Virus record (IMG/VR): IMGVR_UViG_3300000115_000007 | Coordinates: 27,664 to 91,663 of that record | Strand: one strand, 5' to 3' | DNA: 64,000 nucleotides | From: a virus | Shown here: positions 1 through 64,000 of the stretch, one piece after another | How the letters are laid out: each line of letters starts with the position of its first letter | How positions within the stretch are numbered: position 1 is the first letter of the stretch | Notes under the pieces: model-generated | The model's input: only the letters and a program-made list of their open reading frames with translations | Told to the model about the DNA's origin: nothing | Databases searched by the model: none | Program-made: the position numbers and the translations under genes

Positions 1-133
1 AAATAATACTTATGGCGAAAATACGTGGAAAGCATTGGAAATAGGATGTGTAGAAAAGGGCGGTGATCCTATGAATAGAGTTCCAATAATTAATAAAAAC
101 AAAGAGAAAAAACCAGAAGGCATAATGGTATGA
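1..133 (+). CDS. 3' end of a hypothetical phage protein
   Basis: An open frame enters from the left edge and stops at TGA 131-133, giving about 43 C-terminal residues (ending KKPEGIMV). The next gene starts inside this stop (ATGA at 130), the tight coupling seen all through this region, so the frame is probably a real gene end. The tail is Lys- and Asn-rich and matches nothing I recognise. Function unknown. Confidence 0.5.
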   Translation, partial: NNTYGENTWKALEIGCVEKGGDPMNRVPIINKNKEKKPEGIMV

Positions 134-339
134 CTGAAGAAGAAATTCAACTTGAATTAAACCGGCAAATGTCTGATTATTTTCATGAAGAAAGAATGTT
201 AAGATTTAGACAGAATATCAAAGACGCAGCATTTAGAGCTAAGATGATGGATATGAAAGTAATGCCAGTTGAAAAACAAGAAAGCTATCATGCTTATATA
301 GCTAGACGTTATAAAGAAATAGAGGAACAACTTAAATGA
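130..339 (+). CDS. hypothetical small charged protein
   Basis: A 69-aa, strongly charged and probably all-helical protein with many Glu, Lys and Arg residues. It has no cysteine, signal peptide or membrane segment. It starts in the ATGA overlap with the upstream frame and overlaps the downstream gene in the same way (ATGA at 336), so it lies in an operon with both. I do not recognise a family. Confidence 0.6.
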   Translation: MTEEEIQLELNRQMSDYFHEERMLRFRQNIKDAAFRAKMMDMKVMPVEKQESYHAYIARRYKEIEEQLK

Positions 340-596
340 GTGACATTTTTGATTTTGGATTTACAGCAGTTACAGAAGAAGAACTTGAAGCAGTTCAAGA
401 TGCTGTTCAATCTCAAGCAAGTATTGGAGAAAATTTAGAGGCATTACAGGAAAAAGTCGATAAGCTGTATAATTCAATGATTCCATTACTATCGAATCTA
501 AAGAAAAATCCACAAAAAGATTACATTCATTGGCCAAATAGACTTGAAAAAGTAGAACAATTTGAGGATCTGCTTACTAAAATCTACAAAAGTTAG
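336..596 (+). CDS. conserved phage hypothetical protein with WPNR motif
   Basis: An 86-aa protein. It has an acidic N-terminus (DFGFTAVTEEELEAVQ), a predicted coiled-coil middle (about residues 30-60) and a C-terminal segment with IHWPNR followed by a short helix. I recognise this layout from hypothetical proteins of marine T4-type phages, where its role is unknown. It is the last gene of its operon: a stem-loop terminator follows about 40 bases after the stop. Confidence 0.7.
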   Translation: MSDIFDFGFTAVTEEELEAVQDAVQSQASIGENLEALQEKVDKLYNSMIPLLSNLKKNPQKDYIHWPNRLEKVEQFEDLLTKIYKS

Positions 597-633
597 TGTA
601 ATATTTTTATCACACTTTTATATATTAATGATT

Positions 634-659
634 AAATGTGCTTTATGCGCATTTTTTTA
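634..659 (+). terminator. rho-independent terminator
   Basis: The stem AAATGTGC / GCGCATTT has 8 pairs including one G-U, with a 5-base loop (TTTAT) and a run of T directly after. It closes the operon ending at 596 and is followed immediately by a promoter (660-688), forming a terminator-promoter cassette. Confidence 0.75.
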
Positions 660-688
660 TGTACATTACTCTAAAAACAGTGTATTCT
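660..688 (+). promoter_or_regulatory. early-type promoter TGTACA-17-TATTCT
   Basis: A -35-like TGTACA at 660-665 and a -10-like TATTCT at 683-688 are separated by exactly 17 bases. Promoters at 2929 and 8162 in this window have the same -35 box and spacing. It would drive the operon starting at 713. Confidence 0.65.
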
Positions 689-712
689 ATACCTACAAAA
701 GGAGAATACAAC

Positions 713-886
713 ATGACAGAATATAGAGAAATTGCTAAGATGCTTCGCCAGATGCTCGCTAATACACAATCAGCAGAAGATGCAATTCCGGCTGGTGATA
801 TCATGGCTTTGTCAGAAGTCTTCGATAATAAGGCCGATTCTATCGAGATGGATATGATTGTAGAAATGCAAAGGGATGCAGTATGA
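713..886 (+). CDS. hypothetical small acidic protein
   Basis: A 57-aa acidic helical protein. The ATG at 713 is chosen over upstream in-frame starts because it follows an AAAGGAG ribosome-binding site and lies downstream of the promoter at 660-688; an earlier start would overlap the promoter. Its stop overlaps the next start (ATGA at 883), so it is coupled to the metallopeptidase-like gene. No family recognised. Confidence 0.65.
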   Translation: MTEYREIAKMLRQMLANTQSAEDAIPAGDIMALSEVFDNKADSIEMDMIVEMQRDAV

Positions 887-1524
887 TTTTCTATCGCCCT
901 CACCAAAAGTCAGTTGTAGTTGACCTTAAAGAAAAAGGTTGGCATGGCGAAACAATTATGAAGTTTCTTGATTATGTAAATAAGAAAGAAACTTTGATTG
1001 AAACTGGTCGTAAGAATGGTAAACATTCTCGGGACTCAGCTAAATCAAAAGTTTATAGCGCTGAGTTTAAGTACGAACGTACTTATGGATATGGTAAAAA
1101 GTTTAAAAATCTTGAAGAAGCTCAAAAATATTGTGACAAAATTTTAGCTTCAAAGACTTGGAAAAAAATATCAACTGCTGGTGTAAAGAATATTGCTTTG
1201 GCTGAAATGTCTGGTAGCAGGACAATGGGCAGAGCATGGTCTCATAATATTGATCTTAATCGTAAAAGCGGTTTAAATCAATATGTTCTTCTCCATGAGA
1301 TGGCACATAGCGCAGGCAATATGCACCACGATGTACGCTTTCGTATTAATCTTCTTAAACTGGTTTCTCGTTTTATTGGCAGCGAACAAGCTGCTTATCT
1401 TAAAGCTTGCTTCAAAGAAAAGAAGTTGAAAGTTACTGAGTCATCAAATATCAAATCTCCAGAAGTCTGGAAAAAAGGATATGATCGACTCACTGCTGCT
1501 CGTAAGCTAATAGAAAGGGAATAA
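883..1524 (+). CDS. putative zinc metallopeptidase (HExxH, SprT-like layout)
   Basis: A 213-aa protein with a zinc-binding HEMAH motif (His138, Glu139, His142) followed closely by NMHHD, which could supply a third ligand. The preceding ILNR/IDLNR-type strand and the motif spacing resemble SprT-like or putative-metallohydrolase families, which usually carry HExxH and a nearby His. The N-terminal 100 residues are basic and may bind nucleic acid. There is no signal peptide, so it probably acts in the cytoplasm on an unknown target. It is coupled to the 57-aa gene upstream. Metal-binding fold is likely; the peptidase activity and substrate are inferred. Confidence 0.7.
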   Translation: MIFYRPHQKSVVVDLKEKGWHGETIMKFLDYVNKKETLIETGRKNGKHSRDSAKSKVYSAEFKYERTYGYGKKFKNLEEAQKYCDKILASKTWKKISTAGVKNIALAEMSGSRTMGRAWSHNIDLNRKSGLNQYVLLHEMAHSAGNMHHDVRFRINLLKLVSRFIGSEQAAYLKACFKEKKLKVTESSNIKSPEVWKKGYDRLTAARKLIERE

Positions 1525-1527
1525 AAA

Positions 1528-1737
1528 ATGAAAATATGTCAGCCAGCTTTAAAAGATTATCACGATTTAGAATTTATTTCTAAGCTGGTGTCAAAACGGT
1601 TGGCTGACAACATCGATGACAAATTGATTATTGAAGAAGTAAAGAACAAAGTAGGATCAACCTACATGGAATATACGATGAAACAAATTGAGGTACAAAA
1701 ATGTTCGAGCAATCAATCCTCGAAGGCATCTTCCTAG
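1528..1737 (+). CDS. hypothetical small protein
   Basis: A 69-aa, mostly helical and charged protein starting three bases after the metallopeptidase-like gene. Its last codons overlap the start of a tiny membrane-protein ORF (1701) in another frame, so its low-complexity end (CSSNQSSKASS) may be constrained by that overlap. No family recognised. Confidence 0.55.
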   Translation: MKICQPALKDYHDLEFISKLVSKRLADNIDDKLIIEEVKNKVGSTYMEYTMKQIEVQKCSSNQSSKASS

Positions 1738-1766
1738 CATGTCTTCTTATAGTAATGTTAACATAG
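1701..1766 (+). CDS. possible 21-aa membrane mini-protein
   Basis: The ATG at 1701 follows a GAGG ribosome-binding site by 7 bases and encodes 21 residues, mostly one hydrophobic stretch (IFLACLLIVML). It overlaps the end of the previous ORF in another frame. A similar single-span protein lies at 3452, so such mini-proteins may be a theme here. The small size makes this uncertain. Confidence 0.4.
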   Translation: MFEQSILEGIFLACLLIVMLT

Positions 1767-1776
1767 GAGAAATATA

Positions 1777-1983
1777 ATGGCATATGATAAACGTCATGGT
1801 GGGCCATATGATAGAGGATCAGCAGATAGCTGGTATCGCCGTAATTCAGAGCCGCACTATTGGACTGGTGGATCTTATCAGGGTGAACATATCACTGAAA
1901 ATCAAATGACGAAAGAAGAAATAGAAGCTTATTGGGCTGGATTTGATGAAAATGAAGCTTCGGGTTGTCATAAAGAGTGGTAA
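1777..1983 (+). CDS. conserved phage hypothetical protein
   Basis: A 68-aa hydrophilic protein beginning MAYDKRHGGPYDRGSADSW, with MTKEEIEAYWAGFDENEASG in the second half. I recognise this pattern (repeated Tyr/Gly/Arg, then a short helix with YxxGxDxNE) from small proteins of many tailed phages; no function is known. A good ribosome-binding site (AGGAGA) precedes the start. A strong terminator follows at 2019. Confidence 0.7.
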   Translation: MAYDKRHGGPYDRGSADSWYRRNSEPHYWTGGSYQGEHITENQMTKEEIEAYWAGFDENEASGCHKEW

Positions 1984-2018
1984 TAATATTGTGACAAATA
2001 TGTTACATCTATAATTAA

Positions 2019-2041
2019 ATGCACCTCCGGGTGCATTTTTT
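2019..2041 (+). terminator. rho-independent terminator
   Basis: The stem ATGCACC / GGTGCAT has 7 pairs and a TCCG loop, followed by at least six Ts. It ends the operon at 1983 and sits directly before a possible promoter (2044-2072). Confidence 0.85.
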
Positions 2042-2043
2042 GT

Positions 2044-2072
2044 TGTACGTTCCATTTAAAATATGGTACAAA
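2044..2072 (+). promoter_or_regulatory. possible early-type promoter
   Basis: TGTACG at 2044-2049 and TACAAA at 2067-2072 are 17 bases apart; a better -10 box, TAGTAT at 2075-2080, is too far from this -35. The position just after a terminator repeats the layout at 634-688. The core boxes are weak. Confidence 0.4.
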
Positions 2073-2095
2073 GGTAGTATCAAATGGAGATAAAC

Positions 2096-2308
2096 ATGAC
2101 ATACACACTTTTAAATCAAAACCAAACTTCTACAACTACTTTCAACACCATTCCTCAAATCATTTCTCATATCAAATCACTAAATCTTCCATCATCTACT
2201 CAACATCTTATTTTTCCACCTCATAATCCAACAACTTCCGTATTCTTTCTCTTAACCTTAAATCAACTTATTAAAACATTCAAAAATACCCCACACGAAC
2301 TTAATTAA
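2096..2308 (+). CDS. hypothetical protein encoded by nearly G-free DNA
   Basis: A 70-aa protein. The ATG at 2096 follows GGAG by 6 bases, so it is preferred to the in-frame ATG at 2084. The coding strand from 2099 to 2322 contains only two G bases. The protein has almost no residues with G-starting codons: no Gly, Ala or Asp, one Val and one Glu. It is rich in Thr, Asn, Leu, Ile, Pro and Ser, and has no cysteine or clear membrane segment. I recognise no family. The start, ribosome-binding site and full-length frame argue for a real gene; the composition is discussed as a finding. Confidence 0.6.
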   Translation: MTYTLLNQNQTSTTTFNTIPQIISHIKSLNLPSSTQHLIFPPHNPTTSVFFLLTLNQLIKTFKNTPHELN

Positions 2309-2333
2309 AAAAATTATACAACGGAGAAACTAT

Positions 2334-2525
2334 ATGAAATCTTTTACTTTTCAACCTAACCCAACCTTTCAATTTTCACTTCTTCCGATCTTTACTGAAG
2401 GATTAGGGATTGACTACACAATCAATCCCGATAAAACTGTTACTTTCTCTTCAAATGATGAGGATGCTCTTGAAGAATGCTGGGAACAACTATACGACGA
2501 TCCCTTTGACCTCATGGCGGTATAA
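2334..2525 (+). CDS. hypothetical acidic protein with G-poor 5' part
   Basis: A 63-aa protein with a GGAG site before the ATG. The first 50 coding bases continue the G depletion of the previous gene (no G from 2341 to 2386); composition then becomes normal. The C-terminal half is acidic (NDEDALEECWEQLYDDPFD) and looks like a small alpha/beta domain. It ends five bases before the next gene. No family recognised. Confidence 0.6.
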   Translation: MKSFTFQPNPTFQFSLLPIFTEGLGIDYTINPDKTVTFSSNDEDALEECWEQLYDDPFDLMAV

Positions 2526-2529
2526 TAAT

Positions 2530-2925
2530 ATGATTCTTGATACAATCAATCTTCCAAAAAAGATTAAACCAGAAATGATTGACTCAATTGTTAATCATGC
2601 AAACGAGGTTCTTGATCTTTCAGATCTCGATGAGCTAGTAATTCGTTTTAAAGCACATAATGATGCTTGTGGTTACTTCGATGGATTTGATGATGACTCT
2701 ACTGCTGGTATTGAAGTCAACACAAAAAATACTATCGATGAGATTGTTACTACAATATTTCATGAGCTTGTACATGTACAGCAAGTTCTTCACGGAGTCT
2801 TTGATGACTTTGAAAAAACTTGGAATGGAGAGTCATTCGGACATCTTGATTACAATGATCGTCCGTGGGAGATAGATGCATTTAAAAAAGAAAAAGAGCT
2901 TTTTTCTTCCTGGAACCGCATTTAA
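2530..2925 (+). CDS. putative HExxH metallopeptidase-like protein
   Basis: A 131-aa protein containing FHELVHVQQ (His78, Glu79, His82), the zinc-binding signature of small zincin-like proteins. The C-terminal half has conserved-looking aromatic and acidic residues (DYNDRPWEIDAF) that could supply a third ligand. The ATG at 2530 is chosen because the in-frame ATG at 2410 would lie deep inside the previous gene. It is the second HExxH protein within 2 kb, but is not an obvious duplicate of the one at 883. Substrate unknown. Confidence 0.65.
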   Translation: MILDTINLPKKIKPEMIDSIVNHANEVLDLSDLDELVIRFKAHNDACGYFDGFDDDSTAGIEVNTKNTIDEIVTTIFHELVHVQQVLHGVFDDFEKTWNGESFGHLDYNDRPWEIDAFKKEKELFSSWNRI

Positions 2926-2928
2926 CTG

Positions 2929-2957
2929 TGTACATTACCTTAAAACTGTGGTAGTAT
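2929..2957 (+). promoter_or_regulatory. early-type promoter TGTACA-17-TAGTAT
   Basis: TGTACA at 2929-2934 and TAGTAT at 2952-2957 are separated by 17 bases. It follows the stop at 2925. The predicted transcript start (about 2964) shows that the downstream gene starts at 2983, not at the in-frame ATG at 2956. Confidence 0.65.
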
Positions 2958-2982
2958 GATCTTAAATCAAATGGAGAGTATC

Positions 2983-3273
2983 ATGATTGCAACAAATATG
3001 GCAGACCGTCTTGCATTGATTGCAGCAATTGCTGAAAAGCAAAAAAACGAAAAGGCTCGTAAAGAGCGGTTGTCAACTATTCGCAAAAACACTGCAAAAG
3101 TTCGTATCGTTGCTCGTAAAAAGCGTACAGCTGAAGATAAAAAGCTTTCGGATTTTACTGGCGGTCAGGAAAATATCAATCACTATACCGATGCATCTAA
3201 GTATGCTAAAACACACTATGGCGAGACACTCCACGAAACAACTCGTCATGATACAGATTGGGGAGACTACTAA
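2983..3273 (+). CDS. hypothetical basic protein
   Basis: A 96-aa protein that is very basic in its first 60 residues (Lys/Arg-rich, few acidic residues), followed by a polar tail. The start at 2983 is supported by GGAG six bases upstream and by the promoter at 2929-2957. The basic region suggests nucleic-acid or RNA-polymerase contact, but that is inference. The stop overlaps the next start (TAATG). Confidence 0.6.
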   Translation: MIATNMADRLALIAAIAEKQKNEKARKERLSTIRKNTAKVRIVARKKRTAEDKKLSDFTGGQENINHYTDASKYAKTHYGETLHETTRHDTDWGDY

Positions 3274-3449
3274 TGATTAATCCATTATGGATCGCATTCA
3301 CTCTATTTTTCGGTGGGCTTGGTATTTGTCTTATAATACTAGACTCGCTTTCAGGATACCTAATGTGCTTCGGTGTATTGGGTTGGTTGTTTGTAGCAAA
3401 CAATACAGGTCAATTGTTTATTGAAGAAGATGATGAAGAGGATTACTAG
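3273..3449 (+). CDS. small membrane protein, two predicted spans
   Basis: A 58-aa protein with two hydrophobic segments (about residues 4-24 and 29-45) and an acidic C-terminus (EEDDEEDY). It starts in a TAATG overlap with the previous gene. Probably an inner-membrane protein of unknown role. Confidence 0.6.
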   Translation: MINPLWIAFTLFFGGLGICLIILDSLSGYLMCFGVLGWLFVANNTGQLFIEEDDEEDY

Positions 3450-3451
3450 TA

Positions 3452-3577
3452 ATGTATGAATTGTTAGAAAGCCTCGCTTTTGTTTTCCTTGTAAGTGTAC
3501 TTATAGGAATTATGCTGATGCAAGCGGCCGCTTTAGTATGGATGTTCTGGGATATGTTTATACGTAAGGATATGTAA
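3452..3577 (+). CDS. small single-span membrane protein
   Basis: A 41-aa protein (MYELLESLAFVFLVSVLIGI and on) dominated by one long hydrophobic stretch and ending with a basic FIRKDM tail. The start lies just after the previous stop and its own stop overlaps the next gene start (TAATG at 3577), so the coupling supports a real gene. Function unknown. Confidence 0.55.
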   Translation: MYELLESLAFVFLVSVLIGIMLMQAAALVWMFWDMFIRKDM

Positions 3578-4104
3578 TGGAAGATTGTAAAACATTTGCA
3601 AAAGCATTTTCATTTGCAGAACGTGCTCACGCCAATCAAAAACGTAAGTACACCGATGAAAAATATTTTTCGCATTGTGTAGCGGTTTCTGATATGATCG
3701 AAGAGTACTTGGATACGCACGTGGTTGATGTCTCAACCACTGTGGCTATGTCTGTGGCGATTCTTCATGATGTTGTTGAAGATACATCATTTGATCACAT
3801 GGACATCAGAGAGCGGTTTTCAGACGAGATTGCAATGGGCGTATGGTTTCTAACTAACACTGAATTGTTTGTTGGTAATCGATCACTTCGAAAAGAACTT
3901 GATCGTGATCGTTTAGCAAAAGCTCCAGGTTGGGTAAAACTAATCAAGAAGTTTGATATTGAGCACAATCGTGAAAGTATCAAAAAGCATGATCCAAAAT
4001 TCTATAGAATATTCAAGCAAGAAACTGATGAATTGCTTGAAGCTATGGGTATGCACGACGACGAATACTATAATGGTCCAGCTGATATTCAGCTGGCATT
4101 TTAA
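3577..4104 (+). CDS. HD-domain protein, SpoT/Mesh1-like alarmone hydrolase candidate
   Basis: A 175-aa HD-superfamily protein. An N-terminal AHANQKRKY helix is followed by His33 (YFSH), ILHDVVEDT (His64-Asp65 plus the ED pair) and a later segment resembling VKLxDxxxN. This order matches the (p)ppGpp hydrolase domain of SpoT and the small alarmone hydrolases, which use a metal to remove the 3' pyrophosphate. No synthetase domain is present and the length fits a stand-alone hydrolase. It could prevent stringent shut-down during infection. Other HD hydrolases remain possible because the VKLxDKxxN region is imperfect. Confidence 0.7.
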   Translation: MEDCKTFAKAFSFAERAHANQKRKYTDEKYFSHCVAVSDMIEEYLDTHVVDVSTTVAMSVAILHDVVEDTSFDHMDIRERFSDEIAMGVWFLTNTELFVGNRSLRKELDRDRLAKAPGWVKLIKKFDIEHNRESIKKHDPKFYRIFKQETDELLEAMGMHDDEYYNGPADIQLAF

Positions 4105-4116
4105 AGGAGGACAATA

Positions 4117-4491
4117 GTGGTATCAGAAATTCAAACGCACGGTTTTGAAAAGGAGGAAAATGAACATGATGTTGTGGACAAGGTTTATTTAGATATTAAT
4201 CCTCGTCCACAGCAATCTGAAGTCGTTCAATCACTTAAAAATCAAGCAGGTGAAGAATGGAAGGCCAGATGCACTGAGCATTATGCTTGGAAAGCAGCTG
4301 AATATATTATTGAGCTTGAAAACGCTTTGGAAAAAGAAAAAGAAATACAAGATCATATGTGGAAATCTATAAGTCGTATCGAACGGCAAAGAGATGAAGC
4401 AGACAACACTAATAAATTCTTAAGAAAACTTATTAACAAGTATCATTTAGAAAATGATGCATTTACCGGAAAGGGTAATATCAATGACTGA
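4117..4491 (+). CDS. hypothetical coiled-coil protein, GTG start
   Basis: A 124-aa protein starting at GTG, six bases after AAGGAGG, one of the strongest ribosome-binding sites in the window. The region from about residue 60 to 110 is a continuous charged helix (LENALEKEKEIQDHMWKSI and on) typical of a coiled coil. The stop overlaps the next gene by 8 bases. No family recognised. Confidence 0.6.
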   Translation: MVSEIQTHGFEKEENEHDVVDKVYLDINPRPQQSEVVQSLKNQAGEEWKARCTEHYAWKAAEYIIELENALEKEKEIQDHMWKSISRIERQRDEADNTNKFLRKLINKYHLENDAFTGKGNIND

Positions 4492-4768
4492 AGATCGTGA
4501 TAACTATATGAATATGCTTACATCAGGAGTATGCGAGGTAACCTTTACAAAAGTAAATGGCGATAAGCGAGTTATGACTTGCACTTTGCTAGAAGGTATG
4601 ATTCCATCGGCTGAAAAAGATGAACCTATTACTCAAAAGAAAGTTCGTGCTGTAAATCCTGAAGTCATTCCATGCTGGGATACGAACGCAGAAGGCTGGC
4701 GGTCTTTTCGTGTTGATAGCGTACAGGAATGTAAATATGTTTATCGCCCAAAAGTTTATTCTATGTAA
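4484..4768 (+). CDS. SH3-like beta-barrel phage protein (DUF2693-like)
   Basis: A 94-aa protein with the pattern CEVTFTKVNGDKRVMTCTL, then VNPEVIPCWD and WRSFRVDSV. This resembles the SH3-fold small protein common in T4-type phages, with residues marking strands of a small barrel. Its molecular role is not known. The ATG at 4484 is preferred to the in-frame ATG at 4454, which would overlap the previous gene further. It is the last gene before a promoter. Confidence 0.7.
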   Translation: MTEDRDNYMNMLTSGVCEVTFTKVNGDKRVMTCTLLEGMIPSAEKDEPITQKKVRAVNPEVIPCWDTNAEGWRSFRVDSVQECKYVYRPKVYSM

Positions 4769-4781
4769 ATCAAAATAATCA

Positions 4782-4810
4782 TTTACAATTGCTTAAAAGT
4801 GTGATAGATT
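4782..4810 (+). promoter_or_regulatory. promoter TTTACA-17-TAGATT with inverted repeat
   Basis: TTTACA at 4782-4787 and TAGATT at 4805-4810 are 17 bases apart. The -35 box is one arm of the inverted repeat TGTAAAT (4764-4770) / ATTTACA (4781-4787), which could be an operator. Confidence 0.6.
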
Positions 4811-4852
4811 AATAGAGTAGGAAGAATCACTTGTCACTGAAAGGACAAAAAA

Positions 4853-5104
4853 ATGACTATATCTATATGGGGTGATGATAACATCGACGAGTGGTTGACA
4901 CGAGTAGAGATAGCATTAGACGAGTGGGATCAGAGCGAAGTTTGTAAGAATTGTGATGGTTCTGGTGTTGTCGAGATTTCAAAAATAGAATGTGAATTTT
5001 GTTTTGGAACTGGTTATGAAGAAAGAGATGAAGCATCAAACGAAAAAGGAATATACAATGTCTATGCACATGATTCAAGGTGTTCAAGTACACGGAAAAT
5101 CTAA
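4853..5104 (+). CDS. small DnaJ-type zinc-ribbon protein
   Basis: An 83-aa protein with two CxxCxGxG-like motifs (Cys31, Cys34 and Cys47, Cys50; CKNCDGSG and CEFCFGTG), as in the zinc-binding region of DnaJ. No J domain is present, so this is a stand-alone zinc module of the kind phages often encode. The acidic N-terminus carries two Trp residues. The last 47 bases overlap the next gene. Possible protein-protein or chaperone interface; function unknown. Confidence 0.65.
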   Translation: MTISIWGDDNIDEWLTRVEIALDEWDQSEVCKNCDGSGVVEISKIECEFCFGTGYEERDEASNEKGIYNVYAHDSRCSSTRKI

Positions 5105-5390
5105 AATCAAAAAGAAGCCTGGTTGGAAAGAAAGAGAAGCTGAACATCAAGCTTTTCTTGATCGTATGGGTGTGAAAGGTACTAAACAAGACTATCGTCA
5201 TGAACGGCCAAAATTTAAAGTTTCAAGAGATCAATTATCAAATAGTATTGATAATGGTACACTAAAAGAAACGAATAAATATACAGGTAATGAGATTGCT
5301 GGTATTGTTGTAACACACAAAAGTAATCTTATGCCAATTCGTAAAGACAACAAACAGGCAGCAGTTGATGCAGCGAGTATGCGTAGATGA
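5058..5390 (+). CDS. conserved phage hypothetical protein
   Basis: A 110-aa basic protein beginning MSMHMIQGVQVHGKSKIKKK, followed by PGWKEREAEHQAFLDRMGV. I recognise this N-terminus from hypothetical proteins of marine T4-type phages. The ATG at 5058 follows AAAAGGAA and is chosen over the in-frame ATG at 4992, which would sit inside the zinc-ribbon gene. The stop overlaps the next start (ATGA). Role unknown. Confidence 0.7.
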   Translation: MSMHMIQGVQVHGKSKIKKKPGWKEREAEHQAFLDRMGVKGTKQDYRHERPKFKVSRDQLSNSIDNGTLKETNKYTGNEIAGIVVTHKSNLMPIRKDNKQAAVDAASMRR

Positions 5391-5674
5391 TTTTAGATAA
5401 GCACGTTACTAAAGTAATTAGTAATAATGTAAATATGACGGTGCCATATTATCTTATGGCATCGTATGCTTATTATGAGAAAGACGATCCAATATTATCT
5501 GATGATTTTTATGATAAATTAGCAAAAAATATTCTTAAGCAATGGGACAATATTGAACACTATCATAAACATCTACTAAGCAAGGATGTTTTAGAAGCAG
5601 GCAGTTACATTGGAAAATATCCAACTATCATCTCAGAGGCCCTTAAGAGCTTAAGAAAGACTACTAAGAAATGA
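5387..5674 (+). CDS. small protein resembling the Ia region of NAD-dependent DNA ligase
   Basis: A 95-aa helical protein. The central segment YAYYEKDDPILSDDFYDKL matches the YYxxDxPxxSDxxYD signature that binds NMN in domain Ia of bacterial NAD-dependent ligase. The rest of the ligase (adenylation, OB, zinc and BRCT domains) is absent, so it cannot ligate alone. Phages often encode such stand-alone versions, of unknown function. It starts in an ATGA overlap and ends overlapping the next gene. Confidence 0.65.
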   Translation: MILDKHVTKVISNNVNMTVPYYLMASYAYYEKDDPILSDDFYDKLAKNILKQWDNIEHYHKHLLSKDVLEAGSYIGKYPTIISEALKSLRKTTKK

Positions 5675-5790
5675 ATCAGGACGATAGAGACTTTATCATT
5701 AATGCAGTGAATCGACTTCTAAAGGTCCCTTACGCAGCTCTTACTAATGCTGAAATTGTTAAATTAAAAGGTTTACTTAGAAAATTATGA
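5671..5790 (+). CDS. hypothetical 39-aa protein
   Basis: A short helical protein (MNQDDRDFIINAVNRLLKVP and on) joined to both neighbours by ATGA overlaps (5671 and 5787). The double coupling makes it likely to be translated. No family recognised. Confidence 0.5.
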   Translation: MNQDDRDFIINAVNRLLKVPYAALTNAEIVKLKGLLRKL

Positions 5791-6014
5791 TTACAGTTGA
5801 ACATAAATATGATCATAGTATTATTACCATTTTAGATAATAATGGAAAAACTGACGACGTTGAAATTATTGTTGATGAAGAACTTTGCTATATTCGTCAA
5901 TACACTGATGACGATGATTTTAATATTGTGGTAATATCACCATATATGTTAAAAGAATTAGTAGCAGCATATGATATGGCTGAAGGCTCGTATGTTACTG
6001 CAGGTAAATCATAA
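5787..6014 (+). CDS. hypothetical acidic protein
   Basis: A 75-aa acidic protein that reads as a small beta sheet followed by a helix; the run YTDDDDFN is notable. It starts in an ATGA overlap and is the last gene before a promoter. No family recognised. Confidence 0.55.
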   Translation: MITVEHKYDHSIITILDNNGKTDDVEIIVDEELCYIRQYTDDDDFNIVVISPYMLKELVAAYDMAEGSYVTAGKS

Positions 6015-6040
6015 AAAAATAAAAAAAATGCATTTAAGGG

Positions 6041-6069
6041 TTTACAATGACTCCTATTTGTGTTAGAAT
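6041..6069 (+). promoter_or_regulatory. promoter TTTACA-17-TAGAAT
   Basis: TTTACA at 6041-6046 and TAGAAT at 6064-6069 are 17 bases apart, with an AAGGAG ribosome-binding site downstream. It would drive the 6093-7952 gene group, including gp33. Confidence 0.65.
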
Positions 6070-6092
6070 AACTATACGTTAAGGAGAAAACT

Positions 6093-6305
6093 ATGTTTAT
6101 GTTCGAATTTGGTTTACTGGTATTTGGCATTATTATTACTTCTTATGTTCTTGGTCGTAGAAGTGCAAAAGAAGAAAACGTTGAAGGTATAGTCGATATT
6201 GTAATTACTAGACTATGTCACGAAGGCTATATTCATTATGAAGAAATGGATGATGGCGATTATGACTTGATTAAGATAAAGGACTATGATAATGGTAGCA
6301 CGTAA
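6093..6305 (+). CDS. small membrane-anchored protein
   Basis: A 70-aa protein with one N-terminal hydrophobic span (residues 3-21), then a short RR stretch and an acidic cytoplasmic-type domain. The positive residues after the span suggest a cytoplasmic C-terminus. Its end overlaps the next gene by 20 bases. Function unknown. Confidence 0.6.
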   Translation: MFMFEFGLLVFGIIITSYVLGRRSAKEENVEGIVDIVITRLCHEGYIHYEEMDDGDYDLIKIKDYDNGST

Positions 6306-7419
6306 GACAGCAAAAAGAGCTAAAGTTAAACCAACATTTTCTCGACGTGCAAGAACTGGTTTTGCGGCTGCGCCTCAAGATAACTTTCGTAATTTTAATG
6401 ATTACGTCCGAACAGAAGTTGATAAGAAAGATGTTATAAGCAAGATTAAGTCTTATATCAGAAAAGTTGTTCCTAAAACTGATGCCAAAATAGCCATGGA
6501 AGCGCCTGAGTGGTCCTTTGCGGGTCTACCTTTATTGGCATCTACTATCGTATGGAAAGAAATGGATAAAGAATTCCCAGCATGGTGGGATGCTGATAAG
6601 GTTCTGAAAAAGCATGTAAAAGAATTACTAGCGCGCGGTAGAGCTAAACAAGCTGAAAAGGCTAATAAGCCAGAAGAAACTGGTCCAGTAAAGAAAACCA
6701 TTCAAGAAATTATTCAAGAGCGTACGTCTGAATTTATCGGCGGAATTGATAATGTCGTAGATAATTGGGAAACTGCTGGCGACTATTCAGTCTATGACGA
6801 ATTAAAGAAAATCGATGCTCCATATAATATGGCTAAGACTGCTTTTGCGTATTATACACCTCAGATGAATGAAATCAATGAGCTTGTCAATGATAAGCCT
6901 GAAGATCTTCTTGAGGCATATTCAAGCTGGTCAACATCACGTCGTAAAAAATATCTAAAATTTCTTACCGAACTATGTGCTGAAATCGAAAAGTATATGG
7001 CTTCGAAAAAAGCTTTGCGTGCTACTCGTAAACCCAAAGTTAAAACTGCAGACAAACAGGTTGAAAAACTTAACTATGCAAAAGAGTCGAAAGAATATAA
7101 GCTAACATCTATTACGCCTACTTCAATTATCGGTGCAATGCGGCTTTATACTTTCAATACGAAATATAGAGAATTAACTGAATATGTGTGTCAAAAGGCA
7201 ATTGGCTTTGAAGTCAAAGGTACTACTATTCTCGGATTGGATGCTGACCTATGTCGGAGCACACGTCTCCGTAAGCCTGATGAATTTATTCCAGCAATCT
7301 TGAGTAAATCATCAACACAGATCAATAAAGAATGGTCAAAGCTTACGACTAAAACATCAAAAAATGTTAATGGTCGTATTAATAAAGATGTTATCATATT
7401 AAGAGCTTTGGCAAAGTAG
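6286..7419 (+). CDS. hypothetical 377-aa phage protein
   Basis: A large protein for this region with a very basic N-terminus (residues 1-25, Arg/Lys-rich), a helical middle with a charged Lys/Glu stretch around 110-150, a second basic linker around 235-255 and a mixed C-terminal domain. No catalytic motif is visible. It sits just upstream of gp33 and gp32, so a role in late transcription or replication is possible but not shown. The start could also be the ATG at 6292. I do not recognise the family with confidence. Confidence 0.65.
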   Translation: MIMVARKTAKRAKVKPTFSRRARTGFAAAPQDNFRNFNDYVRTEVDKKDVISKIKSYIRKVVPKTDAKIAMEAPEWSFAGLPLLASTIVWKEMDKEFPAWWDADKVLKKHVKELLARGRAKQAEKANKPEETGPVKKTIQEIIQERTSEFIGGIDNVVDNWETAGDYSVYDELKKIDAPYNMAKTAFAYYTPQMNEINELVNDKPEDLLEAYSSWSTSRRKKYLKFLTELCAEIEKYMASKKALRATRKPKVKTADKQVEKLNYAKESKEYKLTSITPTSIIGAMRLYTFNTKYRELTEYVCQKAIGFEVKGTTILGLDADLCRSTRLRKPDEFIPAILSKSSTQINKEWSKLTTKTSKNVNGRINKDVIILRALAK

Positions 7420-7430
7420 AAAGGAATAAA

Positions 7431-7664
7431 ATGAGCGAAGAAATACAATTTATGAATCGTGCAAAATTTAGTAAAATTATTGAATCACAGGTAATTGATA
7501 AGAAGCTATCGTATATGGACGCAGTAATTGAAACATGTGATATGACAAATATCGATCCACAAGATGTTAAAAAGTTTATCTCAAAAGTAATTAAAGAAAA
7601 AATCGAGGCTGAAGCGATGAGTCTTAATTTTTTACCAAAACAAAATGAATTGCTATTTGAATGA
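7431..7664 (+). CDS. 33: gp33-like late-transcription co-activator
   Basis: A 77-aa protein matching T4 gp33 in layout: a helical core (IIESQVIDKKLSYMDAV, aligning with IIEKMVEEFGMSYLEA in T4), then KEKIEAEAMSLNFL (T4 IEKIQSEAIDENLL) and a C-terminal hydrophobic-acidic end, NELLFE (T4 ends DFLL). In T4, gp33 binds the RNA-polymerase flap and uses this tail to contact the sliding clamp, activating late promoters with gp55. The TATAAATA boxes elsewhere in the window are the expected targets. It lacks the N-terminal extension of T4 gp33 (112 aa). Confidence 0.8.
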   Translation: MSEEIQFMNRAKFSKIIESQVIDKKLSYMDAVIETCDMTNIDPQDVKKFISKVIKEKIEAEAMSLNFLPKQNELLFE

Positions 7665-7837
7665 TACGTTGGTACGATTATGTAGCAGTGGCCATCATGA
7701 CAGTGTTTATATTTCCAGCTGCAATAATGATATTACCGCCAATAATTAATTTAAATGCTATTATACCTCTGTATGCTTCTTGGTATATGTGGGTAATGTA
7801 CTGCGATAAAAGACAGAGTATGGAAAATGACAGATAA
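7661..7837 (+). CDS. small membrane protein, two predicted spans
   Basis: A 58-aa protein starting in the ATGA overlap with gp33. Two hydrophobic stretches (about residues 8-28 and 31-46) are rich in Ile, Met and aromatic residues; it begins IRWYDY and ends in a basic hydrophilic tail. I recognise similar small membrane proteins next to gp33 in marine T4-type phages. Function unknown. Confidence 0.6.
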   Translation: MIRWYDYVAVAIMTVFIFPAAIMILPPIINLNAIIPLYASWYMWVMYCDKRQSMENDR

Positions 7838-7952
7838 CGAAATACAAGAATTTATTAAAATGTTTAAAGGAGTACTACCAGACCCAGACAACTATCCGAC
7901 AACTTTTGACTATTACTATCAACTATATAAACATATAAAACAAAGGAACTAA
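7827..7952 (+). CDS. conserved small phage protein
   Basis: A 41-aa protein with the pattern FKGVLPDPDNYPTTFDYYYQ and a basic tail, overlapping the previous gene by 11 bases. This PDPxxYPxxFxYY pattern is familiar from tiny hypothetical proteins of marine T4-type phages. No known role. Confidence 0.6.
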   Translation: MTDNEIQEFIKMFKGVLPDPDNYPTTFDYYYQLYKHIKQRN

Positions 7953-7953
7953 A

Positions 7954-8148
7954 ATGTTTGAACTAATTATGATCACGATGCTCTTTTTGAATGATAATGA
8001 AGAGTTTTTTAATGCCGGACCGGCAAATAAAGAAGCTGGCCGTACATGGCAATATACGGGAACTCAACCTGTTCCTGAAGGCCATGTTGCGATCCCATCA
8101 ATTAATCCAGACACTGGTAAAGAAACAGTTATTTTCATCAGAAAATAA
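7954..8148 (+). CDS. hypothetical 64-aa protein
   Basis: A short protein with a hydrophobic N-terminal stretch (FELIMITMLFL), which might be a weak signal or membrane anchor, followed by a polar domain containing PEGHVAIPSINPDTGKETV. It starts one base after the previous stop with an AAAGGA site. No family recognised. Confidence 0.5.
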   Translation: MFELIMITMLFLNDNEEFFNAGPANKEAGRTWQYTGTQPVPEGHVAIPSINPDTGKETVIFIRK

Positions 8149-8161
8149 TGATATATAACAA

Positions 8162-8190
8162 TGTACAAAGCGTACAATATATTGTATAAT
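8162..8190 (+). promoter_or_regulatory. strong early/middle promoter TGTACA-17-TATAAT for gene 32
   Basis: TGTACA at 8162-8167 and a perfect TATAAT at 8185-8190 are 17 bases apart. The -35 region forms the inverted repeat TGTAC-AAAGC-GTACA (8162-8176). It is the best -10 in the first 9 kb and lies 46 bases before gene 32. Confidence 0.75.
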
Positions 8191-8236
8191 AATTCAGTAA
8201 TATAAAACATAATTCAGCAAATATAAGGAATATAAT

Positions 8237-9136
8237 ATGTCTTTTGCAAATCTTAAACGTGACCGCGGTCAAATCAACAAACTCGTTGCAGCAGCCGAAG
8301 CTGTTGGTGGAGGGACTTCTTCAAATAAATATACAGATGATCGTATGTGGAAGCCTACTGTTGATAAACAGAATAATGGTTATGCTATTATTCGCTTTCT
8401 TCCAGCTACTGAAGGTGCCGAACTTCCATGGGTTCGTTATTGGGATCATGGTTTTAAAGGTCCAACTGGTAAATGGTATATCGAAAAATCACTTACATCT
8501 ATTGGTCAAGATGATCCAGTCGGAGAACTTAATAGTAAGCTATGGAATACCGGGCTAGAATCTGACAAAGAAACAGCACGTCGTCAAAAGCGGCGGTTGC
8601 ATCACGTGTCAAATATTCTTGTGGTATCAGATCCGGGTAATCCTGCTAATGAGGGTAAAGTATTTCTTTATCAATATGGCAAGAAAATCTTTGACAAATT
8701 GATGGATGCAATGCAACCAGAGTTTGCAGATGAAGAACCAATTAATCCATTTGATTTTTGGTCTGGTGCTAACTTCAAACTGAAAATTCGGGATGTTGAA
8801 GGCTATCGCAATTACGATAAATCAGAATTTGCTCGTCAAGAAGCATTGTCTGAGGATGATACAAAGCTTGAAGGAATTTACAATTCCATGCACGATTTAA
8901 ACAAGTATGCAGAAGAAGGATATAAATCATATGCTGAACTAAAAACTAAGCTAATGAGTGTACTAGGTGAAGCAGCTGTTGCCGGTGCGCCTACCATGGC
9001 TCAAGACCGCAGTCTTGGTGAAGAACGTCCAGCGCCTGCTATCAAAGCAGTTCCTGAGCCGGCAATAAATGCAGTATCAAGTTCAGATGATGAAGATGAT
9101 ATTATGTCTCATTTTGCTAATTTAGTTAATGATTAA
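8237..9136 (+). CDS. 32: gp32 single-stranded DNA-binding protein (zinc-less)
   Basis: A 299-aa protein with the gp32 order: a basic N-terminal cooperativity segment (SFANLKRDRG), an OB-fold core with YAIIRFLPATEG and ILVVSDPGNPANEGKVF, and an acidic C-terminal tail (SSSDDEDDIMSHF) that in T4 recruits replication proteins. It would coat single-stranded DNA in replication, recombination and repair. There is no cysteine anywhere, so the T4 zinc ribbon (three Cys and one His) is missing; the region is replaced by a charged linker (about residues 95-125). It has its own strong promoter and is followed by a terminator. The T4 neighbour gp59 (helicase loader) is not visible. Confidence 0.93.
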   Translation: MSFANLKRDRGQINKLVAAAEAVGGGTSSNKYTDDRMWKPTVDKQNNGYAIIRFLPATEGAELPWVRYWDHGFKGPTGKWYIEKSLTSIGQDDPVGELNSKLWNTGLESDKETARRQKRRLHHVSNILVVSDPGNPANEGKVFLYQYGKKIFDKLMDAMQPEFADEEPINPFDFWSGANFKLKIRDVEGYRNYDKSEFARQEALSEDDTKLEGIYNSMHDLNKYAEEGYKSYAELKTKLMSVLGEAAVAGAPTMAQDRSLGEERPAPAIKAVPEPAINAVSSSDDEDDIMSHFANLVND

Positions 9137-9148
9137 ATATAACTGAGA

Positions 9149-9176
9149 AATGCCGGCTTAATGCCGGCATTTTTTT
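9149..9176 (+). terminator. rho-independent terminator between convergent operons
   Basis: The perfect 9-bp stem AATGCCGGC / GCCGGCATT with a TTAAT loop is followed by a T run. It ends the gene 32 transcript and lies directly against the end of the convergent tape-measure gene (9178), so it may also stop read-through from the other strand. Confidence 0.9.
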
Positions 9177-9177
9177 A

Positions 9178-11550
9178 TTAATATGCGTAAAGCTGTTGCC
9201 TATTTGGTGGTCCCCATCCTTCAAATCTAGGATCAAATCTTGCATGAGAAGATCCAACCGGAGGATTTGGTATAACTACTGGTGCTGATGTTGAAGTTGT
9301 GCTATTGTCAATGTTTCCAATTAATACGCCCTGCCCCTGACTTCTTGAAGCTTCTAAACTAAAATAGGCATCTTTTAATTCATCAGCAGCTCTTTGCGCA
9401 GAAGGCATAAGTTTCTTTGTAACAGCATGACCGGTTAATGCATTAAACAATGCAACCCCAGCTCCCTCTAGAGATCGATCTTCTGCTTCGGTGCCAACAG
9501 CAGCAACAATACCTGTCTCTACTGCCTTCGCGACAGCTTGTACAACTTCTGCTTCAAAACTTTTAACTGTTGGAAGTGTGCCAAATGCTTCTCTTTGATA
9601 TTCTGCATCCATATCGAGGAGCGCAACAGGCTTTGCTTTTAAATTTAATGTTTCTAATATTTTATTTCCCATTGGCATATTGCCAATCGTACTTATAACA
9701 TTACTCTTTATGTCTGCAGCCGAAGGAATAAAGTCAAATATCATATCTATCAGCCCTTGTAATTTTTCTACAACTGATTCAACAATTCCACTCATCATTT
9801 GTTTACCTTCAGTAACAATATCAGAAATCATATTAGGAATAAAACTAGTAAATATATTTTTTATCCCAGTCCATATAGAACCATTTGGCTGTGGATCTCC
9901 TTCGGCCCCTTCTGTTTTAGCAAATAGGTTTGTAAATGATGTTACCATCGCCGTTATCTTTGCAGGAATAGCAACCGTAAATACATTTTTCAAATCATCC
10001 CAAAGAGCACCGGCTGACAGTGATATACCTTCTTTAAAATCTTTTACTATACTTTTTATTTTATTAGGAAGGGCTACTGTAAATATACTTGTAACACCAC
10101 TCCAAGCTTTTTGGATCGTACTAAGTTCACCAGTTTTTCTTATAGCCATTGGATCTTTATCACCAAATCCCATCAAGCTTTTTATACCTGTTAGTACGCC
10201 ACCAACAGATTCTACTATATCTTCCATCCAACTACCTTGGTATGCTTTACTCCAAGCTTCTTTAAGTGATTTACCAGAAAATATATCTTTAATGAATACT
10301 ACTACACGTTCCATGGTTCGGACTGGAGCCATTAATAAGCTTTTAAATAATTTTTCAAAGGAAAACTGTTCGGCCCAGATACCAATTTTTCCTATCATAG
10401 ATCCGTCATCCCATTTACCGTCTTCACCAACTCCCCATGGTAATAGCTTTCTAAGAATCCATAGCATTGCGTTTTTAATTAAATCAAATGGTGCTCCAAC
10501 AAAATTAGATAACGCAGTAGTAAGTCCTTCAGAAAAAGACATTGCCCAGGTCTCACCTTTTCCAGACTCTTCTTGAAATTTTTGAATTCCTGCGAATGCT
10601 GACATGAGGACACCAATAGGCCATAATACTTTATTGAATATTCCTTTGAATAATTTAAAAACGGCTGATCCCTTAATAGATGATCCAACAGAACCGAGTG
10701 ATGATAACATTTTTCCAAACGCTCCGCTCATTACTTCTGTTATAGCAGACCCGGCTGCCCGTAGTGGTTGCAGTATCTTGCTTATTCCTTGAGTTACTCT
10801 ATGAACTATGGAAACTGGTTGAGCCGTAAATCTTCCACCGGGACCACGGCCTGTAACTGGTTTTCCGTCTATACCAAGACCTACCATTGAGTAATATCTA
10901 GCCTTTAATCCGTTCATGAAGTTTGCCATTCTAGTAGATATTTGTGTAGTAAGAGGTGTTTTCAATTCACGGCTGCCAGTGTTTAACTGCCTAGGTCCTG
11001 CTCCTTTCATATCACCATCAAATCCAAACATTCTTAATGCGGACCCTCTTAACTTAGCTATTTTGTCAAAAAACCACATAGAAAAATTAGCATATGGAGC
11101 AGGAACTAATTTTCCAAGAAGTTTGTCTGCAGTTTTTAACGGTATAAGTCCTTTTAAAGTTTTTCCTATTTTTTCAGCGTTCATTATAGCTAATTTTTCC
11201 CACCCACGAAGACCAGCAAGGGCGACACCTAATGCTGCCAATCCAGCAGTAAATGCAACTATTCCTTTAATTCCAGGAATATTTGGTAAGTTAAGTCCGG
11301 ACGTAGTAGAGCCACTGGAGCTAGACGTTGGTCGGCGAGGAGCATTAGATGCTTGCTTTGCTTCTCTCTCTGCTTCTATACGTCTTCTTTCTGTCTCAGC
11401 AGCTTGGTCTTTCATAAAATCAATGAATTGTGTAAATTTAATATTTAATTCTTCAAGCGAATGACTCTGCTTCGCCTGAGATCTTATATCTTGAGCGTTA
11501 TAAGCAGCCATGTGATTTGCTAGATCGTTTAAGTCTTTTATTTGGGCCAT
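9178..11550 (-). CDS. tail tape-measure protein (gp29 position)
   Basis: A 790-aa protein. The N-terminus (residues 1-70) is a charged helix, followed by a Ser/Thr/Pro linker and a strongly hydrophobic stretch (about 94-114, VAFTAGLAALGVALAGL). Several further amphipathic and hydrophobic helical blocks with repeated W-x-G-I/V-K-x-I-F-T patterns lie around residues 490-600. It comes directly after gp26 and the gp51-like frame, where T4-type phages keep hub and tape-measure genes, and behind a possible frameshifted chaperone as tape measures usually are. It would set tail length. Exact equivalence to T4 gp29 (590 aa) is inferred from position and composition. Confidence 0.7.
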   Translation of the reverse strand: MAQIKDLNDLANHMAAYNAQDIRSQAKQSHSLEELNIKFTQFIDFMKDQAAETERRRIEAEREAKQASNAPRRPTSSSSGSTTSGLNLPNIPGIKGIVAFTAGLAALGVALAGLRGWEKLAIMNAEKIGKTLKGLIPLKTADKLLGKLVPAPYANFSMWFFDKIAKLRGSALRMFGFDGDMKGAGPRQLNTGSRELKTPLTTQISTRMANFMNGLKARYYSMVGLGIDGKPVTGRGPGGRFTAQPVSIVHRVTQGISKILQPLRAAGSAITEVMSGAFGKMLSSLGSVGSSIKGSAVFKLFKGIFNKVLWPIGVLMSAFAGIQKFQEESGKGETWAMSFSEGLTTALSNFVGAPFDLIKNAMLWILRKLLPWGVGEDGKWDDGSMIGKIGIWAEQFSFEKLFKSLLMAPVRTMERVVVFIKDIFSGKSLKEAWSKAYQGSWMEDIVESVGGVLTGIKSLMGFGDKDPMAIRKTGELSTIQKAWSGVTSIFTVALPNKIKSIVKDFKEGISLSAGALWDDLKNVFTVAIPAKITAMVTSFTNLFAKTEGAEGDPQPNGSIWTGIKNIFTSFIPNMISDIVTEGKQMMSGIVESVVEKLQGLIDMIFDFIPSAADIKSNVISTIGNMPMGNKILETLNLKAKPVALLDMDAEYQREAFGTLPTVKSFEAEVVQAVAKAVETGIVAAVGTEAEDRSLEGAGVALFNALTGHAVTKKLMPSAQRAADELKDAYFSLEASRSQGQGVLIGNIDNSTTSTSAPVVIPNPPVGSSHARFDPRFEGWGPPNRQQLYAY

Positions 11551-11559
11551 CGTTTATTC

Positions 11560-11697
11560 CTACTGCTTTTGCTGTCGCTCTTTGTGTCTTCGCTCTTCTT
11601 CTTTCATATGATCAATTAACATCATTAAATATATTTCTCTCTCCCAGGGTATCATATTTTCTAGTTCAGTAAGTGCATAATTATGATCCTGCATCAT
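11560..11697 (-). CDS. 51: gp51-like baseplate hub assembly protein / frameshift extension of gp26
   Basis: A 45-aa frame read from ATG (minus strand, 11697) with MMQDHNYALTELENMIPWER followed by EIYLMMLIDHMKEEE. The (Y/S)xxELxxMxPWERxIYxxLL pattern is that of phage tail-assembly chaperone extensions and T4-type gp51. Upstream of the ATG the same frame stays open, through protein-like sequence (LSHENLLHYYQSNF), back to a T8 run at the end of gp26. The natural product may therefore be a gp26-gp51 fusion of 299 aa made by -1 frameshifting, with the 45-aa form as an alternative. Confidence 0.7.
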   Translation of the reverse strand: MMQDHNYALTELENMIPWEREIYLMMLIDHMKEEERRHKERQQKQ

Positions 11698-11747
11698 CCT
11701 AAAATTACTTTGATAGTAGTGTAGGAGATTTTCATGGGAGAGACATA

Positions 11748-12458
11748 TTAAAAAAAATCGGCCATTCCTTCTAGTTTCTTTTTATTATGATGACCACATT
11801 CTGAGCAGTCAAACTCAACATCTTTCATAACAGTTGGCATTTTATCAGTGTAATTTTTAATCTTTTCAAATTGCTCAGTGTTTAAAGATTCAATAAAATT
11901 AGTAATCGCTTTTGAATCTTCGTCTTTAACAATAATTCTATCATCTGCTGTGTTAACATATTTAATACAATAACCTAACATACGAATTGACATATCAGAA
12001 GGTGACATGTTAGTCATTGTTGGATCATTTAAACTATTAAAACTTGGCCATTGCATTTCTAAAGATATGTCGTCAGTTAATTCAATAATGTTACTAATTT
12101 CTGGAAGATCTGGTTTTGTATCAATTAAATTAATAGACAATTCATTTGATGTTTCACACTCCTCACATGCCACGCCAATTTTAGCTGTTTCACCTACAGA
12201 CTTAGATCTAATAATAATAAACATATATTCAATATCAAAAACTGCTAAGTCATTCCATTTAATATCAGCTTCCGGGTCAACACACGCTTTAATTGTATCA
12301 ACAATTGCTCCAAACATTTGTTGAGCATCTTGTGATTCAAGCGCTATCATTAAAACTTTTTCTTCTCTTACTAAGTACGGTCTAAATTTTATAATTTGAC
12401 CGGTAGTAGGAATACTCATTTCATATTTGGGTTTATCATTTAGTACTGGTAGTGCCAT
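11748..12458 (-). CDS. 26: gp26-like baseplate hub subunit
   Basis: A 236-aa protein with a starting region typical of T4-type gp26 (LPVLNDKPKYEMSIPTTGQ, then KFRPYLVREEKVLMIALES). It has two CxxC knuckles (Cys98/Cys101 and Cys218/Cys221, CSECGH) forming a probable four-cysteine zinc site. In T4, gp26 is a hub-assembly component. It lies between the gp54-like gene and the tape measure. The stop comes immediately after a T8 run, and a gp51-like frame follows in the -1 frame. T4 gp26 is of similar size (208 aa). Confidence 0.82.
   Translation of the reverse strand: MALPVLNDKPKYEMSIPTTGQIIKFRPYLVREEKVLMIALESQDAQQMFGAIVDTIKACVDPEADIKWNDLAVFDIEYMFIIIRSKSVGETAKIGVACEECETSNELSINLIDTKPDLPEISNIIELTDDISLEMQWPSFNSLNDPTMTNMSPSDMSIRMLGYCIKYVNTADDRIIVKDEDSKAITNFIESLNTEQFEKIKNYTDKMPTVMKDVEFDCSECGHHNKKKLEGMADFF
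11750..11757 (-). promoter_or_regulatory. candidate -1 ribosomal frameshift site (T8)
   Basis: On the minus strand the gp26 frame ends GAT TTT TTT TAA. The eight Ts include the all-T slippery heptamer T TTT TTT in the zero frame. A -1 slip would read TTA ATA TGT CTC and continue in the open gp51-like frame. The length from gp26 start to the gp51-like stop (899 bases) becomes a whole number of codons only after a -1 shift. Confidence 0.6.
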
Positions 12459-12493
12459 TATATTACCTCATTGTTTAAAATTATATTATTCAT

Positions 12494-13252
12494 TTAACCT
12501 GGATCTTTCCACGGTTTCTTTTGACCATTAGTTCTACTAGTTTTTAAAGATCCTCTTAAATCTGGATTAATCCATGTGCTTTTCTTTACTGCTGCTAACA
12601 TCGGATTAATGTTAACTATTTTTCTTTTGGATCTTTGGCTTACATAATTCTTTTCACTTCTCCAGTTTGTGTAAGTCATAGTAATTGTAATTTCAACAGT
12701 TCCATTATTATCATTTGCTAAATCTATTTGAGCAAGCGCAATTGGGAAAGCATCCTCTAAAACGACGCTATATACTACATTTCCATTCGAATCTAATTGA
12801 TGAATGACTACGTCTTTTGCATAACCACCGAACCGGCCTTTTTTAAACTCTATTTCATTAGTATCTAAATCAATTTGCCTAGACATCCATACTTCAAAAT
12901 AGTCTCGAATTTTATAATCATTTGTTTCATAAAATGAGAAATTGACATCTTGAACGCTATATCCGTATGAAACTTTTTCTGATTTCATTCCGATTCTTCG
13001 ATCGTTGGTTAGTATGCTTCTCATTGGTAATGTACAAGATTTGCATAATAAATTGACATCGCCGGTAGGATGCATTCGAGCATGATCACCGGCTTGCTGT
13101 ATCACATCATCAGGAGGCACGTCGGCGGCAACTTGTGAAACTATTGCATTCGGGCCAAGAGCAGGTAATTCAACTGCAAACTTATTAGGTCTTGCAAGAC
13201 CTTGTACCATCATGCTTTTAAATCTTTCAACTCCTAAGTCAACTTGTTTCAT
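12494..13252 (-). CDS. 54: gp54-like baseplate tail-tube initiator (gp19 fold)
   Basis: A 252-aa protein of the tail-tube superfamily. It begins with GLARPNKFAVELP, like tube proteins, and has the LPMRSILTNDRR strand and the DYFEVWMSRQI helix. A typical strand set closes it (VVLEDAFPIALAQIDLANDN, then TVEITITMTYTNW). In T4, gp54 and gp48 share this fold and form the first rings on which gp19 polymerises. The position between gp26 and gp4, and the separate gp48 at 14389, favour gp54. The C-terminus is basic. Its start overlaps the upstream gene end by 4 bases. Confidence 0.72.
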   Translation of the reverse strand: MKQVDLGVERFKSMMVQGLARPNKFAVELPALGPNAIVSQVAADVPPDDVIQQAGDHARMHPTGDVNLLCKSCTLPMRSILTNDRRIGMKSEKVSYGYSVQDVNFSFYETNDYKIRDYFEVWMSRQIDLDTNEIEFKKGRFGGYAKDVVIHQLDSNGNVVYSVVLEDAFPIALAQIDLANDNNGTVEITITMTYTNWRSEKNYVSQRSKRKIVNINPMLAAVKKSTWINPDLRGSLKTSRTNGQKKPWKDPG

Positions 13253-13830
13253 AGCATCCCTCTTGAGTTTCTATACACTTCTCTGCCAGATGCTTTATTC
13301 CAAGACGCAGTTGGAAGAAAGGTAGCTATCTCCCACTCAGGCGCGTGTACTTTTGCTAATCGACTTTTTAAATGTTTTTTAAGATAGTGTTTAATAGTAG
13401 GTTTGTAATATTGCATATTGCTAGCCGCTTTTACAGTAGCATACGTGACATTAAAATCATCATCTGACGCTGTTGTCATTAATGCATCTAGGAATTTAGC
13501 CCTAAGAACTGGAGGTAAGTAATGTAGATTCATCCCTAAAAAGCCTCCTTTTGCTTTACCGATAATAATAACAAGTGGAAAAGAATCATAGAATGGCAGT
13601 GTTTCTTTATGTTTAGGATCATAGAAAAACATACACATTTTACCAATATCGGTATTATTACTAAGAGTTAACTCTTCTTCTTGCATTAATGCGCCTTGAT
13701 TAATTCTGCGAAATTCTTTTCCTCGCATTGTAGTTATTTTTTTACGGAACCACTCGCGCGACTCTTTGGTGCGAGGAGTGATCCCTGCACGAAAAGCTTC
13801 TAATTCTAGTTTTTTAAATATCTCTGTCAT
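13249..13830 (-). CDS. conserved phage structural/assembly protein, unknown
   Basis: A 193-aa basic protein. The middle contains MCMFFYDPKHKETLPFYDSF, then PLVIIIGKAKGGFLGMNLHY and LPPVLRAKFLDAL, a pattern I recall from marine T4-type phages, where annotations vary and the role is uncertain. It lies between gp4 and gp54 on the minus strand, so it is probably made late and linked to virion assembly. No cysteine cluster or enzyme motif is visible beyond this. I leave the function open. Confidence 0.6.
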   Translation of the reverse strand: MTEIFKKLELEAFRAGITPRTKESREWFRKKITTMRGKEFRRINQGALMQEEELTLSNNTDIGKMCMFFYDPKHKETLPFYDSFPLVIIIGKAKGGFLGMNLHYLPPVLRAKFLDALMTTASDDDFNVTYATVKAASNMQYYKPTIKHYLKKHLKSRLAKVHAPEWEIATFLPTASWNKASGREVYRNSRGML

Positions 13831-13838
13831 GACTCTAT

Positions 13839-14333
13839 TTATACTTTTTTCTTAGGTTTCTTCATTGTCGGCAGAGGTTTTAAACTTTTGCCCTTTGGTC
13901 GTATTCCCATTTTATCAAGAGTATTTTCAGTCCATATTTGAAATTCCCAATTGCGGTCATCTGCATAATTTTTTGCGGCTTTCCATTTATTCATATTCTT
14001 TACATAAGTCAATCCTTCGGTAATATAACGTTTTGTTTTTTTACCTGGATTTTTGGGAGGTCGCGTTTCTTTATCTGGTTTGATTTCAACTAATATAGTT
14101 TTTTTATTCTTAAATGTAATTTTAAGATCAACAAAATATCTATGATATTTTTTATCAACTTCATACAAATATGGTACTACAACTTCTTCGCTTGACCATG
14201 ATATAACATCACTTTGCTCATCACACCATTTAAAACAATGACGCTCCCACATTGATCTATACACTATATTGGTATAGTCTCCTTTATATTTGTTTGGATT
14301 CTTTGGTTTGTATTTACCAGAATATGTTTTCAT
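13839..14333 (-). CDS. 4: gp4-like head completion protein (nuclease fold)
   Basis: A 164-aa basic protein starting KTYSGKYKPKNPNKYKGD, the signature start of T4-type gp4. It keeps a restriction-endonuclease-like acidic set: Glu30 (MWERH), Asp69 (HRYFVDL) and Glu83-x-Lys85 (VEIKP). In T4, gp4 (gp50/gp65) acts after DNA packaging so that tails can join the head, and it resembles TnsA-type nucleases. It is the first gene of the minus-strand late operon, downstream of a divergent late-type promoter. Confidence 0.88.
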   Translation of the reverse strand: MKTYSGKYKPKNPNKYKGDYTNIVYRSMWERHCFKWCDEQSDVISWSSEEVVVPYLYEVDKKYHRYFVDLKITFKNKKTILVEIKPDKETRPPKNPGKKTKRYITEGLTYVKNMNKWKAAKNYADDRNWEFQIWTENTLDKMGIRPKGKSLKPLPTMKKPKKKV

Positions 14334-14342
14334 GTTTTCCCA

Positions 14343-14350
14343 TATAAATA
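14343..14350 (+). promoter_or_regulatory. T4-type late promoter TATAAATA
   Basis: A perfect TATAAATA followed by TAACTAAC, the same extended form as at 27859. It lies 39 bases upstream of the gp48-like gene and opens the large plus-strand baseplate operon. Confidence 0.8.
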
Positions 14351-14370
14351 TAACTAACAGAATTTAACTA

Positions 14371-14378
14371 TATTTATT
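14371..14378 (-). promoter_or_regulatory. probable late promoter, variant AATAAATA
   Basis: Read on the minus strand this is AATAAATATAGTTAA, close to the TATAAATATAGCTAAC seen at 48293. It lies about 38 bases before the gp4 start, mirroring the plus-strand late promoter at 14343. The first base departs from the TATAAATA consensus. Confidence 0.5.
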
Positions 14379-14388
14379 AGGAAAACAT

Positions 14389-15480
14389 ATGTCGTTAGAT
14401 AGGGATGCCACCACCACAGCTAATTTCGCACAAGCAGCAAAACAACAGCTGCAATTTCCTAGGGAAAATGTATCTGATTTTAAAGCGTATATAAGATTTC
14501 AACCAATTATTACTACTCCACCGGCTTTAGGTGAAAATAGTAGAATAGGAGCATTAGTGCTGCGTACCGTAGATAATGCTTTAAATGGTAATTTTGGTGC
14601 TGCAGGTCAGGACGGCGCTTTTTTAGGCGGTGCCTTTGATGCGTTTAATAACGCTAATGGAAATCATCTTGAAAGATCTAAAAGAAATCCATCTAAACAA
14701 AGATGTGTGTTATATATGCCATCTTCTTTTAATATGCAAGATGGGGTTTCTTATTCAACTCCGGCGTTAGGTATATTAGGGCAGTCAATGAAAGAAGGAA
14801 TTGAAGGCGGTAGTGGCATTATAGATGGTGGTTTGTCAGCTGCTACAGATGGTTTAAAAAATCTAATTGCTGGAGTAACTGGTGGTATGGGTCAAGATGC
14901 CGCAAGACTCGCTGCAGCTAGACTTACACAGTCATTAACTAAAAATAGTTTCGCGGACGGGGCAGTACGAAGTGCGTTAAAAACGACAGCACATCCAAAT
15001 ATTGCATTATTGTTTGACAAACCAGAATTACGAACATTTAGATTTCAATTTAAAATGCAGCCGACTACTGAAGACGAAGCAATAGAAATAGAGAAGATCG
15101 TCAGATTTTTTAGAAGTGAATTATATCCTGAATCATTTGGTATATCTGGGTCGCAGGCATATTCTTCAGGTTCGGGTGCAACAGAGGAGGTCTCAGAATA
15201 TGAAGTTAAAGCTGGGTATAAATTTCCAAATGAAATACAAATTTCATTGCATTATGATCTAGATAGAAATACACGATCCGACGTTTCTAATGCAGAGGCT
15301 TATTCAAAATCAAAATGGTTTAGATTTAAGCCGTGTTATTTAAGATCAGTTAATGCAACATATAACACAAGTAATACCAATAGTTTTTATAAAGGCGGTT
15401 ATTTTCAAGAAACAACACTAGACTTAAGTTTCCAAGAAAATGAGTTAATGGATAAAAATGCTGTTGCGAAAGGATTCTAA
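14389..15480 (+). CDS. 48: gp48-like baseplate tail-tube cap protein
   Basis: A 363-aa protein, almost exactly the length of T4 gp48 (364 aa). It has an N-terminal polar region, a Gly/Ala-rich middle (residues 60-200) and a C-terminal tube-like domain. The latter has NIALLFDKPELRTFRFQFKM, a typical strand pair, and KWFRFKPCYLRSVNATYNT. In T4, gp48 sits between the hub and gp54 and starts tube assembly. It is transcribed from the late promoter at 14343 and its stop overlaps the gp53 start (TAATG). Confidence 0.75.
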   Translation: MSLDRDATTTANFAQAAKQQLQFPRENVSDFKAYIRFQPIITTPPALGENSRIGALVLRTVDNALNGNFGAAGQDGAFLGGAFDAFNNANGNHLERSKRNPSKQRCVLYMPSSFNMQDGVSYSTPALGILGQSMKEGIEGGSGIIDGGLSAATDGLKNLIAGVTGGMGQDAARLAAARLTQSLTKNSFADGAVRSALKTTAHPNIALLFDKPELRTFRFQFKMQPTTEDEAIEIEKIVRFFRSELYPESFGISGSQAYSSGSGATEEVSEYEVKAGYKFPNEIQISLHYDLDRNTRSDVSNAEAYSKSKWFRFKPCYLRSVNATYNTSNTNSFYKGGYFQETTLDLSFQENELMDKNAVAKGF

Positions 15481-16313
15481 TGTCATATTTCCAATCATAT
15501 CCAATTGTACCATATCAATTTGGCGGAAGCGATAATGCAATCGCAGCGATTCAAAATATATCAGCATATGCTGACATAATTGATAAATTTAAAAATAGCG
15601 CTCAAAGTTATTTACTGTATGATATTATAGAAGGTGATAGGCCTGATGTTGTATCGTATAATATATACGGCAGTGATAATTACTATTGGACATTTTATTT
15701 AATGAATGATAATTTAAGAAGGCAGGGATGGCCTTTAATTTATAGTGAAATTGTAGATCAAGCAAAAGAATCTTATCCGCATACAACTCTTGTTTTTCGC
15801 ACTGATGATAATGGTGTTGGCCATGTAGGTCATTCAGATCCAGCACAAGATCTTATTAGAATATTTAAGGTAGGTTCTAAATTAGAAGGCGCGCTTAGTG
15901 GTGCAACCGGTACTGTTGTTCGTAAAGATTTAGATTTAGGACAAGTGATTATTAGTGGATCAACTGGTGTATGGCAAAATGGTGAAGCAGTGTATTTTAA
16001 TAGAATAGTTGAAAATCCAAAAGCACTTTTGGATCCAGCTTTTGCTGCGCAATATGAAGGTATTAACATTTATGAAAATGCCAAGTTAAAAACAAGCTCA
16101 TTAGAATACTTAAGTGCGCACCATTATGAAGATGCATCCGGAAATTGGATAGATATAAATCCTAACAACGAGGTTCAATCATCGCTTATTACTGAAAAAA
16201 CTCATCTAGATTTTATTGAAGACGAAAATTCTAAATTAAAAACGATAAAAATATTAAAGCCTAGTATTGTTAGACAAGTAACTCAAACATTTTCGACTGT
16301 CATAGGCGGATAA
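15480..16313 (+). CDS. 53: gp53-like baseplate wedge protein
   Basis: A 277-aa protein with the gp53 signature: YLLYDIIEGDRPDVVSYNIY, then YYWTFYLMNDNLRRQGWPL. In T4, gp53 (196 aa, LysM-like) joins neighbouring wedges when the baseplate closes around the hub. The extra C-terminal part (from about residue 120) contains SGATGTVV and a region with EYLSAHHYED and is longer than in T4. Its position between gp48 and the hub genes matches related phages. Confidence 0.85.
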   Translation: MSYFQSYPIVPYQFGGSDNAIAAIQNISAYADIIDKFKNSAQSYLLYDIIEGDRPDVVSYNIYGSDNYYWTFYLMNDNLRRQGWPLIYSEIVDQAKESYPHTTLVFRTDDNGVGHVGHSDPAQDLIRIFKVGSKLEGALSGATGTVVRKDLDLGQVIISGSTGVWQNGEAVYFNRIVENPKALLDPAFAAQYEGINIYENAKLKTSSLEYLSAHHYEDASGNWIDINPNNEVQSSLITEKTHLDFIEDENSKLKTIKILKPSIVRQVTQTFSTVIGG

Positions 16314-16319
16314 TAAGCT

Positions 16320-17798
16320 ATGTATGAACAGAATAAAATCATTAACCCAGTTTCATATGATATTCAATCGGTGATACTTACTGCAGATCGTTGGTCTGAA
16401 TGGGATGATGAAGCTGGTTATGATATTAGTCGTTTTGTTTCTGACATAATATTTTATGAAAATTTAAATTTACCATATTTAACTGCTGCAATGTCGTTTT
16501 TAGATAATCAAAGCCTTTCAGATAAATTAAATTTTACTGGCACAGAACGTGTTGAAATAAAAATTATGACAGATGAAGAGCAAATTGACAAGCGGCTTTC
16601 TATTACTAAGCGGTTCATTATAACAGAAGTAATGTCATCTGAAAAAGTTGGTGACAATAATGAAATGGTGTCTTTACATATGATAGAAGAAAGGGCCTAT
16701 CAATCTAAAGTGACTTCAATTAATAGATCATTTAAAAAAATTAATGCCCACAGAGGATCAGCAGATGCTTTTGCTGGAAATCCTATTGATATAATTCAAT
16801 CATTGCTCAGGACTTTAGATCGATCAACTGCAAACGGTGGATATTTTTTAAATAATGAGTTAATGTATAATAACAATGATGATCAACTTCCTGTACTTGA
16901 CGGTGAACTAAATGTTGTAATTCCTAACCTTCCGGCTATTGAAGCAATTAGTTGGATTTCTAAAAGATGCGTTACACCAAGCGGCATGCCATTTTACACA
17001 TTTGCATCTATGGGTGACGATAGAATACGATTTGTTAGTTTAGAGGCTATGCTTAAAATGAGTCCCATTAACGAACCACATATGCCTTATACATATTCTT
17101 ATCAGTTATTATCTGAAGCTCAAACTGTTCCTAATGGTGTTAAATCATATATAATATCTGATTTTATGAATACTGGAAGTGATAATCAATTGATCTATAC
17201 GGCTTCCGGCCTAGGGACTTCTGTACATAGTTTTATTGACACGTACTCTGGAGAAATTAGTACTGTAAACTTTGATCCTGCACGAATGTTTGATCATTTA
17301 CATGATCAAAATATCTTAAAGAAAAGAGATGTACCAGTCTATGATGGAAAATTAAAATTTGGTAGTAGAAATATTGCTGAAATAAATGGAGAAACAAAAA
17401 CTAGTATATCAACATCAAAAACATTTAGTAATACAAAAAGAGGTGTCGATGATAAAAAGAGAAGTTATAATGAAGTAGGTGATACAAATCATCACTCATT
17501 AAAAATTGAAGCTCAGGCAGCAAGAGCATTTTTAACAAAAAATGGTTTAATGATAAAAGTACCAGGTAGAAACTTTTTATCAAAAGATAATAATCTTACG
17601 ATAGGTAATAAAATTTCTGTTGAATTTAAAAAGAATATAATACAACCGACACAAAATGGCATCAATCATCAAGGTGATTTATTAGATCTTCGAAGATCAG
17701 GCGAATATATAATTTACAGCGCTGAGCATACTTTTAGTGTAGATAATGGTTATTCAGTAGGACTAAACTTAGTAAGACTAGCTTTACAAAAAAGATAA
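16320..17798 (+). CDS. baseplate hub protein (gp27-like)
   Basis: A 492-aa protein starting with a region that reads like hub domains of gp27/gpD type (SRFVSDIIFYENLNLPYLTA, then RVEIKIMTD and RFIITEVMSSEK). The C-terminal part has a second barrel-like domain (LTIGNKISVEF, then SGEYIIYSAEHTFSVDNGY and SVGLNLVRLALQ). Such proteins form the trimeric ring that carries the spike, between the tube and gp5. The next gene is the gp5-like lysozyme, which fits. T4 gp27 is 391 aa. Assignment rests on position and strand pattern. Confidence 0.7.
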   Translation: MYEQNKIINPVSYDIQSVILTADRWSEWDDEAGYDISRFVSDIIFYENLNLPYLTAAMSFLDNQSLSDKLNFTGTERVEIKIMTDEEQIDKRLSITKRFIITEVMSSEKVGDNNEMVSLHMIEERAYQSKVTSINRSFKKINAHRGSADAFAGNPIDIIQSLLRTLDRSTANGGYFLNNELMYNNNDDQLPVLDGELNVVIPNLPAIEAISWISKRCVTPSGMPFYTFASMGDDRIRFVSLEAMLKMSPINEPHMPYTYSYQLLSEAQTVPNGVKSYIISDFMNTGSDNQLIYTASGLGTSVHSFIDTYSGEISTVNFDPARMFDHLHDQNILKKRDVPVYDGKLKFGSRNIAEINGETKTSISTSKTFSNTKRGVDDKKRSYNEVGDTNHHSLKIEAQAARAFLTKNGLMIKVPGRNFLSKDNNLTIGNKISVEFKKNIIQPTQNGINHQGDLLDLRRSGEYIIYSAEHTFSVDNGYSVGLNLVRLALQKR

Positions 17799-17808
17799 GG
17801 GTTTAAAT

Positions 17809-18933
17809 ATGGCATACTATTGGGGAGATGATCCACGATTTTTCTTAGGAAGAGTTGTCAGTAATAGTGATTTATCTCAAATGGGCAGATACCAAATTCG
17901 AATCTTTGGCATTCATGACAATGAAGTCGACATTCCTAATGAAGATTTACCTTGGGCTCAAGTGGTAATACCAACTACTGAGCAAGGTATCGGTGGAGTA
18001 GGAGCTAATCCACAAATATCACAAAACGCAATGGTTTATGGAATGTTTTTAGATGGAAAGCTTTCTCAGATACCATTAATTATAGGAACTATTACAACTA
18101 TCCAAGCGCCATCAAGTATACAAACGACAGATCCAGCTTTAACGGCAAATGGATCTGTTAATAGATACGGTGGTGTTGCAGGATCTTTTGTACGAGAATC
18201 GACTTCGACTCAGCAAAGTGAAGCTGATTTTTTAGGACCGCAAGAAGTAATGCCAGATGGCGAGACTATTATTTCCGATGCAAAAAATATGGCTGGATCA
18301 AACACTGAAGAAAAAATATATAACGCATTATTAGAAGGCGGCTTAAGTGCATCCGCGGTATGTGGTTTAATGGGAAACTTTGCATATGAATCTGGACCTG
18401 GAGCTAGTTCAAAAACAACATGGCCGCCCAATCCAACCGGTAAAAACTTTATACGAGGCGGCCCTTGGAATTTAGCGATTAATCCATCGGATAGAGGAAT
18501 GCCAGCATTTGGTCTTGCTCAGTGGAGAAATGATAGGTGGCAATCAGAAAATCATCCTGGAAAGGGAATAGTGCCATGGGCTGAATCTAACGGATTAAGT
18601 TGGCGTGCACTATCTACTCAATGCAGATGGGTGATATATGAATTAAGTGTTGGAGAAAGTGGCGCAGGGGCTAAATTAAGAGAGGCCACAAATCCAGCTG
18701 ACGCGGCGTATATTGTATGCAGATATTACGAGAGGCCACAGAACGGAAAATATAATTGGAGAGGTAAAGCACCAAGTCCTCTTATGAGATCAACAAACAC
18801 TTCGTATTGTACAGCTTTAGGTGGTACAAAGCCTTACAAAAAATCAAGAAGTTTAGAAGAAAGAATAAAAGCAGCAAATGGATATTGGAATAGATACGTT
18901 GTTGGTACTTCATCAAGTACAGGAGCCGGATAA
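17809..18933 (+). CDS. 5: gp5-like hub protein with OB fold and tail lysozyme domain
   Basis: A 374-aa protein. Residues 1-97 form a gp5-type OB fold (RFFLGRVVSNSDLSQMGRYQ, PWAQVVIPTTEQGIGGVG, then VYGMFLDGKLSQIPLIIGTI). After a linker, residues 160-345 form a phage tail lysozyme domain with GLMGNFAYESG (catalytic Glu194) and FGLAQWRNDRW (234-242). It would cut peptidoglycan glycan strands as the tail penetrates. The beta-helical spike of T4 gp5 is not here but in the protein at 21289, so the T4 functions are split over several genes. Confidence 0.83.
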   Translation: MAYYWGDDPRFFLGRVVSNSDLSQMGRYQIRIFGIHDNEVDIPNEDLPWAQVVIPTTEQGIGGVGANPQISQNAMVYGMFLDGKLSQIPLIIGTITTIQAPSSIQTTDPALTANGSVNRYGGVAGSFVRESTSTQQSEADFLGPQEVMPDGETIISDAKNMAGSNTEEKIYNALLEGGLSASAVCGLMGNFAYESGPGASSKTTWPPNPTGKNFIRGGPWNLAINPSDRGMPAFGLAQWRNDRWQSENHPGKGIVPWAESNGLSWRALSTQCRWVIYELSVGESGAGAKLREATNPADAAYIVCRYYERPQNGKYNWRGKAPSPLMRSTNTSYCTALGGTKPYKKSRSLEERIKAANGYWNRYVVGTSSSTGAG

Positions 18934-21288
18934 ATGAATATCACTGATTTAAATAATAAATTAAATTCTATTAATAAAGTTGTAGACTATAAAAAATTAA
19001 AAAATACTTTAGCAGATGCTGCAGATTTATCAAAAACTTTAACATCTCATGATTTTGCTTCAATTCTTCCTGGAGCCTCTATTAACGGAATTAAGTCATT
19101 ATCAGATGCAATACCAGTCAAAGATACTATCGCAAATCTTCCATTACCACAGCTTGTTACATTAACCGCTGAGATGCCTGGACTTAGAGATAAAATGGTT
19201 AAAACATTAACCGATGCTGAGAAAGAGATTTTAGGGCAGATGGGCGGTCCAGTTTTTATTAATCCAGTCACTGGTATAACTGTTACACCAAAAACGTTAA
19301 ATGCAACATTAGTAAATGGAGTGAAAAAAGCGAATATATTGGCAGCAAATGCAGCGTCAATACAATCTAATATTAAAAGTATTACGGCTGAATTACCAGA
19401 TTTTGACGGCATTATGAAAGATTTAATTCCTTTGGATTTGCAAGGCATTGCAAAGGGAGCATTAGCATCAGTTGCAAATTTAGAATCAGTTGCTAAAGAA
19501 CTAAATACAGATTTAACAAAATCTGTCACATCATTAACTGATATCCCAAAGCAATTAAAAACCATAGCCAAAGGCGGTGTAGGAGGTTTAGCTAGTGTTT
19601 TTATTGCTGATGTAGATAAAGCATTAAGTACTGCATCAATTTCTCTTGGAGCCGCAATTGAAATTGATAATATAGCTAATCTAGGACTTTTGCAGGATGC
19701 TAAGTTATCTGTTCAAAATCATTTAAAAGAAAGTGTTAACTCAGTTACTGGTAATTTATTAAATCCTTTACAAAAAGCTAGGGTTGTAAAAAATCTAAAG
19801 TTACAAAAATTTGACACCGCTATTAATGAAATACAAAAAATAGCATCTTTAAAAACAGGAATAGTAGACGCGGCTGAGGCCACGCAAAAAGCATTAGGTA
19901 TAAGTCAAGATAGGCTTGAAACATTAATGCAATCACAAACATGCGATTTAGCTTCTAATATTTCTTTTGATGATGTAGCAGCTTCCGTATCTGCCGCAAC
20001 GTCTTATATTTCAGAAATAGGTAATCATGGAGTATCGTGGAATGGTGCTAATACTACTGTATCATTAAATTATGCTATAGATGTTACTGATGGTGATTAT
20101 CAGTTTGCAAGAGTTATTACCCTTGAAGAATTAGTTGCTGAATTTAATAGTGTCAAAAGAGAGATAACTGAAGTAGTCGTACATTGGACTGAGCATTTTT
20201 TAGACCAACCGCATGCTGGTGCCAGAGAAGTTCATGAAATAGCTAAAGATATGAATTTAGACGGATGTAATTATCACTATATTATAAAAAAGAATGGTAA
20301 TATAGAAAGAGGTCGTCCAGTTGAAATTCCTGGTCAGCATGCAGAAGATCACGACGATTTTACAATTGCTGTAGCGTTTATTGGTGGAATGAATTCGTAT
20401 TCAACACAAGATCCTACTACGTTTGAAACTGGCCCGGAAAGTATAACTCCAATTCAATATGAATCGTTAGATTATTTATTAAAAGCTTTTTATACAATCT
20501 GGCCAGGTGGACAAGCATTTGGACACAATGAGATTAGTCCGGAATGGGCGCACGATCCTGGATTTTCCGTTTCTGATTACGTTGAAAACAAATTTAATAA
20601 GGTTAATACTATAATACCATCTAATGGATCTGTTTCACCTGATGAATTGGTGACAGCAGCTCCTACAACGCAAGGTGCGAATGCATATAATGAATTTGAA
20701 GATGAAGAAGTCGCGCCACCTGCTATTCCTCCAGATACAATAGGAAAAATTCAAGAAGTGTTACCCGACCCGCCACCTCCAGTAAATGCTAATCCTAATG
20801 AGGATGCAACAATATTGCGTGGAGATCCAGCCGATGCACATACAGCTCTAAAGAACCAAGTTCAAAAAACCCTTGATATTAAAAAGCAATTGGAGATGAT
20901 GGCTGGAGATTTAGAGATTGACGACGCTGTTGAACAAGTTACGGCGGGTGTTAATAATGCCATTCAAAGTAATGACGTGCTTTCATTAGCTGATGAGGCT
21001 GTGGTCGGGCCGGCTGAGAGGCTATTAGAAAAAGTTCAAATTGAAGGTAGCGATGTGTTTGGTAGGTTTTCAAGTATAAGTTCCGAACTTAATGCAAGTG
21101 CAAAGACATTCTATCAATCCACACAAGGTGATGTATATATTGAAGAAACAAATAAAGGCCTTTTTGAGAATCTAAAGACTCTTGAACCAGATCTTACTTC
21201 GATTGAGCGAGCATTAAAAGCAACAGAGTTACGTAAATACAGTAATTCAATTGACAGTTGGATTAAAGTAAACGCGGGGGAAAAATAG
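18934..21288 (+). CDS. baseplate protein with T7-lysozyme/AmpD-like amidase domain
   Basis: A 784-aa protein. Residues 1-380 are long, mostly helical and polar-repetitive. Residues 405-550 are an amidase_2/PGRP-type domain: VVVHWT (His417), NYHYIIKKNGNIERGRP (Tyr448), AVAFIGGM and GHNEISPEWAHDPGF (His531, Asp541 as zinc ligands). These would cleave the MurNAc-L-Ala bond of peptidoglycan. The position of the catalytic Lys in AmpD (KxDPG) is Ala here (AHDPG), so activity should be tested. A Pro-rich linker and another helical region follow. It lies between the lysozyme and spike proteins, so it is probably delivered with the hub. Confidence 0.75.
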   Translation: MNITDLNNKLNSINKVVDYKKLKNTLADAADLSKTLTSHDFASILPGASINGIKSLSDAIPVKDTIANLPLPQLVTLTAEMPGLRDKMVKTLTDAEKEILGQMGGPVFINPVTGITVTPKTLNATLVNGVKKANILAANAASIQSNIKSITAELPDFDGIMKDLIPLDLQGIAKGALASVANLESVAKELNTDLTKSVTSLTDIPKQLKTIAKGGVGGLASVFIADVDKALSTASISLGAAIEIDNIANLGLLQDAKLSVQNHLKESVNSVTGNLLNPLQKARVVKNLKLQKFDTAINEIQKIASLKTGIVDAAEATQKALGISQDRLETLMQSQTCDLASNISFDDVAASVSAATSYISEIGNHGVSWNGANTTVSLNYAIDVTDGDYQFARVITLEELVAEFNSVKREITEVVVHWTEHFLDQPHAGAREVHEIAKDMNLDGCNYHYIIKKNGNIERGRPVEIPGQHAEDHDDFTIAVAFIGGMNSYSTQDPTTFETGPESITPIQYESLDYLLKAFYTIWPGGQAFGHNEISPEWAHDPGFSVSDYVENKFNKVNTIIPSNGSVSPDELVTAAPTTQGANAYNEFEDEEVAPPAIPPDTIGKIQEVLPDPPPPVNANPNEDATILRGDPADAHTALKNQVQKTLDIKKQLEMMAGDLEIDDAVEQVTAGVNNAIQSNDVLSLADEAVVGPAERLLEKVQIEGSDVFGRFSSISSELNASAKTFYQSTQGDVYIEETNKGLFENLKTLEPDLTSIERALKATELRKYSNSIDSWIKVNAGEK

Positions 21289-24200
21289 ATGAGTGTTGTA
21301 CCTGGAGAAATTCGTCAGCGATATGATCAAAACCGAGGTAATGCTGAAGCTGGTAAGGTTTCAGGTGGATTTAATTCTCCGGGAGGTGATATACCAAGGC
21401 AAGATTATTGGTATCAACCAGGCACGAGTAAGGCTGCCCGGGGATCGGAGGAAATTAATTTAAATTATGAAGGTCTATCGTTAGATAAACAAAGTTTAGA
21501 CTTAATGCATAAGACCTCTACACAATATCCTCAAGGATATGTTCGTGTAAGCGGAACTGGTGACCCTACTACTAGTCATGCCGTGGTATACGATGATACT
21601 AGAGGTGGTGAAAGAATATGTTATAGGCACTCGTCTGGGTCCGGTGTTGATATGAAACCAGACGGATCTATTGTTATTGTATCAAGAAATAATAAAGTAG
21701 ATCTTACAACCGGTAATCACCACGTAATTGTTGAGGCGAATGGCACTATGATATACCGTGGTGATGTAAACATGAAAATTGAAGGTGACTATAATCTTGA
21801 GGTTGGAGGTAATTATAATATAAAGGTAGGTGGCAACTGGAATCTAAATGTATTAGGCGCATATTCAAAAAGAGTTATAGGGGCATTTATAGAATCTATT
21901 GGTAAAGGTAAATTCGTAACAGTTCTTGGAGATCTAACACAAACATTATTAGGTAAAGTATCTGAATCAATTAAGGGAAATCATAGCTTAATTGTAAAAG
22001 GCGAAGGTGATTATAACTATGGTCAAGATGTAGTTGTAACATCTGAAGTAGAAATAAGCTTGTCTGCACCAAGCATTAATGCAGTTGCTCAAGACGTGAC
22101 AGTTACTGGTAATACTGGAACTATTGGCGGTGAAAATATTGTAATGTATAACTATAATATGTACACTGGCCATTCAATAAACGCACTTGATACTGTTACT
22201 ACAAAAAGTATGTATGCAACTGATACATTAGATACTCAAACCATCAATTCAACTCGAGTAAATTCAACATCTATGCATGCAACAACATTTCATGGTGATT
22301 TAACTGGAATAGCCGATCAAGCAATTGCATCAGATACAGCAGTATTTGCTTCTCGTGGAGGTGGACCGGGCGCACCAGATGGTTGGACAAATGTTAATAC
22401 TACAGCAGATGCCGTAGATGCAACTGCAGCAAATACTACAAAGGGACCAAAGAAATGGCCAACTGATGCTGCAAGTGATTGGGGGCCTACTGGAAGAGAT
22501 GATCAAAAGCCGGTTCCAACCGAAGTTACTACTAAACTATGGTTAGAAAATGGCGTTGCGATGATTCAGCCAGTAACAGTCGATGATGATGACGGAATTA
22601 AAAATGATCAAAATTTAACTAACTCAACTGCCGGAGTAACAGATAGACCATTAACAGTTGATGAAGTGAGAACAAAATTAAGAGTAAAAGCCAACAGAAA
22701 TAATACTGCATTTACACAGAAAATGATTGAGCAAGAGTGTCTAGATCCTTCATATACTCAGACAACTCCAGATCATGTAGGTAGAATAATAAGTGATAAG
22801 CCACAGGCTAGATTAGGTCAAACTATTATAGGTCAAAAAGATGTAGCACTTACGAATATTAGATATAAACCTGCAGATACTCGTCAGAAAACCCAAGTAA
22901 AAATAGTTCTACCTGAGAGTCAATATAATCCAAATAGTTTCTCTAAGGTTACGATGGGTACGCTCATTGGAAAAGGATGGCCAATATCTAAATTTATGGA
23001 TGAAGGACAAAATTTAAATCATTTAGATTTAGTACAACGTAAACAATTAGCAAGAAATTTAACTGCTATGGTTAAAATCTTGCAAATCGCAAAAATACCT
23101 GCATTCATGAAAGGCTATAATACGGTTGTTAAATTCGGTGTAGCAAAAATAAATGATAACGAGCATCCTCCAGTTAATAGCTTTTCTGACTTTGCTTCTA
23201 CAGGTAGAGCAATAGGTTTTGAAGTAGTCAACTCAGCAACTGGAGAAATGTCTCTAGATGCCACATATGATTTAGTATGTTACTTAAAAGATAATTGTGA
23301 ATACAGAAAACTGGTATTGGCATATGATACAATGGGACCGAGTGGTAATGAAAAGGGAAAAAATGCAGCACTTCATGCTTTGATATTAGTATCAATTCCT
23401 GAAATTCCAGAAGATTTTAAAGCATCGTTTAAAATGAAAATTGCAACTTCACATAATTATGAAGTTCAATCTAATTCAGATTTTGTAGAATCACTAGAAG
23501 AGGAAGCCATTACACTACCAGGGTCTAACCCAGATGAACCAGAAATTACAGTAGAGGGTTTAGTAGACGTTAAGACTAAAAAAGGATATACAGCAAAAGT
23601 TGCACAGCCAGTATATGATAAGTTTCAGAATTTTGTTAATGATTTAGAAGCAACTGGGTATACAATTGAAAATATTAGTGGATATAGCCGAACTAAGCAA
23701 TCCTATGGAAAAGATTATAAAGGTACAGATATATGGTCTGCTCAAGCTTCGGGATTAGCTATAATAATAGATCCACACAAAAATACTAGTGGAAGTGGTA
23801 AAAAACCGCCTAAAAATATTTTATCAGGCGGAGTAGCAAAAATAGCTAAAAAATATGGAATAGTTTGGGGAGGCGCCGGATCGGTTGGATTTAAAAACAC
23901 CGCACATTTTAGTGCATTGTATGCTGATGGGGGAAGTATAAAACATCCTCGATCGAATAAGGTTTACAAAACTACAGAGTCAAAACAAAAAGTTAAAGAG
24001 GCCGTTAAAAAGAAAACTTCGCCTCCAGTTTCAACTGGATATGAATTTATTTCTATGAAAGAAGACATAGAATATTTTAAAGCATATGAATACTCCCACC
24101 TTCCTGAATGGGATTATTTAGGTGTTCTAGATCGTGTACAAAATAATCAATTTCCGGCTGGGACAGAATTCAAAGTAATAGATTTACACCAAACCCCTAA

Positions 24201-24351
24201 TTTTAGGATATATCAGGTATGGCAAGGTTTTTATAGCGGAGAAAAACAAAATATATGGGGTTTAGTAGATATAAATGATCCTGAAGATGTTAGGCGTCGT
24301 GAACAAATGGCAAAAGACATGGCTATCGCATTCAGATGGTTAAAAAGTTGA
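21289..24351 (+). CDS. tail spike protein with gp5-type beta-helix and degenerate M15-like domain
   Basis: A 1020-aa protein. Around residues 130-290 it has octad-like VGG repeats (NLEVGGNYNIKVGGNWNL), the beta-prism/helix of gp5 and VgrG spikes. A polar region follows (300-480), then a domain around 510-730. From about 770 to 880 there is a D-Ala-D-Ala-peptidase-like (M15) fold: SAQASGLAIIID and WGGAGSVGFKNTAHFSAL. The M15 zinc motif SxHxxGxAxD has Gln for the first His and Ile for the Asp, so it is probably inactive or a binding domain. A C-terminal domain (890-1020) is unrecognised. Confidence 0.7.
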   Translation: MSVVPGEIRQRYDQNRGNAEAGKVSGGFNSPGGDIPRQDYWYQPGTSKAARGSEEINLNYEGLSLDKQSLDLMHKTSTQYPQGYVRVSGTGDPTTSHAVVYDDTRGGERICYRHSSGSGVDMKPDGSIVIVSRNNKVDLTTGNHHVIVEANGTMIYRGDVNMKIEGDYNLEVGGNYNIKVGGNWNLNVLGAYSKRVIGAFIESIGKGKFVTVLGDLTQTLLGKVSESIKGNHSLIVKGEGDYNYGQDVVVTSEVEISLSAPSINAVAQDVTVTGNTGTIGGENIVMYNYNMYTGHSINALDTVTTKSMYATDTLDTQTINSTRVNSTSMHATTFHGDLTGIADQAIASDTAVFASRGGGPGAPDGWTNVNTTADAVDATAANTTKGPKKWPTDAASDWGPTGRDDQKPVPTEVTTKLWLENGVAMIQPVTVDDDDGIKNDQNLTNSTAGVTDRPLTVDEVRTKLRVKANRNNTAFTQKMIEQECLDPSYTQTTPDHVGRIISDKPQARLGQTIIGQKDVALTNIRYKPADTRQKTQVKIVLPESQYNPNSFSKVTMGTLIGKGWPISKFMDEGQNLNHLDLVQRKQLARNLTAMVKILQIAKIPAFMKGYNTVVKFGVAKINDNEHPPVNSFSDFASTGRAIGFEVVNSATGEMSLDATYDLVCYLKDNCEYRKLVLAYDTMGPSGNEKGKNAALHALILVSIPEIPEDFKASFKMKIATSHNYEVQSNSDFVESLEEEAITLPGSNPDEPEITVEGLVDVKTKKGYTAKVAQPVYDKFQNFVNDLEATGYTIENISGYSRTKQSYGKDYKGTDIWSAQASGLAIIIDPHKNTSGSGKKPPKNILSGGVAKIAKKYGIVWGGAGSVGFKNTAHFSALYADGGSIKHPRSNKVYKTTESKQKVKEAVKKKTSPPVSTGYEFISMKEDIEYFKAYEYSHLPEWDYLGVLDRVQNNQFPAGTEFKVIDLHQTPNFRIYQVWQGFYSGEKQNIWGLVDINDPEDVRRREQMAKDMAIAFRWLKS

Positions 24352-24361
24352 TAATAAAGAT

Positions 24362-24369
24362 TATAAATA
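24362..24369 (+). promoter_or_regulatory. T4-type late promoter TATAAATA
   Basis: A perfect TATAAATA, 26 bases before the gp25 start and just after the stop at 24351. It starts the wedge gene group. Confidence 0.75.
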
Positions 24370-24395
24370 GATAAAACAATCGAGAAGATATTAAT

Positions 24396-24839
24396 ATGGT
24401 AACAAGAGCTTTTTCAGCGGAAGACGGCAATTTACAAACTCCTAGTATTATTACTTCGGGGACACGTATTAGTAAAGATATTAATCTATTGTTTACAAAG
24501 AAAACGAACGGCGATATTTTTAAAAAAGAAGATTTGGCATCAGTTAAACAAGCAATTAAAAATTTATTACAAACCAATCATCACGAGAAACCTTTTAAAC
24601 AAAACTTTGGTGCAAATTTAAGAGGTTTATTATTTGAGCTATCTGATGATTTTTTAGAATACGAAATTAATGAAGCGGTTGTCAATGCAGTAAATAATTG
24701 GGAACCTCGTGCAGTGATTTTAAATATGCAGACAAAAGTTACACCTGATAAAAATACTATATCATGTAGAATTGAATTTCAGGTAATTTCAACCGGCGCC
24801 GTAGACGTCATTGAAACATCAATAGCAAGGTTAAGATAA
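24396..24839 (+). CDS. 25: gp25-like baseplate wedge protein
   Basis: A 147-aa protein of the gp25/GPW family, which forms the conserved core of the wedge and templates sheath assembly. Visible hallmarks are KDINLLFTKKTNGD, a helix with VKQAIKNLL, then KPFKQNFGANLRGLLFEL (the EPR-like loop) and a final strand set with ISCRIEFQV. T4 gp25 is 132 aa. It is followed without a gap by gp6, its structural partner. Confidence 0.9.
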   Translation: MVTRAFSAEDGNLQTPSIITSGTRISKDINLLFTKKTNGDIFKKEDLASVKQAIKNLLQTNHHEKPFKQNFGANLRGLLFELSDDFLEYEINEAVVNAVNNWEPRAVILNMQTKVTPDKNTISCRIEFQVISTGAVDVIETSIARLR

Positions 24840-26684
24840 ATGGCCACAAATATTACATCAACTCAATTAGATTTTAATGCAATTAAAACGTCATTGAAAA
24901 CATATTTTAAAAGTAAATCAGAATTTACTGATTATGACTTTGAAGCATCAGGACTTAACAATATATTAGATGTGCTAGCATATAATACTCACTTTAACGG
25001 GCTAATTGCAAACTTTGCATTAAACGAATCATTTCTTGATACTGCACAATTAAGAGCTTCGGTTGTATCACATGCAGAAATGCTGGGCTTCGATATTGCG
25101 TCAAAAACTGCTTCAAAGGTTACTTTGAAATTAAGTGTTAATTTAGCTGGAGTATCAGGTCGGCCTACAGCCATCACTATTCCTAGTGGATACACATTTA
25201 CTGGTACAATAGATGGCGCTAATTTTAGATTTCAAACTCGACAAATTTATAGTGCTGCAGACGATGGAACAGGATTATATGTTTTTACTGATGCACTTAG
25301 TCAAAGAGAAATAATAGCGTACGAAGGAACTTCTACAGATAAAACATTTTATGTTGGAGAATCATCTGATAGACAAGTATATGTAATTCCTGATTCAAAT
25401 ATTGACACTAAAACTGCAATAGTAAAAGTATTTAATTCTGCTACATCTACTGATCATACTGTATATACACCTCTTAATCAAGCTGTGACAGTAAGCTCTG
25501 CATCAGAATATTATACTATAAGAGAAACACCAAATGGATTTTATGAATTAAATTTTGGTGATGGTGTAACCTTTGGTAAAGCTCCAGATGCTGGAAATAA
25601 AATAGTAGTTAATTATTTGTCGACTTCTGGAAGTTCAGCAAATGGTGCAACTACATTTAGTGCCAATTCTGCTATAGTAGTAAATGGAGTTTCTTATTCA
25701 CCTACTGTTGTTGCTCTTACAAAATCAATTAGCGGAGCAGATTTACAGTCAATAGATACTATTAAACAATTAGCTCCAGCAGCTTTTGCGACACAACAAA
25801 GATTAGTTACGGCTCTTGATTATGAATCCATGATTAAAGCCAACTTTCCAACTATTACTGCTGTCGCCGCATGGGGAAGCCAGGATAATGTTCCGGTAGA
25901 TTATGGTAAAGTTTATATTAGTTTAGAATTTGCTAACACTGTAACTCCAGCAGAGCAAGTAATTATTAAGACTAATATAGAAAATACATATATCAACAAT
26001 TTAAGTGTGATGGCAATAGGAACAAAATTTGTAGATCCAATTAATATTAAATTCAATATAGAAGCTGAAATTCAATGGGATCCAAATCTTACTGGATTAA
26101 AATCCGGCAATGTAGAAAATAGAATAAAAGATCTTATTCAAACACATTTTAATACTACTTTAAGAGGCTTTGGTAAAGTCTTTAGAAGATCAATTCTATT
26201 AACAGAAATCGATGCATTTGATCCTTCAATTTTATCTTCAAAGATAAATGTAAAGCTAATTACTGATTTAATTCCAACACTTAATAAGCAAGCATCTTAT
26301 AAAATATTTTATCCGGTTGAATTAGAGTTTCCAGATGACGTGTTTTATAGCGTTGAATCAACTACATTTACTTATGGTGAATCTAATGTTGTTGCAAGAA
26401 TTAGAAATAAGTTAGGTACCTCATTGCTTCAAATCTTAGATTCAAATAATACTGTTATAGTCGACAATATTGGATCATATCAACCGAATACTGGTCTAGT
26501 TGAACTAAATGCATTCACTCCAAGAGGAATTGTGGATGGGACGACATCTATTAAATTTACTGTAACACCTAGTGATCAAAGTGTAGTAAAACCATTAAGA
26601 AATTATTTATTAAAAGTTGATACGGGCAGTCTTCAAGTTGGTGTTAAGATTGACTATCAAAATACAAATGTTGTATTAGGCTAA
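24840..26684 (+). CDS. 6: gp6-like baseplate wedge protein
   Basis: A 614-aa protein, close to T4 gp6 (660 aa). The N-terminus has the typical DFNAIKTSLKTYFKSKSEFT and DYDFEASGLNNILDVLAYNT segments. A baseplate-J-like middle contains YYTIRETPNGFYELNFGDG and LVTALDYESMIKANFP. In T4, gp6 dimers link the wedges into the inner ring. It starts directly after the gp25 stop. High confidence from motif order and gene neighbours. Confidence 0.9.
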   Translation: MATNITSTQLDFNAIKTSLKTYFKSKSEFTDYDFEASGLNNILDVLAYNTHFNGLIANFALNESFLDTAQLRASVVSHAEMLGFDIASKTASKVTLKLSVNLAGVSGRPTAITIPSGYTFTGTIDGANFRFQTRQIYSAADDGTGLYVFTDALSQREIIAYEGTSTDKTFYVGESSDRQVYVIPDSNIDTKTAIVKVFNSATSTDHTVYTPLNQAVTVSSASEYYTIRETPNGFYELNFGDGVTFGKAPDAGNKIVVNYLSTSGSSANGATTFSANSAIVVNGVSYSPTVVALTKSISGADLQSIDTIKQLAPAAFATQQRLVTALDYESMIKANFPTITAVAAWGSQDNVPVDYGKVYISLEFANTVTPAEQVIIKTNIENTYINNLSVMAIGTKFVDPINIKFNIEAEIQWDPNLTGLKSGNVENRIKDLIQTHFNTTLRGFGKVFRRSILLTEIDAFDPSILSSKINVKLITDLIPTLNKQASYKIFYPVELEFPDDVFYSVESTTFTYGESNVVARIRNKLGTSLLQILDSNNTVIVDNIGSYQPNTGLVELNAFTPRGIVDGTTSIKFTVTPSDQSVVKPLRNYLLKVDTGSLQVGVKIDYQNTNVVLG

Positions 26685-26688
26685 CAAT

Positions 26689-27846
26689 ATGTCAATAAAA
26701 ACCTTAAAAGATTTTAATAGACTACCAATTAATCTACATCGCTCATCTGTTAAAGAGGTGCTTCCGGAATATTTTGTGGAAGAATATCCTACACTTATAT
26801 CATTTTTAGAAACTTATTATGAGAGTCTAAATAATAATGGAGAGTTTGGCGACTTAATACAAGATCTTTACACTATTCGTGATGTTGAAGATAATTCACT
26901 TGCACAACTTGAAAAGTTACTCATTGAATTTGCGCTGGGTGTTGGCGTAAGATACTTTAATAATCCACGAGAAATAATTAGAAACTTTGCTAAATTTTAC
27001 AGAGTAAAAGGTTCAAAATATTCAGCTGAAGGTTTTTTTAGATCTTTCTTTTTAACAGATGCACAAATTCATTATCCTAAAAATGATTTGTTCTTTCTCA
27101 ACGACAGCGCTTCAGAAATTGGCGTTGACGGTCAAAAAGTTATGCAAGATGGTGGGTTATACCAGTTGTTATCACATCTTGTTCGGACTGATGTTGGTTT
27201 GCCTGAATGGAGAGAGTTGTATAAAAAGTTTGTTCACCCGGCAGGATTTCATTTAGCGTGTGAAGTCGTAATTCAATCTCCGGGTAAATTGTTTGAAACA
27301 CCAGCGGTTCCGGTTGCCTTTGATTTACCAGAATATATTCTACAAAGTGCTGCATCGATATCTAGTAATTTTTTATATGATTCTCTCGGCGATCGACCTG
27401 TTGCTGATACATTACAGTTAGTAGATATTACAGCATTAAGTCCAATGAATTATAATGGAGTAAATTATAACATAAGAATGCACGTAAGACCTTTGAAAGA
27501 AGATGCTTATCTGAATCAAACCTTAGCTGTACTAAATACACAAAGGTCTAGCATATATGATTGGGCATCTCAAACGAGGCAAATTTGGGATACTACTACA
27601 GATAGTGCAACACTAATTCGCGTTGATGACGCACCTACGCATATCGGTGCAGATTCTTATGGATATTACGGAACATATCCATCATTCTATGTGGGAACTG
27701 GCGATAATCCAGATTATTTGAAAAAACCATATCCTTCTATCATTACTACATCTCTTGCATATGCAGAACTTGGAGCAGCACACTTTGAAGCTGATTCAGA
27801 TATGACGCAACTATATCCACTTTATGATTCTGACATCATAGTATAA
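26689..27846 (+). CDS. gp7/gpI-like baseplate wedge protein
   Basis: A 385-aa protein. The first 200 residues contain LPEYFVEEYPTLISFLETYY, a helical segment with LIEFALGVGV, and KFYRVKGSKYSAEGFFRSFF, followed by KKFVHPAGFHLACEVVI. This layout is that of P2 gpI-like tail proteins and part of T4 gp7, which complete the wedge next to gp6. T4 gp7 is far longer (1032 aa), so this is a compact version. The order gp25-gp6-this-gp8 supports the call. Confidence 0.68.
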   Translation: MSIKTLKDFNRLPINLHRSSVKEVLPEYFVEEYPTLISFLETYYESLNNNGEFGDLIQDLYTIRDVEDNSLAQLEKLLIEFALGVGVRYFNNPREIIRNFAKFYRVKGSKYSAEGFFRSFFLTDAQIHYPKNDLFFLNDSASEIGVDGQKVMQDGGLYQLLSHLVRTDVGLPEWRELYKKFVHPAGFHLACEVVIQSPGKLFETPAVPVAFDLPEYILQSAASISSNFLYDSLGDRPVADTLQLVDITALSPMNYNGVNYNIRMHVRPLKEDAYLNQTLAVLNTQRSSIYDWASQTRQIWDTTTDSATLIRVDDAPTHIGADSYGYYGTYPSFYVGTGDNPDYLKKPYPSIITTSLAYAELGAAHFEADSDMTQLYPLYDSDIIV

Positions 27847-27858
27847 TGAAAAAAAGTA

Positions 27859-27866
27859 TATAAATA
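27859..27866 (+). promoter_or_regulatory. T4-type late promoter TATAAATA
   Basis: A perfect TATAAATA followed by TAACTAAC, in the 80-base gap before the gp8-like gene (ATG 27927). Confidence 0.8.
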
Positions 27867-27926
27867 TAACTAACACAAATTAATATTTTTAGTATTGCAA
27901 TTTGAACATATTAAGAGGAAATAAAT

Positions 27927-29339
27927 ATGACAGCTGTCGTTACCGATAATTTAAAACATAGTATTCTAAAAACTTTACTAGCAGATTACAATAGTCCTAG
28001 TAGTGAGTTTTATATTGGTTTGTCTCGATCTGAATATTGGGATAGTAATGACGTTGCTATTAATCCAGTAAATTCAAAACATGACATTGTAGATTTTAAG
28101 TCTCGATTGCAAGCAGTAAAACAGGTTGAAGCCGCCAGTTTTGTCGTGCCTCGACAGGACTGGACATATGGTGTAATTTATCCTCAGTGGGATGATAGAA
28201 GATCTGGAACCTTAAGTTTAAGTAGACGATACTACGTATTAACTGATAACTATGGAGTATATATTTGTTTAAGAACTGGTAAAAATAAAGCAGGTGTTAC
28301 ACAACCATCTCTTGTAAAACCATCATTAGCTAATATTGATCCGTTTGAAACATCTGATGGATATGTATGGAAATTTTTATACACTGTTAGCGCATTAAAA
28401 GCTAATTACTTTTTATCATCACAATATATGCCTGTTCATAGACAAGAAACTGCGCCAGATTCTAACTCGACCGGCATTGAAATTAAACAATGGGAAATTC
28501 AAAGTAACGCGGTTCCAGGTAGGATTACCTCATTTGCTATGACAAACGAAGGCTCTGGTTACGGTACAGCTGGTCAATTTCCTACTATTAGTGTTGTAGG
28601 CAACGGCGCACTTCGTTTTCCAGGGGCAGGAGATTCTGCAAATTTAGTTTTAAGTTCAGTTATAGATTCAGACACTGGTAGAATTACGGCTATTAAGACA
28701 GATCCTATCGGAACTACATTAAATTATTTAGATAGCTACACTGTAGCAACTGTAACGTTAGCCGGTGGTGGCGGTGATAGCGCGCAGGCTCGACCAATAA
28801 TTGGCCCCACTCCTGGATTTGGATTTGATCCAGTAGTTGACTTAAAAGCAGATGCGTTAATGTTTAGGAGCAAAATTTTAGAAACTGATAATGATTTTAT
28901 TTTATCACAAGACTTTAGGCAAATAGGTCTTATCAAAGATCCACTGGCTGGCGATTCAACCGGGCAATATCGTGCTTTAACTGGAATTGCAACACATCAT
29001 ATGAAATTATCTCAAAAAACTGTTCCATTTAGTAAAGATAAAGTTATTGAAGGAGTTAGCTCCGGAGCTAAAGGATACATTGACAATTTTGATTCAAGTA
29101 TTGCCCTTGGAGCTAGAATATTTTATCACCAATCGCCCGAAACTGGATTTAGAGACTTTTTAGCAAACGAAACAATTCAGGAAATTGACGGTAATGGTGA
29201 AGGAACAATCGGAGATTCTGCAAATGTGCCTGGCGAAGTAGATAAATTTAGTGGTGATGTGCTGTATTTAGATAATAGAACTGCTGTTCAACGCACTAGT
29301 AATCAATCTGAAGATATTAAAGTAATAATCCAATTATAA
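27927..29339 (+). CDS. 8: gp8-like baseplate wedge protein
   Basis: A 470-aa protein with the recognisable start HSILKTLLADYNSPSSEFYI, then PRQDWTYGVIYPQWDD and SDGYVWKFLYTVSALKANYF, characteristic of gp8-like wedge proteins in marine T4-type phages. The second half is Gly- and Asp-rich beta structure. T4 gp8 (334 aa) forms a dimer at the outer wedge; the extra length is in the C-terminal half. It has its own late promoter. Confidence 0.8.
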   Translation: MTAVVTDNLKHSILKTLLADYNSPSSEFYIGLSRSEYWDSNDVAINPVNSKHDIVDFKSRLQAVKQVEAASFVVPRQDWTYGVIYPQWDDRRSGTLSLSRRYYVLTDNYGVYICLRTGKNKAGVTQPSLVKPSLANIDPFETSDGYVWKFLYTVSALKANYFLSSQYMPVHRQETAPDSNSTGIEIKQWEIQSNAVPGRITSFAMTNEGSGYGTAGQFPTISVVGNGALRFPGAGDSANLVLSSVIDSDTGRITAIKTDPIGTTLNYLDSYTVATVTLAGGGGDSAQARPIIGPTPGFGFDPVVDLKADALMFRSKILETDNDFILSQDFRQIGLIKDPLAGDSTGQYRALTGIATHHMKLSQKTVPFSKDKVIEGVSSGAKGYIDNFDSSIALGARIFYHQSPETGFRDFLANETIQEIDGNGEGTIGDSANVPGEVDKFSGDVLYLDNRTAVQRTSNQSEDIKVIIQL

Positions 29340-29354
29340 GAGTAGAGTAATAAT

Positions 29355-32300
29355 ATGACAACAACATTCTCAGAAAACTTAATGAGTTCTACCTATAAGG
29401 ATGATTTTTCCGATAGTGCGGGTTTTAAAAGAATTCTTTTTAATCCGCGACGAGCTCTGCAAGCCCGGGAATTAACTCAATCTCAAACTATTATTCAAAA
29501 AGATATCGAGCGATTTGGTAGAAATATCTTTAAAGATGGCGCTATGGTTAATCCCGGCGGAGTTACCATTAATTCTGGTATTGAATTTATTAAACTAGAT
29601 CCTACAGATAATAATACTCCAGACTCCTTCCCTAATGCTTCGGAATTAGAAGGTTTAACTTTTACCGGATCAACTTCCGGAGTAACAGCACGAATTATTC
29701 AAGTAGTAGATGGAGTAGCCGGCGATTTAACAAACAATCCGCCTACTCTTTATATAATATATACCGGATCAGGTAGTATTACTCCAACAACTAGTGCGAT
29801 AAAATTTACTCCAGGTGAAACTATCACTAGCGGTACAATATCATATGTAACTCAAACAACTAATACTACTGGTAATCCAGCTATTGGCACTGGTATCCGA
29901 GTATCTATTGCAAGCGGTGATTATTTTACTCAAGGATTTTTCTGCAACTCAAAATCTCAATCATTAATGGTTTCAAAATACTCCAGTGACTATACCGGTG
30001 TTATTGGTTTTAAAGTTGTACAAGAAATAGTTTCTGCTAGCGATGATGATGCATTATTTGATAATCAAGGAGCGTTTCCAAATGTAGCGGCTCCAGGAGC
30101 CGATAGATTTAGAATAACTTTATCTATTATTGATCAAGCAAATATAACTTCCCTTGATACTTTTATATTTGTAGCTAATATCGTAAAGTCTCAAATAGTT
30201 GAACAGGCTACAGGTTTTAATCAATATAATAAAATTAATGATATGGTGGCTCAAAGAACTGCTGAAGAATCCGGTGATTATTTAGTAAATCCATATTTTA
30301 TGACATACGATTCAGCTAGTTCACTTACTTTAAATGCAGTATTAAGTCCAGGAAAAGCATATGTAAATGGTCACAGAATAAATCATCCAGTACAAACTGA
30401 ATTAACTGTTAATAAAGCATTAACAACGAATCTAGACGTGTTGCCGGCAGGATCGGTTTTACCTAATTCATCTATTGCGGTTGAATACGGTAGCTATGTA
30501 ATAGTATCAGCCATTGAAGGGGCTTTGCCACTGGATGGCAATGGCACAAAAACAACATATCCTTTGGTAGAAATTCATAATAACACAACACCAAGTGGTG
30601 CTGGAACTACAATCGGAACGTGTAGAATTAGACACATAGATCAACTAGGATCAAATTATCGTCTATTTATTTTTGATGTTAACGTGACTTCATCATTTAG
30701 AAATGCTAAAACCCTAGTATTTGGCTCAGATGATACACACTTTGCAACTCTTGTATTAGAAAGTTCAGTCGCGGTTCTGAAAGAAGCAAGTGAAAACAAT
30801 TTATTATTCCCGCTTCCAGTAAATCGGCCTAAAGCTATTACGAATATGTCCTTTTCAGCCCAAAGAAAATATACTGGAACAGCTTCTGGTGCGGGTTCAA
30901 TAGTCTTTACTTCTCCGGCAGCAGGTGAAACATTTTCAAACGCAAACGACTGGGTGGTAATGTCAAATGGTGTTAAACTTGCAGATTCAGCATGGGGAAT
31001 ATCAGCTGGTGGCGTAGCCACGCAATCGGTTACTATATCTGGATCAGGCATTAGCGCTGGTCATGCAGTTGAAGCTATTGTTTATATACAACAAAGTGCG
31101 GTTATTAGAACTAAAACTATTACACCAGTTACATCTACAATTGCAATTGATGGATCAACCTTTATTGCTCCTCTTGGCAAAAATGACATAATAGAAATGG
31201 TTACTATTAGAGAAGGAACATCGGGCGGAGATGATGTTTCAGATCAATTTACTTTTGATAATGGTCAAAGAGATGCATTTTACGGCCAAGGGCAATTAAT
31301 TAGAAAATCTACTAGTAGTTTAACAGGTAACCTCTATGTAGAATTTACTCATTATTCACATTCATCTGGAAATTGCTTTGCTGTCAATTCATACCCCGCA
31401 CCATATGGTTCTATTCCATCGCATAGACTAAGAGATGGAAGCATAATTGAATTAAGAGATGTCCTTGATTTTAGATCGGCCAAAAAAGCTGATGGAACAT
31501 TTGATGATGCAGGTGGGGCAGCTGGAGGTGTACTAAGTGAATTACCTCAAAATGATACAATCATTATAGCAAAAGTTGAACACTTTCTTCCAAGGCAAGA
31601 TAGGATTGTTGTTGGAGAAGATGGTGTAATTAAAAATTTAGAAGGCGTGTCAAGTATTTTACCTAAACTTCCGTACTTACCACCAAAACATTTAGAACTA
31701 TATAGAGCATCATTAAATGGTGGAACAACTTCGATAAGTGATATGACCGTCCAGTATATGGAAAATAAAGGTTATACCATGAAAGATATTGGTAAAATTG
31801 ATAAGCGGGTCGATCTTCTTGAAGAAACTGTTGCACTAAGCTTGCTTGAATTAGATACTAATCAACTAGAAGTACTTGATGACAACGGTAATAATAGAAC
31901 TAAATCTGGTTTCTTAGTTGATAACTTTAAAGATCAGTTTCATTCTGATACATCAAATGATGAATATAAAGCATCTATTAATCCTAAAACTATGACATTA
32001 CATCCTGCATTTACTGAAGCCAATGTAGGTATGATTTATGATGATGCTGCTTCAACAAATACAGTTCTTAAAGGCGATAATGTGTATCTTGCACATACGC
32101 ATTCAGCATATATAAGTCAAAGTAAAGTATCAAGAACTGAAAATGTTAACCCATTTATGATTTCTTCATATACGGGCTCTATAACGCTTTCTCCTCAGTC
32201 AGATGAATGGAAAGTAGATAGACAAGCCGCAGCAAAAATTATTGATGGCGGTACTAGATTAAATACTAATCAAGCACAATTGCACGATCAATCTGAATGG

Positions 32301-34592
32301 GGTTGGTTAGGAACTGATATTAATGGTCTACAAATTGGTGATCAAACCTCGGCAATTGCTGGCACACAACAAACTAGTACATCGTTTTTCTCTCAAAATA
32401 CAAACGACTGGATAACTTCTGGATTTGATAGAACAACATCAGCCATTGTAAATAGAGTCGTAGCGTCTGAAACAATAAGAACGAGCTTAGGATCTAAAAT
32501 AATTGATATTGCTCTTATTCCCTTTATGAGAAGCCGCCGTGTTTTCTTTGAAGCTGTTGGTATAAGACCAAATGCTCAAATGTTTGCTTACTTAAATGGT
32601 AGAAAAATTAATGACTTTGTAAGATCTGAAAACTTTTCTCGGATTAATAGCGGAAGAGTTGAGTATGAAAGTCCAAACTTATTGACAGCACATCCAGCTG
32701 GTGCAAGTTCCCTTATTTCTTCCGGGGCCGGAACCTTATCTGGGTCATTTTTTATCCCTCATAATAGTACTACTAAGTTTAGATCTGGAAATGCTGAATT
32801 TAAATTGCTTGACGTAACTGAGACCGTCGAAAACGGAGGGGTGCCAGGATCTTCTGCTGTCGCTACATATCAATCCGCCGGCCATATTCAAACATGGCAA
32901 GAAGAAATATTATCGACTAGACACCTTACAGTTGTAGGAACCCGCGTTACCACAGGATCGAGCCGAGTAATAACTAGGAGAGAAGCGAGCGATAGCCGCG
33001 AGTCTCAAAGAAATGATCCATTAGCACAATCATTTTTTATAACTAACCCAGATGGCGTTTACACAACAAAGGTAGATCTCTTCTTTAAAACTAAAGATTC
33101 TACTTTACCAGTATGGATTGAGTTACGGCCGTTAGTGAATGGTTATCCAGCGTCAAATACTATTGTTCCAGGCTCAAGAAAATATTTAACTCCTTCAGCT
33201 GTTAGCATTTCAGATGATGCTAGTATACCAACAACATTTGAATTTGATGAACCAATTTTTCTAAGTGGTAATACTGAATATGCGGTTGTATGTATAACTG
33301 ATAACACTAGTTATAATTTATGGACTTCATTTATGGGTGATTTTGAATTAGGATCGACATCGGCAAGAATTACAAAACAACCTTTCCTAGGATCTTTCTT
33401 TAAATCTCAGAATGGTACAACATGGGAAGCGTCTCAAGAACAAGATATGAAATTTGTTTTGTACAGAGCAGTGTTTTCTTCGTTAACGGGTGAAGTTTAT
33501 CTTAAAAATGCAGATCTGCCTTTAGCTCATTTATCGGCTAATCCTATTGTTACAACTGCCGGATCAGCATCCGTAAGAGTTATGCATAAAAATCATAACT
33601 TATTTGTCGGTGATAAAGTTACTCTTGCTGGAGCTGGCACATCAGCAATTGGGACAATCACACAGTCGCAAATTAATACAACACATACTATTACGCATAT
33701 TGATCCAACTGGGTATAAATTTACATGTGCTGGAGTAACAGCCGGTAATGTTACTGCCGCTAAAGGCGGTGATGGAGCAATGACTGCAACTAAAAACATT
33801 CAGGGTAATACTGTTCATCCTATTGTTCAAACATTAGCTCCTTCAAATACTTCAATAACGGCATCTGGGAAATTCTATAGCGGATATTCGTCTGTCGCAC
33901 TCGAAACTCCTTATCAAGCTCCGGTTGATCCACAAGGTAACGCATTAGGATATAGCTCAATAGCGCTTAATCAAAAGAATTTCTTTGATAATCCTATTAT
34001 GGTTGCTTCAGCAACAAAAGAAGATGATACTTTAGCAAATGGTGGCTTAGCTGGTATCGATACTGCATCAATAAAAGTAGCCTATACAACTGCAAGCGAT
34101 TTTGTGTCGCCTGTTATTGATTTACAAAGATGTTCTATTGTATTGACAAAAAATGAAATTGATAGACCAATTGGATCGACTACTGCTGGTTATAATGTCG
34201 TATTTGATTATGCAGCAGAAACTACGCCGTTTAGTGGTAGTGCATTATCTAAACATATCACAAAGCCAATAACATTAGTTAATACTGCTGTTGGTTTAAA
34301 ACTACTTCTTGCTGCTAATAGGCCTGCTGGTTCACTTATTGATATTTACTATAAAACCGGAACTGAAGATACTGAATTATCTTCAACAAACTGGACCTTA
34401 GCTTCAATTGATACCCCGGTGTCTATTTCAGATAATCCATCAGTTTATAAAGAGTACAGTTATTTAATTGGTGGGGATACTGGTACTATTGAAGCATTTA
34501 CTACTTTTCAAATAAAAATTGTATTTTATGCAAATAACTCTTCAAAGGTTCCAACAGTTAAAGATTTGAGAGTCATTGCATTAGGTGTATAA
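29355..34592 (+). CDS. large baseplate/tail-fibre protein (DUF4815-like N-terminus)
   Basis: A 1745-aa protein. The N-terminus (FKRILFNPRRALQARELTQS, then IIQKDIERFGRNIFKDGAMV and PGGV) matches DUF4815-type virion proteins of marine T4-type phages. The rest is Ser/Thr/Gly-rich beta structure with several domains, including a jelly-roll-like segment near residues 1230-1350 (FFKTKDSTLPVWIELRPLVN). It occupies the gp9/gp10 position, where proteins connect the baseplate to fibres. It probably forms trimers. No enzyme motif was seen. Role inferred from position and N-terminus. Confidence 0.7.
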   Translation: MTTTFSENLMSSTYKDDFSDSAGFKRILFNPRRALQARELTQSQTIIQKDIERFGRNIFKDGAMVNPGGVTINSGIEFIKLDPTDNNTPDSFPNASELEGLTFTGSTSGVTARIIQVVDGVAGDLTNNPPTLYIIYTGSGSITPTTSAIKFTPGETITSGTISYVTQTTNTTGNPAIGTGIRVSIASGDYFTQGFFCNSKSQSLMVSKYSSDYTGVIGFKVVQEIVSASDDDALFDNQGAFPNVAAPGADRFRITLSIIDQANITSLDTFIFVANIVKSQIVEQATGFNQYNKINDMVAQRTAEESGDYLVNPYFMTYDSASSLTLNAVLSPGKAYVNGHRINHPVQTELTVNKALTTNLDVLPAGSVLPNSSIAVEYGSYVIVSAIEGALPLDGNGTKTTYPLVEIHNNTTPSGAGTTIGTCRIRHIDQLGSNYRLFIFDVNVTSSFRNAKTLVFGSDDTHFATLVLESSVAVLKEASENNLLFPLPVNRPKAITNMSFSAQRKYTGTASGAGSIVFTSPAAGETFSNANDWVVMSNGVKLADSAWGISAGGVATQSVTISGSGISAGHAVEAIVYIQQSAVIRTKTITPVTSTIAIDGSTFIAPLGKNDIIEMVTIREGTSGGDDVSDQFTFDNGQRDAFYGQGQLIRKSTSSLTGNLYVEFTHYSHSSGNCFAVNSYPAPYGSIPSHRLRDGSIIELRDVLDFRSAKKADGTFDDAGGAAGGVLSELPQNDTIIIAKVEHFLPRQDRIVVGEDGVIKNLEGVSSILPKLPYLPPKHLELYRASLNGGTTSISDMTVQYMENKGYTMKDIGKIDKRVDLLEETVALSLLELDTNQLEVLDDNGNNRTKSGFLVDNFKDQFHSDTSNDEYKASINPKTMTLHPAFTEANVGMIYDDAASTNTVLKGDNVYLAHTHSAYISQSKVSRTENVNPFMISSYTGSITLSPQSDEWKVDRQAAAKIIDGGTRLNTNQAQLHDQSEWGWLGTDINGLQIGDQTSAIAGTQQTSTSFFSQNTNDWITSGFDRTTSAIVNRVVASETIRTSLGSKIIDIALIPFMRSRRVFFEAVGIRPNAQMFAYLNGRKINDFVRSENFSRINSGRVEYESPNLLTAHPAGASSLISSGAGTLSGSFFIPHNSTTKFRSGNAEFKLLDVTETVENGGVPGSSAVATYQSAGHIQTWQEEILSTRHLTVVGTRVTTGSSRVITRREASDSRESQRNDPLAQSFFITNPDGVYTTKVDLFFKTKDSTLPVWIELRPLVNGYPASNTIVPGSRKYLTPSAVSISDDASIPTTFEFDEPIFLSGNTEYAVVCITDNTSYNLWTSFMGDFELGSTSARITKQPFLGSFFKSQNGTTWEASQEQDMKFVLYRAVFSSLTGEVYLKNADLPLAHLSANPIVTTAGSASVRVMHKNHNLFVGDKVTLAGAGTSAIGTITQSQINTTHTITHIDPTGYKFTCAGVTAGNVTAAKGGDGAMTATKNIQGNTVHPIVQTLAPSNTSITASGKFYSGYSSVALETPYQAPVDPQGNALGYSSIALNQKNFFDNPIMVASATKEDDTLANGGLAGIDTASIKVAYTTASDFVSPVIDLQRCSIVLTKNEIDRPIGSTTAGYNVVFDYAAETTPFSGSALSKHITKPITLVNTAVGLKLLLAANRPAGSLIDIYYKTGTEDTELSSTNWTLASIDTPVSISDNPSVYKEYSYLIGGDTGTIEAFTTFQIKIVFYANNSSKVPTVKDLRVIALGV

Positions 34593-34593
34593 C

Positions 34594-34818
34594 ATGAAAA
34601 GACAATATATACAAATCGAAGGTCAATCGGCATTAGTAAAAGACATTAGTTCGGGGGCTATTTTAAACGTCAACAACGAGTCTATAAATAAGGCTAGAAA
34701 TAGAAAAATTAGAGAAGCTGAAAAAGAAAAAGAACTTGTTGAATTAAAAAATGACGTAAGCGAGATAAAAAAAATGTTATCAGCATTAACAAAGAAAATG
34801 GTAGATCAAAATGGCTAG
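34594..34818 (+). CDS. small coiled-coil protein
   Basis: A 74-aa protein from the ATG at 34594; a GTG nine bases upstream is a less likely start. The first 35 residues are mixed (QYIQIEGQSALVKDISSGAI). The C-terminal half is a highly charged coiled coil (KIREAEKEKELVELKNDVSE and on). It overlaps the next fibre gene by 8 bases. Possibly a fibre-assembly factor or a virion peptide; this is inference. Confidence 0.6.
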   Translation: MKRQYIQIEGQSALVKDISSGAILNVNNESINKARNRKIREAEKEKELVELKNDVSEIKKMLSALTKKMVDQNG

Positions 34819-36256
34819 ACAAGTATACGTAGGTTTAAGTGACACGATTAATACTTTTAGAGTGAAAACTAATAATATTGCTGCTCAAATTGGAGATTTA
34901 GATAATCTTAGCACTGAATATGCTGGTCACGATTCAGACATAGTACAAGCTTTAAATTTTAGTAAAGATGTACGTCGTGCTTACACCGCATCAAACGGTA
35001 TTAAAAAAGTCAGCCTTAGCGGAATTATTACTGGTGACTCAAGCGGGACATTTTCGGTATCGGCAGGACACGGTCTTACTCAACTTGATAGTGGACTTGA
35101 GTTAACAGATATGGCAGGAAACACTGTTAAAGTACGAGATGCTGCCACTACCGGTAGATCAACGGATAAAGTAGTTACTAACGAGCAAATTTTAATCGGT
35201 GATGGAACTGGTTTCACATCTGCTCCTTTATCTCAAGATGTTCTTATGACAAATGCTGGTGTTGTAACAATTCAACCTGACGTTGTGACTAATACTAAGC
35301 TAGCTAATATGCCAGCAGTAACGATGAAAGTAAATGCAACAGGTTCAGTCGCTGATCCACAAGATTTGGCACTTGGAAATCATACTATTGTTGGTAGATT
35401 AGGTACAGGTGATATTAGTACGTTAACAGTTGGTACAAGCACAGTAATTGGTCGTACAACATCTGGTGATATCATAGCAGCTCAGGCCGCAACAGATCAA
35501 ATAGCTGATGATGCTGTGACTAATGCTAAGCTTGCTAATATGCCAGCAAATTCAGTAAAAGTTGGAAATAGTTCTTCAGCAGCAGATCCTTCAGATATCA
35601 CAGTAGCAGACACTCAAATTCTAATTGGTGATGGTGATGGATTTACCGCTGCAGCATTATCTGGTCATGTTACTATGACAAATGCTGGTGCGTGTACGGT
35701 TTCTGGAGGCGAAGCCGATTTTGTAAAAGTTGATGAAAAAAATGACGATGTAAATTACCAAGTATTATTTAGCGATAATAATGGCTCAGGTTATCAAAGA
35801 CCTTATATTGATACTGATGATGGACATATGATGTACAATCCATCATCACAAACATTATCTGCCGGTACACTTGCTGGTAATGCTGCAACTGCAAACTTTG
35901 CGGATTTAGCTGAGAAATATACTACAAGTGAAGAGCATCCGGTTGGAACAGTGATGATGGCATCATATAATAAAACTGAAGAAACTACTCCTTGCACATC
36001 AAGCGGAATTCCAGTAGGCGTAGTTTCAGCTCAACCTGCTTATTTAATGAATGCAGATGCGCCAGGCCAAGCTTTAGGTCTTAAGGGAAGAGTTCCAGTA
36101 AGGGTTGTTGGCGGGGTTCATAAAGGTGATCCAGTGTATACGCATCATAATGGCTGTGCAAGTAAAGAATTTAATGGAGCTATGATGGTAGGTGTAGCTT
36201 TAGAATCGTCTACTGTAGATGAAGAAAAATTGATAGAATGTGTCCTTAAAGTGTAA
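34811..36256 (+). CDS. tail fibre protein with self-assembly-type C-terminal domain
   Basis: A 481-aa Ala/Thr/Gly/Val-rich protein. The middle has imperfect repeats with VVTNxxxLIGDGTGFTSAPL and VTNAKLANMPANSVKV units, typical of tail fibres. The C-terminus (from about residue 365) contains FADLAEKYTTSEEHPVGTV, then a Gly/Val barrel. This is a common closing domain of phage fibres and is related in appearance to chaperone or G2-peptidase-like ends. It is the last gene before the radical-SAM cassette; its stop is followed by a stem-loop and promoter at 36252-36292. Confidence 0.72.
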   Translation: MARQVYVGLSDTINTFRVKTNNIAAQIGDLDNLSTEYAGHDSDIVQALNFSKDVRRAYTASNGIKKVSLSGIITGDSSGTFSVSAGHGLTQLDSGLELTDMAGNTVKVRDAATTGRSTDKVVTNEQILIGDGTGFTSAPLSQDVLMTNAGVVTIQPDVVTNTKLANMPAVTMKVNATGSVADPQDLALGNHTIVGRLGTGDISTLTVGTSTVIGRTTSGDIIAAQAATDQIADDAVTNAKLANMPANSVKVGNSSSAADPSDITVADTQILIGDGDGFTAAALSGHVTMTNAGACTVSGGEADFVKVDEKNDDVNYQVLFSDNNGSGYQRPYIDTDDGHMMYNPSSQTLSAGTLAGNAATANFADLAEKYTTSEEHPVGTVMMASYNKTEETTPCTSSGIPVGVVSAQPAYLMNADAPGQALGLKGRVPVRVVGGVHKGDPVYTHHNGCASKEFNGAMMVGVALESSTVDEEKLIECVLKV

Positions 36257-36263
36257 ATAACTG

Positions 36264-36292
36264 TTTACATTTAATTAAAAATAGTATATAAT
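36264..36292 (+). promoter_or_regulatory. consensus sigma70-like promoter TTTACA-17-TATAAT at the cassette start
   Basis: TTTACA (36264-36269) and a perfect TATAAT (36287-36292) are 17 bases apart, in the middle of late structural genes. The -35 is one arm of the hairpin TGTAAA-TAACTG-TTTACA (36252-36269). The expected transcript start (about 36299) coincides with the ATG of the next gene, so the message may be leaderless. Confidence 0.75.
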
Positions 36293-36298
36293 TAAATT

Positions 36299-36826
36299 AT
36301 GATTAATAAATCTCAACTCATATCTGCACTTACTGCAAACCATATGTATGAACAAAATATGGTTTATGCTATAGATGAACATGGTCGTGAACAGCTAATT
36401 ACTAGCTTTAGCGATTTTTGTAAAGTGCAAAAACAAAACCATTCTATAAAAATCGAACGTATGGAAAACTTTAATTCAACAATATATGAATATTGTTGGA
36501 AAATAAAAACTGATTGGAAACATGAACAACATGTAACATGTCATTTATTTTTTGCGGGTGCTGGTTCTTATTCTTTTGATATGCATACCGATCCAGATGA
36601 TGTAGTTATATATTGCTGTGAAGGATCTAAGTCTTTAATAATTGATGATAAGCCAGTGACTATTATTCAAGGAGAATATATACATATACCAGCTTATACA
36701 CCTCATCAAGCATTAAATAAAGATGAAGCATTAACTTTAAGCTTTGGTTTAGAAAATTATACAGAGGATAAAATTAATAATGAACTGGCTGATGTATCTC
36801 AAAACAACAGAAACATGTCAGCTTAA
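36299..36826 (+). CDS. cupin/JmjC-like Fe(II) oxygenase
   Basis: A 175-aa protein whose second half is a double-stranded beta helix: SFDMHTDPDDVVIYCCEGSK, then IIQGEYIHIPAYTPHQALN. His96-x-Asp98 and His136 make a complete facial triad for Fe(II), as in JmjC-type protein hydroxylases and other cupins. It starts the cassette, directly at a strong promoter, and overlaps the first radical-SAM gene by 47 bases. It may hydroxylate a protein side chain together with the cassette enzymes; the substrate is unknown. A non-catalytic cupin is the alternative. If the leaderless start is not used, an in-frame ATG at codon 16 could serve. Confidence 0.75.
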   Translation: MINKSQLISALTANHMYEQNMVYAIDEHGREQLITSFSDFCKVQKQNHSIKIERMENFNSTIYEYCWKIKTDWKHEQHVTCHLFFAGAGSYSFDMHTDPDDVVIYCCEGSKSLIIDDKPVTIIQGEYIHIPAYTPHQALNKDEALTLSFGLENYTEDKINNELADVSQNNRNMSA

Positions 36827-37799
36827 TTGTGCGCATTGTTTTACAAGCGGAAGAAGCGGTCAAAAGATTTATTGGAATACTGATAAGCTAGTTGACTGGA
36901 TTCATAGATTTAGAAAAGAAAAACCTGCAGCACAAGATTCTATACATATGGAATTTCATGGCGGTGAACCGTTTCTTGTGCCGGTTGGCCAAATGCGAAA
37001 GGTATATGATGCATGTGATGGTTTATGGGATCAAATGTCGTGGGGTGCCACAACTAATTTAGTTTTTAAATTAAAAGATCAGCATATGGATTTTATTAAA
37101 GGTCCTCTTGGAAATAGACTTGGCACATCGTGGGATCGTAAGATTCGATTTGAAAATAAAAACCAATATAATCTTTGGCATAAAAATGTTAAAACACTTT
37201 TGGCAGATGGTGTTACTATTCGTTTGTTTATTAGTCTTACAAAAGATACACTTGCAAAAGATCCTATAGTATTATTAAGATGGTGCCGCCGACTTGGTGT
37301 ACAAGAAGTTTCACTGGAAAGACTAACTAATAATGGTAGTGCCCGAGAAGCATCAGAAATATTTCCAAGCAATAAAGAACTTGATGAATATTTTTTAAAA
37401 ATGCACATGCAAAGTGAAGAGCACGGAGCACGAGATTGGTTTGAAAACGACTTTCTAGAAAATGTATATGCTAAGTTTGAAAAGACTATGACTACGTGTG
37501 GAACATTTTGTAGAGATTGTGAACAAAAACTATTTACTATAAATGGTGATGGAACTATTGCAGGATGTCCAAACAGCGCGCCAGAACAAGCCTTTGGAAG
37601 TTTAGACGATTCAATTGATACATTGTTAAAAAGTCCAAAAAGAATTCGTACTATATTAGAAGAAAAAATGCGTAATCCTAATTGTTTATCTTGCCCTGTA
37701 TCTAGATTTTGTGGCGGTGATTGTCATCAATTAGGATGGGATGGAGATATTTGTGGCGCGCCAAAAAGTTTAATGATGGAACTCGCAAAACATGTATAA
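36780..37799 (+). CDS. radical SAM enzyme A with SPASM domain
   Basis: A 339-aa protein with the radical-SAM CxxxCxxC at Cys13-Cys17-Cys20 (CQLNCAHC), the GGEP motif (HGGEPF), and a C-terminal SPASM-type cysteine set (CGTFCRDC, GTIAGCP, NCLSCPVSRFCGGDC, GDIC). SPASM proteins bind extra Fe-S clusters and usually modify peptides or proteins by radical chemistry (thioether or C-C crosslinks, epimerisation). It ends just at a late promoter that drives the candidate substrate gene (37829). The start may be codon 1 or Met5; both overlap the cupin gene. Confidence 0.88.
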   Translation: MNWLMYLKTTETCQLNCAHCFTSGRSGQKIYWNTDKLVDWIHRFRKEKPAAQDSIHMEFHGGEPFLVPVGQMRKVYDACDGLWDQMSWGATTNLVFKLKDQHMDFIKGPLGNRLGTSWDRKIRFENKNQYNLWHKNVKTLLADGVTIRLFISLTKDTLAKDPIVLLRWCRRLGVQEVSLERLTNNGSAREASEIFPSNKELDEYFLKMHMQSEEHGARDWFENDFLENVYAKFEKTMTTCGTFCRDCEQKLFTINGDGTIAGCPNSAPEQAFGSLDDSIDTLLKSPKRIRTILEEKMRNPNCLSCPVSRFCGGDCHQLGWDGDICGAPKSLMMELAKHV

Positions 37800-37802
37800 A
37801 TA
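37795..37802 (+). promoter_or_regulatory. T4-type late promoter TATAAATA
   Basis: A perfect TATAAATA overlapping the stop of radical SAM A and 26 bases before the gene for the Cys-His-repeat protein. It is the only perfect late promoter I found inside the cassette. Confidence 0.75.
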
Positions 37803-37828
37803 CACCTATATAACGAAAGAGAAATGAA

Positions 37829-38392
37829 ATGGCCACATTAACAAATCCAATCACTGCACAGAATATAATAGATAGATTTGCGGATTTTGCACCGGCGGCT
37901 GCTAATTCTGGTATTGTTTGGGGTACCAACTCAGTTCCGTTTAGTGGATTTTCTACATCATATTTTGGTGGAACGACTGCTGGTCGAAGTATTGGAATTA
38001 CTGGAGCTGATATAAATCAAAATCCAATCACTGCTTCTGTTATTAATACAGCAATTGAAAATGAAACCGCTGCATATAGTCAAATTAGAAATTTAAATGC
38101 AACCCGAACAGTAACAGGTCCTGGTGGTAATACAGGATCATATCCTAATCCTGGACAAATTTTTAATCAAACAGCAAAAGCATATTTAAGTAGTAGTTAT
38201 GCACAAACGCTATCTGCGGCCGGAGTCACTTTAACTGCTGGTACTCAAATTAGTGCATCTGGGCTTGAAGCTAAATTCGCAGACTTACAAACTCGTTTTA
38301 ATAGTCTAGTTTCTAATACTGTTACTGTAAATGTTAATATTTGTCATGCTAGTTGTCATAGCAGTTGCCACGCCGCGAGAGGAAGAAGATGA
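37829..38392 (+). CDS. candidate modified protein/precursor with C-terminal Cys-His repeats
   Basis: A 187-aa protein. Residues 1-170 are Ala/Thr/Ser/Gly/Asn-rich, reading like a virion or leader domain, with neither cysteine nor histidine. The last 17 residues, ICHASCHSSCHAARGRR, hold all three Cys (172, 176, 180) and all three His (173, 177, 181) as tandem CHxS units and end in RGRR. It has its own late promoter and lies among five radical-SAM and five oxygenase-like genes. The next gene starts inside its stop (ATGA). The tail looks like a RiPP-type core or a metal-binding tip matured by the cassette. No protease or exporter is visible, so a modified structural protein may be more likely than a secreted peptide. 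Confidence 0.75.
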   Translation: MATLTNPITAQNIIDRFADFAPAAANSGIVWGTNSVPFSGFSTSYFGGTTAGRSIGITGADINQNPITASVINTAIENETAAYSQIRNLNATRTVTGPGGNTGSYPNPGQIFNQTAKAYLSSSYAQTLSAAGVTLTAGTQISASGLEAKFADLQTRFNSLVSNTVTVNVNICHASCHSSCHAARGRR

Positions 38393-39036
38393 AAGTTATT
38401 GATGTTACTGCACCATTTAGTATTGAAGATTTGAAATTGTATTTTGAAGATGATCAAACTTTTTATATGGTTGATTATGAAAATTCGCAATTGCAGGGAA
38501 CAAAACTATTAACATATCTTAGTAATCTGGAATTGCCATGTAATATTGGTTTTACTGATCAGAAAGATTTTGATGATCTTACTAGAGAATATCTTTTAGC
38601 TAATTTTATTATAAGTGTTCCTATTCTTGAAGAAAGAGTAATTAGTTTATTATTGCAGATGAAAGGTATTAGTGAATTAATAGAAAAAGATTTTATTGAT
38701 GATAACGTTGAAATACTTACTACTTGGGCAAAGAAATTAGATTCACTTTCGCTTTACAATCTGTACACTGTTGAATGTGATGAATTAAAAGACTACGTTA
38801 AATCATTTCCAGAAGATGACACGAAAGATTTAACTGGAATAAATTTTGTAAATTTGCTTAAATACGAAAGCTTTTATTTATTTTATGTCAATGTAATTGA
38901 ACATCATAAAACATATTATAAATCATATTTTAATGAGTATATGTTTAAAGGAAATAATTTATTTAGCTATTGGGCAAATGTTAATAACCCAATGTTTTTA
39001 CTAACAAGTTCAATCGCCACAGGAGAACAGTTATGA
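38389..39036 (+). CDS. unknown cassette protein 1
   Basis: A 215-aa, acidic, largely helical protein. The start at 38389 overlaps the stop of the Cys-His-repeat gene (ATGA), which implies coupled synthesis; the upstream in-frame start at 38365 would overlap that gene further. No metal-binding or cofactor motif was recognised. Tight coupling suggests it acts with the putative substrate, for example as a recognition or scaffold protein, but this is inference. Confidence 0.65.
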   Translation: MKVIDVTAPFSIEDLKLYFEDDQTFYMVDYENSQLQGTKLLTYLSNLELPCNIGFTDQKDFDDLTREYLLANFIISVPILEERVISLLLQMKGISELIEKDFIDDNVEILTTWAKKLDSLSLYNLYTVECDELKDYVKSFPEDDTKDLTGINFVNLLKYESFYLFYVNVIEHHKTYYKSYFNEYMFKGNNLFSYWANVNNPMFLLTSSIATGEQL

Positions 39037-40181
39037 TACATCTGTTTAAGAAGATTTATGTAACAACAGATAATATCATCGATCTGGGATATGATCGGAT
39101 TGTAGTATCACAAAATCATGGATTAGATGTTTTAGAAGATTTACAAAAAATATCTTCAGGCAAACTTATCTCATATTCATTAGAATGGAGTGGAATACTA
39201 GGATCAAAAGATGTAACATATCCAACCGCAATAGATTTATTTACTAAATTAGCAGATCACTGTGATGCTACAGATAAAAGAGTTATTATATATTGTGATG
39301 ATGATTCATTGCAATTCATAATGTCAACATGGTATAAACATATTCTAAAAACACCAACTAAAGAGTCTGTTAAATCGCTTCTACAAGCTCATGCATTTAA
39401 ATTTAATGTATTCTTTAGAGGTCGTTTTTCTGGTAATGGTGGAAATGTTGGTACTGAAGAAATTTTAAAATTAACAAATTTCGATACTATTTACGATAGC
39501 GTAAAAGCAGGTTCATCTGCCAAACGAAAAACTTTTGTTAAAAAATATATTAACACTATTGGTGTAGAACATTTATTTGCAAATTATTTACATAATAAAT
39601 CTACAAAAGAAGAACTAAAAAGTGTAATAAAAATACTACTAAAAAAAGATCTAGAAAAGTATTTGTATGAGTTAAAAGAAATATTTTTCCAGCATTTCTT
39701 AACTAAAAAAGTCGCGGACAAATTTAATTTAAATGCATCATATAATTTTGATAATATTAGTAATATTTTAGATGATACTAGCGATATTGCTCAAGTTTTT
39801 ATTAAAGATGATATGTGGGTATCAAAATATATGAGTACAGCTTCAAGCAACAATAACGTTTTGTTTGATAATATTTCAGCTTCAGATTTAGTAACAATTA
39901 GAAAATTTACACAAATTATTGCTGATGGTTGGTCTCAATTTAAAGTATATGATGCCGGAAAAAGTGATGTAAATAAATTAGATTTCATCGAATGTATAAC
40001 TGGAGAATTTACTGATACTTTATTAGATAGTCTCATTGAAATGGAATCTACATATGATAATGAATCTGGTTCATTTTTCTCTTTAGAACTGGAAACGGTT
40101 AATCATTATTTGATACATTCTTTATTAGATGCAAATTCTAATGCAGATGCAGCCTTTTTGAGTAGGTATATCACAGTGTAA
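39033..40181 (+). CDS. unknown cassette protein 2
   Basis: A 382-aa protein coupled to the previous gene by ATGA. The first 110 residues look like an alpha/beta domain (KIYVTTDNIIDLGYDRIVVS, then KRVIIYCDDDSLQFIMSTWY). The rest is helical, Lys/Asp/Asn-rich, with no visible catalytic motif. It is not recognised. Position between the substrate candidate and radical SAM B suggests a role in the same pathway. Confidence 0.65.
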   Translation: MIHLFKKIYVTTDNIIDLGYDRIVVSQNHGLDVLEDLQKISSGKLISYSLEWSGILGSKDVTYPTAIDLFTKLADHCDATDKRVIIYCDDDSLQFIMSTWYKHILKTPTKESVKSLLQAHAFKFNVFFRGRFSGNGGNVGTEEILKLTNFDTIYDSVKAGSSAKRKTFVKKYINTIGVEHLFANYLHNKSTKEELKSVIKILLKKDLEKYLYELKEIFFQHFLTKKVADKFNLNASYNFDNISNILDDTSDIAQVFIKDDMWVSKYMSTASSNNNVLFDNISASDLVTIRKFTQIIADGWSQFKVYDAGKSDVNKLDFIECITGEFTDTLLDSLIEMESTYDNESGSFFSLELETVNHYLIHSLLDANSNADAAFLSRYITV

Positions 40182-40182
40182 T

Positions 40183-41202
40183 ATGTCTATATATGATATA
40201 TTAGAAAACAAAATAACAACTTATGGTGAGATTGTATGTTGTTTATTTGAGCACTGTAATCTTCAGTGTGTTTTCTGTCCTCAAGATCATAATTCAATAG
40301 AAGGTGCTAACCGTGATTCTATCATGGCAAAAGTTCCTCAAATTGTAGAATGGATTAATAACAATAGAAGAACACAATCCTATAAATTACATTTAATGGG
40401 TGGCGAACTCTTTCAAGATGAATGGATAGATAAAGGTTTCCTAGAAATATATCAGGACTTTATTGATTCTATCATAGTACAAACAGAAGCTGATGTACAT
40501 ATTAATTTTATAACTAATTTATGCTTTACAAAGTCCGATATGGTAATGGATTTTTTAGAACATAATAATTTAACTATTTCTGTAAGTTACGATCCTGCTG
40601 GCAGATTTACTCCAAAAGCACATGATATTTTTGTTTCAAATATTGAAACATATAAAAATAAGATTGAAATGATTTCATTAGTTGCCACAAAACAAAACAT
40701 TGCAAAAATTACAAGAGGTGATAACTTATTCACGTACCTTTATAATACATATCCATGCGACTTTGATTCATTTTTGCCATCAGTAAAAAATTCAAAAAAA
40801 TTAATGCCAAGTGAAAGAACTCTTTTTGAGTTTAATAAACTACTTGTATCTAAATATCCTAAATGTTTAAACGTAGATCATTTCGTTAATCAAAAAATGC
40901 AAAATAAAATGATTTGCACAAGAGGTAATTCTCTTACTGTCATGCCAGATGGATCTATTCCTACTGGATGTTCTGGTGCAGTATTTTTAAAAGAAGCTCA
41001 AACTGAAGAACTTGGTGGACCAAAAATAGTTGAAAACTTTATGACTAAATATAATTGCTTTGAGTGTGAGTATTTTGCTCGATGCCCATTTAGTTGTTTT
41101 ATTAAACAAGATTATAAACACATTGAACAAGACATGGATGAATGTGTCTTTAAAGAGACTTTTAAATATGCAGATAGCCTTTATCAACCCACCGCATGCT
41201 GA
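40183..41202 (+). CDS. radical SAM enzyme B with SPASM-like C-terminus
   Basis: A 339-aa protein with Cys25-Cys29-Cys32 (CNLQCVFC), a GGE motif (HLMGGELF) and a C-terminal cluster region (ICTRGNS, PTGCSGA, NCFECEYFARCPFSC, DECVF). These features mark a peptide-modifying-type radical SAM with auxiliary Fe-S clusters. It begins one base after the previous stop and its end overlaps the B12-binding enzyme start (41168) by 35 bases. Reaction type cannot be told from sequence. Confidence 0.85.
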   Translation: MSIYDILENKITTYGEIVCCLFEHCNLQCVFCPQDHNSIEGANRDSIMAKVPQIVEWINNNRRTQSYKLHLMGGELFQDEWIDKGFLEIYQDFIDSIIVQTEADVHINFITNLCFTKSDMVMDFLEHNNLTISVSYDPAGRFTPKAHDIFVSNIETYKNKIEMISLVATKQNIAKITRGDNLFTYLYNTYPCDFDSFLPSVKNSKKLMPSERTLFEFNKLLVSKYPKCLNVDHFVNQKMQNKMICTRGNSLTVMPDGSIPTGCSGAVFLKEAQTEELGGPKIVENFMTKYNCFECEYFARCPFSCFIKQDYKHIEQDMDECVFKETFKYADSLYQPTAC

Positions 41203-42838
41203 TTGGTCATTAGCCAATAATATGACTTATTTAATAGCTCAAAGCTATTATAAGCATTTTGGAAAATACAGTGATCAAATAGAATGGTTAGAATCTTCTT
41301 ATAAATGGAATACTTATCAATCGTTTGATGAAGCAATTGAGCAGGTGATATCTGCTGATATAATAATGTTTTCTTCATATGCTTGGAACTATGTCATTTG
41401 TGATGGAATAGCTTCTAAGATAAAACAAAAACATCCTGAAAAATTATTAGTATTGGGTGGGCCGCATATAGGAACTAATGATCCTGAACTATTAGCAAAT
41501 AGAACTCAATATGATTATATATGTCAGCCAACTAAACCAGGTGAAATATTTATGAGAGATCTGATCGATCAATACATTGAAAACAAGCTTGATCCCAAAA
41601 CTATTTCTTGGGAGTTAAGATCCAGTATTGGTGATATTCATAATATTAGTAAAGAAGATTATTCTGTATATGAAGAGCATTCTGAGTATTTAACTAGAGC
41701 CCTCTCATATGCTCAAGAAAATAATATGGAGCCATTTATTATTCTTGAAACAACTCGAGGATGTCCTTATAAATGTGTGTTTTGTGAATGGGGTGGAGGT
41801 ATTAATACTAAAATTTATAAAAAGGATTTGAGTATTGTAAAACGAGACATTGATGCTATGATCAAAGCTGGATATCGAGATGCATATTTAACTGATGCAA
41901 ACTTTGGCGCGTTTGAAGATAGAGACATAGAAATATTTGCATATGCTTGGAATAAAGGATTTAATCTAACTGATATATCGACTATGAAATCAAAAGATTT
42001 AAATAGAAGAAAAAGATTAATTGATAGATGGTTTGAAGTAGTCGGTACAGATCAAAGATCACCTAACTCAAAAGATGGTAACGATATGTGGAAAGAGACT
42101 TCAATGATGTCTATTGTTCCAACTGTATCAATTCAAAGTAGCTCTGATATTGCTATGAAATTAGCAGAAAGAGTTGATTTGAATTCAGAAGATAAGTTAG
42201 AATTAAGTAAATACATTAACAAAAGATGCAGTGAAAATGGTTTTCCTATTCCATCATTAGAATTAATTTTAGCAATGCCAGGATCTACAATAGATGATTT
42301 CTATAAAGAAATGGATTACATATGGAACTTTCAAGCTTTTGGATCGTATCGGCATGACTATATGTTTTTACCTGATTCTAGACTTAATTCTCAAGAATAT
42401 AAAATTAAACATGATATCAGAACAGTAGAAGTATTTACTGATATTGTGGATGAACAAGGGACTGATAGTTGGAGTGAACTATATAAAGATAAAAGATCAT
42501 ATTTTAGAACTATGGCATCATGCTTTTCATTTACAACTGAGGAAATGCATGAGATGTGGTTTATGAATAATGCAGGTAATTACTTACTACAACATTTTTA
42601 TCCAGCGTTTGAAGATGATTTAACACCTCCAGTTTTTGCTAAAGAAGCATATAAAATTATAATAGAGTTAGATAACTGGGATAATATATACTATGAGATC
42701 AGAGATATTTTTAATCCAAATTCACCACCAAAAAGCATAAGACAATTAGGAGATAAATTTAGAACTGAAACTATACATGAATTTTTAGAAAAAAATAAAA
42801 TTATAATTATGTCGGAGGTAAGCAAAATATGTGCATAA
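41168..42838 (+). CDS. B12-binding-type radical SAM enzyme C
   Basis: A 556-aa protein from ATG 41168, a start that avoids a long overlap with the previous gene. Residues 1-135 form a B12-binding-like Rossmann domain (MQIAFINPPHADWSL, LLVLGGPHIG). The radical-SAM domain follows with RGCPYKCVFCEWGGG (Cys199, Cys203, Cys206) and DANFG, and then a long C-terminal region. Such proteins use cobalamin for methylation of unreactive carbons or other radical steps. Phage examples are unusual. The C-terminal 200 residues contain many aromatic and acidic residues and may bind substrate. Confidence 0.83.
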   Translation: MQIAFINPPHADWSLANNMTYLIAQSYYKHFGKYSDQIEWLESSYKWNTYQSFDEAIEQVISADIIMFSSYAWNYVICDGIASKIKQKHPEKLLVLGGPHIGTNDPELLANRTQYDYICQPTKPGEIFMRDLIDQYIENKLDPKTISWELRSSIGDIHNISKEDYSVYEEHSEYLTRALSYAQENNMEPFIILETTRGCPYKCVFCEWGGGINTKIYKKDLSIVKRDIDAMIKAGYRDAYLTDANFGAFEDRDIEIFAYAWNKGFNLTDISTMKSKDLNRRKRLIDRWFEVVGTDQRSPNSKDGNDMWKETSMMSIVPTVSIQSSSDIAMKLAERVDLNSEDKLELSKYINKRCSENGFPIPSLELILAMPGSTIDDFYKEMDYIWNFQAFGSYRHDYMFLPDSRLNSQEYKIKHDIRTVEVFTDIVDEQGTDSWSELYKDKRSYFRTMASCFSFTTEEMHEMWFMNNAGNYLLQHFYPAFEDDLTPPVFAKEAYKIIIELDNWDNIYYEIRDIFNPNSPPKSIRQLGDKFRTETIHEFLEKNKIIIMSEVSKICA

Positions 42839-43335
42839 AAGATATTTACACAAAAGGATATGTTAAATTGCGAGAAGCCGAAGGTCTGACATTAATTGGA
42901 GCAGATAATTTTAAGCTTTTAAACACAGAAGAAAGAGCAAGAGATAATGGTGAACAAGACGTTGAGCCATTACTTGCTACTAAACTTGATATGTTCGGTC
43001 AATACCTATACAATAAATACATTTTACCAGAATGGCCAAAAGCCGTTTTTAATAAGTATTTAATATGGGATGGTGTTGATAAAGATAACCAGGGTTGGCA
43101 TACTGATATGTTTGAAAAATATGATGTGTTTTTCTTATATTATTTAGATGATACATTTGCCGAAACTGGTGGGAATATAGATTTTAAATGGAATAAATCA
43201 GAAACAATTTCATTTCAACCAAAAGCGGGTGATTTATTTATGGTATCTAATATACGTGGATTTTGGCATAAAGCAGGTCAATCTTCAATACAACGAAGGG
43301 TATGTTCATTTGACTTTAATACAAACAATAGTTGA
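42829..43335 (+). CDS. 2-oxoglutarate/Fe(II) oxygenase-like protein 1
   Basis: A 168-aa protein with a complete iron-binding set: QGWHTD (His91, Asp93), FWHKAGQ (His147) and RRVCSFDF (Arg156/157, likely 2-oxoglutarate binding). The strand FFLYYLDDTF and the loop PKAGDLF are shared with the proteins at 43606 and 45131. It overlaps enzyme C by 10 bases. It likely hydroxylates or otherwise oxidises a protein or peptide residue. Confidence 0.8.
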   Translation: MCIKDIYTKGYVKLREAEGLTLIGADNFKLLNTEERARDNGEQDVEPLLATKLDMFGQYLYNKYILPEWPKAVFNKYLIWDGVDKDNQGWHTDMFEKYDVFFLYYLDDTFAETGGNIDFKWNKSETISFQPKAGDLFMVSNIRGFWHKAGQSSIQRRVCSFDFNTNNS

Positions 43336-43609
43336 TAAAAAAGAAACTCTTTGCAAAGAAAGAGATTTGACAGCAGAACTATATAATCTTTGGATTACTA
43401 AATTGCATGATTTTGAGGATGATGAAAATAAATATGAGCAATATATGAAAATGATTGATAATCTTGAACCATATGCAAATATGTTAAAAGAAGAAATTAG
43501 ACAATGTAATAGAGAAATAATAGAACACTATGGTGTTAAATCAATAAATGAAACACCTTATGCAGTTGAGTGTGTTAATAAACACGGCTATGATAGGCCA
43601 AACGGATGA
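43310..43609 (+). CDS. small helical cassette protein, uncertain start
   Basis: A roughly 99-aa charged helical protein (KKETLCKERDLTAELYNLW and on), possibly a coiled-coil partner. The frame has no ATG near its expected beginning; a TTG at 43310 with GAAGGG upstream, or an earlier GTG (43229 or about 43256), must start it. The end overlaps the next gene by ATGA. No family recognised; the frame's integrity and coupling support reality. Confidence 0.5.
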   Translation: MTLIQTIVDKKETLCKERDLTAELYNLWITKLHDFEDDENKYEQYMKMIDNLEPYANMLKEEIRQCNREIIEHYGVKSINETPYAVECVNKHGYDRPNG

Positions 43610-44100
43610 ATGTTGGTATTTTAGTTCCAGAGCTATTAATGTCTGGATATAAGATTTTTAATGATAAAGAGATCTTATATTTAATAGGCAATATTCCTCC
43701 TGTTAATTCATGGACTATTAAATCAGACACAAGTGGAACATATACTCCAGATGAAAAAATAAATTTAGAACCAGCCCATGACTATATAAAAGATAATTAC
43801 GTTGATAAGTATTTTAATAATTCGACTAAAGGTTATAATAATATATGGAGTTCAACTGATGTAAATTCTATGTCATGGCATAATGATTTAGTCGAAGGAC
43901 CAAATTTATTTTTTATGTATTATTTAAATGATGTAATAAATGATGGTGAAATATGTTTTAGAATTAATGGTGAAGAAACTGGAAAAATAAAACCTAAAAA
44001 GGGATTACTCTTAATGGGATCTCAAGAATTATACGTTGAACATAAAGTCAATCACACAGATGAAACTCGTGCGGTTTGTAATTTTGGGTTCTATGTGTAA
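43606..44100 (+). CDS. 2-oxoglutarate/Fe(II) oxygenase-like protein 2
   Basis: A 164-aa protein with SWHND (His92, Asp94), VEHKVNH (His146) and ETRAVCNF (Arg155). The core pattern LFFMYYLNDV and KPKKGLLL parallels oxygenase 1 (FFLYYLDD, PKAGDLF) and oxygenase 3 (FICLYYFN, PKKGNLA), so the three look like paralogues. It is coupled on both sides (ATGA at 43606, TAATG at 44100) and immediately precedes radical SAM D, suggesting the two act in sequence. Confidence 0.8.
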   Translation: MNVGILVPELLMSGYKIFNDKEILYLIGNIPPVNSWTIKSDTSGTYTPDEKINLEPAHDYIKDNYVDKYFNNSTKGYNNIWSSTDVNSMSWHNDLVEGPNLFFMYYLNDVINDGEICFRINGEETGKIKPKKGLLLMGSQELYVEHKVNHTDETRAVCNFGFYV

Positions 44101-45134
44101 TGGATCTAATTGTCAAACCAACAGAATTATGTAATTTTAAATGTTCATTTTGTTCATCATCTAAAATTACGTTTGAGGATAATACTGCTACTCTTGATCT
44201 AAATAAGATATTTAAGTTTTTAAAACGTTTTCCAGACACTCAAACAATTATTGTTAATGGTGGTGATCCATTAATGATGAAACCAAATTACTATTGGAAA
44301 ATTATAGAGTATCTTGATAAATATGATCTGCCTGCAACAATATCGCTTACAACAAATTTATATCCATTTCTTATGAAACCAATGAAATGGAAAGAACTTT
44401 TTAACCATCCTCGAATTGGTGTAGCTACATCATTTCAATATGGAGGAGGGAGATTAAAAGGTGATTATAGTGAATTTACAGAAGAAGATTTTTGGAAGTG
44501 TTCAGATGCGATGCTAGAACATGTTGGATACAGACCAGCATTCATAGCCGTAATCGTTGAAGAAAACGAAGATACTCATATTAAGACAGTTGAACTTGCA
44601 AAGAAAATGAATGTAGTCTGTAAAGTAAATTATGCCATGGCATCAGGTTCACAGTCTGCGCCATATCAGTTATCAAAAATATATGAACGTTATATTGAAA
44701 TATGGAAAGCTGGATTAAGCGATTGGGAACATAACACTCAACAGATGATGGTACGACTAAGAGGAGAATCCACTATATGTCCTCAAACAAGAACATGTGA
44801 TTCTGGCATTCGAACACTTCAACCTGAAGGTGACTACTATTCGTGTGGTGCATTTGGCGATGATTTAGATAAGGCTATTGATTTTAATTACGAAATGAGT
44901 GGTGGATTTTCAACACCTCTTGCAACAGATTTAAGTTTAATGAGTTTGAAAAATGCATGTTATACTTGTCCTATGTTTGAAATTTGCAATGGTTGTAAAA
45001 AAACTATTAAAGATTTAAAACAACATAACATGGTAGAAGATCATTGTAAACATATGAAGACATTGGCTTTAGACATTATTAAAGCAAACGATATAAAACT
45101 AGAACCTACGCCTTATATAAGAGAATATGCATGA
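44100..45134 (+). CDS. radical SAM enzyme D with SPASM-like C-terminus
   Basis: A 344-aa protein with Cys11-Cys15-Cys18 (CNFKCSFC), NGGDPL and a C-terminal auxiliary-cluster region (ICPQTRTC, YYSCGAF, ACYTCPMFEICNGCKK, HCKHM). It reads as a full peptide- or protein-modifying radical SAM. The short N-terminus before the motif matches radical SAM E (CNFRCDFC), and the two may be distant duplicates. The start lies in a TAATG overlap and the end in an ATGA overlap. Confidence 0.86.
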   Translation: MDLIVKPTELCNFKCSFCSSSKITFEDNTATLDLNKIFKFLKRFPDTQTIIVNGGDPLMMKPNYYWKIIEYLDKYDLPATISLTTNLYPFLMKPMKWKELFNHPRIGVATSFQYGGGRLKGDYSEFTEEDFWKCSDAMLEHVGYRPAFIAVIVEENEDTHIKTVELAKKMNVVCKVNYAMASGSQSAPYQLSKIYERYIEIWKAGLSDWEHNTQQMMVRLRGESTICPQTRTCDSGIRTLQPEGDYYSCGAFGDDLDKAIDFNYEMSGGFSTPLATDLSLMSLKNACYTCPMFEICNGCKKTIKDLKQHNMVEDHCKHMKTLALDIIKANDIKLEPTPYIREYA

Positions 45135-45664
45135 ATTTAAAAGATGATTTTCATACAGTTGTTAGTAATAAAGATATTATTAAGTTAATGAGCAATATAG
45201 AAACTAATATATTTGCCGATGAAAGGCTTATAGATGATTTTGTACAAACAAAGAAATTTCTATCGCAGAATTATCCGTTTGAGTATGCAATTTTAATTAA
45301 TGTTGCAACTATAATTTCTAATACGCTGCTCGAGCCTGAATTTGGACCAGTTGAGTTAATTGAACATAAATTAAATAAAGGTCGGCACGATGGAAATACT
45401 GTATACCACTATGACAAAACAGGCGGGGATCATCCCGATGGCATATATAAAGACATAGATTTTATTTGTTTATATTATTTTAATACACTACAAACTGGCC
45501 CTCTTTGTATAAAAAATAAATATAACGAATACTTTTACTATCCAAAGAAGGGAAATTTAGCAATTATTAATGAATTGAATCCGACTGTTGAACATAAAAT
45601 AGAGCCTTATGATTGGAAAAATATAGAAAGATATACAGCTAGATTTGGTTTTAAACTTTTATGA
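45131..45664 (+). CDS. 2-oxoglutarate/Fe(II) oxygenase-like protein 3
   Basis: A 177-aa protein with VYHYD (His93, Asp95), TVEHKIEP (His155) and ERYTARFGF (Arg167 or Arg171). It shares VEHK, the LYYFN strand and PKKGN with oxygenase 2. The first 80 residues differ from the other two. Coupled by ATGA at both ends. Likely the same reaction class on another residue or substrate. Confidence 0.77.
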   Translation: MNLKDDFHTVVSNKDIIKLMSNIETNIFADERLIDDFVQTKKFLSQNYPFEYAILINVATIISNTLLEPEFGPVELIEHKLNKGRHDGNTVYHYDKTGGDHPDGIYKDIDFICLYYFNTLQTGPLCIKNKYNEYFYYPKKGNLAIINELNPTVEHKIEPYDWKNIERYTARFGFKLL

Positions 45665-46365
45665 AACTAGATTTCTTAGCCCCATATTATCAGAATATTG
45701 AAAATCCTTCAGAAGAAATTAAAATTAAAATTTCAGAAGAAAGTCCTAAAAGCTATGCTTTGACTCGTGCGCCAAATAGAATGAATTCAGATGGAAGAAT
45801 TAACTGTGAAGGATTATATGAGGATGGTGTTGTTGCTGTATCTGTTAGTCCTATAAATCCTAAATTTAGATCACAGATAGAAGATGGTGTATGGCCTTTT
45901 ATAGAGTGTTTAATTAATAAAAATTATTTTACTATGAGTTGTTGTGAAGGACACGACGATAGAATGGGCGATCATTTTTATATTACATTAGCCTCTCCTT
46001 GTAAGAATGAATTAAAAGTTATAGAAAATGAAGTCGAGCATATTATAGGTTGTAAAGTCACAAAGAAAGATTCAATCGCTAATAATACTATAGTTTGGCA
46101 TGAGGATGGTAATCAATTAAAAACTATAGAGACTAGGATTGTTGTAGATGCTGATGCCGAAGCTGAAGACATAAATAATATGTATTTAAGAAAGTATCCT
46201 CGTTATTATTTTTTAAAAATCGATATGTTTACTAATAAAGATGATATCTATTTTGAATTTAATTTAACCAATCTAAAAAATAGAATAATATATTTAATAT
46301 TCAATAAAAAAAGTTTAGCGGAGTTACTAAATAAATTTAAAAAATTACCTAGGTCTACAAAATGA
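45661..46365 (+). CDS. unknown cassette protein with SCCEGH motif
   Basis: A 234-aa protein. The centre contains FTMSCCEGHDD followed by MGDHFYITL, a Cys/His cluster reminiscent of a motif (SCxGH...) in small phage proteins of unknown function. The C-terminal third is Lys/Asn-rich. Two adjacent Cys and the His could bind metal. It is coupled by ATGA to oxygenase 3 and to radical SAM E. No firm family. Confidence 0.65.
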   Translation: MKLDFLAPYYQNIENPSEEIKIKISEESPKSYALTRAPNRMNSDGRINCEGLYEDGVVAVSVSPINPKFRSQIEDGVWPFIECLINKNYFTMSCCEGHDDRMGDHFYITLASPCKNELKVIENEVEHIIGCKVTKKDSIANNTIVWHEDGNQLKTIETRIVVDADAEAEDINNMYLRKYPRYYFLKIDMFTNKDDIYFEFNLTNLKNRIIYLIFNKKSLAELLNKFKKLPRSTK

Positions 46366-47270
46366 TCGTATCGATTAACCCCTCATATTTTTGTAATTTT
46401 AGATGTGATTTTTGTTATCTATCTACTAAACAACTTGGAGATCAAAAACAAATTTCATTTGATAAACTAGATGAGTTGTTATCTCAAGTGCCAGATATAG
46501 AACATGTTGACTTATATGGTGGTGAAGTTGGTGCAATGAAAAAGTCGTATTTTTATGGCATTAAAGATGTTATAAGAAAATATTATTCGGGTGAAATTAG
46601 CATCAATACTAATTATTCTATGATGCATCCAGGATTCTTTGATGATGATGTATATCTTGCTGTCTCATATGATTTTGAAGCAAGAGAAAAGTCTGAACTT
46701 GTATTTCAAAATATGTTAATGAGTACAGTACCTATTGCAGTTTTAGTTTTAGCATCTCCAAAGGTGCTAGAAAAAGATGTATCTGAAATGATTAATATGT
46801 TGAATATGTGTTCGTCAATTATGTCTGTTGAGATTAAACCATATTCAATTAATCAAGCAAATGCTCATAATGTTACACACAAAGACTTTGAAGATTTTGT
46901 TATAAAGTGGCTCAAGTTAAAAGACACTATGAAGTTTGAATTTGTAAATGAAAACAGAATTATAGAATCAATGAAAGGAAGATATAATGCATTTTCGGAT
47001 GATCATATATACATCACTCCTTCTGGCAAATTTGGTGTCTTGGAATTTGATGAAGAGGATAAAGAATTCTTTCTTGAATTGGATTCTTGGGAACAATACA
47101 TTGATTGGACAAACAAAGAAAAAGAAGAAATGATAAGTCCTATATGTGCCTCATGTAAGTATTTTGGAAACTGCTTAACAGAGCATTATCGATATGTCAA
47201 AGATTTAAATAATAGCTGTAACGGATATAGAGGATTATTGGATTGGTATCATGAAAGAATGGCAAGTTAA
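46362..47270 (+). CDS. radical SAM enzyme E with short C-terminal cluster region
   Basis: A 302-aa protein with Cys11-Cys15-Cys18 (CNFRCDFC) and YGGEVG, and near the C-terminus PICASCKYFGNCLTEHY followed by SCNGY, a smaller auxiliary cluster set than in enzymes A, B and D (twitch-like). It overlaps the next gene by 20 bases. Probably another peptide- or protein-modifying enzyme. Confidence 0.83.
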   Translation: MIVSINPSYFCNFRCDFCYLSTKQLGDQKQISFDKLDELLSQVPDIEHVDLYGGEVGAMKKSYFYGIKDVIRKYYSGEISINTNYSMMHPGFFDDDVYLAVSYDFEAREKSELVFQNMLMSTVPIAVLVLASPKVLEKDVSEMINMLNMCSSIMSVEIKPYSINQANAHNVTHKDFEDFVIKWLKLKDTMKFEFVNENRIIESMKGRYNAFSDDHIYITPSGKFGVLEFDEEDKEFFLELDSWEQYIDWTNKEKEEMISPICASCKYFGNCLTEHYRYVKDLNNSCNGYRGLLDWYHERMAS

Positions 47271-47655
47271 ACAAGAAGTTTATCATAGATTAAATAAAAA
47301 TCATACAGATGATTTGAATAAAGTAGAAATAGTTTTTGATGATAATCAAGAGGTTATTATTAAAAATGCTATTCGACACTTTAATGAGAAAGTAGATGAA
47401 TGGTTATATCCAGCCAAGAGTTATGTTGTAGCAATATGTTATGCTTATTGGATTAGTAGAGATTTTAACGAAGATTTTTATGATTTGTTAAATGAACCAA
47501 TGCTTTTAGCTGGTAATGATCCATATTTTAAAACATACGAAAATAGTAAGGAAATATACGATAGTATACTTAACAATATAGATTGGCCATTGATGGTAAT
47601 TCACGGTATGGTTCGGGATATAAAAGGATATTATGATGTTGAAATCGGGTATTAA
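47251..47655 (+). CDS. unknown cassette protein 3
   Basis: A 134-aa, acidic, aromatic-rich helical protein overlapping both neighbours (20 and 23 bases). No cysteine motif except a single CYAYW. The size and helical nature would suit a partner or recognition protein for an adjacent enzyme, which is inference only. Confidence 0.6.
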   Translation: MKEWQVKQEVYHRLNKNHTDDLNKVEIVFDDNQEVIIKNAIRHFNEKVDEWLYPAKSYVVAICYAYWISRDFNEDFYDLLNEPMLLAGNDPYFKTYENSKEIYDSILNNIDWPLMVIHGMVRDIKGYYDVEIGY

Positions 47656-48196
47656 TCAGTGTTGGTCAACACCAATATATAAAACTCAAATTACTTCAGA
47701 CCAATGTGAAGAATTAGTTCAAGAAATTTTACTTAGTACTAATATTATGAAACCACAGGCTGAATACGACAGCGGTACACTTACAGATAAAATTCCATTG
47801 TTAAAAGATTTAGCTATAGAAAAATATACAGAATTTTTTAAAGAAGTATTTAGCATCGACCTAAATGATATGTCTTACGAATTTAGTTCTTGGTTAACAG
47901 GATCTCAAAAAGGATATTCAATGAATATTCATAATCATTCTGGAGCTCAATTTGCTGCAGTATTTTATGTTCTTTCTGACGATATTGATAAAGGTGGAGA
48001 ACTAGTGGCGTACGATCCAAGAGCAAATGCCAACAGAGGTTATTTTGGTAAAACCGCTGAAATGTTTAAACCTATTGAGTACGCACCTAAAACTGGTGAT
48101 GTAATAATTATGCCAGGATATGTTTATCATCTAGTAAAAACATATCACTCTAATCTTAGACTAGCTGTTCCAGTCGATATTTTTTTAAAATCATGA
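47633..48196 (+). CDS. 2OG-Fe(II) oxygenase (phage T4-type family, PF13759-like)
   Basis: A 187-aa protein of the family often annotated as 2OG-Fe(II) oxygenase in T4-type phages: CWSTPIYKTQI at the N-terminus, SWLTGSQKGYSMNIHNHSGAQ, then FYVLSDDIDKGGEL, MPGYVYHLVKTY and RLAVPVDI. The proximal motif is HNH (100-102), the distal His is 166 and Arg176 may hold 2-oxoglutarate. It differs from the three short paralogues earlier in the cassette. Last gene of the operon, with late promoters for fibre genes beyond it. Confidence 0.78.
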   Translation: MMLKSGINQCWSTPIYKTQITSDQCEELVQEILLSTNIMKPQAEYDSGTLTDKIPLLKDLAIEKYTEFFKEVFSIDLNDMSYEFSSWLTGSQKGYSMNIHNHSGAQFAAVFYVLSDDIDKGGELVAYDPRANANRGYFGKTAEMFKPIEYAPKTGDVIIMPGYVYHLVKTYHSNLRLAVPVDIFLKS

Positions 48197-48265
48197 ATTA
48201 GTTGCTATCCCACCCCACTAAAGAATACTCTTTATTATATCACACTTTTCTATAATTGTAAATAG

Positions 48266-48273
48266 TATAAATA
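48266..48273 (+). promoter_or_regulatory. T4-type late promoter TATAAATA (first of two)
   Basis: A perfect TATAAATA in the 137-base gap after the cassette, 61 bases before the gene at 48334. A second copy lies 27 bases downstream. Confidence 0.65.
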
Positions 48274-48292
48274 GCAATACTATGTTTTTATT

Positions 48293-48300
48293 TATAAATA
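48293..48300 (+). promoter_or_regulatory. T4-type late promoter TATAAATA (second of two)
   Basis: A perfect TATAAATA followed by TAGCTAAC, the extended form also seen at 14343 and 27859, 34 bases before the gene at 48334. Probably the main start point. Confidence 0.75.
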
Positions 48301-48333
48301 TAGCTAACAAGATATGGTTTAAGGGATTGGGAA

Positions 48334-48723
48334 ATGGCTCATTACGAAGATATAGAAATTGATCAAGGAACTGATGTTGTAATTCAATTGGAACTATATA
48401 ATCCAGACGGATCAAGAAAAACTTTACTTAACTGGGATTCAGATTTAGGAAGCTTTCACAATAATTATGACATGAGAGGTTATATTAAAAAAAGCTATAA
48501 CTCAACAGACTCAGCAGTTCAGTTTGGATGTACCGCATACAATCCACAAAATAAAGAAAATATTTTAGAGCTATCTTTAACTAATGTACAAACCGATGCA
48601 ATGCGCGCCGGCCGGTTTGTGTATGATGTTGAGATAGCGTCTACCGATAGTGACACTGGCATTGTAACAGTAGAACGCATTTTACAAGGGAATTTGACAT
48701 TAGTACCTTCAGTTACTAGATAG
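48334..48723 (+). CDS. small virion structural protein
   Basis: A 129-aa beta-rich protein starting AHYEDIEIDQGTDVVIQLEL and ending with RFVYDVEIASTDSDTGIVTV and RILQGNLTLVPSVTR. This all-strand layout, ending in a VERxLQGxxxxxPxVTR pattern, is common in small structural proteins next to fibre genes of marine phages. Probably a fibre-connector or baseplate-upper-type domain. Driven by the paired late promoters upstream. Confidence 0.65.
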   Translation: MAHYEDIEIDQGTDVVIQLELYNPDGSRKTLLNWDSDLGSFHNNYDMRGYIKKSYNSTDSAVQFGCTAYNPQNKENILELSLTNVQTDAMRAGRFVYDVEIASTDSDTGIVTVERILQGNLTLVPSVTR

Positions 48724-48731
48724 GAAAAACC

Positions 48732-48974
48732 ATGACATACCAAAATATAAAAGTTACCACTGACCGTACGATAGTCAAAAACATTAAAATTGGAACTCCT
48801 CTTCCTTCAATTAAAAAAATTAAAATTAGAAACACTCTAAGAGATACAACCGATATTGCTCTTGTTGAAAATATAGGTGATGGTGCTGTTTTATATTTTG
48901 ATCAAGTCGCTCAAAAATGGAAAAACACAAATAGATTAGAATACGTGAATATAGATGCTGGAGAAGGCTTCTAA
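48732..48974 (+). CDS. small structural hypothetical protein
   Basis: An 80-aa protein, basic in its first half and acidic in its second, with a short VLYFDQVAQKWKNTNRLEYV segment resembling the YxxxxxKWxxxxxL units found in fibre proteins. It stands between the 129-aa gene and the giant fibre gene and is probably also virion-associated. Role unknown. Confidence 0.55.
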   Translation: MTYQNIKVTTDRTIVKNIKIGTPLPSIKKIKIRNTLRDTTDIALVENIGDGAVLYFDQVAQKWKNTNRLEYVNIDAGEGF

Positions 48975-48978
48975 TCAT

Positions 48979-48986
48979 TATAAATA
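48979..48986 (+). promoter_or_regulatory. T4-type late promoter TATAAATA
   Basis: A perfect TATAAATA just after the stop at 48974 and 42 bases before the start of the giant fibre gene. Confidence 0.75.
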
Positions 48987-49028
48987 GATTTAACATTAAA
49001 GTATAGAATAAGATAGGTTGTTTATTTC

Positions 49029-52000
49029 ATGGCATCTATAATCCAGATTAAAAGATCAGCTACACAGACCATACCGACAAGTTTAGCGATAGGTGAAATG
49101 GCGTATTCATACGCTGATAGTGCAAATTCTCCAGGTACTGCTAAACTTTATATCGGAATAGGTCCTCCAGTCGACAGTGCCCATATTGTGCCCAACATGG
49201 CCACACAAATTGTGACAATTGGTGGTGAATATTATACTAATTTACTTGGAAGTGGTATGCCTGGTATTTCAGTAGCAAATCAATATGTATTATTAGATTC
49301 AAATAGAAAAATAGACTATCAAGCATTTGGTAATTTAGTAGCCGACTCCGGTACAATTAGTAAATTTATGTCTGATAGTGCAGCAATTGCATATGCCAAT
49401 ATTGACTCAGCCCATATCCTAACTCTTTCTGGAAGAAGTATTACTTTTGACTCTGGCGTAATAAGTCAATTTTCAGCTGACAGCGCAAGACTTACATACG
49501 CTCATATCGATACATCTTATCAACCTCTTATCACTGGACCGGATCAGATTATTATTGATCCTACGGCTGTAGGCGACAATACTGGCCGTGTTTTAATTAA
49601 AGGTGATTTACAGGTTGATGGTACACAAACTATTGTTAATTCAACAACTGTATCGACAAACGATATTAATATTACAGTTGCTGATGAAGCTGTTGATAGT
49701 GCTGCAGCAGATGGTGCCGGCTTATCGGTATTTGGTGACAGTTTTTACGACCGTGCCCATCTTAAATGGAATGCTACAACAAATAAATGGAATGTTAATC
49801 CTGGTATAGTAACATCGACTATCGATGCCACTGATAGCGGAGATATTCAAAATCTCACTGGTGACTATGTAGGTTATGCTAGAGGCATTATTAGTCAGTT
49901 CATGTCTGATAGCGCAAGAATTGAACATCTAGTTACTAACACTCAACATAATCAAAATACAGAAACTGTTGGTACTGCATCAACTCAAAATCTTGTACTA
50001 CGATCGTCGTTACCGCAAAGAGTATTATTTTCTGATAGTATTGATGTTGTAAGAGGCGTTGATAATTTCTTATATGTTGAATCCGATTTAGCCAATGATA
50101 ATGATAATAATAAGTACTTCAGAGATGATAAAAAAGAAGGTCTTTTTATTGGTCGTCAGAGATTAAGAGATTCTGGTTATTATAATACATTTATTGGCGC
50201 TGATGGTACTGTAAGAGGAACTACTTTTAAATTTGGTGAAGATGGTAAACCAACTGCTGTACCTGGAGGCTTTGACGGCTACACTGGATTTACGTATCCT
50301 GATATGCCATCGATGGGACAAAGAGAATTAGATTTTTATGGTTTAGAAATTAGAGACAGCGGCCTCTTTTCTACATTACAGCAAAACGTATTTAAAACAG
50401 ATATGAGTGTTGAATCTGCAGCGACATTAAGCCTAACTGGTGACTCGCTTGGCATGATTAGAATTCTAGGATCATTGGATAGTTCATTAATCGAACTTAG
50501 AAAAGATGGATCGATTAACTTTGTTGGAGGTTTATTTCAAGATAATTCAGAATATATCGGTGGTGGTTTATTTAAACCAGTTCCAGGAAATAATATTGGT
50601 GATGTGGCTTATCGTCCTGACCCTACTGTTGCGGCTCAAACTGGGGCAAATCCTTTAGGATTAGGAAACAGACTTGCATATGGCATAGCAGAGCCTAAAC
50701 TTGGTTTTGATATTACTAGTAAATCGTTTCAAGTATCTGCTAAATTTGATCCTACTACAGTTGCTTCTAGAAAGCTTTTTCCATCTAATCTTCAAGCTAC
50801 TGCAACTATGGCTGCTTTTGGACAAGATATTGATGATAGTAATAAAGCTCGCTTACTATTTGATGGTAATGCAGCAAGATTTAGAGCTGGATATTTTGAC
50901 TATGAAGATATCCATGTTAATAATATGGGATTGTATTCAAACGCGTTTGGATTCTCATCTAGAGCGTTTGGTGACTATTCCTTTGCTGCAGGTGATTCAG
51001 CTAAAGCACTATCTAATTATTCTATTGCTATGGGTCAAAAACCTCTTGTGTCTTCCGGAGCGGCGAATGGTATTGTTTTAGGTGGTCTCAGCTCAGTTAA
51101 TACTAATGGTATAAGTACGCCTGAAACACAATTTGCTGGAGCAGCGATTGGATTTAATAATAATATAACAGGCGATTTAGAAAATGCTATAGCAATCGGT
51201 CGCTCAAATACTCTTGCTACTACTGCTTCATGGTCATCTAGTCAATCACATTATCAGAATGTAGCTATCGGCATTGATAATAGCGTATCTAGTATAGTAG
51301 GCGCAAATGTTATATTAGGTGCAAATAATAAAATATTTGGTGATGGTAATGTTACAATCGGCGGATCATTCGATAATGGAGTGGCTGGAAGTAATAAGAT
51401 TGGTGTTGTTGGAACAAATGCTACTGCAAATTATACATTTGGAGAAAACAATACTGTTGCGGGTAGCTTTAACTTTACAATTGGTGAAGGCAATACGGTT
51501 GTAGATGCCTTAACTAATAGAACACTAACATTTGGTCATACCAATACAGTTTCAGCTGATGATGCTATGGCATTTGGCAGACAGAATACAGTTGCAGGTG
51601 AAGGCTCTATGGCATTTGGCCGTGGTGTTACTATTACAGCTGCTGCTGATTATTCAGTGGGCATGAACTTAAATGGTAATCCAGCAGAATTTGCTGAAAT
51701 TAAAGATGCTAACTTCTTCTCTATTCAAAATGGTAACGTAAGTATTGGTTCTGAATCAGATATGTCAGCTATCGGTTTTGCATCAGGTATAGGCAACCTT
51801 TATGTCGATGGAGACATAATTTATACCGGGGCGGTGTTAAAAAGAGCCGGCGCCGGTGTTGCTGCTGATAACCCATGGACAGATGATGGTTTTTCAGTAA
51901 CATTTACTCAAGTGCCAGCTGACGGATCAAAAGAATTAGGTATTAATGTACCGGTACCATACTCATCTACTGAAATTGTAACCGATTATGGTAATAGTCA

Positions 52001-55000
52001 TAAAGGTGGATTTATGATCCACGGCGGATGGGATGGCGCATGGAGAGATCCATCCACTAATAGAAATACTGAAGCTGGTCCTGCAACTATAGAGATGTTT
52101 GATTCAGCTGGTGGCGCATCGACTTTTGCAAGTATTGCATCAAATAATCCAAGCGTATTTGCATATTATCCTCCAGCAGGAATCTTAAGAGCTGGTAGAG
52201 TTAAAGTTACAGATCAGGATCAAGACTCAATTGGTGAAGGATCTATTTCTATTGGCTATTATCATAAAGTACACTCAAATTATGGTGTTGCTTTAGGTGG
52301 TAAAGAAGCAAGTATCATAGCCACTAGTATGACTGCTGACCATTTCGGTACAATTATTTCTTCAACATCAAGTAAAGTAGGTGGTGTAGGTGGTAAACCA
52401 GGCACTAATTCTGGTTTGCGGTCATTTATTATTGGTGGTTCTGGCGCTGAAATTGGCGGATCAAAGTCTGCTATTTTAAACTCAGAAACATCAAAAATTG
52501 ATAGCGATGCTGAAAAATCTATAATTATAAATGCTAATAGTGCAAATATTTATGGCGATAAATCTGTAATTCTTGGTGGCCAAGGTTCTACAATTGGCGG
52601 ATCTAAATCTTCAGGTACCTCATCTACGCCTACATACTCTATGATTTTAAACTCAGTATCTTCAACAATAGATAGTGCGTCAGATTATTCAACAATTATA
52701 AACGGTAATTCATCTACTAAAATATCAGGACAGTCTTCTGCAATAATTGGTCATGGTATTGTAGAAGGCAATAATGCTGCTATAATTGGTAAGGGTAGAA
52801 TCGATGGTAATAGTTCGTTTATACTTGGGTACGGCGGTACTACTACTGCTGTTGTAAAAGGCAACAGCAGTTTACTAATTGGTAAAGGCACTATTCGTGG
52901 AAACAATTCTACGATGGTTGGTACTACTGGCGGTGAAGCAAACGGTAATAACTCACTGGCAATTGGCGGCTCAGGTTCGAAAGTACATGGTATTAATAGT
53001 ATTTCAATAGCAAATGGTACTGGTGATAACTATATAAGAGGCAGTAGGTCAGTGTTTATTGGCCATGGTAACACTGATTCTTCTGCGGCTACGAGCGCGT
53101 TGTTTGGTACTCCTACTAGTGGTACAAGAACTAGAAACTTCTTTATAGGTCGCAATAATGTCGTAGACTCAGTTGGCCATGCTGTATCAGATAACTACAT
53201 CTTTGGTCACGGTAACATCGTATCAACTACTAACGCACAATCAGTATTTCTTATTGGTAAAAACACTAAACTTGATACTAATACCACTAATACTATTATC
53301 TTATCTGCGCCATCTAGCTCGGCTAACGTTGGCAAAAATAATAATACAAAACTTGCTGTCGGTAAAAACACTGCCCGCGGTACAATGGACGTAGCAGGTG
53401 GAAATATTTATTTTGGACATAAGTCTGGTTTGCGTGTTGAAGACGTAGATGGAGACGGAAATCCTATTACCCGCGCGGCTGACAGTTTTGATGCTCAAAT
53501 CTATATTAACGATCAGCCTATCCGTGATTACATAATGAACATTGACCCGGATGGGGAAGATGTCGTATTAATCCCTCAACCTGTTGTACTGCCACTAAGT
53601 ACTGTTACAGAAATTGAGCAAACTAATCCAGCAATTTTAGTCGTAAAGAATACAAATGGATTACTAACAGACGGTACAACAATTAGATTTTCACTACCTT
53701 CAGTTACTGGAATAGGTCAATTCTTAAACGATTCAGTTTATACTGTTACAAATGTTGTTGGCGGTCTGGGTGATAGCTTCTCGCTGACAAACTTCGATAA
53801 TACTTTAAATGTAAGCACATTGAGTGGAGCTTCAAGACAGAAAAATACAGAAATCAAAACATTAAGTAGCACGATTGGTGATCCTAATTATTATGACGTA
53901 TCTCAATGGGGTCTGCCCGATGCATCACCAACTCCGGCGCTACCGTTTGGCCCTTATATTTCTTTACAGCCAGCACCTGTTACAACAACAGCTCCTACAC
54001 ATTTTTTAAATTCAGTAATTATTGATAGCGATTTAATTGTAAAAGGAACTGTATCTTTCCAAGATTCCCTTAGTGTTGCAAAAGATGCTATCATCAATGG
54101 CAATCTAGATGTTCAAACCGGATATATTGATGGTGGTGGCCATTTAAACATAGCATCTTTTGCCACATTTGGTGACAGTGTTAATGTCAGTGGTCGTCTT
54201 ACAGTTGATGGACCATTTACTGGTGGAACATTTGCGCTATTTACTGATAGTATTACTATGGCCGGCGACCTCTCTGGAGTTGAAAATCTAACAGCGTCCG
54301 GAACCGGCACATTTGGTGATAGTGTTAACATTACTGGTAAATTGACTGTATCTGATAGTATATCTGTAGGAGGAAGCGTTAACATTGTTAACAATCTTAC
54401 AATCGGAGGATCAGTCCGTTGGTTAGATAATTCTTATGACGATAGTTTTTACATTGGTAACATGTCATTTGATAGTTATGTTCTTAGACCTGGAAGTAAA
54501 ATTTTTACTGCTGTCACAGGTATGTTCGATACTGATTATGTTCAGATGCGTGTTGACTCTGAAAATAACTGGGTAGTAATGCCTGATGCATTAGTTTATA
54601 ATCCAAATGATAAACCGAAAGCTGTTGCCATAGGCTTATCAAACGATGCGACTTGGACTGGTCAATATAAAACGATGCAAGATGGAAATATTTATCCAGG
54701 TACTTTCCAAACTACAGAATATCAGCTGTCAAGTGCATTTAACAAAGGTGATATTCACAACGGCGGAACAAGTGGAGATTCTATTGGCCTAGACATGCAA
54801 GGACGTCTTAACGTTCGTACAAATGCATTTTATATGGCTAATAACACTAAGCCACCAATTATGGCAAATGGTGTTGGATGGCCTACTAAAGGCTGGATGA
54901 CTCAAGATAATTATATTGACAGACCATACATTTTAAGTATTGTAGATTCTGGTCACATTAAAGGTATTGCAGATTCTGACCACATTAAAAGCGCTGCTAA

Positions 55001-58000
55001 TAGAGGATGGATTCGGTCTCATATCGATTCAGCCTTTGTCATTAGTATTTGGGATTCTGATTATTATTGGAAGCACGATAGCTTTAACGCCATTTATATT
55101 GGCGTACCACACAATGGTGGATATGGAGCAAAAGGCTCTCGTTATGATGGAAATGTAAAACTCGCTCTTAACCAAACTGGCCAAACCGCTACTCATAATT
55201 TAGACATCGTGGGCGATGGTAAACTTTCTAAATCTTTAGAAGCACACGGTGATTTTATTTGGGCAAAGAACAACTTAAAAGTTGGTAATTTCACTGGTAT
55301 TCGTGATTCTAGTGTAAACGAAAGCAAACTTATTGGCACTAGAGGCCTTTATGTTGGTGACAGTGCCCATCTGCGTCAAGGTGTGTTAGTCCTTGGTCAC
55401 GATAACATTCCAAATGGTTCATACACATATACTATGGATAGCCAATATTGGAATGTTAAGCAAACAGTATCTTTAAATAATGCTAATATTGCTGATGGAT
55501 TTAATTTAGATGGATCGCCTAGTGACAGTCATGTAGTAATGTCATTTAGTGATTCTATTAATTTTGGCAGAACTATTGTTAGAAGAACAATTGCTGATGG
55601 AACAAGTTCAAATCTAGTTCGCGGAGTAGATTACGATTCTCTTGGAAATAGAGCATTATTTGATTCGGCGATATATGGTTACGGACAAGCTAAATACGAT
55701 CCATTTATGATCGATCCAAATAGATTGAAAAAAATCTATGTTAAAGAAGCTTCATTATTACCAACTGATTTAAGTCTAGTTGCAAGAGAAATGCATACTG
55801 GACTTGATGAAAATTCTAAAAATTCTCTCATTATAGGTAAATTTATCACTGCCCCAGGCGGCGGATCAATAATATCAAAAGATTCAAATTACTTTGATGA
55901 CAATGGTGGTAGCTTAAGTGTTCAAGCCGGCCTTGCTGTTCATGGTGTTACTGATCCAATTATAAAAGTATATAAGGAAGACGGCGCAACACTTAAAGGT
56001 CAGTTAAGAAAAGGTATTGACTTTGAGATTACGGATTCTTATCAAGTAAGAGTTTTCACTGATACGATTTTGCATCCTGGAATTTTCCCAGGCGGTGTAG
56101 GTGTAGGCGAATCTATTGATGATGCAATTATCAAGTTAGATGATGTAATTGTTATTGAAGATCGTAGAAACGAACTCACAAGTCAAACTGAATTATTTGG
56201 TGTAACTAATATTTACGGAAACATTACACTTGGTAATAAAGCCATGGCCATGGCTGCACGTCCGGGCTACCCACACACGGGAGCTAAGTTTACTACGCAT
56301 GACAGCTTTATTGTTAAAGGCGGAATGACATTTGAGCAAGGTCAAAGACTTCAATACAATGCTGATGTTCATGTTGATTCAACAAAAACATTCTTCTTTG
56401 GTCCAAAAACACCAGGGGATGTTACAACAACTACACTATTTGAGCCTCTTCTCGAATCCGATGGTGCCGGCAATTTAATATCTGGCAGCTTGGTTCATGC
56501 CAGATATAACGGTAAATCACAAGCGACTGATGCTTCAGGCAATCTGCTTTATACTACAGTTGCAGAATCTGATAACTTTGGTCATATTTTACATACTCAT
56601 GAAGCGACCCTACGTGAAACAAGTATGGACTCCCATATCGTTAATCAAATAGCAAGTCGTTCTTTAACTATTGGCGAAAATAATACAATTTTCATCGGTC
56701 CGTCTGTTAACAGCGCACCGTACTTTAAAGCTGAGAGTGATGGTATTGGAAACTTGCTGGGATGGGATGAATCAGCTGGTAGTTACAATGGGACATTTAC
56801 TCCTAAAAATGCTGCTGGTGGTTATGATATTGATGCAACGAATGGTAATGGACCTGATCCCAGAATATATACTACTGACGTATATAGAAGTTCTATAGAT
56901 TCTCATATCATTAATACGATAGCTACTGTTCCAACCGGAATGTCATTATCTACAGATACTGATTTTACAGTTCATGGCGATGTAATAGTAAAAGAAGATT
57001 TAAAAATAAGTCAAAATCTCTACCTTGACTCAGCTCATAGAATGTTCACTAGCACTCCTATTTACTACTACAAATATGATTCTGATGGAAATTATACAAC
57101 TCCAAAATCAATAACTGGAGTTGTTAGAACAAGAGATACTGGTGTTTTTAACAATTATCCAGCCAATCAAAAATTTACCAGATATCAAAAATTATACATT
57201 GACAGAGTCGATGGGGTAATTCAACAAATTGAGTCTGATGGACTTGGCAATCTTATTAAATTAAAAAATGCTGATGGTACTGACAAGATTGCTCAAATTG
57301 GTCTAGATTCACACATTGAGCGAATTATTGATTCTGACTATATTGGTGTACGACTAGAAACTCCATGGAATATTTTGAATGTTGATGACGGTGTTGGTGG
57401 AGTTCAAAAGAAAATATATTATGATGAATACGGTGCGGTAATCGTTGGTCAAAAAGATGCACTTCTTATTGGTGATTTAGCTACTAAATTCATTGTTGAT
57501 TCAGGTAATGCAGTATTCTTATCTTCTGGTATAGATGCTTCGGCAAGTGAAGTACACCGGACAAAGGGTCAAGTTCCAAACTTTGGTACAAAACCACGTA
57601 TGATGTGGATCCCAAAACGTGGAGCATTTAGAGTTGGTGGTTTAAATGTCGGTTCAATTACTGGAAGGCAAAACGATTGGGAAGATAGTAATGTTGGTTA
57701 CGCATCTATCGGTATTGGTAATAATACTAAAGCGTCAGCTTTCTCAACCGCAGTTGGTTATGATGTTGTTGCTGGTGTCACCGCTGGTGATCCACTAGCA
57801 ACTCCAGTTGAATATGAAACAGCAGAAGCTGTCGCATTTGGACATACTATTAAATCACCACATAGTGCAAGTATTGCATTAGGTAGTCATATTACTCACC
57901 ACGAAGATACTCAATATACTGATATTGGTATGCTATCAATTGGTACTCAGTTACAGTCAAGAAATGCTGGGAATATTTCAATTGGTAAAGGAATTAGTTT

Positions 58001-61000
58001 ACCTCAACTTACCGATACTTCTGGTAGCTATGAAAATATATTAGCTATTGGTGAAGCTATTCAAATATATGGCAAAAACAAAGAAACTGTTGCTATTGGA
58101 CGTGGATTAGAAACGTCAGGAGACAATGCTAATAATACAGTGCTAATTGGGCGTGGTGTTAATAGTACGGGTTCAAATAATGGCCTTGCAATTGGTTATA
58201 ACACTTCGTCAAATGCAAGTCTTTCAGGAGCACCTTCGGCAACTCATGCTGTATCGATTGGTAAAAATACTGTAGCGGCTTCAGCCAAGGCCCTTTCTAT
58301 TGGTTATGGTGCTAGTGTTACTGGAACTAAGGGAATAGAAGCAGTATCAATTGGTAGAAATACTTCTGTAACTGCTAATTATGGATTTGCCCTTGGAACA
58401 TCTACTTCAGTCGGTGGCAATGCAACCAGTACTATCGTAATTGGTATTAGCTCTACAGCCTCAAGCAACGCCAGCAACGCCTTAGTAATTGGTAAAAGCT
58501 CTTCAGTTAGCAGTAACGCGACAGGAAGTGTGGTTGTTGGTCAGAGCTCAAGTATTGGTTCAAATATGAAAAGCAGCGTTGCGCTTGGTGTAAGTAACAC
58601 TATGTCTGGTAACGGTACTGGTGCGGTAGCAATGGGCCGCCTTGTCAATGTTTCTGGAAGCTCGGGTATACGAGTTGGAATTGGTAGCAACGTTACGGCA
58701 AGAACTGGTGTTGCAATTGGTTTAAATTCATCAGCAAGCGGTAGCGGGTCTAATTCAGTAGCTATTGGTAGCGGTAACTATGCTTCTTATGGCGGCGTTG
58801 CAATTGGTAAAAACGTTTCACAATCCGGAAGCGGTAGCGGATTTGCTATTGGTAGAGATATTACAACATCTAGTAAAGGTATGGTAATTGGTATTAATTC
58901 CTCTGCTACTAGATCGAGCTTAGCAATAGGTAGTGGTGCAACAGCTAGCGGAACTAATTCAGTATCACTTGGTACCGGAACCGTAGCTGGCTCTCCTGGT
59001 TCGACTAAATCAAACATTGTGGCGGTTGGCTTTAGGACAACCGTAACAGGTAATAGTACAAACTCAATAAACATCGGTTCGAAAAATTTAATATCAGGTA
59101 ATAAAGAATCTGTTGCTGTTGGATCTTCTAATATTATTTCTGGTAACGGCACCCGCGGTATTGCTATTGGTATTCAGAACGTTGTAAGTAAAGAAGGTAT
59201 TGCAATTGGTAGATCAAACCGTTCTACTAAATCTCAATTGGTTATGGGAGTTGGTAATGTTTCAGCTCCAGCCTCTGGCAACGGCGATTGGGAAATAACT
59301 ATTGGCTCATATAACACTGGTAATTTCTCATCTAATATAATAGGTAAATTAAATACTAATAATACGCGAGTTAATATCTTTGGTAATAATAACACTAATA
59401 GTAACTCTGGCGCTCAATCAAATCTTGCTAAATCATATATCTTCGGTATAACTAGTACGATTTCCACTGGCGGTGGTATGGTTTATGGTAAAACTAGTAA
59501 TGTTAGTCATGAAGGTCAGTCATATGGTATTCAAAATACTGTAACTCGCGAAGGTATTGCGTTTGGTTATAATAATAACATAAACAACGTAATGTCTAGT
59601 GCTACAATGTCTATAGCATATGGTAGAGATAATACTGCAAATTCAGAAGGTATTGCGTTTGGTTATAATAATACCGTAACAAACTCTGGTATTGCTTTTG
59701 GACGCGATGCTACAGCTGATGAAAATGGTATTGCTCTTGGTAGATCGCTTACAGCATACGGCACTAATAATTTAGCACTTGGTTCAAATATTACAATCGG
59801 ATCGGTTGGAAATGTTAATTTAAATAGTGTCGCAATTGGTCTTGGTACGACTGCAAATACAGCTACCGAAACAGGTGTGTTCAGTGTTCAAGGTGGTCAA
59901 ACAACATTAAGTGTTACTGCTTTTGATGAGAAAAATAATGTGCCTGCAACTAATAGCGGTGGTTTTGGACATCAGCATAAAAACTTATTAAAACCTAATC
60001 TACAGGTTGGTACTCCATTTGCGTTAGAAGTTAATGGTCCGGTGAATATTACTGGAACTGGTGTTAATGGAAATAAGAACGAGTTATATATCCAAGGGGA
60101 GAGAATAATTGATTATGTTCAATTATTTGCTGCTGATTCAACCTGGATTAAACATATTGCTAATGCGCCTTATGTAAAAAATATAATTAATAAAGAATAT
60201 CTAAGGACAACACAGACTTCAGATCAATTCTTCCACCATAATAATACTCATCTGAATTTTAATGGTCAAGGTAATGTTGGTATTCAAATTGCTAATAACG
60301 CACCTCAATATAATTTAGATGTTAATGGTTCTATTAACTTTGGTAGTTTGTATTGGAATGGCGATGTAGTTATTCCATCTGGCGGATACGATAGTACGAT
60401 ATATTTAAATCATTATACTAATGAAATACAATATATCATCGATCCGGATTCCGCTGAGATTTATTTTGATTCTGCATATGTACAACAGCGTCAAAAATTT
60501 GGGGGCAAAGGCGATGGATATGATTCAATTGCTGTACAAAATTTAATTGATGAAGTTTACATTAATGATCTTGTATATCATGTATGGCCAGATAGTGATT
60601 ATATTGATGGTAAATTAGATAGTGCTGTTAGTGAAGCTTATATTGCGTTCAGAGTTGAAAATCCTGTAGGAATAGGTCAAAGCAGATATTCATTTGGAAC
60701 AAGAGCTGGTAATGCACAATTTAATAATCCAGTAGCTGTAAATCAACAATTCTATGGCACAAGAACTGGTATTGGTAAAGCCATTAATAACGTGAATGGT
60801 AGCACTGTAGCTATGACTGCTGGCGAAGACATGCTAGATATTATGAATAAAAATCTCACAACATCAGGTGCTGGTCTTGGTGTTGCTGGTAGAGTAGTTA
60901 TTGCCGGACCTTCAGCCACATCAACTGAGCCTGCGCTGCAAATATTCAACGGTTATATTGAAGTTGATGGTGAAAGACTCACGACAGACAAACTATTTAA

Positions 61001-64000
61001 CGAGAAAATTTCCTATGTAACATACGAGAAAACTAAAAATATTGCTATTAAGAAAGCTACAGCTGATTATGACTTTGATGTTTTAGGTAAAATCAATGCT
61101 GATAGCGGACTATATATTGGTGGTGTTGATATTGCAGATATATACGATTCAGATTGGGTCGAAAGTATTGTTGATCTTGAATTCTTAAAATCTGTTGTAG
61201 ATAGCGATTATATTCATAGTGCTGCCGATTCTACTTGGATTAAATCTGATGTTGGTGGTGGTGTAACCCAATCATATGTTCAAGGCTTTATCGATAGCGC
61301 ACATATTCATAATATTCTCGCTGGTGGTATGAATGATCTTCTTGTTAAAAATATTACTCCTGACAATGATCTTGTATACGATTTAGGTAGTCCAACAAGA
61401 AGATTTAAAGATCTTTATTTAAGTAACAGCACTATAAATCTAGGTACTATATCATTAAGTGCTACTGCAACTGATGGTCTTTCCGTGAAAGATAGTGGAG
61501 GTAATACACTAAAATTCAAAGGTATTGACTCTGATGCTGCTAGCGGTATGATTGACTCAGCATATGTTCAGTCGAGAGCCAATTCTGAATATATTAGAGG
61601 TGTTGCTGATAGTGCGTATATTCTTTCTGCCGCCGATAGTGAATATGTTGAACATATAATTCATAGTAGATTTAATAATCTTAATACAAGCATCGTTCCA
61701 TTAAATGATGTTGTATACGATTTAGGTAGTCCAACAAAAAGATTTAGAGATCTTTATTTAAGTGGTAATAGTCTTAATCTTGGTGGTACAACTCTGTCGG
61801 CTGGCCCTAATGGAATGGAAGTTAAAGATGCTAACGGTATCGCATCAAAAGTAGTAGGTATTGACTCAAATGTTGCTGTACCTCTTATTATATCAAATGT
61901 GTTAAGCACTGCTAACGAAGCATATATTAAAGGATTCGCTAACGAAACTTATATTAAAGGCATTGCGGATGAAACTTACATTAAAGGATTCGCTAACGAA
62001 ACTTATATTAAAGGCATTGCGGATGAAACTTATATTAAAGGCATTGCGGATGAAACTTATATTACGTCATTTATTGATAGCGCATATGTCGCATTACGCA
62101 ACCATGTTGATAGCGCGTTTGTCTCTGGGCTAATAAGTAATATTGGCGTGACTGATACACGTATTGGTTCGCAGAATATTAATTTTGGTCCACATACTAT
62201 TACTGCTGATAAATTAGTTTATAATAATGCTTATCCAAATCTTGCAGCATTACCGAATGCAAATAATTATCAAGGTAATTTTGTTCTCGAGAATGGTGTT
62301 CCAAAGTATTCATATGCTGGAAACTGGATTACAATTCCTGATGTTGCGTTGGTCAAACTTTATGCTGACAGCGCAGCGGCTGCTCTTGTTGATGCGGCTC
62401 CTGATACACTAAATACATTGAATGAGCTAGCTGCAGCATTAGGAGATGATGCTAATTTCTCAACTACTCTAACAACTAGTATTGCTGCTAAACTTCCATT
62501 GGCTGGTGGCACCATGACCGGTGCATTAGACATGGGCAGTAATAACATTACCACAACTGGTAAAATGTTATTTGCTAATGTTTATAGTGCTGAAGGAGAT
62601 CTCCCAAGCGCTTCTACATATCATGGTATGTTTGCTCACGTGCACGGAACTGGGGCTGCCTACTATGCTCATGCCGGTGCATGGGTTAAATTAGCAAATA
62701 ACGCTACAACAATTGCTGGTTATGGTATTACTGATGCTGTGGATTCATTTGCTTCAATTTCTAATATTCCAACAACAATTGCTGGTTACGGTATTACTGA
62801 TGCTGTGGATTCATTTGGTTCATTAACAAATAAACCAACTACGCTTGCTGGTTATGGTATTACTGATGCTGTGGATTCATTTGCTTCATTAACAAATAAA
62901 CCAACTACGCTTGCTGGTTACGGTATTACTGATGCTGGTTCTGGAAGTTTAGATTCATCATTGGCAGTACAGCTTATCGATAGCGCATATGTATCAGCTA
63001 GATCTTCAACTACTCTTAATGCTCTAACTGATGTTAATGCTCCGTCACCGACAGATGGTCAAGCATTAGTATATAATACAGCGACAAGTAAATGGATTCC
63101 CGGCGCAGGCGGTGGCGGCGGTGGTGGCGGAGCGCCCAGTGTTGATTCAGCCTTTGTTCAAAGCATTATAACACAAAACGGAGTTGTTGGACAATATTTA
63201 CCATCGTATGTTAACTATAAATTTAATGCTGATTCTGGTCAAACTGTGTTTACTGGTACAGATGCTAATGGCGAAATATTTAAATTAGGTGATAGTAATT
63301 ATCAAGTATTTAATAACGGTATTCGCTTAGTTAACTTAAATGATTATACTGTAAATTCTGCTACAAATACTTTAACAACAACATATGGCTTAGATTCTGG
63401 CGATGAAATTATTGTTAACACTATTGAAAATGTTTTGGTTGGTGATGCACTATTAGCTAATGCCGATGCTACAACTATTATTGATAGTTCATATGTCTTA
63501 GCTAGATCCTCAGCCGGAGTTACTACTCTTGGTGCTTTAACTGATGTTAACGATGCTGGAAAAGCACTAAATAGTATTTTACTATATGATGGTTCAGGTA
63601 GTTGGGTTTCAGGAGCTCTTCCTGCTTCTACTGATTCGAATGCTGTTGTTCAGCTAATTGATAGCGCATATGTTAATGCACGAGCTCAGCTAACAAATGT
63701 ATCAAATAATTATTATATCAATAAAACAACTTTCCAAAATTATCAGTATACCGCTGATTCTGGTCAAACAGTGTTTACTGGTGCTGATAATAATGGAAAA
63801 ACTCTAACAGTTGAAGATAGTAATTTCCAAGTATTTAACAATGGTATTAGATTGCTGAGTGGTAATGACTATACTATGAATACTGCAACTAATACATTAA
63901 CACTTGCTGCCGGATTTGAAGCAGACTCTGGTGATGATTTTGTTATTAATGTGCTAAATCAAGGAACTGCTCAACCTCCTAATTTAGTTGTAAGAGACGC
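49029..64000 (+). CDS. giant tail fibre/adhesin, 5' part (at least 4990 codons, runs off the window)
   Basis: One frame stays open from ATG 49029 to the end of the window without a stop. The N-terminus (MASIIQIKRSATQTIPTSLA, then GEMAYSYADS) is typical of marine phage fibre proteins. Several blocks of YadA-head-like repeats follow (units such as SVAIGSGNYASYGGVAIGKN), roughly at 50943-53400 and 57640-59830, separated by regions with DSAYV/DSAHI units. Near 61378 and 61718 it has fibre-type DLGSPTxRFxDLYLS segments. Close to the right edge come GYGITDAVDSF repeats and a Gly8 linker (63109-63132). It would form a very long trimeric receptor-binding fibre, made late from TATAAATA. The end lies outside the window. 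Confidence 0.85.
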   Translation, partial: MASIIQIKRSATQTIPTSLAIGEMAYSYADSANSPGTAKLYIGIGPPVDSAHIVPNMATQIVTIGGEYYTNLLGSGMPGISVANQYVLLDSNRKIDYQAFGNLVADSGTISKFMSDSAAIAYANIDSAHILTLSGRSITFDSGVISQFSADSARLTYAHIDTSYQPLITGPDQIIIDPTAVGDNTGRVLIKGDLQVDGTQTIVNSTTVSTNDINITVADEAVDSAAADGAGLSVFGDSFYDRAHLKWNATTNKWNVNPGIVTSTIDATDSGDIQNLTGDYVGYARGIISQFMSDSARIEHLVTNTQHNQNTETVGTASTQNLVLRSSLPQRVLFSDSIDVVRGVDNFLYVESDLANDNDNNKYFRDDKKEGLFIGRQRLRDSGYYNTFIGADGTVRGTTFKFGEDGKPTAVPGGFDGYTGFTYPDMPSMGQRELDFYGLEIRDSGLFSTLQQNVFKTDMSVESAATLSLTGDSLGMIRILGSLDSSLIELRKDGSINFVGGLFQDNSEYIGGGLFKPVPGNNIGDVAYRPDPTVAAQTGANPLGLGNRLAYGIAEPKLGFDITSKSFQVSAKFDPTTVASRKLFPSNLQATATMAAFGQDIDDSNKARLLFDGNAARFRAGYFDYEDIHVNNMGLYSNAFGFSSRAFGDYSFAAGDSAKALSNYSIAMGQKPLVSSGAANGIVLGGLSSVNTNGISTPETQFAGAAIGFNNNITGDLENAIAIGRSNTLATTASWSSSQSHYQNVAIGIDNSVSSIVGANVILGANNKIFGDGNVTIGGSFDNGVAGSNKIGVVGTNATANYTFGENNTVAGSFNFTIGEGNTVVDALTNRTLTFGHTNTVSADDAMAFGRQNTVAGEGSMAFGRGVTITAAADYSVGMNLNGNPAEFAEIKDANFFSIQNGNVSIGSESDMSAIGFASGIGNLYVDGDIIYTGAVLKRAGAGVAADNPWTDDGFSVTFTQVPADGSKELGINVPVPYSSTEIVTDYGNSHKGGFMIHGGWDGAWRDPSTNRNTEAGPATIEMFDSAGGASTFASIASNNPSVFAYYPPAGILRAGRVKVTDQDQDSIGEGSISIGYYHKVHSNYGVALGGKEASIIATSMTADHFGTIISSTSSKVGGVGGKPGTNSGLRSFIIGGSGAEIGGSKSAILNSETSKIDSDAEKSIIINANSANIYGDKSVILGGQGSTIGGSKSSGTSSTPTYSMILNSVSSTIDSASDYSTIINGNSSTKISGQSSAIIGHGIVEGNNAAIIGKGRIDGNSSFILGYGGTTTAVVKGNSSLLIGKGTIRGNNSTMVGTTGGEANGNNSLAIGGSGSKVHGINSISIANGTGDNYIRGSRSVFIGHGNTDSSAATSALFGTPTSGTRTRNFFIGRNNVVDSVGHAVSDNYIFGHGNIVSTTNAQSVFLIGKNTKLDTNTTNTIILSAPSSSANVGKNNNTKLAVGKNTARGTMDVAGGNIYFGHKSGLRVEDVDGDGNPITRAADSFDAQIYINDQPIRDYIMNIDPDGEDVVLIPQPVVLPLSTVTEIEQTNPAILVVKNTNGLLTDGTTIRFSLPSVTGIGQFLNDSVYTVTNVVGGLGDSFSLTNFDNTLNVSTLSGASRQKNTEIKTLSSTIGDPNYYDVSQWGLPDASPTPALPFGPYISLQPAPVTTTAPTHFLNSVIIDSDLIVKGTVSFQDSLSVAKDAIINGNLDVQTGYIDGGGHLNIASFATFGDSVNVSGRLTVDGPFTGGTFALFTDSITMAGDLSGVENLTASGTGTFGDSVNITGKLTVSDSISVGGSVNIVNNLTIGGSVRWLDNSYDDSFYIGNMSFDSYVLRPGSKIFTAVTGMFDTDYVQMRVDSENNWVVMPDALVYNPNDKPKAVAIGLSNDATWTGQYKTMQDGNIYPGTFQTTEYQLSSAFNKGDIHNGGTSGDSIGLDMQGRLNVRTNAFYMANNTKPPIMANGVGWPTKGWMTQDNYIDRPYILSIVDSGHIKGIADSDHIKSAANRGWIRSHIDSAFVISIWDSDYYWKHDSFNAIYIGVPHNGGYGAKGSRYDGNVKLALNQTGQTATHNLDIVGDGKLSKSLEAHGDFIWAKNNLKVGNFTGIRDSSVNESKLIGTRGLYVGDSAHLRQGVLVLGHDNIPNGSYTYTMDSQYWNVKQTVSLNNANIADGFNLDGSPSDSHVVMSFSDSINFGRTIVRRTIADGTSSNLVRGVDYDSLGNRALFDSAIYGYGQAKYDPFMIDPNRLKKIYVKEASLLPTDLSLVAREMHTGLDENSKNSLIIGKFITAPGGGSIISKDSNYFDDNGGSLSVQAGLAVHGVTDPIIKVYKEDGATLKGQLRKGIDFEITDSYQVRVFTDTILHPGIFPGGVGVGESIDDAIIKLDDVIVIEDRRNELTSQTELFGVTNIYGNITLGNKAMAMAARPGYPHTGAKFTTHDSFIVKGGMTFEQGQRLQYNADVHVDSTKTFFFGPKTPGDVTTTTLFEPLLESDGAGNLISGSLVHARYNGKSQATDASGNLLYTTVAESDNFGHILHTHEATLRETSMDSHIVNQIASRSLTIGENNTIFIGPSVNSAPYFKAESDGIGNLLGWDESAGSYNGTFTPKNAAGGYDIDATNGNGPDPRIYTTDVYRSSIDSHIINTIATVPTGMSLSTDTDFTVHGDVIVKEDLKISQNLYLDSAHRMFTSTPIYYYKYDSDGNYTTPKSITGVVRTRDTGVFNNYPANQKFTRYQKLYIDRVDGVIQQIESDGLGNLIKLKNADGTDKIAQIGLDSHIERIIDSDYIGVRLETPWNILNVDDGVGGVQKKIYYDEYGAVIVGQKDALLIGDLATKFIVDSGNAVFLSSGIDASASEVHRTKGQVPNFGTKPRMMWIPKRGAFRVGGLNVGSITGRQNDWEDSNVGYASIGIGNNTKASAFSTAVGYDVVAGVTAGDPLATPVEYETAEAVAFGHTIKSPHSASIALGSHITHHEDTQYTDIGMLSIGTQLQSRNAGNISIGKGISLPQLTDTSGSYENILAIGEAIQIYGKNKETVAIGRGLETSGDNANNTVLIGRGVNSTGSNNGLAIGYNTSSNASLSGAPSATHAVSIGKNTVAASAKALSIGYGASVTGTKGIEAVSIGRNTSVTANYGFALGTSTSVGGNATSTIVIGISSTASSNASNALVIGKSSSVSSNATGSVVVGQSSSIGSNMKSSVALGVSNTMSGNGTGAVAMGRLVNVSGSSGIRVGIGSNVTARTGVAIGLNSSASGSGSNSVAIGSGNYASYGGVAIGKNVSQSGSGSGFAIGRDITTSSKGMVIGINSSATRSSLAIGSGATASGTNSVSLGTGTVAGSPGSTKSNIVAVGFRTTVTGNSTNSINIGSKNLISGNKESVAVGSSNIISGNGTRGIAIGIQNVVSKEGIAIGRSNRSTKSQLVMGVGNVSAPASGNGDWEITIGSYNTGNFSSNIIGKLNTNNTRVNIFGNNNTNSNSGAQSNLAKSYIFGITSTISTGGGMVYGKTSNVSHEGQSYGIQNTVTREGIAFGYNNNINNVMSSATMSIAYGRDNTANSEGIAFGYNNTVTNSGIAFGRDATADENGIALGRSLTAYGTNNLALGSNITIGSVGNVNLNSVAIGLGTTANTATETGVFSVQGGQTTLSVTAFDEKNNVPATNSGGFGHQHKNLLKPNLQVGTPFALEVNGPVNITGTGVNGNKNELYIQGERIIDYVQLFAADSTWIKHIANAPYVKNIINKEYLRTTQTSDQFFHHNNTHLNFNGQGNVGIQIANNAPQYNLDVNGSINFGSLYWNGDVVIPSGGYDSTIYLNHYTNEIQYIIDPDSAEIYFDSAYVQQRQKFGGKGDGYDSIAVQNLIDEVYINDLVYHVWPDSDYIDGKLDSAVSEAYIAFRVENPVGIGQSRYSFGTRAGNAQFNNPVAVNQQFYGTRTGIGKAINNVNGSTVAMTAGEDMLDIMNKNLTTSGAGLGVAGRVVIAGPSATSTEPALQIFNGYIEVDGERLTTDKLFNEKISYVTYEKTKNIAIKKATADYDFDVLGKINADSGLYIGGVDIADIYDSDWVESIVDLEFLKSVVDSDYIHSAADSTWIKSDVGGGVTQSYVQGFIDSAHIHNILAGGMNDLLVKNITPDNDLVYDLGSPTRRFKDLYLSNSTINLGTISLSATATDGLSVKDSGGNTLKFKGIDSDAASGMIDSAYVQSRANSEYIRGVADSAYILSAADSEYVEHIIHSRFNNLNTSIVPLNDVVYDLGSPTKRFRDLYLSGNSLNLGGTTLSAGPNGMEVKDANGIASKVVGIDSNVAVPLIISNVLSTANEAYIKGFANETYIKGIADETYIKGFANETYIKGIADETYIKGIADETYITSFIDSAYVALRNHVDSAFVSGLISNIGVTDTRIGSQNINFGPHTITADKLVYNNAYPNLAALPNANNYQGNFVLENGVPKYSYAGNWITIPDVALVKLYADSAAAALVDAAPDTLNTLNELAAALGDDANFSTTLTTSIAAKLPLAGGTMTGALDMGSNNITTTGKMLFANVYSAEGDLPSASTYHGMFAHVHGTGAAYYAHAGAWVKLANNATTIAGYGITDAVDSFASISNIPTTIAGYGITDAVDSFGSLTNKPTTLAGYGITDAVDSFASLTNKPTTLAGYGITDAGSGSLDSSLAVQLIDSAYVSARSSTTLNALTDVNAPSPTDGQALVYNTATSKWIPGAGGGGGGGGAPSVDSAFVQSIITQNGVVGQYLPSYVNYKFNADSGQTVFTGTDANGEIFKLGDSNYQVFNNGIRLVNLNDYTVNSATNTLTTTYGLDSGDEIIVNTIENVLVGDALLANADATTIIDSSYVLARSSAGVTTLGALTDVNDAGKALNSILLYDGSGSWVSGALPASTDSNAVVQLIDSAYVNARAQLTNVSNNYYINKTTFQNYQYTADSGQTVFTGADNNGKTLTVEDSNFQVFNNGIRLLSGNDYTMNTATNTLTLAAGFEADSGDDFVINVLNQGTAQPPNLVVRD
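50943..53400 (+). repeat. YadA-head-like repeat block 1 in the giant fibre
   Basis: Degenerate protein repeats of about 13-20 residues with the pattern [SA]-x-A-[FIM]-G-x-x-x-x-V-x-G, for example DDAMAFGRQNTVAGEGSMAF and GNNAAIIGKGRIDGNSS. These resemble the left-handed beta-roll of trimeric autotransporter heads. A non-repeat stretch lies near 51830-52200. Confidence 0.65.
57640..59830 (+). repeat. YadA-head-like repeat block 2 in the giant fibre
   Basis: The densest part of the fibre: dozens of units of about 14 residues such as NSVAIGSGNYASYGGVAIG, SSLAIGSGATASGTNSVSLG and GIAFGYNNTVTNSGIAFGRD. Ile/Val-Gly pairs recur every turn, as in YadA-type heads. The DNA is diverged between units, so this is an old expansion. 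Confidence 0.75.
61917..62063 (+). repeat. 27-base tandem repeat in the giant fibre
   Basis: Five full 27-base units plus a partial sixth encode 9-residue blocks alternating ETYIKGFAN and ETYIKGIAD; the first reads EAYIKGFAN. Units 2 to 5 are nearly identical at the DNA level, pointing to recent duplication. Confidence 0.85.
62700..62940 (+). repeat. 66-base tandem repeat (GYGITDA units)
   Basis: Four units spaced exactly 66 bases apart (anchors at 62712, 62778, 62844 and 62910) encode 22-residue blocks of the type TLAGYGITDAVDSFASLTNK. GYGITDA repeats are common in phage tail fibres and often recombine. Confidence 0.85.

Follow-up and report, generated by a model that had tools for sequence, protein, structure and literature searches.

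In the usual view, phages bind their receptors through genetically encoded protein surfaces and metal ions. In the gp37/gp38 fibre-adhesin pairs of T-even phages, a small protein gene lies directly 3' of the fibre gene, and gp38 is not known to have modifying enzymes. Predatory bacteria carry surface fibres as well: the MAT fibres of Bdellovibrio bacteriovorus, which have a phage-type S74 chaperone, serve prey recognition (PMC10769870). Among enzymatic systems, the His-Xaa-Ser (Hxs) system pairs a repeat containing His-x-Ser with two or more radical-SAM maturases. Dynobactin DynA, ranthipeptide PapB, and darobactin DarE share a CxxxCxxC plus SPASM architecture and represent RiPP maturation, in which the substrate is a short precursor peptide, and KedN5, TokK, and CysS are B12 radical-SAM C-methyltransferases.

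How does the present locus compare? The window (the whole stretch of viral DNA analyzed, 64,000 nucleotides) carries at 36299-48196 a cassette of 16 overlapping plus-strand genes, whose layout and starts were checked. They encode five radical-SAM proteins, five Fe(II)-type cupin/2OG oxygenases, five proteins of unknown function, and one 187-aa protein. We consider it likely that the cassette is a RiPP-like maturation system that equips a fibre-associated cell-contact protein with a modified Cys/His tip. The features, with the flanking genes, are as follows.

fib481, 34811..36256, plus strand: fibre-like virion protein directly upstream of the cassette (phrog_19602 tail fiber; phrog_22593)
cup175, 36299..36826, plus strand: cupin/JmjC_2-like Fe(II) protein (H96xD98...K111...H136)
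rS1, 36780..37799, plus strand: radical SAM/SPASM enzyme directly 5' of the proposed substrate gene c187
c187, 37829..38392, plus strand: 187 aa, proposed modified substrate/fibre-associated protein
C-terminal core motif of c187, CHASCHSSCHAARGRR, 38342..38389, plus strand: three C-H-x-[SA] units, then RGRR at the stop codon
u216, 38389..39036, plus strand: core protein directly 3' of c187, function and fold unknown (phrog_20767, 1.7e-52; 105 homologous loci)
u382, 39033..40181, plus strand: unknown, often present (30 homologous loci)
rS2, 40183..41202, plus strand: radical SAM enzyme with a SPASM-like C terminus
rS3B12, 41168..42838, plus strand: B12-binding radical SAM, probable C-methyltransferase by similarity
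ox1, 42829..43335, plus strand: 2OG-Fe(II) oxygenase-like (H91xD93...H147, R157)
u_i, 43229..43609, plus strand: small accessory protein, given as an open frame; start uncertain, maybe a TTG near 43310
ox2, 43606..44100, plus strand: 2OG-Fe(II) oxygenase-like (H92xD94...H146)
rS4, 44100..45134, plus strand: radical SAM/SPASM enzyme, best marker of the system, with homologues in phages and on Bdellovibrio-like chromosomes
ox3, 45131..45664, plus strand: probable Fe(II) oxygenase, from an HYD...H motif alone
u234, 45661..46365, plus strand: accessory protein found in some loci only, function unknown (5 homologous loci)
rS5, 46362..47270, plus strand: radical SAM enzyme with a shorter C-terminal Cys region
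u134, 47251..47655, plus strand: conserved small core protein (phrog_20737, 5e-37; 52 loci)
ox4, 47633..48196, plus strand: 2OG-Fe(II) oxygenase (H100xH102...H166, R176; phrog_81)
s129, 48334..48723, plus strand: fibre-assembly-like, just 3' of the cassette (phrog_3304, L-shaped tail fiber protein assembly, 1.9e-8)
giant fibre ORF, 49029..63998, plus strand: at least 4990 aa, continuing beyond the window end

The original prediction, made from sequence alone, described about 15 tightly overlapping plus-strand genes that were embedded between fibre genes and AT-richer than their flanks. The gene count held (it is 16), as did the embedding, with fib481 upstream and s129 and the giant fibre ORF downstream. 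The claim about composition held only in part. The GC content of 38-48 kb is 0.29-0.31 versus 0.35-0.39 in the flanks, but the first three cassette genes (36-38 kb), at 0.35, are not AT-rich, and the AT-rich part begins only after c187. Chance is excluded as the origin of the gene set, since nearly the same gene order recurs in relatives with about 50% protein identity. Homologues of the small u_i adjoin ox1 in other loci (L007, L012, L103, and L113).

All five radical-SAM proteins match the Pfam Radical_SAM model, rS4 (E = 1.1e-8) and rS5 (7.2e-7) above the cut-off and rS3B12, rS2, and rS1 below it, and four match phrog_1802 with E values of 1e-58 to 1e-29 (2e-58 for rS1 and 1.9e-30 for rS2). 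The CxxxCxxC motif is conserved among their homologues, C25/C29/C32 of rS2 across 80 of them, which meets the criterion for membership of the Radical SAM superfamily. The SPASM cysteines of rS1 and rS4 are likewise kept (across 95 homologues for rS1); with the SPASM model TIGR04085, rS1 scores 35.6 bits, above the cut-off of 27, and rS4 scores 21.8 bits, below it. The C terminus of rS5 is shorter and has four conserved cysteines (C262/C265/C271/C286). rS3B12 matches a B12-binding domain plus KedN5 (3e-28), TokK (1e-19), and CysS (3e-16). In the catalogue, the models closest to rS1 and rS4 are for the most part peptide or protein maturases, among them DynA, DarE, a sulfatase maturase, PapB, and HxsB/HxsC; a search of solved structures returned no relative of rS1, rS4, or fib481. 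The predicted five CxxxCxxC proteins, one of them B12 binding and one (rS5) with a shorter cluster region, thus held on Pfam, phrog, and homologue motifs. Three SPASM-type C termini had also been predicted; conserved cysteines bear this out for rS1 and rS4, only rS1 passes the TIGR04085 cut-off, and rS2 is best called SPASM-like.

The five proteins predicted to carry Fe(II) facial-triad motifs also held, one of them on its motif alone. In Pfam, cup175 matches Cupin_2 (6.5e-8) and JmjC_2 (7.8e-7) above the cut-off, with its HxD...H residues conserved in 50 homologues, and ox4 matches 2OG-FeII_Oxy_5 (2.3e-10), also above the cut-off, with a conserved HxH...H. The 2OG-FeII_Oxy_3 matches of ox1 (7.9e-5) and ox2 (1.7e-3) fall below the cut-off, and the HxD...H triad of each is conserved across homologues. 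The Pfam search gave no match for ox3, for which HxD...H is the sole basis.

What might these enzymes act on? In an alignment of 44 diverse homologues of c187, with identity down to 20%, the only invariant residues are C172, H173, C176, H177, C180, H181, R184, G185, R186, and R187, all within the C-terminal motif, whose general form is CHxSCHxSCHxSRGRR. The motif runs right up to the stop codon in every motif locus except L094 and L102, where the matches lie away from the stop and were discarded as obvious chance. In predators, the Cys/His spacing varies (CHGNFPPPCH, C(HSS)4) while RGRR stays. A cytochrome c heme motif was rejected, as the spacing is Cx3CH rather than Cx2CH and genes for attaching heme were not seen. 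When cultured phages were searched directly by tblastn with c187 or with its 22-aa tail, nothing matched, owing to the strong divergence of the N-terminal part and the shortness of the tail; the family was recovered instead by rS1 searches and by scanning the tail as a DNA pattern. Structure prediction, run on c187 and u216, gave models (pLDDT 84 and 95, respectively) with no fold match in the PDB. In a viral library, c187 has three confident fold matches, including a known family member, gp170 of phage Atu_ph07.

The motif protein was found in at least 134 phage loci, and its carriers include cultured jumbo phages of Agrobacterium, Sinorhizobium, Burkholderia, and Pseudomonas. Among 50,697 phage records (in which NC_042013 is the RefSeq copy of MF403008), rS1, rS4, and rS5 each match the identical 7, and these carry the motif protein adjoining rS1. 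In IMG/VR, a cassette enzyme is present in 86 of the 101 motif loci flanked by 5 kb or more on one side. The remaining 15 records form a group with tandem ~127-aa proteins in which the enzymes are not adjacent; 10 of them have rS4 elsewhere, bringing the loci accompanied by the same radical-SAM set to 96/101, and the other 5, all fragments of 18-39 kb, showed no rS4. The locus is also carried on chromosomes of Bdellovibrio-like bacteria. Within one bacterial phylum, rS4 is present in 16 of 291 genomes, 15 of which encode a Cys/His protein ending in RGRR or RSRR; in the 16th, rS4 sits at a contig edge. One of two criteria for a RiPP pathway, a genetically encoded precursor beside tailoring enzymes, is fulfilled at the motif loci; the second is modified residues on the precursor and release of a mature product. 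In the rS4 tree, almost all predator sequences are separate from the phage ones (1-2 changes), so the phage/predator split looks old; recent transfer between the two was considered, and the tree keeps the groups mostly apart. One long-branch predator row groups with the jumbo phages.

How did the broader claims of the original prediction fare? The idea of a post-translational modification island around one small protein is strongly supported by the comparative evidence, although both the chemistry and the location in the virion are inferences. Other phages have this gene set too, in nearly the same order. Relatives with the enzymes and without the small protein, which would have counted against the idea, were looked for, and the result did not go against it; co-occurrence is almost without exception. 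The phage-only framing failed, because Bdellovibrio-like chromosomes carry the system.

The motif protein usually has a fibre gene as its neighbour. The C-terminal ~130 aa of fib481 are the conserved neighbour of most motif genes (about 67 of 71 matches in motif loci cover residues 350-479), and the motif locus keeps fibre neighbours through changes of both the N-terminal domain and the fibre itself. In predators, the fibre neighbour has a prepilin N terminus plus Peptidase_S74. It is found in most predator loci with enough flank and was not seen in every one, partly because of short contigs. Also adjacent in predators are Tat-like proteins with an RR signal and a conserved protein of ~194 aa. 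Tat exports folded proteins, which fits modification in the cytoplasm before export; the predator motif proteins have no evident signal peptide, and their export via the neighbouring Tat protein is therefore conjecture. In Atu_ph07, gp170 is the first CDS, at the edge, of the published virion protein cluster, CDS 170-215 (PMC6102473), its own presence in particles being an inference.

Can the locus be filed under a described system? For Hxs, the resemblance extends to a predator homologue with C(HSS)4RGRR that weakly matches HxsA (E 0.008) and to weak matches of rS1 to HxsB (33.8 of 370 bits) and rS4 to HxsC (27.7 of 267.9 bits). With the HxsA model, however, c187 and six other homologues gave no match and the L183 homologue scored 16.1 bits against a cut-off of 121.65; HxsD matched none of the cassette proteins scanned. 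This filing was rejected, every match being far below the curated cut-off. Unlike Hxs, the cassette has a Cys in each repeat, an RGRR end, 4-7 radical-SAMs plus oxygenases, and a fibre context. It differs from SPASM RiPP maturation in that the proposed substrate is a folded protein of 120-309 aa, in having several different radical-SAMs per locus, and in lacking a recognized exporter or peptidase. rS3B12 resembles the KedN5-type enzymes in domain order and sequence but reaches only 98 bits against a family cut-off of 700 and sits in a fibre locus. The MAT fibres differ from the cassette-adjacent fibre gene, which has the prepilin N terminus, and the main text of PMC10769870 does not mention radical-SAM enzymes. 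With gp37/gp38 the likeness is one of gene position, and no sequence or fold relation was found.

In the mechanism we propose, c187 would fold through its variable N-terminal part and present an extended tail in which RGRR follows three C-H-x-S units. Modification of this Cys/His/Ser tail would fall to rS1, rS2, rS4, and rS5, with cross-linking as the probable reaction and u216 and u134 likely helping to handle the substrate. The B12 methylase and oxygenases, as variable accessory enzymes, would contribute methylations and hydroxylations. Once finished, the tail would be carried on the phage fibre or, in predatory bacteria, on the pilin-anchored S74 fibre, where it may help contact with a bacterial surface. 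The tail as substrate, the chemistry, the location on the fibre, and the role in attachment are all inferred and have not been shown. Weighing against the proposal are the lack of a structural template for c187 and u216 and the group of records whose enzymes are not adjacent.

Could the product instead be a small modified peptide, cleaved from the tail and released as a toxin, signal, or superinfection agent, with the fibre neighbourhood incidental? Sets of radical-SAM/SPASM, B12 methylase, and 2OG enzymes are typical of RiPP pathways, the basic RGRR ending could be a processing signal, and c187 has no known fibre-tip fold. Nevertheless, we find this unlikely: Pfam, phrog, and catalogue model searches recognized no peptidase or transporter in the cassette, RGRR is at the very C terminus rather than between leader and core, the fibre context is kept across unrelated phages and predators, and gp170 marks the border of a virion cluster. 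It is similarly improbable that the neighbouring fibres are what is modified, with c187 a scaffold or activator whose unmodified tail binds a metal or Fe-S cluster. A Cys/His motif can bind metal and fibre genes adjoin the cassette, but the fibre is wholly different between hosts while the tail is invariant, and variable Cys/His spacing with a constant RGRR in predators is easier to reconcile with an enzyme substrate than with a single metal site.

A third possibility, stated in some phage papers, is that the enzymes serve DNA repair or auxiliary metabolism. The pPa_SNUABM_DT01 paper gives DNA repair and host metabolism as the roles of that phage's six radical-SAM genes, and a marine virome paper terms radical-SAM genes AMGs. 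This is very unlikely given that rS1 and rS4 match peptide maturases best and that the genes are strictly linked to those of the motif protein and the fibres, on bacterial chromosomes as in phages.

Maturation of a fibre-associated tail remains the preferred reading. Radical-SAM genes at such loci have been listed in other phages without a link to a substrate (PMC8066314, PMC11898562, PMC5468394, PMC8541153, and PMC7029224). In the literature searched, no paper proposes a fibre-protein maturation system, and published annotations merely list the genes or assign them to repair or metabolism; the claim that no phage system of this kind had been described held to that extent. A bolder reading, which we put just on the doubtful side, is that these loci represent an undescribed class of enzymatically built contact tips, shared by viruses and Bdellovibrio-like cells, in which radical-SAM and oxygenase steps would make the Cys-His-Ser tail a non-protein-like adhesive, redox, or metal tip. 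Because cultured carriers exist (Pseudomonas, Burkholderia, Agrobacterium, and Sinorhizobium phages), the proposal is directly testable. If true, it would explain several jumbo and marine phage radical-SAM genes now labelled repair or auxiliary metabolism, and the adhesion toolkit would gain made-to-order chemistry through dedicated enzymes that remodel a fibre-associated tail. It would also connect phage tails with the prey-contact fibres of predatory bacteria.

The original prediction, made from sequence alone, was of about 15 overlapping plus-strand genes, five of them for radical-SAM and five for Fe(II) proteins, embedded among fibre genes and AT-richer than their flanks. Gene content and setting both held, as the following features show.

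34811-36256: fib481, a fibre-like protein, upstream of the cassette
36299-48196, plus strand: the cassette, 16 overlapping genes
37829-38392, plus strand: c187, 187 aa long and ending in a Cys-His tail; proposed substrate
48334-63998: downstream flank, a fibre-assembly-like gene and a giant fibre ORF
49029-63998: the giant fibre ORF, at least 4990 aa and continuing beyond the window end, with numerous short "ADETYIKG"- and "DSAYV"-type repeats
9178-14333, minus strand: virion-type genes, in a window otherwise plus-strand

The claim about composition held only in part: the AT-rich stretch spans 38-48 kb of the window and excludes the first three cassette genes. One of the five radical-SAM proteins has a B12 domain, the five Fe(II) proteins are of cupin or 2OG type, and c187 and five unknowns make up the rest. 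Residues required for catalysis are conserved among homologues. The source virus record (91,663 bases) is from a T4-like phage, with a gp6-like baseplate protein 40% identical to that of phage C48C1 and 34% to that of pelagiphage HTVC008M.

The tail of c187 consists of three C-H-x-S units, then RGRR. An exact DNA scan of IMG/VR found at least 119 stretches encoding it, and in all but two chance matches CHxSCHxSCHxSRGRR, with small variations, directly precedes the stop codon. Complete homologues, the motif proteins, range from ~120 to 309 residues, and the only invariant positions in a 44-sequence alignment are C172, H173, C176, H177, C180, H181, R184, G185, R186, and R187. The predicted fold of c187 (pLDDT 84) is built of strands and helices, the extended tail being modelled with low confidence; a search of this fold against the PDB gave no match. 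Three larger proteins of Myoviridae sp. ctijX18 (BFVD A0A8S5USJ8/USJ7/USV2) are marginal fold matches (E 0.007-0.02). One motif protein (L118, 7832-8515) has an additional upstream CHSNVV unit, making four Cys-His units and suggesting that repeat number can vary.

Do the enzymes accompany the tail? Among the 101 IMG/VR motif loci that have 5 kb or more of flank on one side, 86 include a cassette enzyme. The radical-SAM gene rS1 lies directly upstream of the motif gene at 72 of 101 testable loci, and the gene for u216, of unknown function, directly downstream at 74 of 111. The 15 loci without a nearby enzyme all encode short motif proteins (~127-140 aa), mostly in tandem; rS4, the best marker of the system, occurs elsewhere in 10 of these 15 records, the other five being fragments of 18-39 kb. 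A 151-kb phage record (G297) has three motif genes in two places, possibly one set for each fibre type. That the cassette exists and is linked is, in our own estimate, nearly certain. The search for the same gene set in other phage genomes, proposed with the original prediction, found it in both IMG/VR relatives and cultured phages. Thirteen IMG/VR relatives keep the order cupin-rS1-c187-u216-u382 and most other enzymes, one lacking a recognizable cupin. In close relatives, rS1, u216, rS4, rS5, and u134 are about 88-100% identical, whereas identity for f1745, a structural protein encoded upstream, is mostly about 55-68% (91% in L008); the core therefore evolves separately from its flanks. The cassette middle (rS2, rS3B12, and the oxygenases) is swapped for other versions, a gene exchange from which one might infer constant core chemistry with variable decorations.

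In tblastn searches, rS1, rS4, and rS5 each matched the same 7 of 50,697 phage records, all from cultured phages: Agrobacterium Atu_ph07 (one genome, two copies), Sinorhizobium Phosso, Burkholderia SURPRISE13, FLC6, and FLC8, and Pseudomonas pPa_SNUABM_DT01. The genomes examined have the order cupin-rS1-motif protein within or adjoining a virion-gene region; FLC6 and FLC8 also encode the motif protein, and its tail ends in RSRR in Phosso and Atu_ph07. The FLC6, SURPRISE13, and RP31 papers report genes for cupins, 2OG enzymes, and radical-SAM proteins or Fe-S oxidoreductases but assign them no role; in the pPa_SNUABM_DT01 paper, DNA repair and metabolism are the functions given to six radical-SAM genes, and a pelagimyophage study notes radical-SAM cassettes within the host-recognition region. 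The term radical SAM is absent from a jumbo-phage survey. This overview covers open-licence literature only, and a description elsewhere is not excluded.

Is the motif protein part of the virion? According to the Atu_ph07 paper, most of the virion proteins that mass spectrometry detected come from CDS 31-76, 170-215, and 284-329. In a numbering that matches the paper (baseplate wedge, gp181), gp170 is the motif protein, and the second cluster therefore starts exactly at the motif gene. Also within that range are gp171 (rS1) and gp172 (cupin); gp165-169, including radical-SAM enzymes and u216, fall outside. This boundary suggests, without proving, that gp170 was detected in virions. By our own estimate c187 is probably a fibre or virion protein, its location being inferred.

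The system is not confined to phages. When 84,980 species genomes were scanned for the exact tail, ten loci emerged, several from Bdellovibrionaceae and Halobacteriovoraceae assemblies; flanking genes, judged by eye, appear chromosomal (SecA-, cytochrome-oxidase-, and acyl-CoA-dehydrogenase-like), and one locus lies in a 4.15-Mb contig. rS4 is present in 16 of 291 genomes of the same phylum, 15 of which encode a Cys/His protein ending in RGRR or RSRR (in the 16th, rS4 is at a contig edge); tail variants include CHGNFPPPCHGSRGRR, CHSNHCSHSNHGSRGRR, and C(HSS)4RGRR. Phage and predator sequences are largely separate in the rS4 tree. Most predator loci with enough flank have as neighbors a prepilin-like protein with a C-terminal Peptidase_S74 chaperone (identified by Pfam for one locus and by the same sequence pattern for others), a conserved protein of ~194 aa, and small proteins with a twin-arginine-like N-terminal signal. 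The chimera of prepilin N terminus and phage-type S74 C terminus was seen in Bdellovibrio-type chromosomes at L176 (14576-15706), L175, L177, L182, L179, L155, L158, and L159. Three more radical-SAM-like proteins (e.g., LNGCxxxCxGC) lie beside the predator cassette at L176 (3506-6777) and relatives, for ~7 per locus. The MAT proteins of Bdellovibrio bacteriovorus (PMC10769870) are likewise S74 fibres, used for prey recognition, but they follow a signal peptide rather than a prepilin N terminus, and that paper does not mention radical-SAM enzymes.

The closest named system is His-Xaa-Ser, and the likeness in motif and enzyme type is real. Its product is not known. No His-Xaa-Ser model scored above its own cutoff on the cassette proteins scanned or on seven motif homologues; the cassette can therefore be said to work like His-Xaa-Ser, not to be it. 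One predator motif protein (L183, 4346-4918; tail C(HSS)4RGRR) looks intermediate between the motif-protein family and HxsA.

How might the cassette act? Known peptide substrates of radical-SAM/SPASM enzymes become cross-linked through Cys and other side chains; methyl groups are added to carbon by B12 radical-SAMs, and hydroxyl groups are added by 2OG enzymes. In the most likely course, u216 and/or u134 would assist in presenting the tail, bonds would be installed in it (between residues not identified) by the four core radical-SAMs, and the variable enzymes would then decorate those bonds. We consider c187 very likely to be the substrate, the chemistry being inferred, not shown. These steps would give a fibre-associated protein an end that is rigid, protease-resistant or able to bind metal (contact partner not identified), and our own estimate leans modestly toward a role for c187 and its cassette in contact with host or prey.

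Follow-up and report, generated by a model that had tools for sequence, protein, structure and literature searches.

At the 3' end of the window, by which we mean the whole 64,000-nucleotide stretch analysed (positions 27,664 to 91,663 of the 91,663-bp virus record IMGVR_UViG_3300000115_000007), a single reading frame runs through 4,990 codons without encountering a stop. What kind of protein does it encode, are its repeats related to the heads of bacterial adhesins, and is it one gene at all? The frame begins with an ATG, contains no Ns, and is open at its 3' end because the window ends where the virus record ends; the original prediction of a single frame of at least 4,990 codons that leaves the window is thus right in coordinates and size. 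The start codon and the N-terminus agree with those of L085, a relative with 91% identity. No continuation of the frame was found at the start of the contig, this other end being occupied by unrelated genes, and no exact 29-base match to the 3' end of the gene was present among the viral contigs searched. In local alignments, the last repeat unit of the window protein pairs with positions 234 residues from the end of the complete homologue G001 and 245 residues from that of G002. Therefore, about 235–245 C-terminal residues are probably missing at the contig end and, as judged from these alignments, the full-length protein should comprise about 5,200 residues. It is large for a phage structural protein, as predicted, but does not set a record, given ORF101 of S-TIM4 (6,603 aa) and gp7 of P-SSM2 (5,195 aa). 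A comparison of the whole protein with PHROGs assigned it to no family.

Features of the giant gene and its surroundings in the window. Turn numbers are those of a turn profile trained on head 3 of the window protein.
Feature	Residues	Position	Strand	Basis
VrlC homologue, opens the host-recognition cluster		29355..34592	+	tblastn to HTVC008M and Mosig VrlC; phrog_358
Small gene located two ORFs before the giant; PHROG annotation 'L-shaped tail fiber protein assembly'		48334..48723	+	phrog_3304, E 1.9e-8; phrog_1084, E 2.7e-12
Giant fibre gene, cut by the contig end		49029..63998	+	4,990 codons; complete homologues in relatives
N-terminal module (MASIIQIKRS... IKGDLQVDG)	1-224	49029..49700	+	common to short cyanomyophage and pelagiphage proteins
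Head 1 (probable), ~8 YadA-like turns	~640-880 (turns ~685-864)	50946..51668	+	turn profile; Pfam YadA_head E 8e-4, sub-gathering
Head 2 (possible), ~7 YadA-like turns	~1068-1420 (turns 1076-1410)	52230..53288	+	turn profile; Pfam YadA_head E 6e-3, sub-gathering
Conserved shaft	~1500-2880	53526..57668	+	residues 1801-2500 47-51% identical to four relatives
Head 3, ~45 YadA-like turns	~2889-3655	57693..59993	+	PDB YadA match; turn profile; structural neighbours
Seven 9-residue repeats ([ND]ETYIKGxA and similar)	4296-4354	61914..62090	+	spacing of 9
66-bp tandem repeat, 22-aa unit TTIAGYGITDAVDSF, 3.8 copies		62690..62937	+	tandem-repeat reading
C-terminal modules of tail-fibre type, cut off at the contig end		62001..63998	+	module relatives in hundreds of viral contigs

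The gene neighbourhood is that of a phage tail. The part of the window upstream of the giant contains baseplate genes of T4-like type, the VrlC homologue, another tail-fibre gene, a cluster of radical-SAM and 2OG-oxygenase genes, and the gene assigned to L-shaped fibre assembly. The window ends before the neck genes, and the downstream order was hence read in G003, a relative with a complete gene: there, the giant is followed by more fibre-like genes and then by genes for the neck (Ad2, Hc2), sheath stabiliser, terminase, sheath and portal. In pelagimyophages, a host-recognition cluster has been described between VrlC and gp14, with radical-SAM cassettes, and YadA domains are mentioned (PMC7029224). 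Judging from gene content and order, the locus of the giant gene is this cluster; the cluster fibres of HTVC008M and Mosig share with it the location from VrlC to the neck and the neighbouring 2OG-oxygenase and radical-SAM genes (PMC7029224). According to gp6, the nearest cultured phages are C48C1 (40%) and HTVC008M (34%), and the source virus, which is uncultured, is a marine myovirus of T4-like type with affinity to the pelagimyophages. A bacterial-genome origin of the gene was rejected, since it is flanked by T4-like baseplate and neck genes and since a search of genome_contigs with the shaft detected no relative of it.

Between two fibre genes of the window, positions 36299–48196 encode about five radical-SAM proteins (SPASM/DynA-like and KedN5-like B12 type) along with several small 2OG-oxygenase-like proteins, a cluster that resembles a system for modifying peptides or proteins. 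A 187-aa protein within it (37829–38392) ends in VNVNICHASCHSSCHAARGRR; L085 has both the radical-SAM cluster and the CHxS-rich tail, which there ends in CHSSCHSSCHSSRGRR. Two further loci contain other gene groups. In L003 (contig positions 1–14000), a reading of the sequences suggests a run of genes resembling those of glycosyltransferases, epimerases and methyltransferases, along with genes for a Rieske-type oxygenase, a lipoprotein similar to the BMP family and a protein similar to transporters; in L004 (3683–6458), three adjacent paralogues of 277–338 aa have the N-terminal motif KQYSKEDEGFYI in common.

Modules at both ends of the giant recur in pelagimyophage and cyanomyophage fibres of the host-recognition cluster. 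The first ~220 residues are found in short proteins as well, for example in PSSM2_118, which is encoded directly upstream of gp13; on the grounds of this kinship, the module likely attaches the fibre to the tail. It matched no Pfam family, and a Foldseek search with its poor model (pLDDT 62) returned nothing below E 1. At the opposite end, the C-terminal modules of G003 recur in cultured pelagiphage, roseophage and cyanophage fibres, and the tail-fibre family phrog_9729 matches the C-terminal part of G003 with an E-value of 4e-25. The interior of the protein is less widespread: among the 50,697 phage records of the annotated phages, tblastn detected no match to shaft residues 1501–2833 and none to head 3, which the low-complexity filter may hide. 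Distal to head 3, a 27-bp tandem DNA repeat (61906–62064) codes for the 9-residue units. Nonads of alpha/beta coiled coils occur in the stalks of autotransporters and in fibres of phages (PMC4786415), and by resemblance to them the repeats are a candidate alpha/beta coiled coil. Repeats of yet another type were observed in the N-terminal region of relatives (L166 3060–4751, L170, L168), namely long arrays of 5/10-residue DSAYIxxADI units, which match pentapeptide-repeat proteins in PDB (E ~1e-6); their copy number differs strongly across relatives, from few to many, and the window protein has hardly any of the array.

The best reading of these data, which we regard as quite probable, is a very long trimeric virion fibre of a pelagimyophage-related T4-like myovirus, with the N-terminus on the tail, three beta-roll heads along the chain, and the tip pointing outward. 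The original prediction of a giant fibre is borne out by the tail-fibre modules at the C-terminus of relatives, by the position between VrlC and the neck genes (the latter in a relative), and by complete single-frame homologues. Because the N-terminus is shared with short phage proteins and the C-terminus matches tail fibres, we infer a polarity with the N-terminus on the virion and the tip outward; trimerisation, incorporation into the virion and receptor binding are likewise part of what we infer. The data themselves show the frame, its upkeep by selection, the similarity to beta-rolls, the order of the modules and the gene neighbourhood. According to this model, the N-terminal module would most likely anchor the fibre on the tail or the baseplate. 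Shaft modules would alternate with three YadA-type heads, each a left-handed beta-roll and the third with about 45 turns, and the tail-fibre tip modules would form the outer, C-terminal end. The whole would most likely act as a trimeric adsorption fibre, in which rigid beta-roll rods and shafts would keep the receptor-binding tip far from the baseplate. Head surfaces and tip would then touch the host surface reversibly before baseplate docking, and the contacts of the heads may be the weaker ones.

An alternative that we consider unlikely, though it deserves weighing, is that the giant helps to build the baseplate or neck of the virion, the heads being non-adhesive scaffolding spacers and receptor binding being left to the other fibres of the cluster. 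Cyanomyophages do possess giant baseplate wedge proteins (P-SSM2 gp7 and S-TIM4 ORF101), which resemble our protein in size and phage type; several more fibre genes follow the giant in relatives; and the head sequences are under purifying selection, with no diversification visible. However, gp7 and ORF101 are encoded in the baseplate region before gp8, neither has a blastp match to the giant, and their YadA-like turns do not exceed those of shuffled sequences. Moreover, the C-terminal modules are tail-fibre tips common to cultured phages. Head length is also variable, a property for which a fixed scaffold would have no use: across relatives, head 3 comprises about 28 to 45 turns when counted with a turn profile that was trained on the window protein's own head 3 and favours this protein in such comparisons, head 1 has 9–11 turns by the same profile, and head 2 is partly missing in two relatives.

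The virion-fibre reading includes heads of the bacterial-adhesin type. In the giant protein, 101 matches to a YadA-like motif were counted, compared with a mean of 34 (maximum 57) in shuffled sequences, and motif density is highest at residues 2900–3650. The turn profile matches the whole protein 65 times, as opposed to a mean of 8 (maximum 19) in shuffles, none of which contains a long run. The profile being self-trained, independent tests weigh more. In a phmmer search with residues 2901–3757, a single PDB sequence was matched, that of YadA (1P9H; E 1.2e-5), and a family profile of residues 2880–3780 retrieved 1P9H alone (E 8.8e-10). A PDB match at 9e-10 for the N-terminal DSAYI arrays of relatives was also checked, and the matches of these arrays are to pentapeptide-repeat proteins at E 1e-6. 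The Pfam model YadA_head (PF05658) is detected in all three blocks under its gathering score (best 22.1 bits versus 25). Low scores are frequent for Pfam models of short repeats.

Structural comparison points in the same direction for head 3. The AlphaFold monomer model of residues 2880–3780 has a mean pLDDT of 58, reaching about 85 only at ~3530–3590, and Foldseek E-values obtained with this low-confidence model were not significant. When its structural neighbours were realigned, the top five were without exception heads of trimeric autotransporters: BpaC (Z 16.1), BoaA (14.9), YadA (14.6), CbpF (14.5) and AtaA (14.0). Other beta-solenoids rank lower in this list, with LpxA/LpxD-type helices at Z ~6.

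It is rather improbable that these repeats are generic glycine- and serine-rich sequences which resemble YadA by composition and would fold into another beta-solenoid or trimeric beta fibre. What speaks for such an explanation is the strong composition bias in the PDB matches (11.4 bits versus a score of 27.1 for the sequence and 20.1 versus 40.1 for the profile), the low confidence of the head-3 model, and the occurrence of further beta-solenoids lower in the structural list. Yet after bias correction YadA is still the sole PDB sequence match, and the five autotransporter heads stand far above the LpxA/LpxD-type helices. Furthermore, the turns of head 3, spaced mostly 13–16 residues apart and with a fixed glycine, fit the 14–15-residue layers of beta-rolls (PMC9543794). 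Turn length, glycine anchor, PDB match and top structural neighbours are thus the features in which head 3 is like the heads of YadA, BpaC, BoaA, AtaA and CbpF.

We have good confidence that head 3 is a beta-roll; head 1 is a probable and head 2 a possible YadA-like head, the latter being the least certain of the three. The claim of bacterial-adhesin-like heads therefore stands through the 1P9H match and the five autotransporter heads that lead the structural list, while that of several dense repeat blocks needs restricting: repeats are dense in the third block only and weaker in the other two. That there are several heads is strongly supported for block 3; blocks 1 and 2 contribute sub-threshold Pfam matches and turn counts that recur in relatives. 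The largest beta-roll head solved so far, that of BpaC, is predicted to comprise 42 layers and estimated to be 20 nm long (PMC9543794), comparable to head 3. By analogy with BpaC, head 3 would form a rod of about 20 nm, and its 45 layers, if all are regular, would be slightly longer than those of BpaC.

Despite this likeness, identity as a trimeric autotransporter (type Vc) was rejected. No membrane-anchor family was detected in the last 520 residues of the complete relative G003, which stands in for the missing C-terminus of the window protein, and the relatives end in tail-fibre modules. Unlike trimeric autotransporters, the giant is encoded in a phage tail-fibre cluster and carries its heads mid-chain between shafts.

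The integrity of the gene was assessed in relatives, which were found by searching IMG/VR with both ends of the protein and then read in their own records. Six of them possess complete single-frame homologues that end in one common C-terminus: G001 (4,565 aa), G002 (5,747 aa), G003 (5,167 aa), G004 (5,716 aa), and G011 and G012, whose frames between stops measure 4,431 and 4,427 aa. The first four can be aligned with most of the window protein at 33–39% identity and are colinear with it over thousands of residues; the head-3 family is present in 13 IMG/VR contigs. Between G002 and G004, 7% of residues differ and dN/dS is 0.22 across 5,698 codons, with values of 0.17–0.32 in all modules; the frame is therefore maintained by selection. 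The G003 gene, moreover, occurs in a second, independently assembled contig, with an identical protein across 4,724 codons.

In G005 and G007 (L172 and L173), two neighbouring genes encode the homologous fibre in two pieces (4,062+1,284 and 3,823+1,151 aa). The N-terminus of this split form differs (MSISDNQKxDFLWKKLGYGATKTD), and the second gene has a fresh start and ends in the tip common to the one-piece fibres; as far as can be read from these genes, the arrangement is as expected of proximal and distal fibre parts. That the long frame is an assembly product fusing several shorter fibre genes, as the contig end that cuts the gene, the tandem DNA repeats within it and the two-gene form of G005 and G007 might suggest, is very unlikely in the light of the six complete homologues on other contigs (four of them colinear), the dN/dS values and the twice-assembled G003 gene, the last of which also led us to reject a single assembly error.

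How do these proteins relate to those of cultured phages? Using the self-trained profile, we found no runs of at least six YadA-like turns in the fibre-region ORFs examined of C48C1, P-SSM2, S-TIM4, HTVC008M, Mosig and Melnitz-3, and none of the cultured fibre-region ORFs examined attains the length of the giant, except for the baseplate giants. On this comparison, the giants form a small family with no member among the cultured phages examined. Structural proteins of giant size and phage proteins resembling YadA had been known before; the multi-head giant fibre is the new element. Two viral proteins are labelled 'YadA-like head domain-containing', A0A6J5N938 from an uncultured Caudovirales phage and A0A1V0SLC5 from Klosneuvirus. 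The former is matched by the head-3 model in Foldseek (E 6e-4), but superposition is poor (TM <0.15), and beyond this match the likeness is one of database label. S-TIM4 ORF108 is described as a 'YadA domain-containing structural protein' that mutated in adaptation to new hosts (PMC6224464). It occupies the same slot between VrlC and gp13; unlike the giant, however, it carries Pfam Mtd_N and no YadA head, its turns do not exceed those of shuffles, and it has no blastp match to the giant. The 'YadA domain' protein of the literature and the YadA-like heads described here hence share one genomic slot, but belong to different proteins.

We propose only tentatively that a single chain of about 5,200 residues strings together three beta-roll heads, the largest of them at least as long as any described, and that its reach may be tuned by the number of turns and stalk repeats, allowing multi-point contact with the host. 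If this is true, one and the same beta-roll rod would serve adhesion both in pathogenic bacteria and in the phages of streamlined marine ones, in opposite contexts: on a bacterial outer-membrane anchor in the former case, on a virion tail in the latter. The family would then constitute a natural series, from 28 to 45 turns and in one-piece and two-piece forms, in which fibre length and head number can be set against the evolution of host range.
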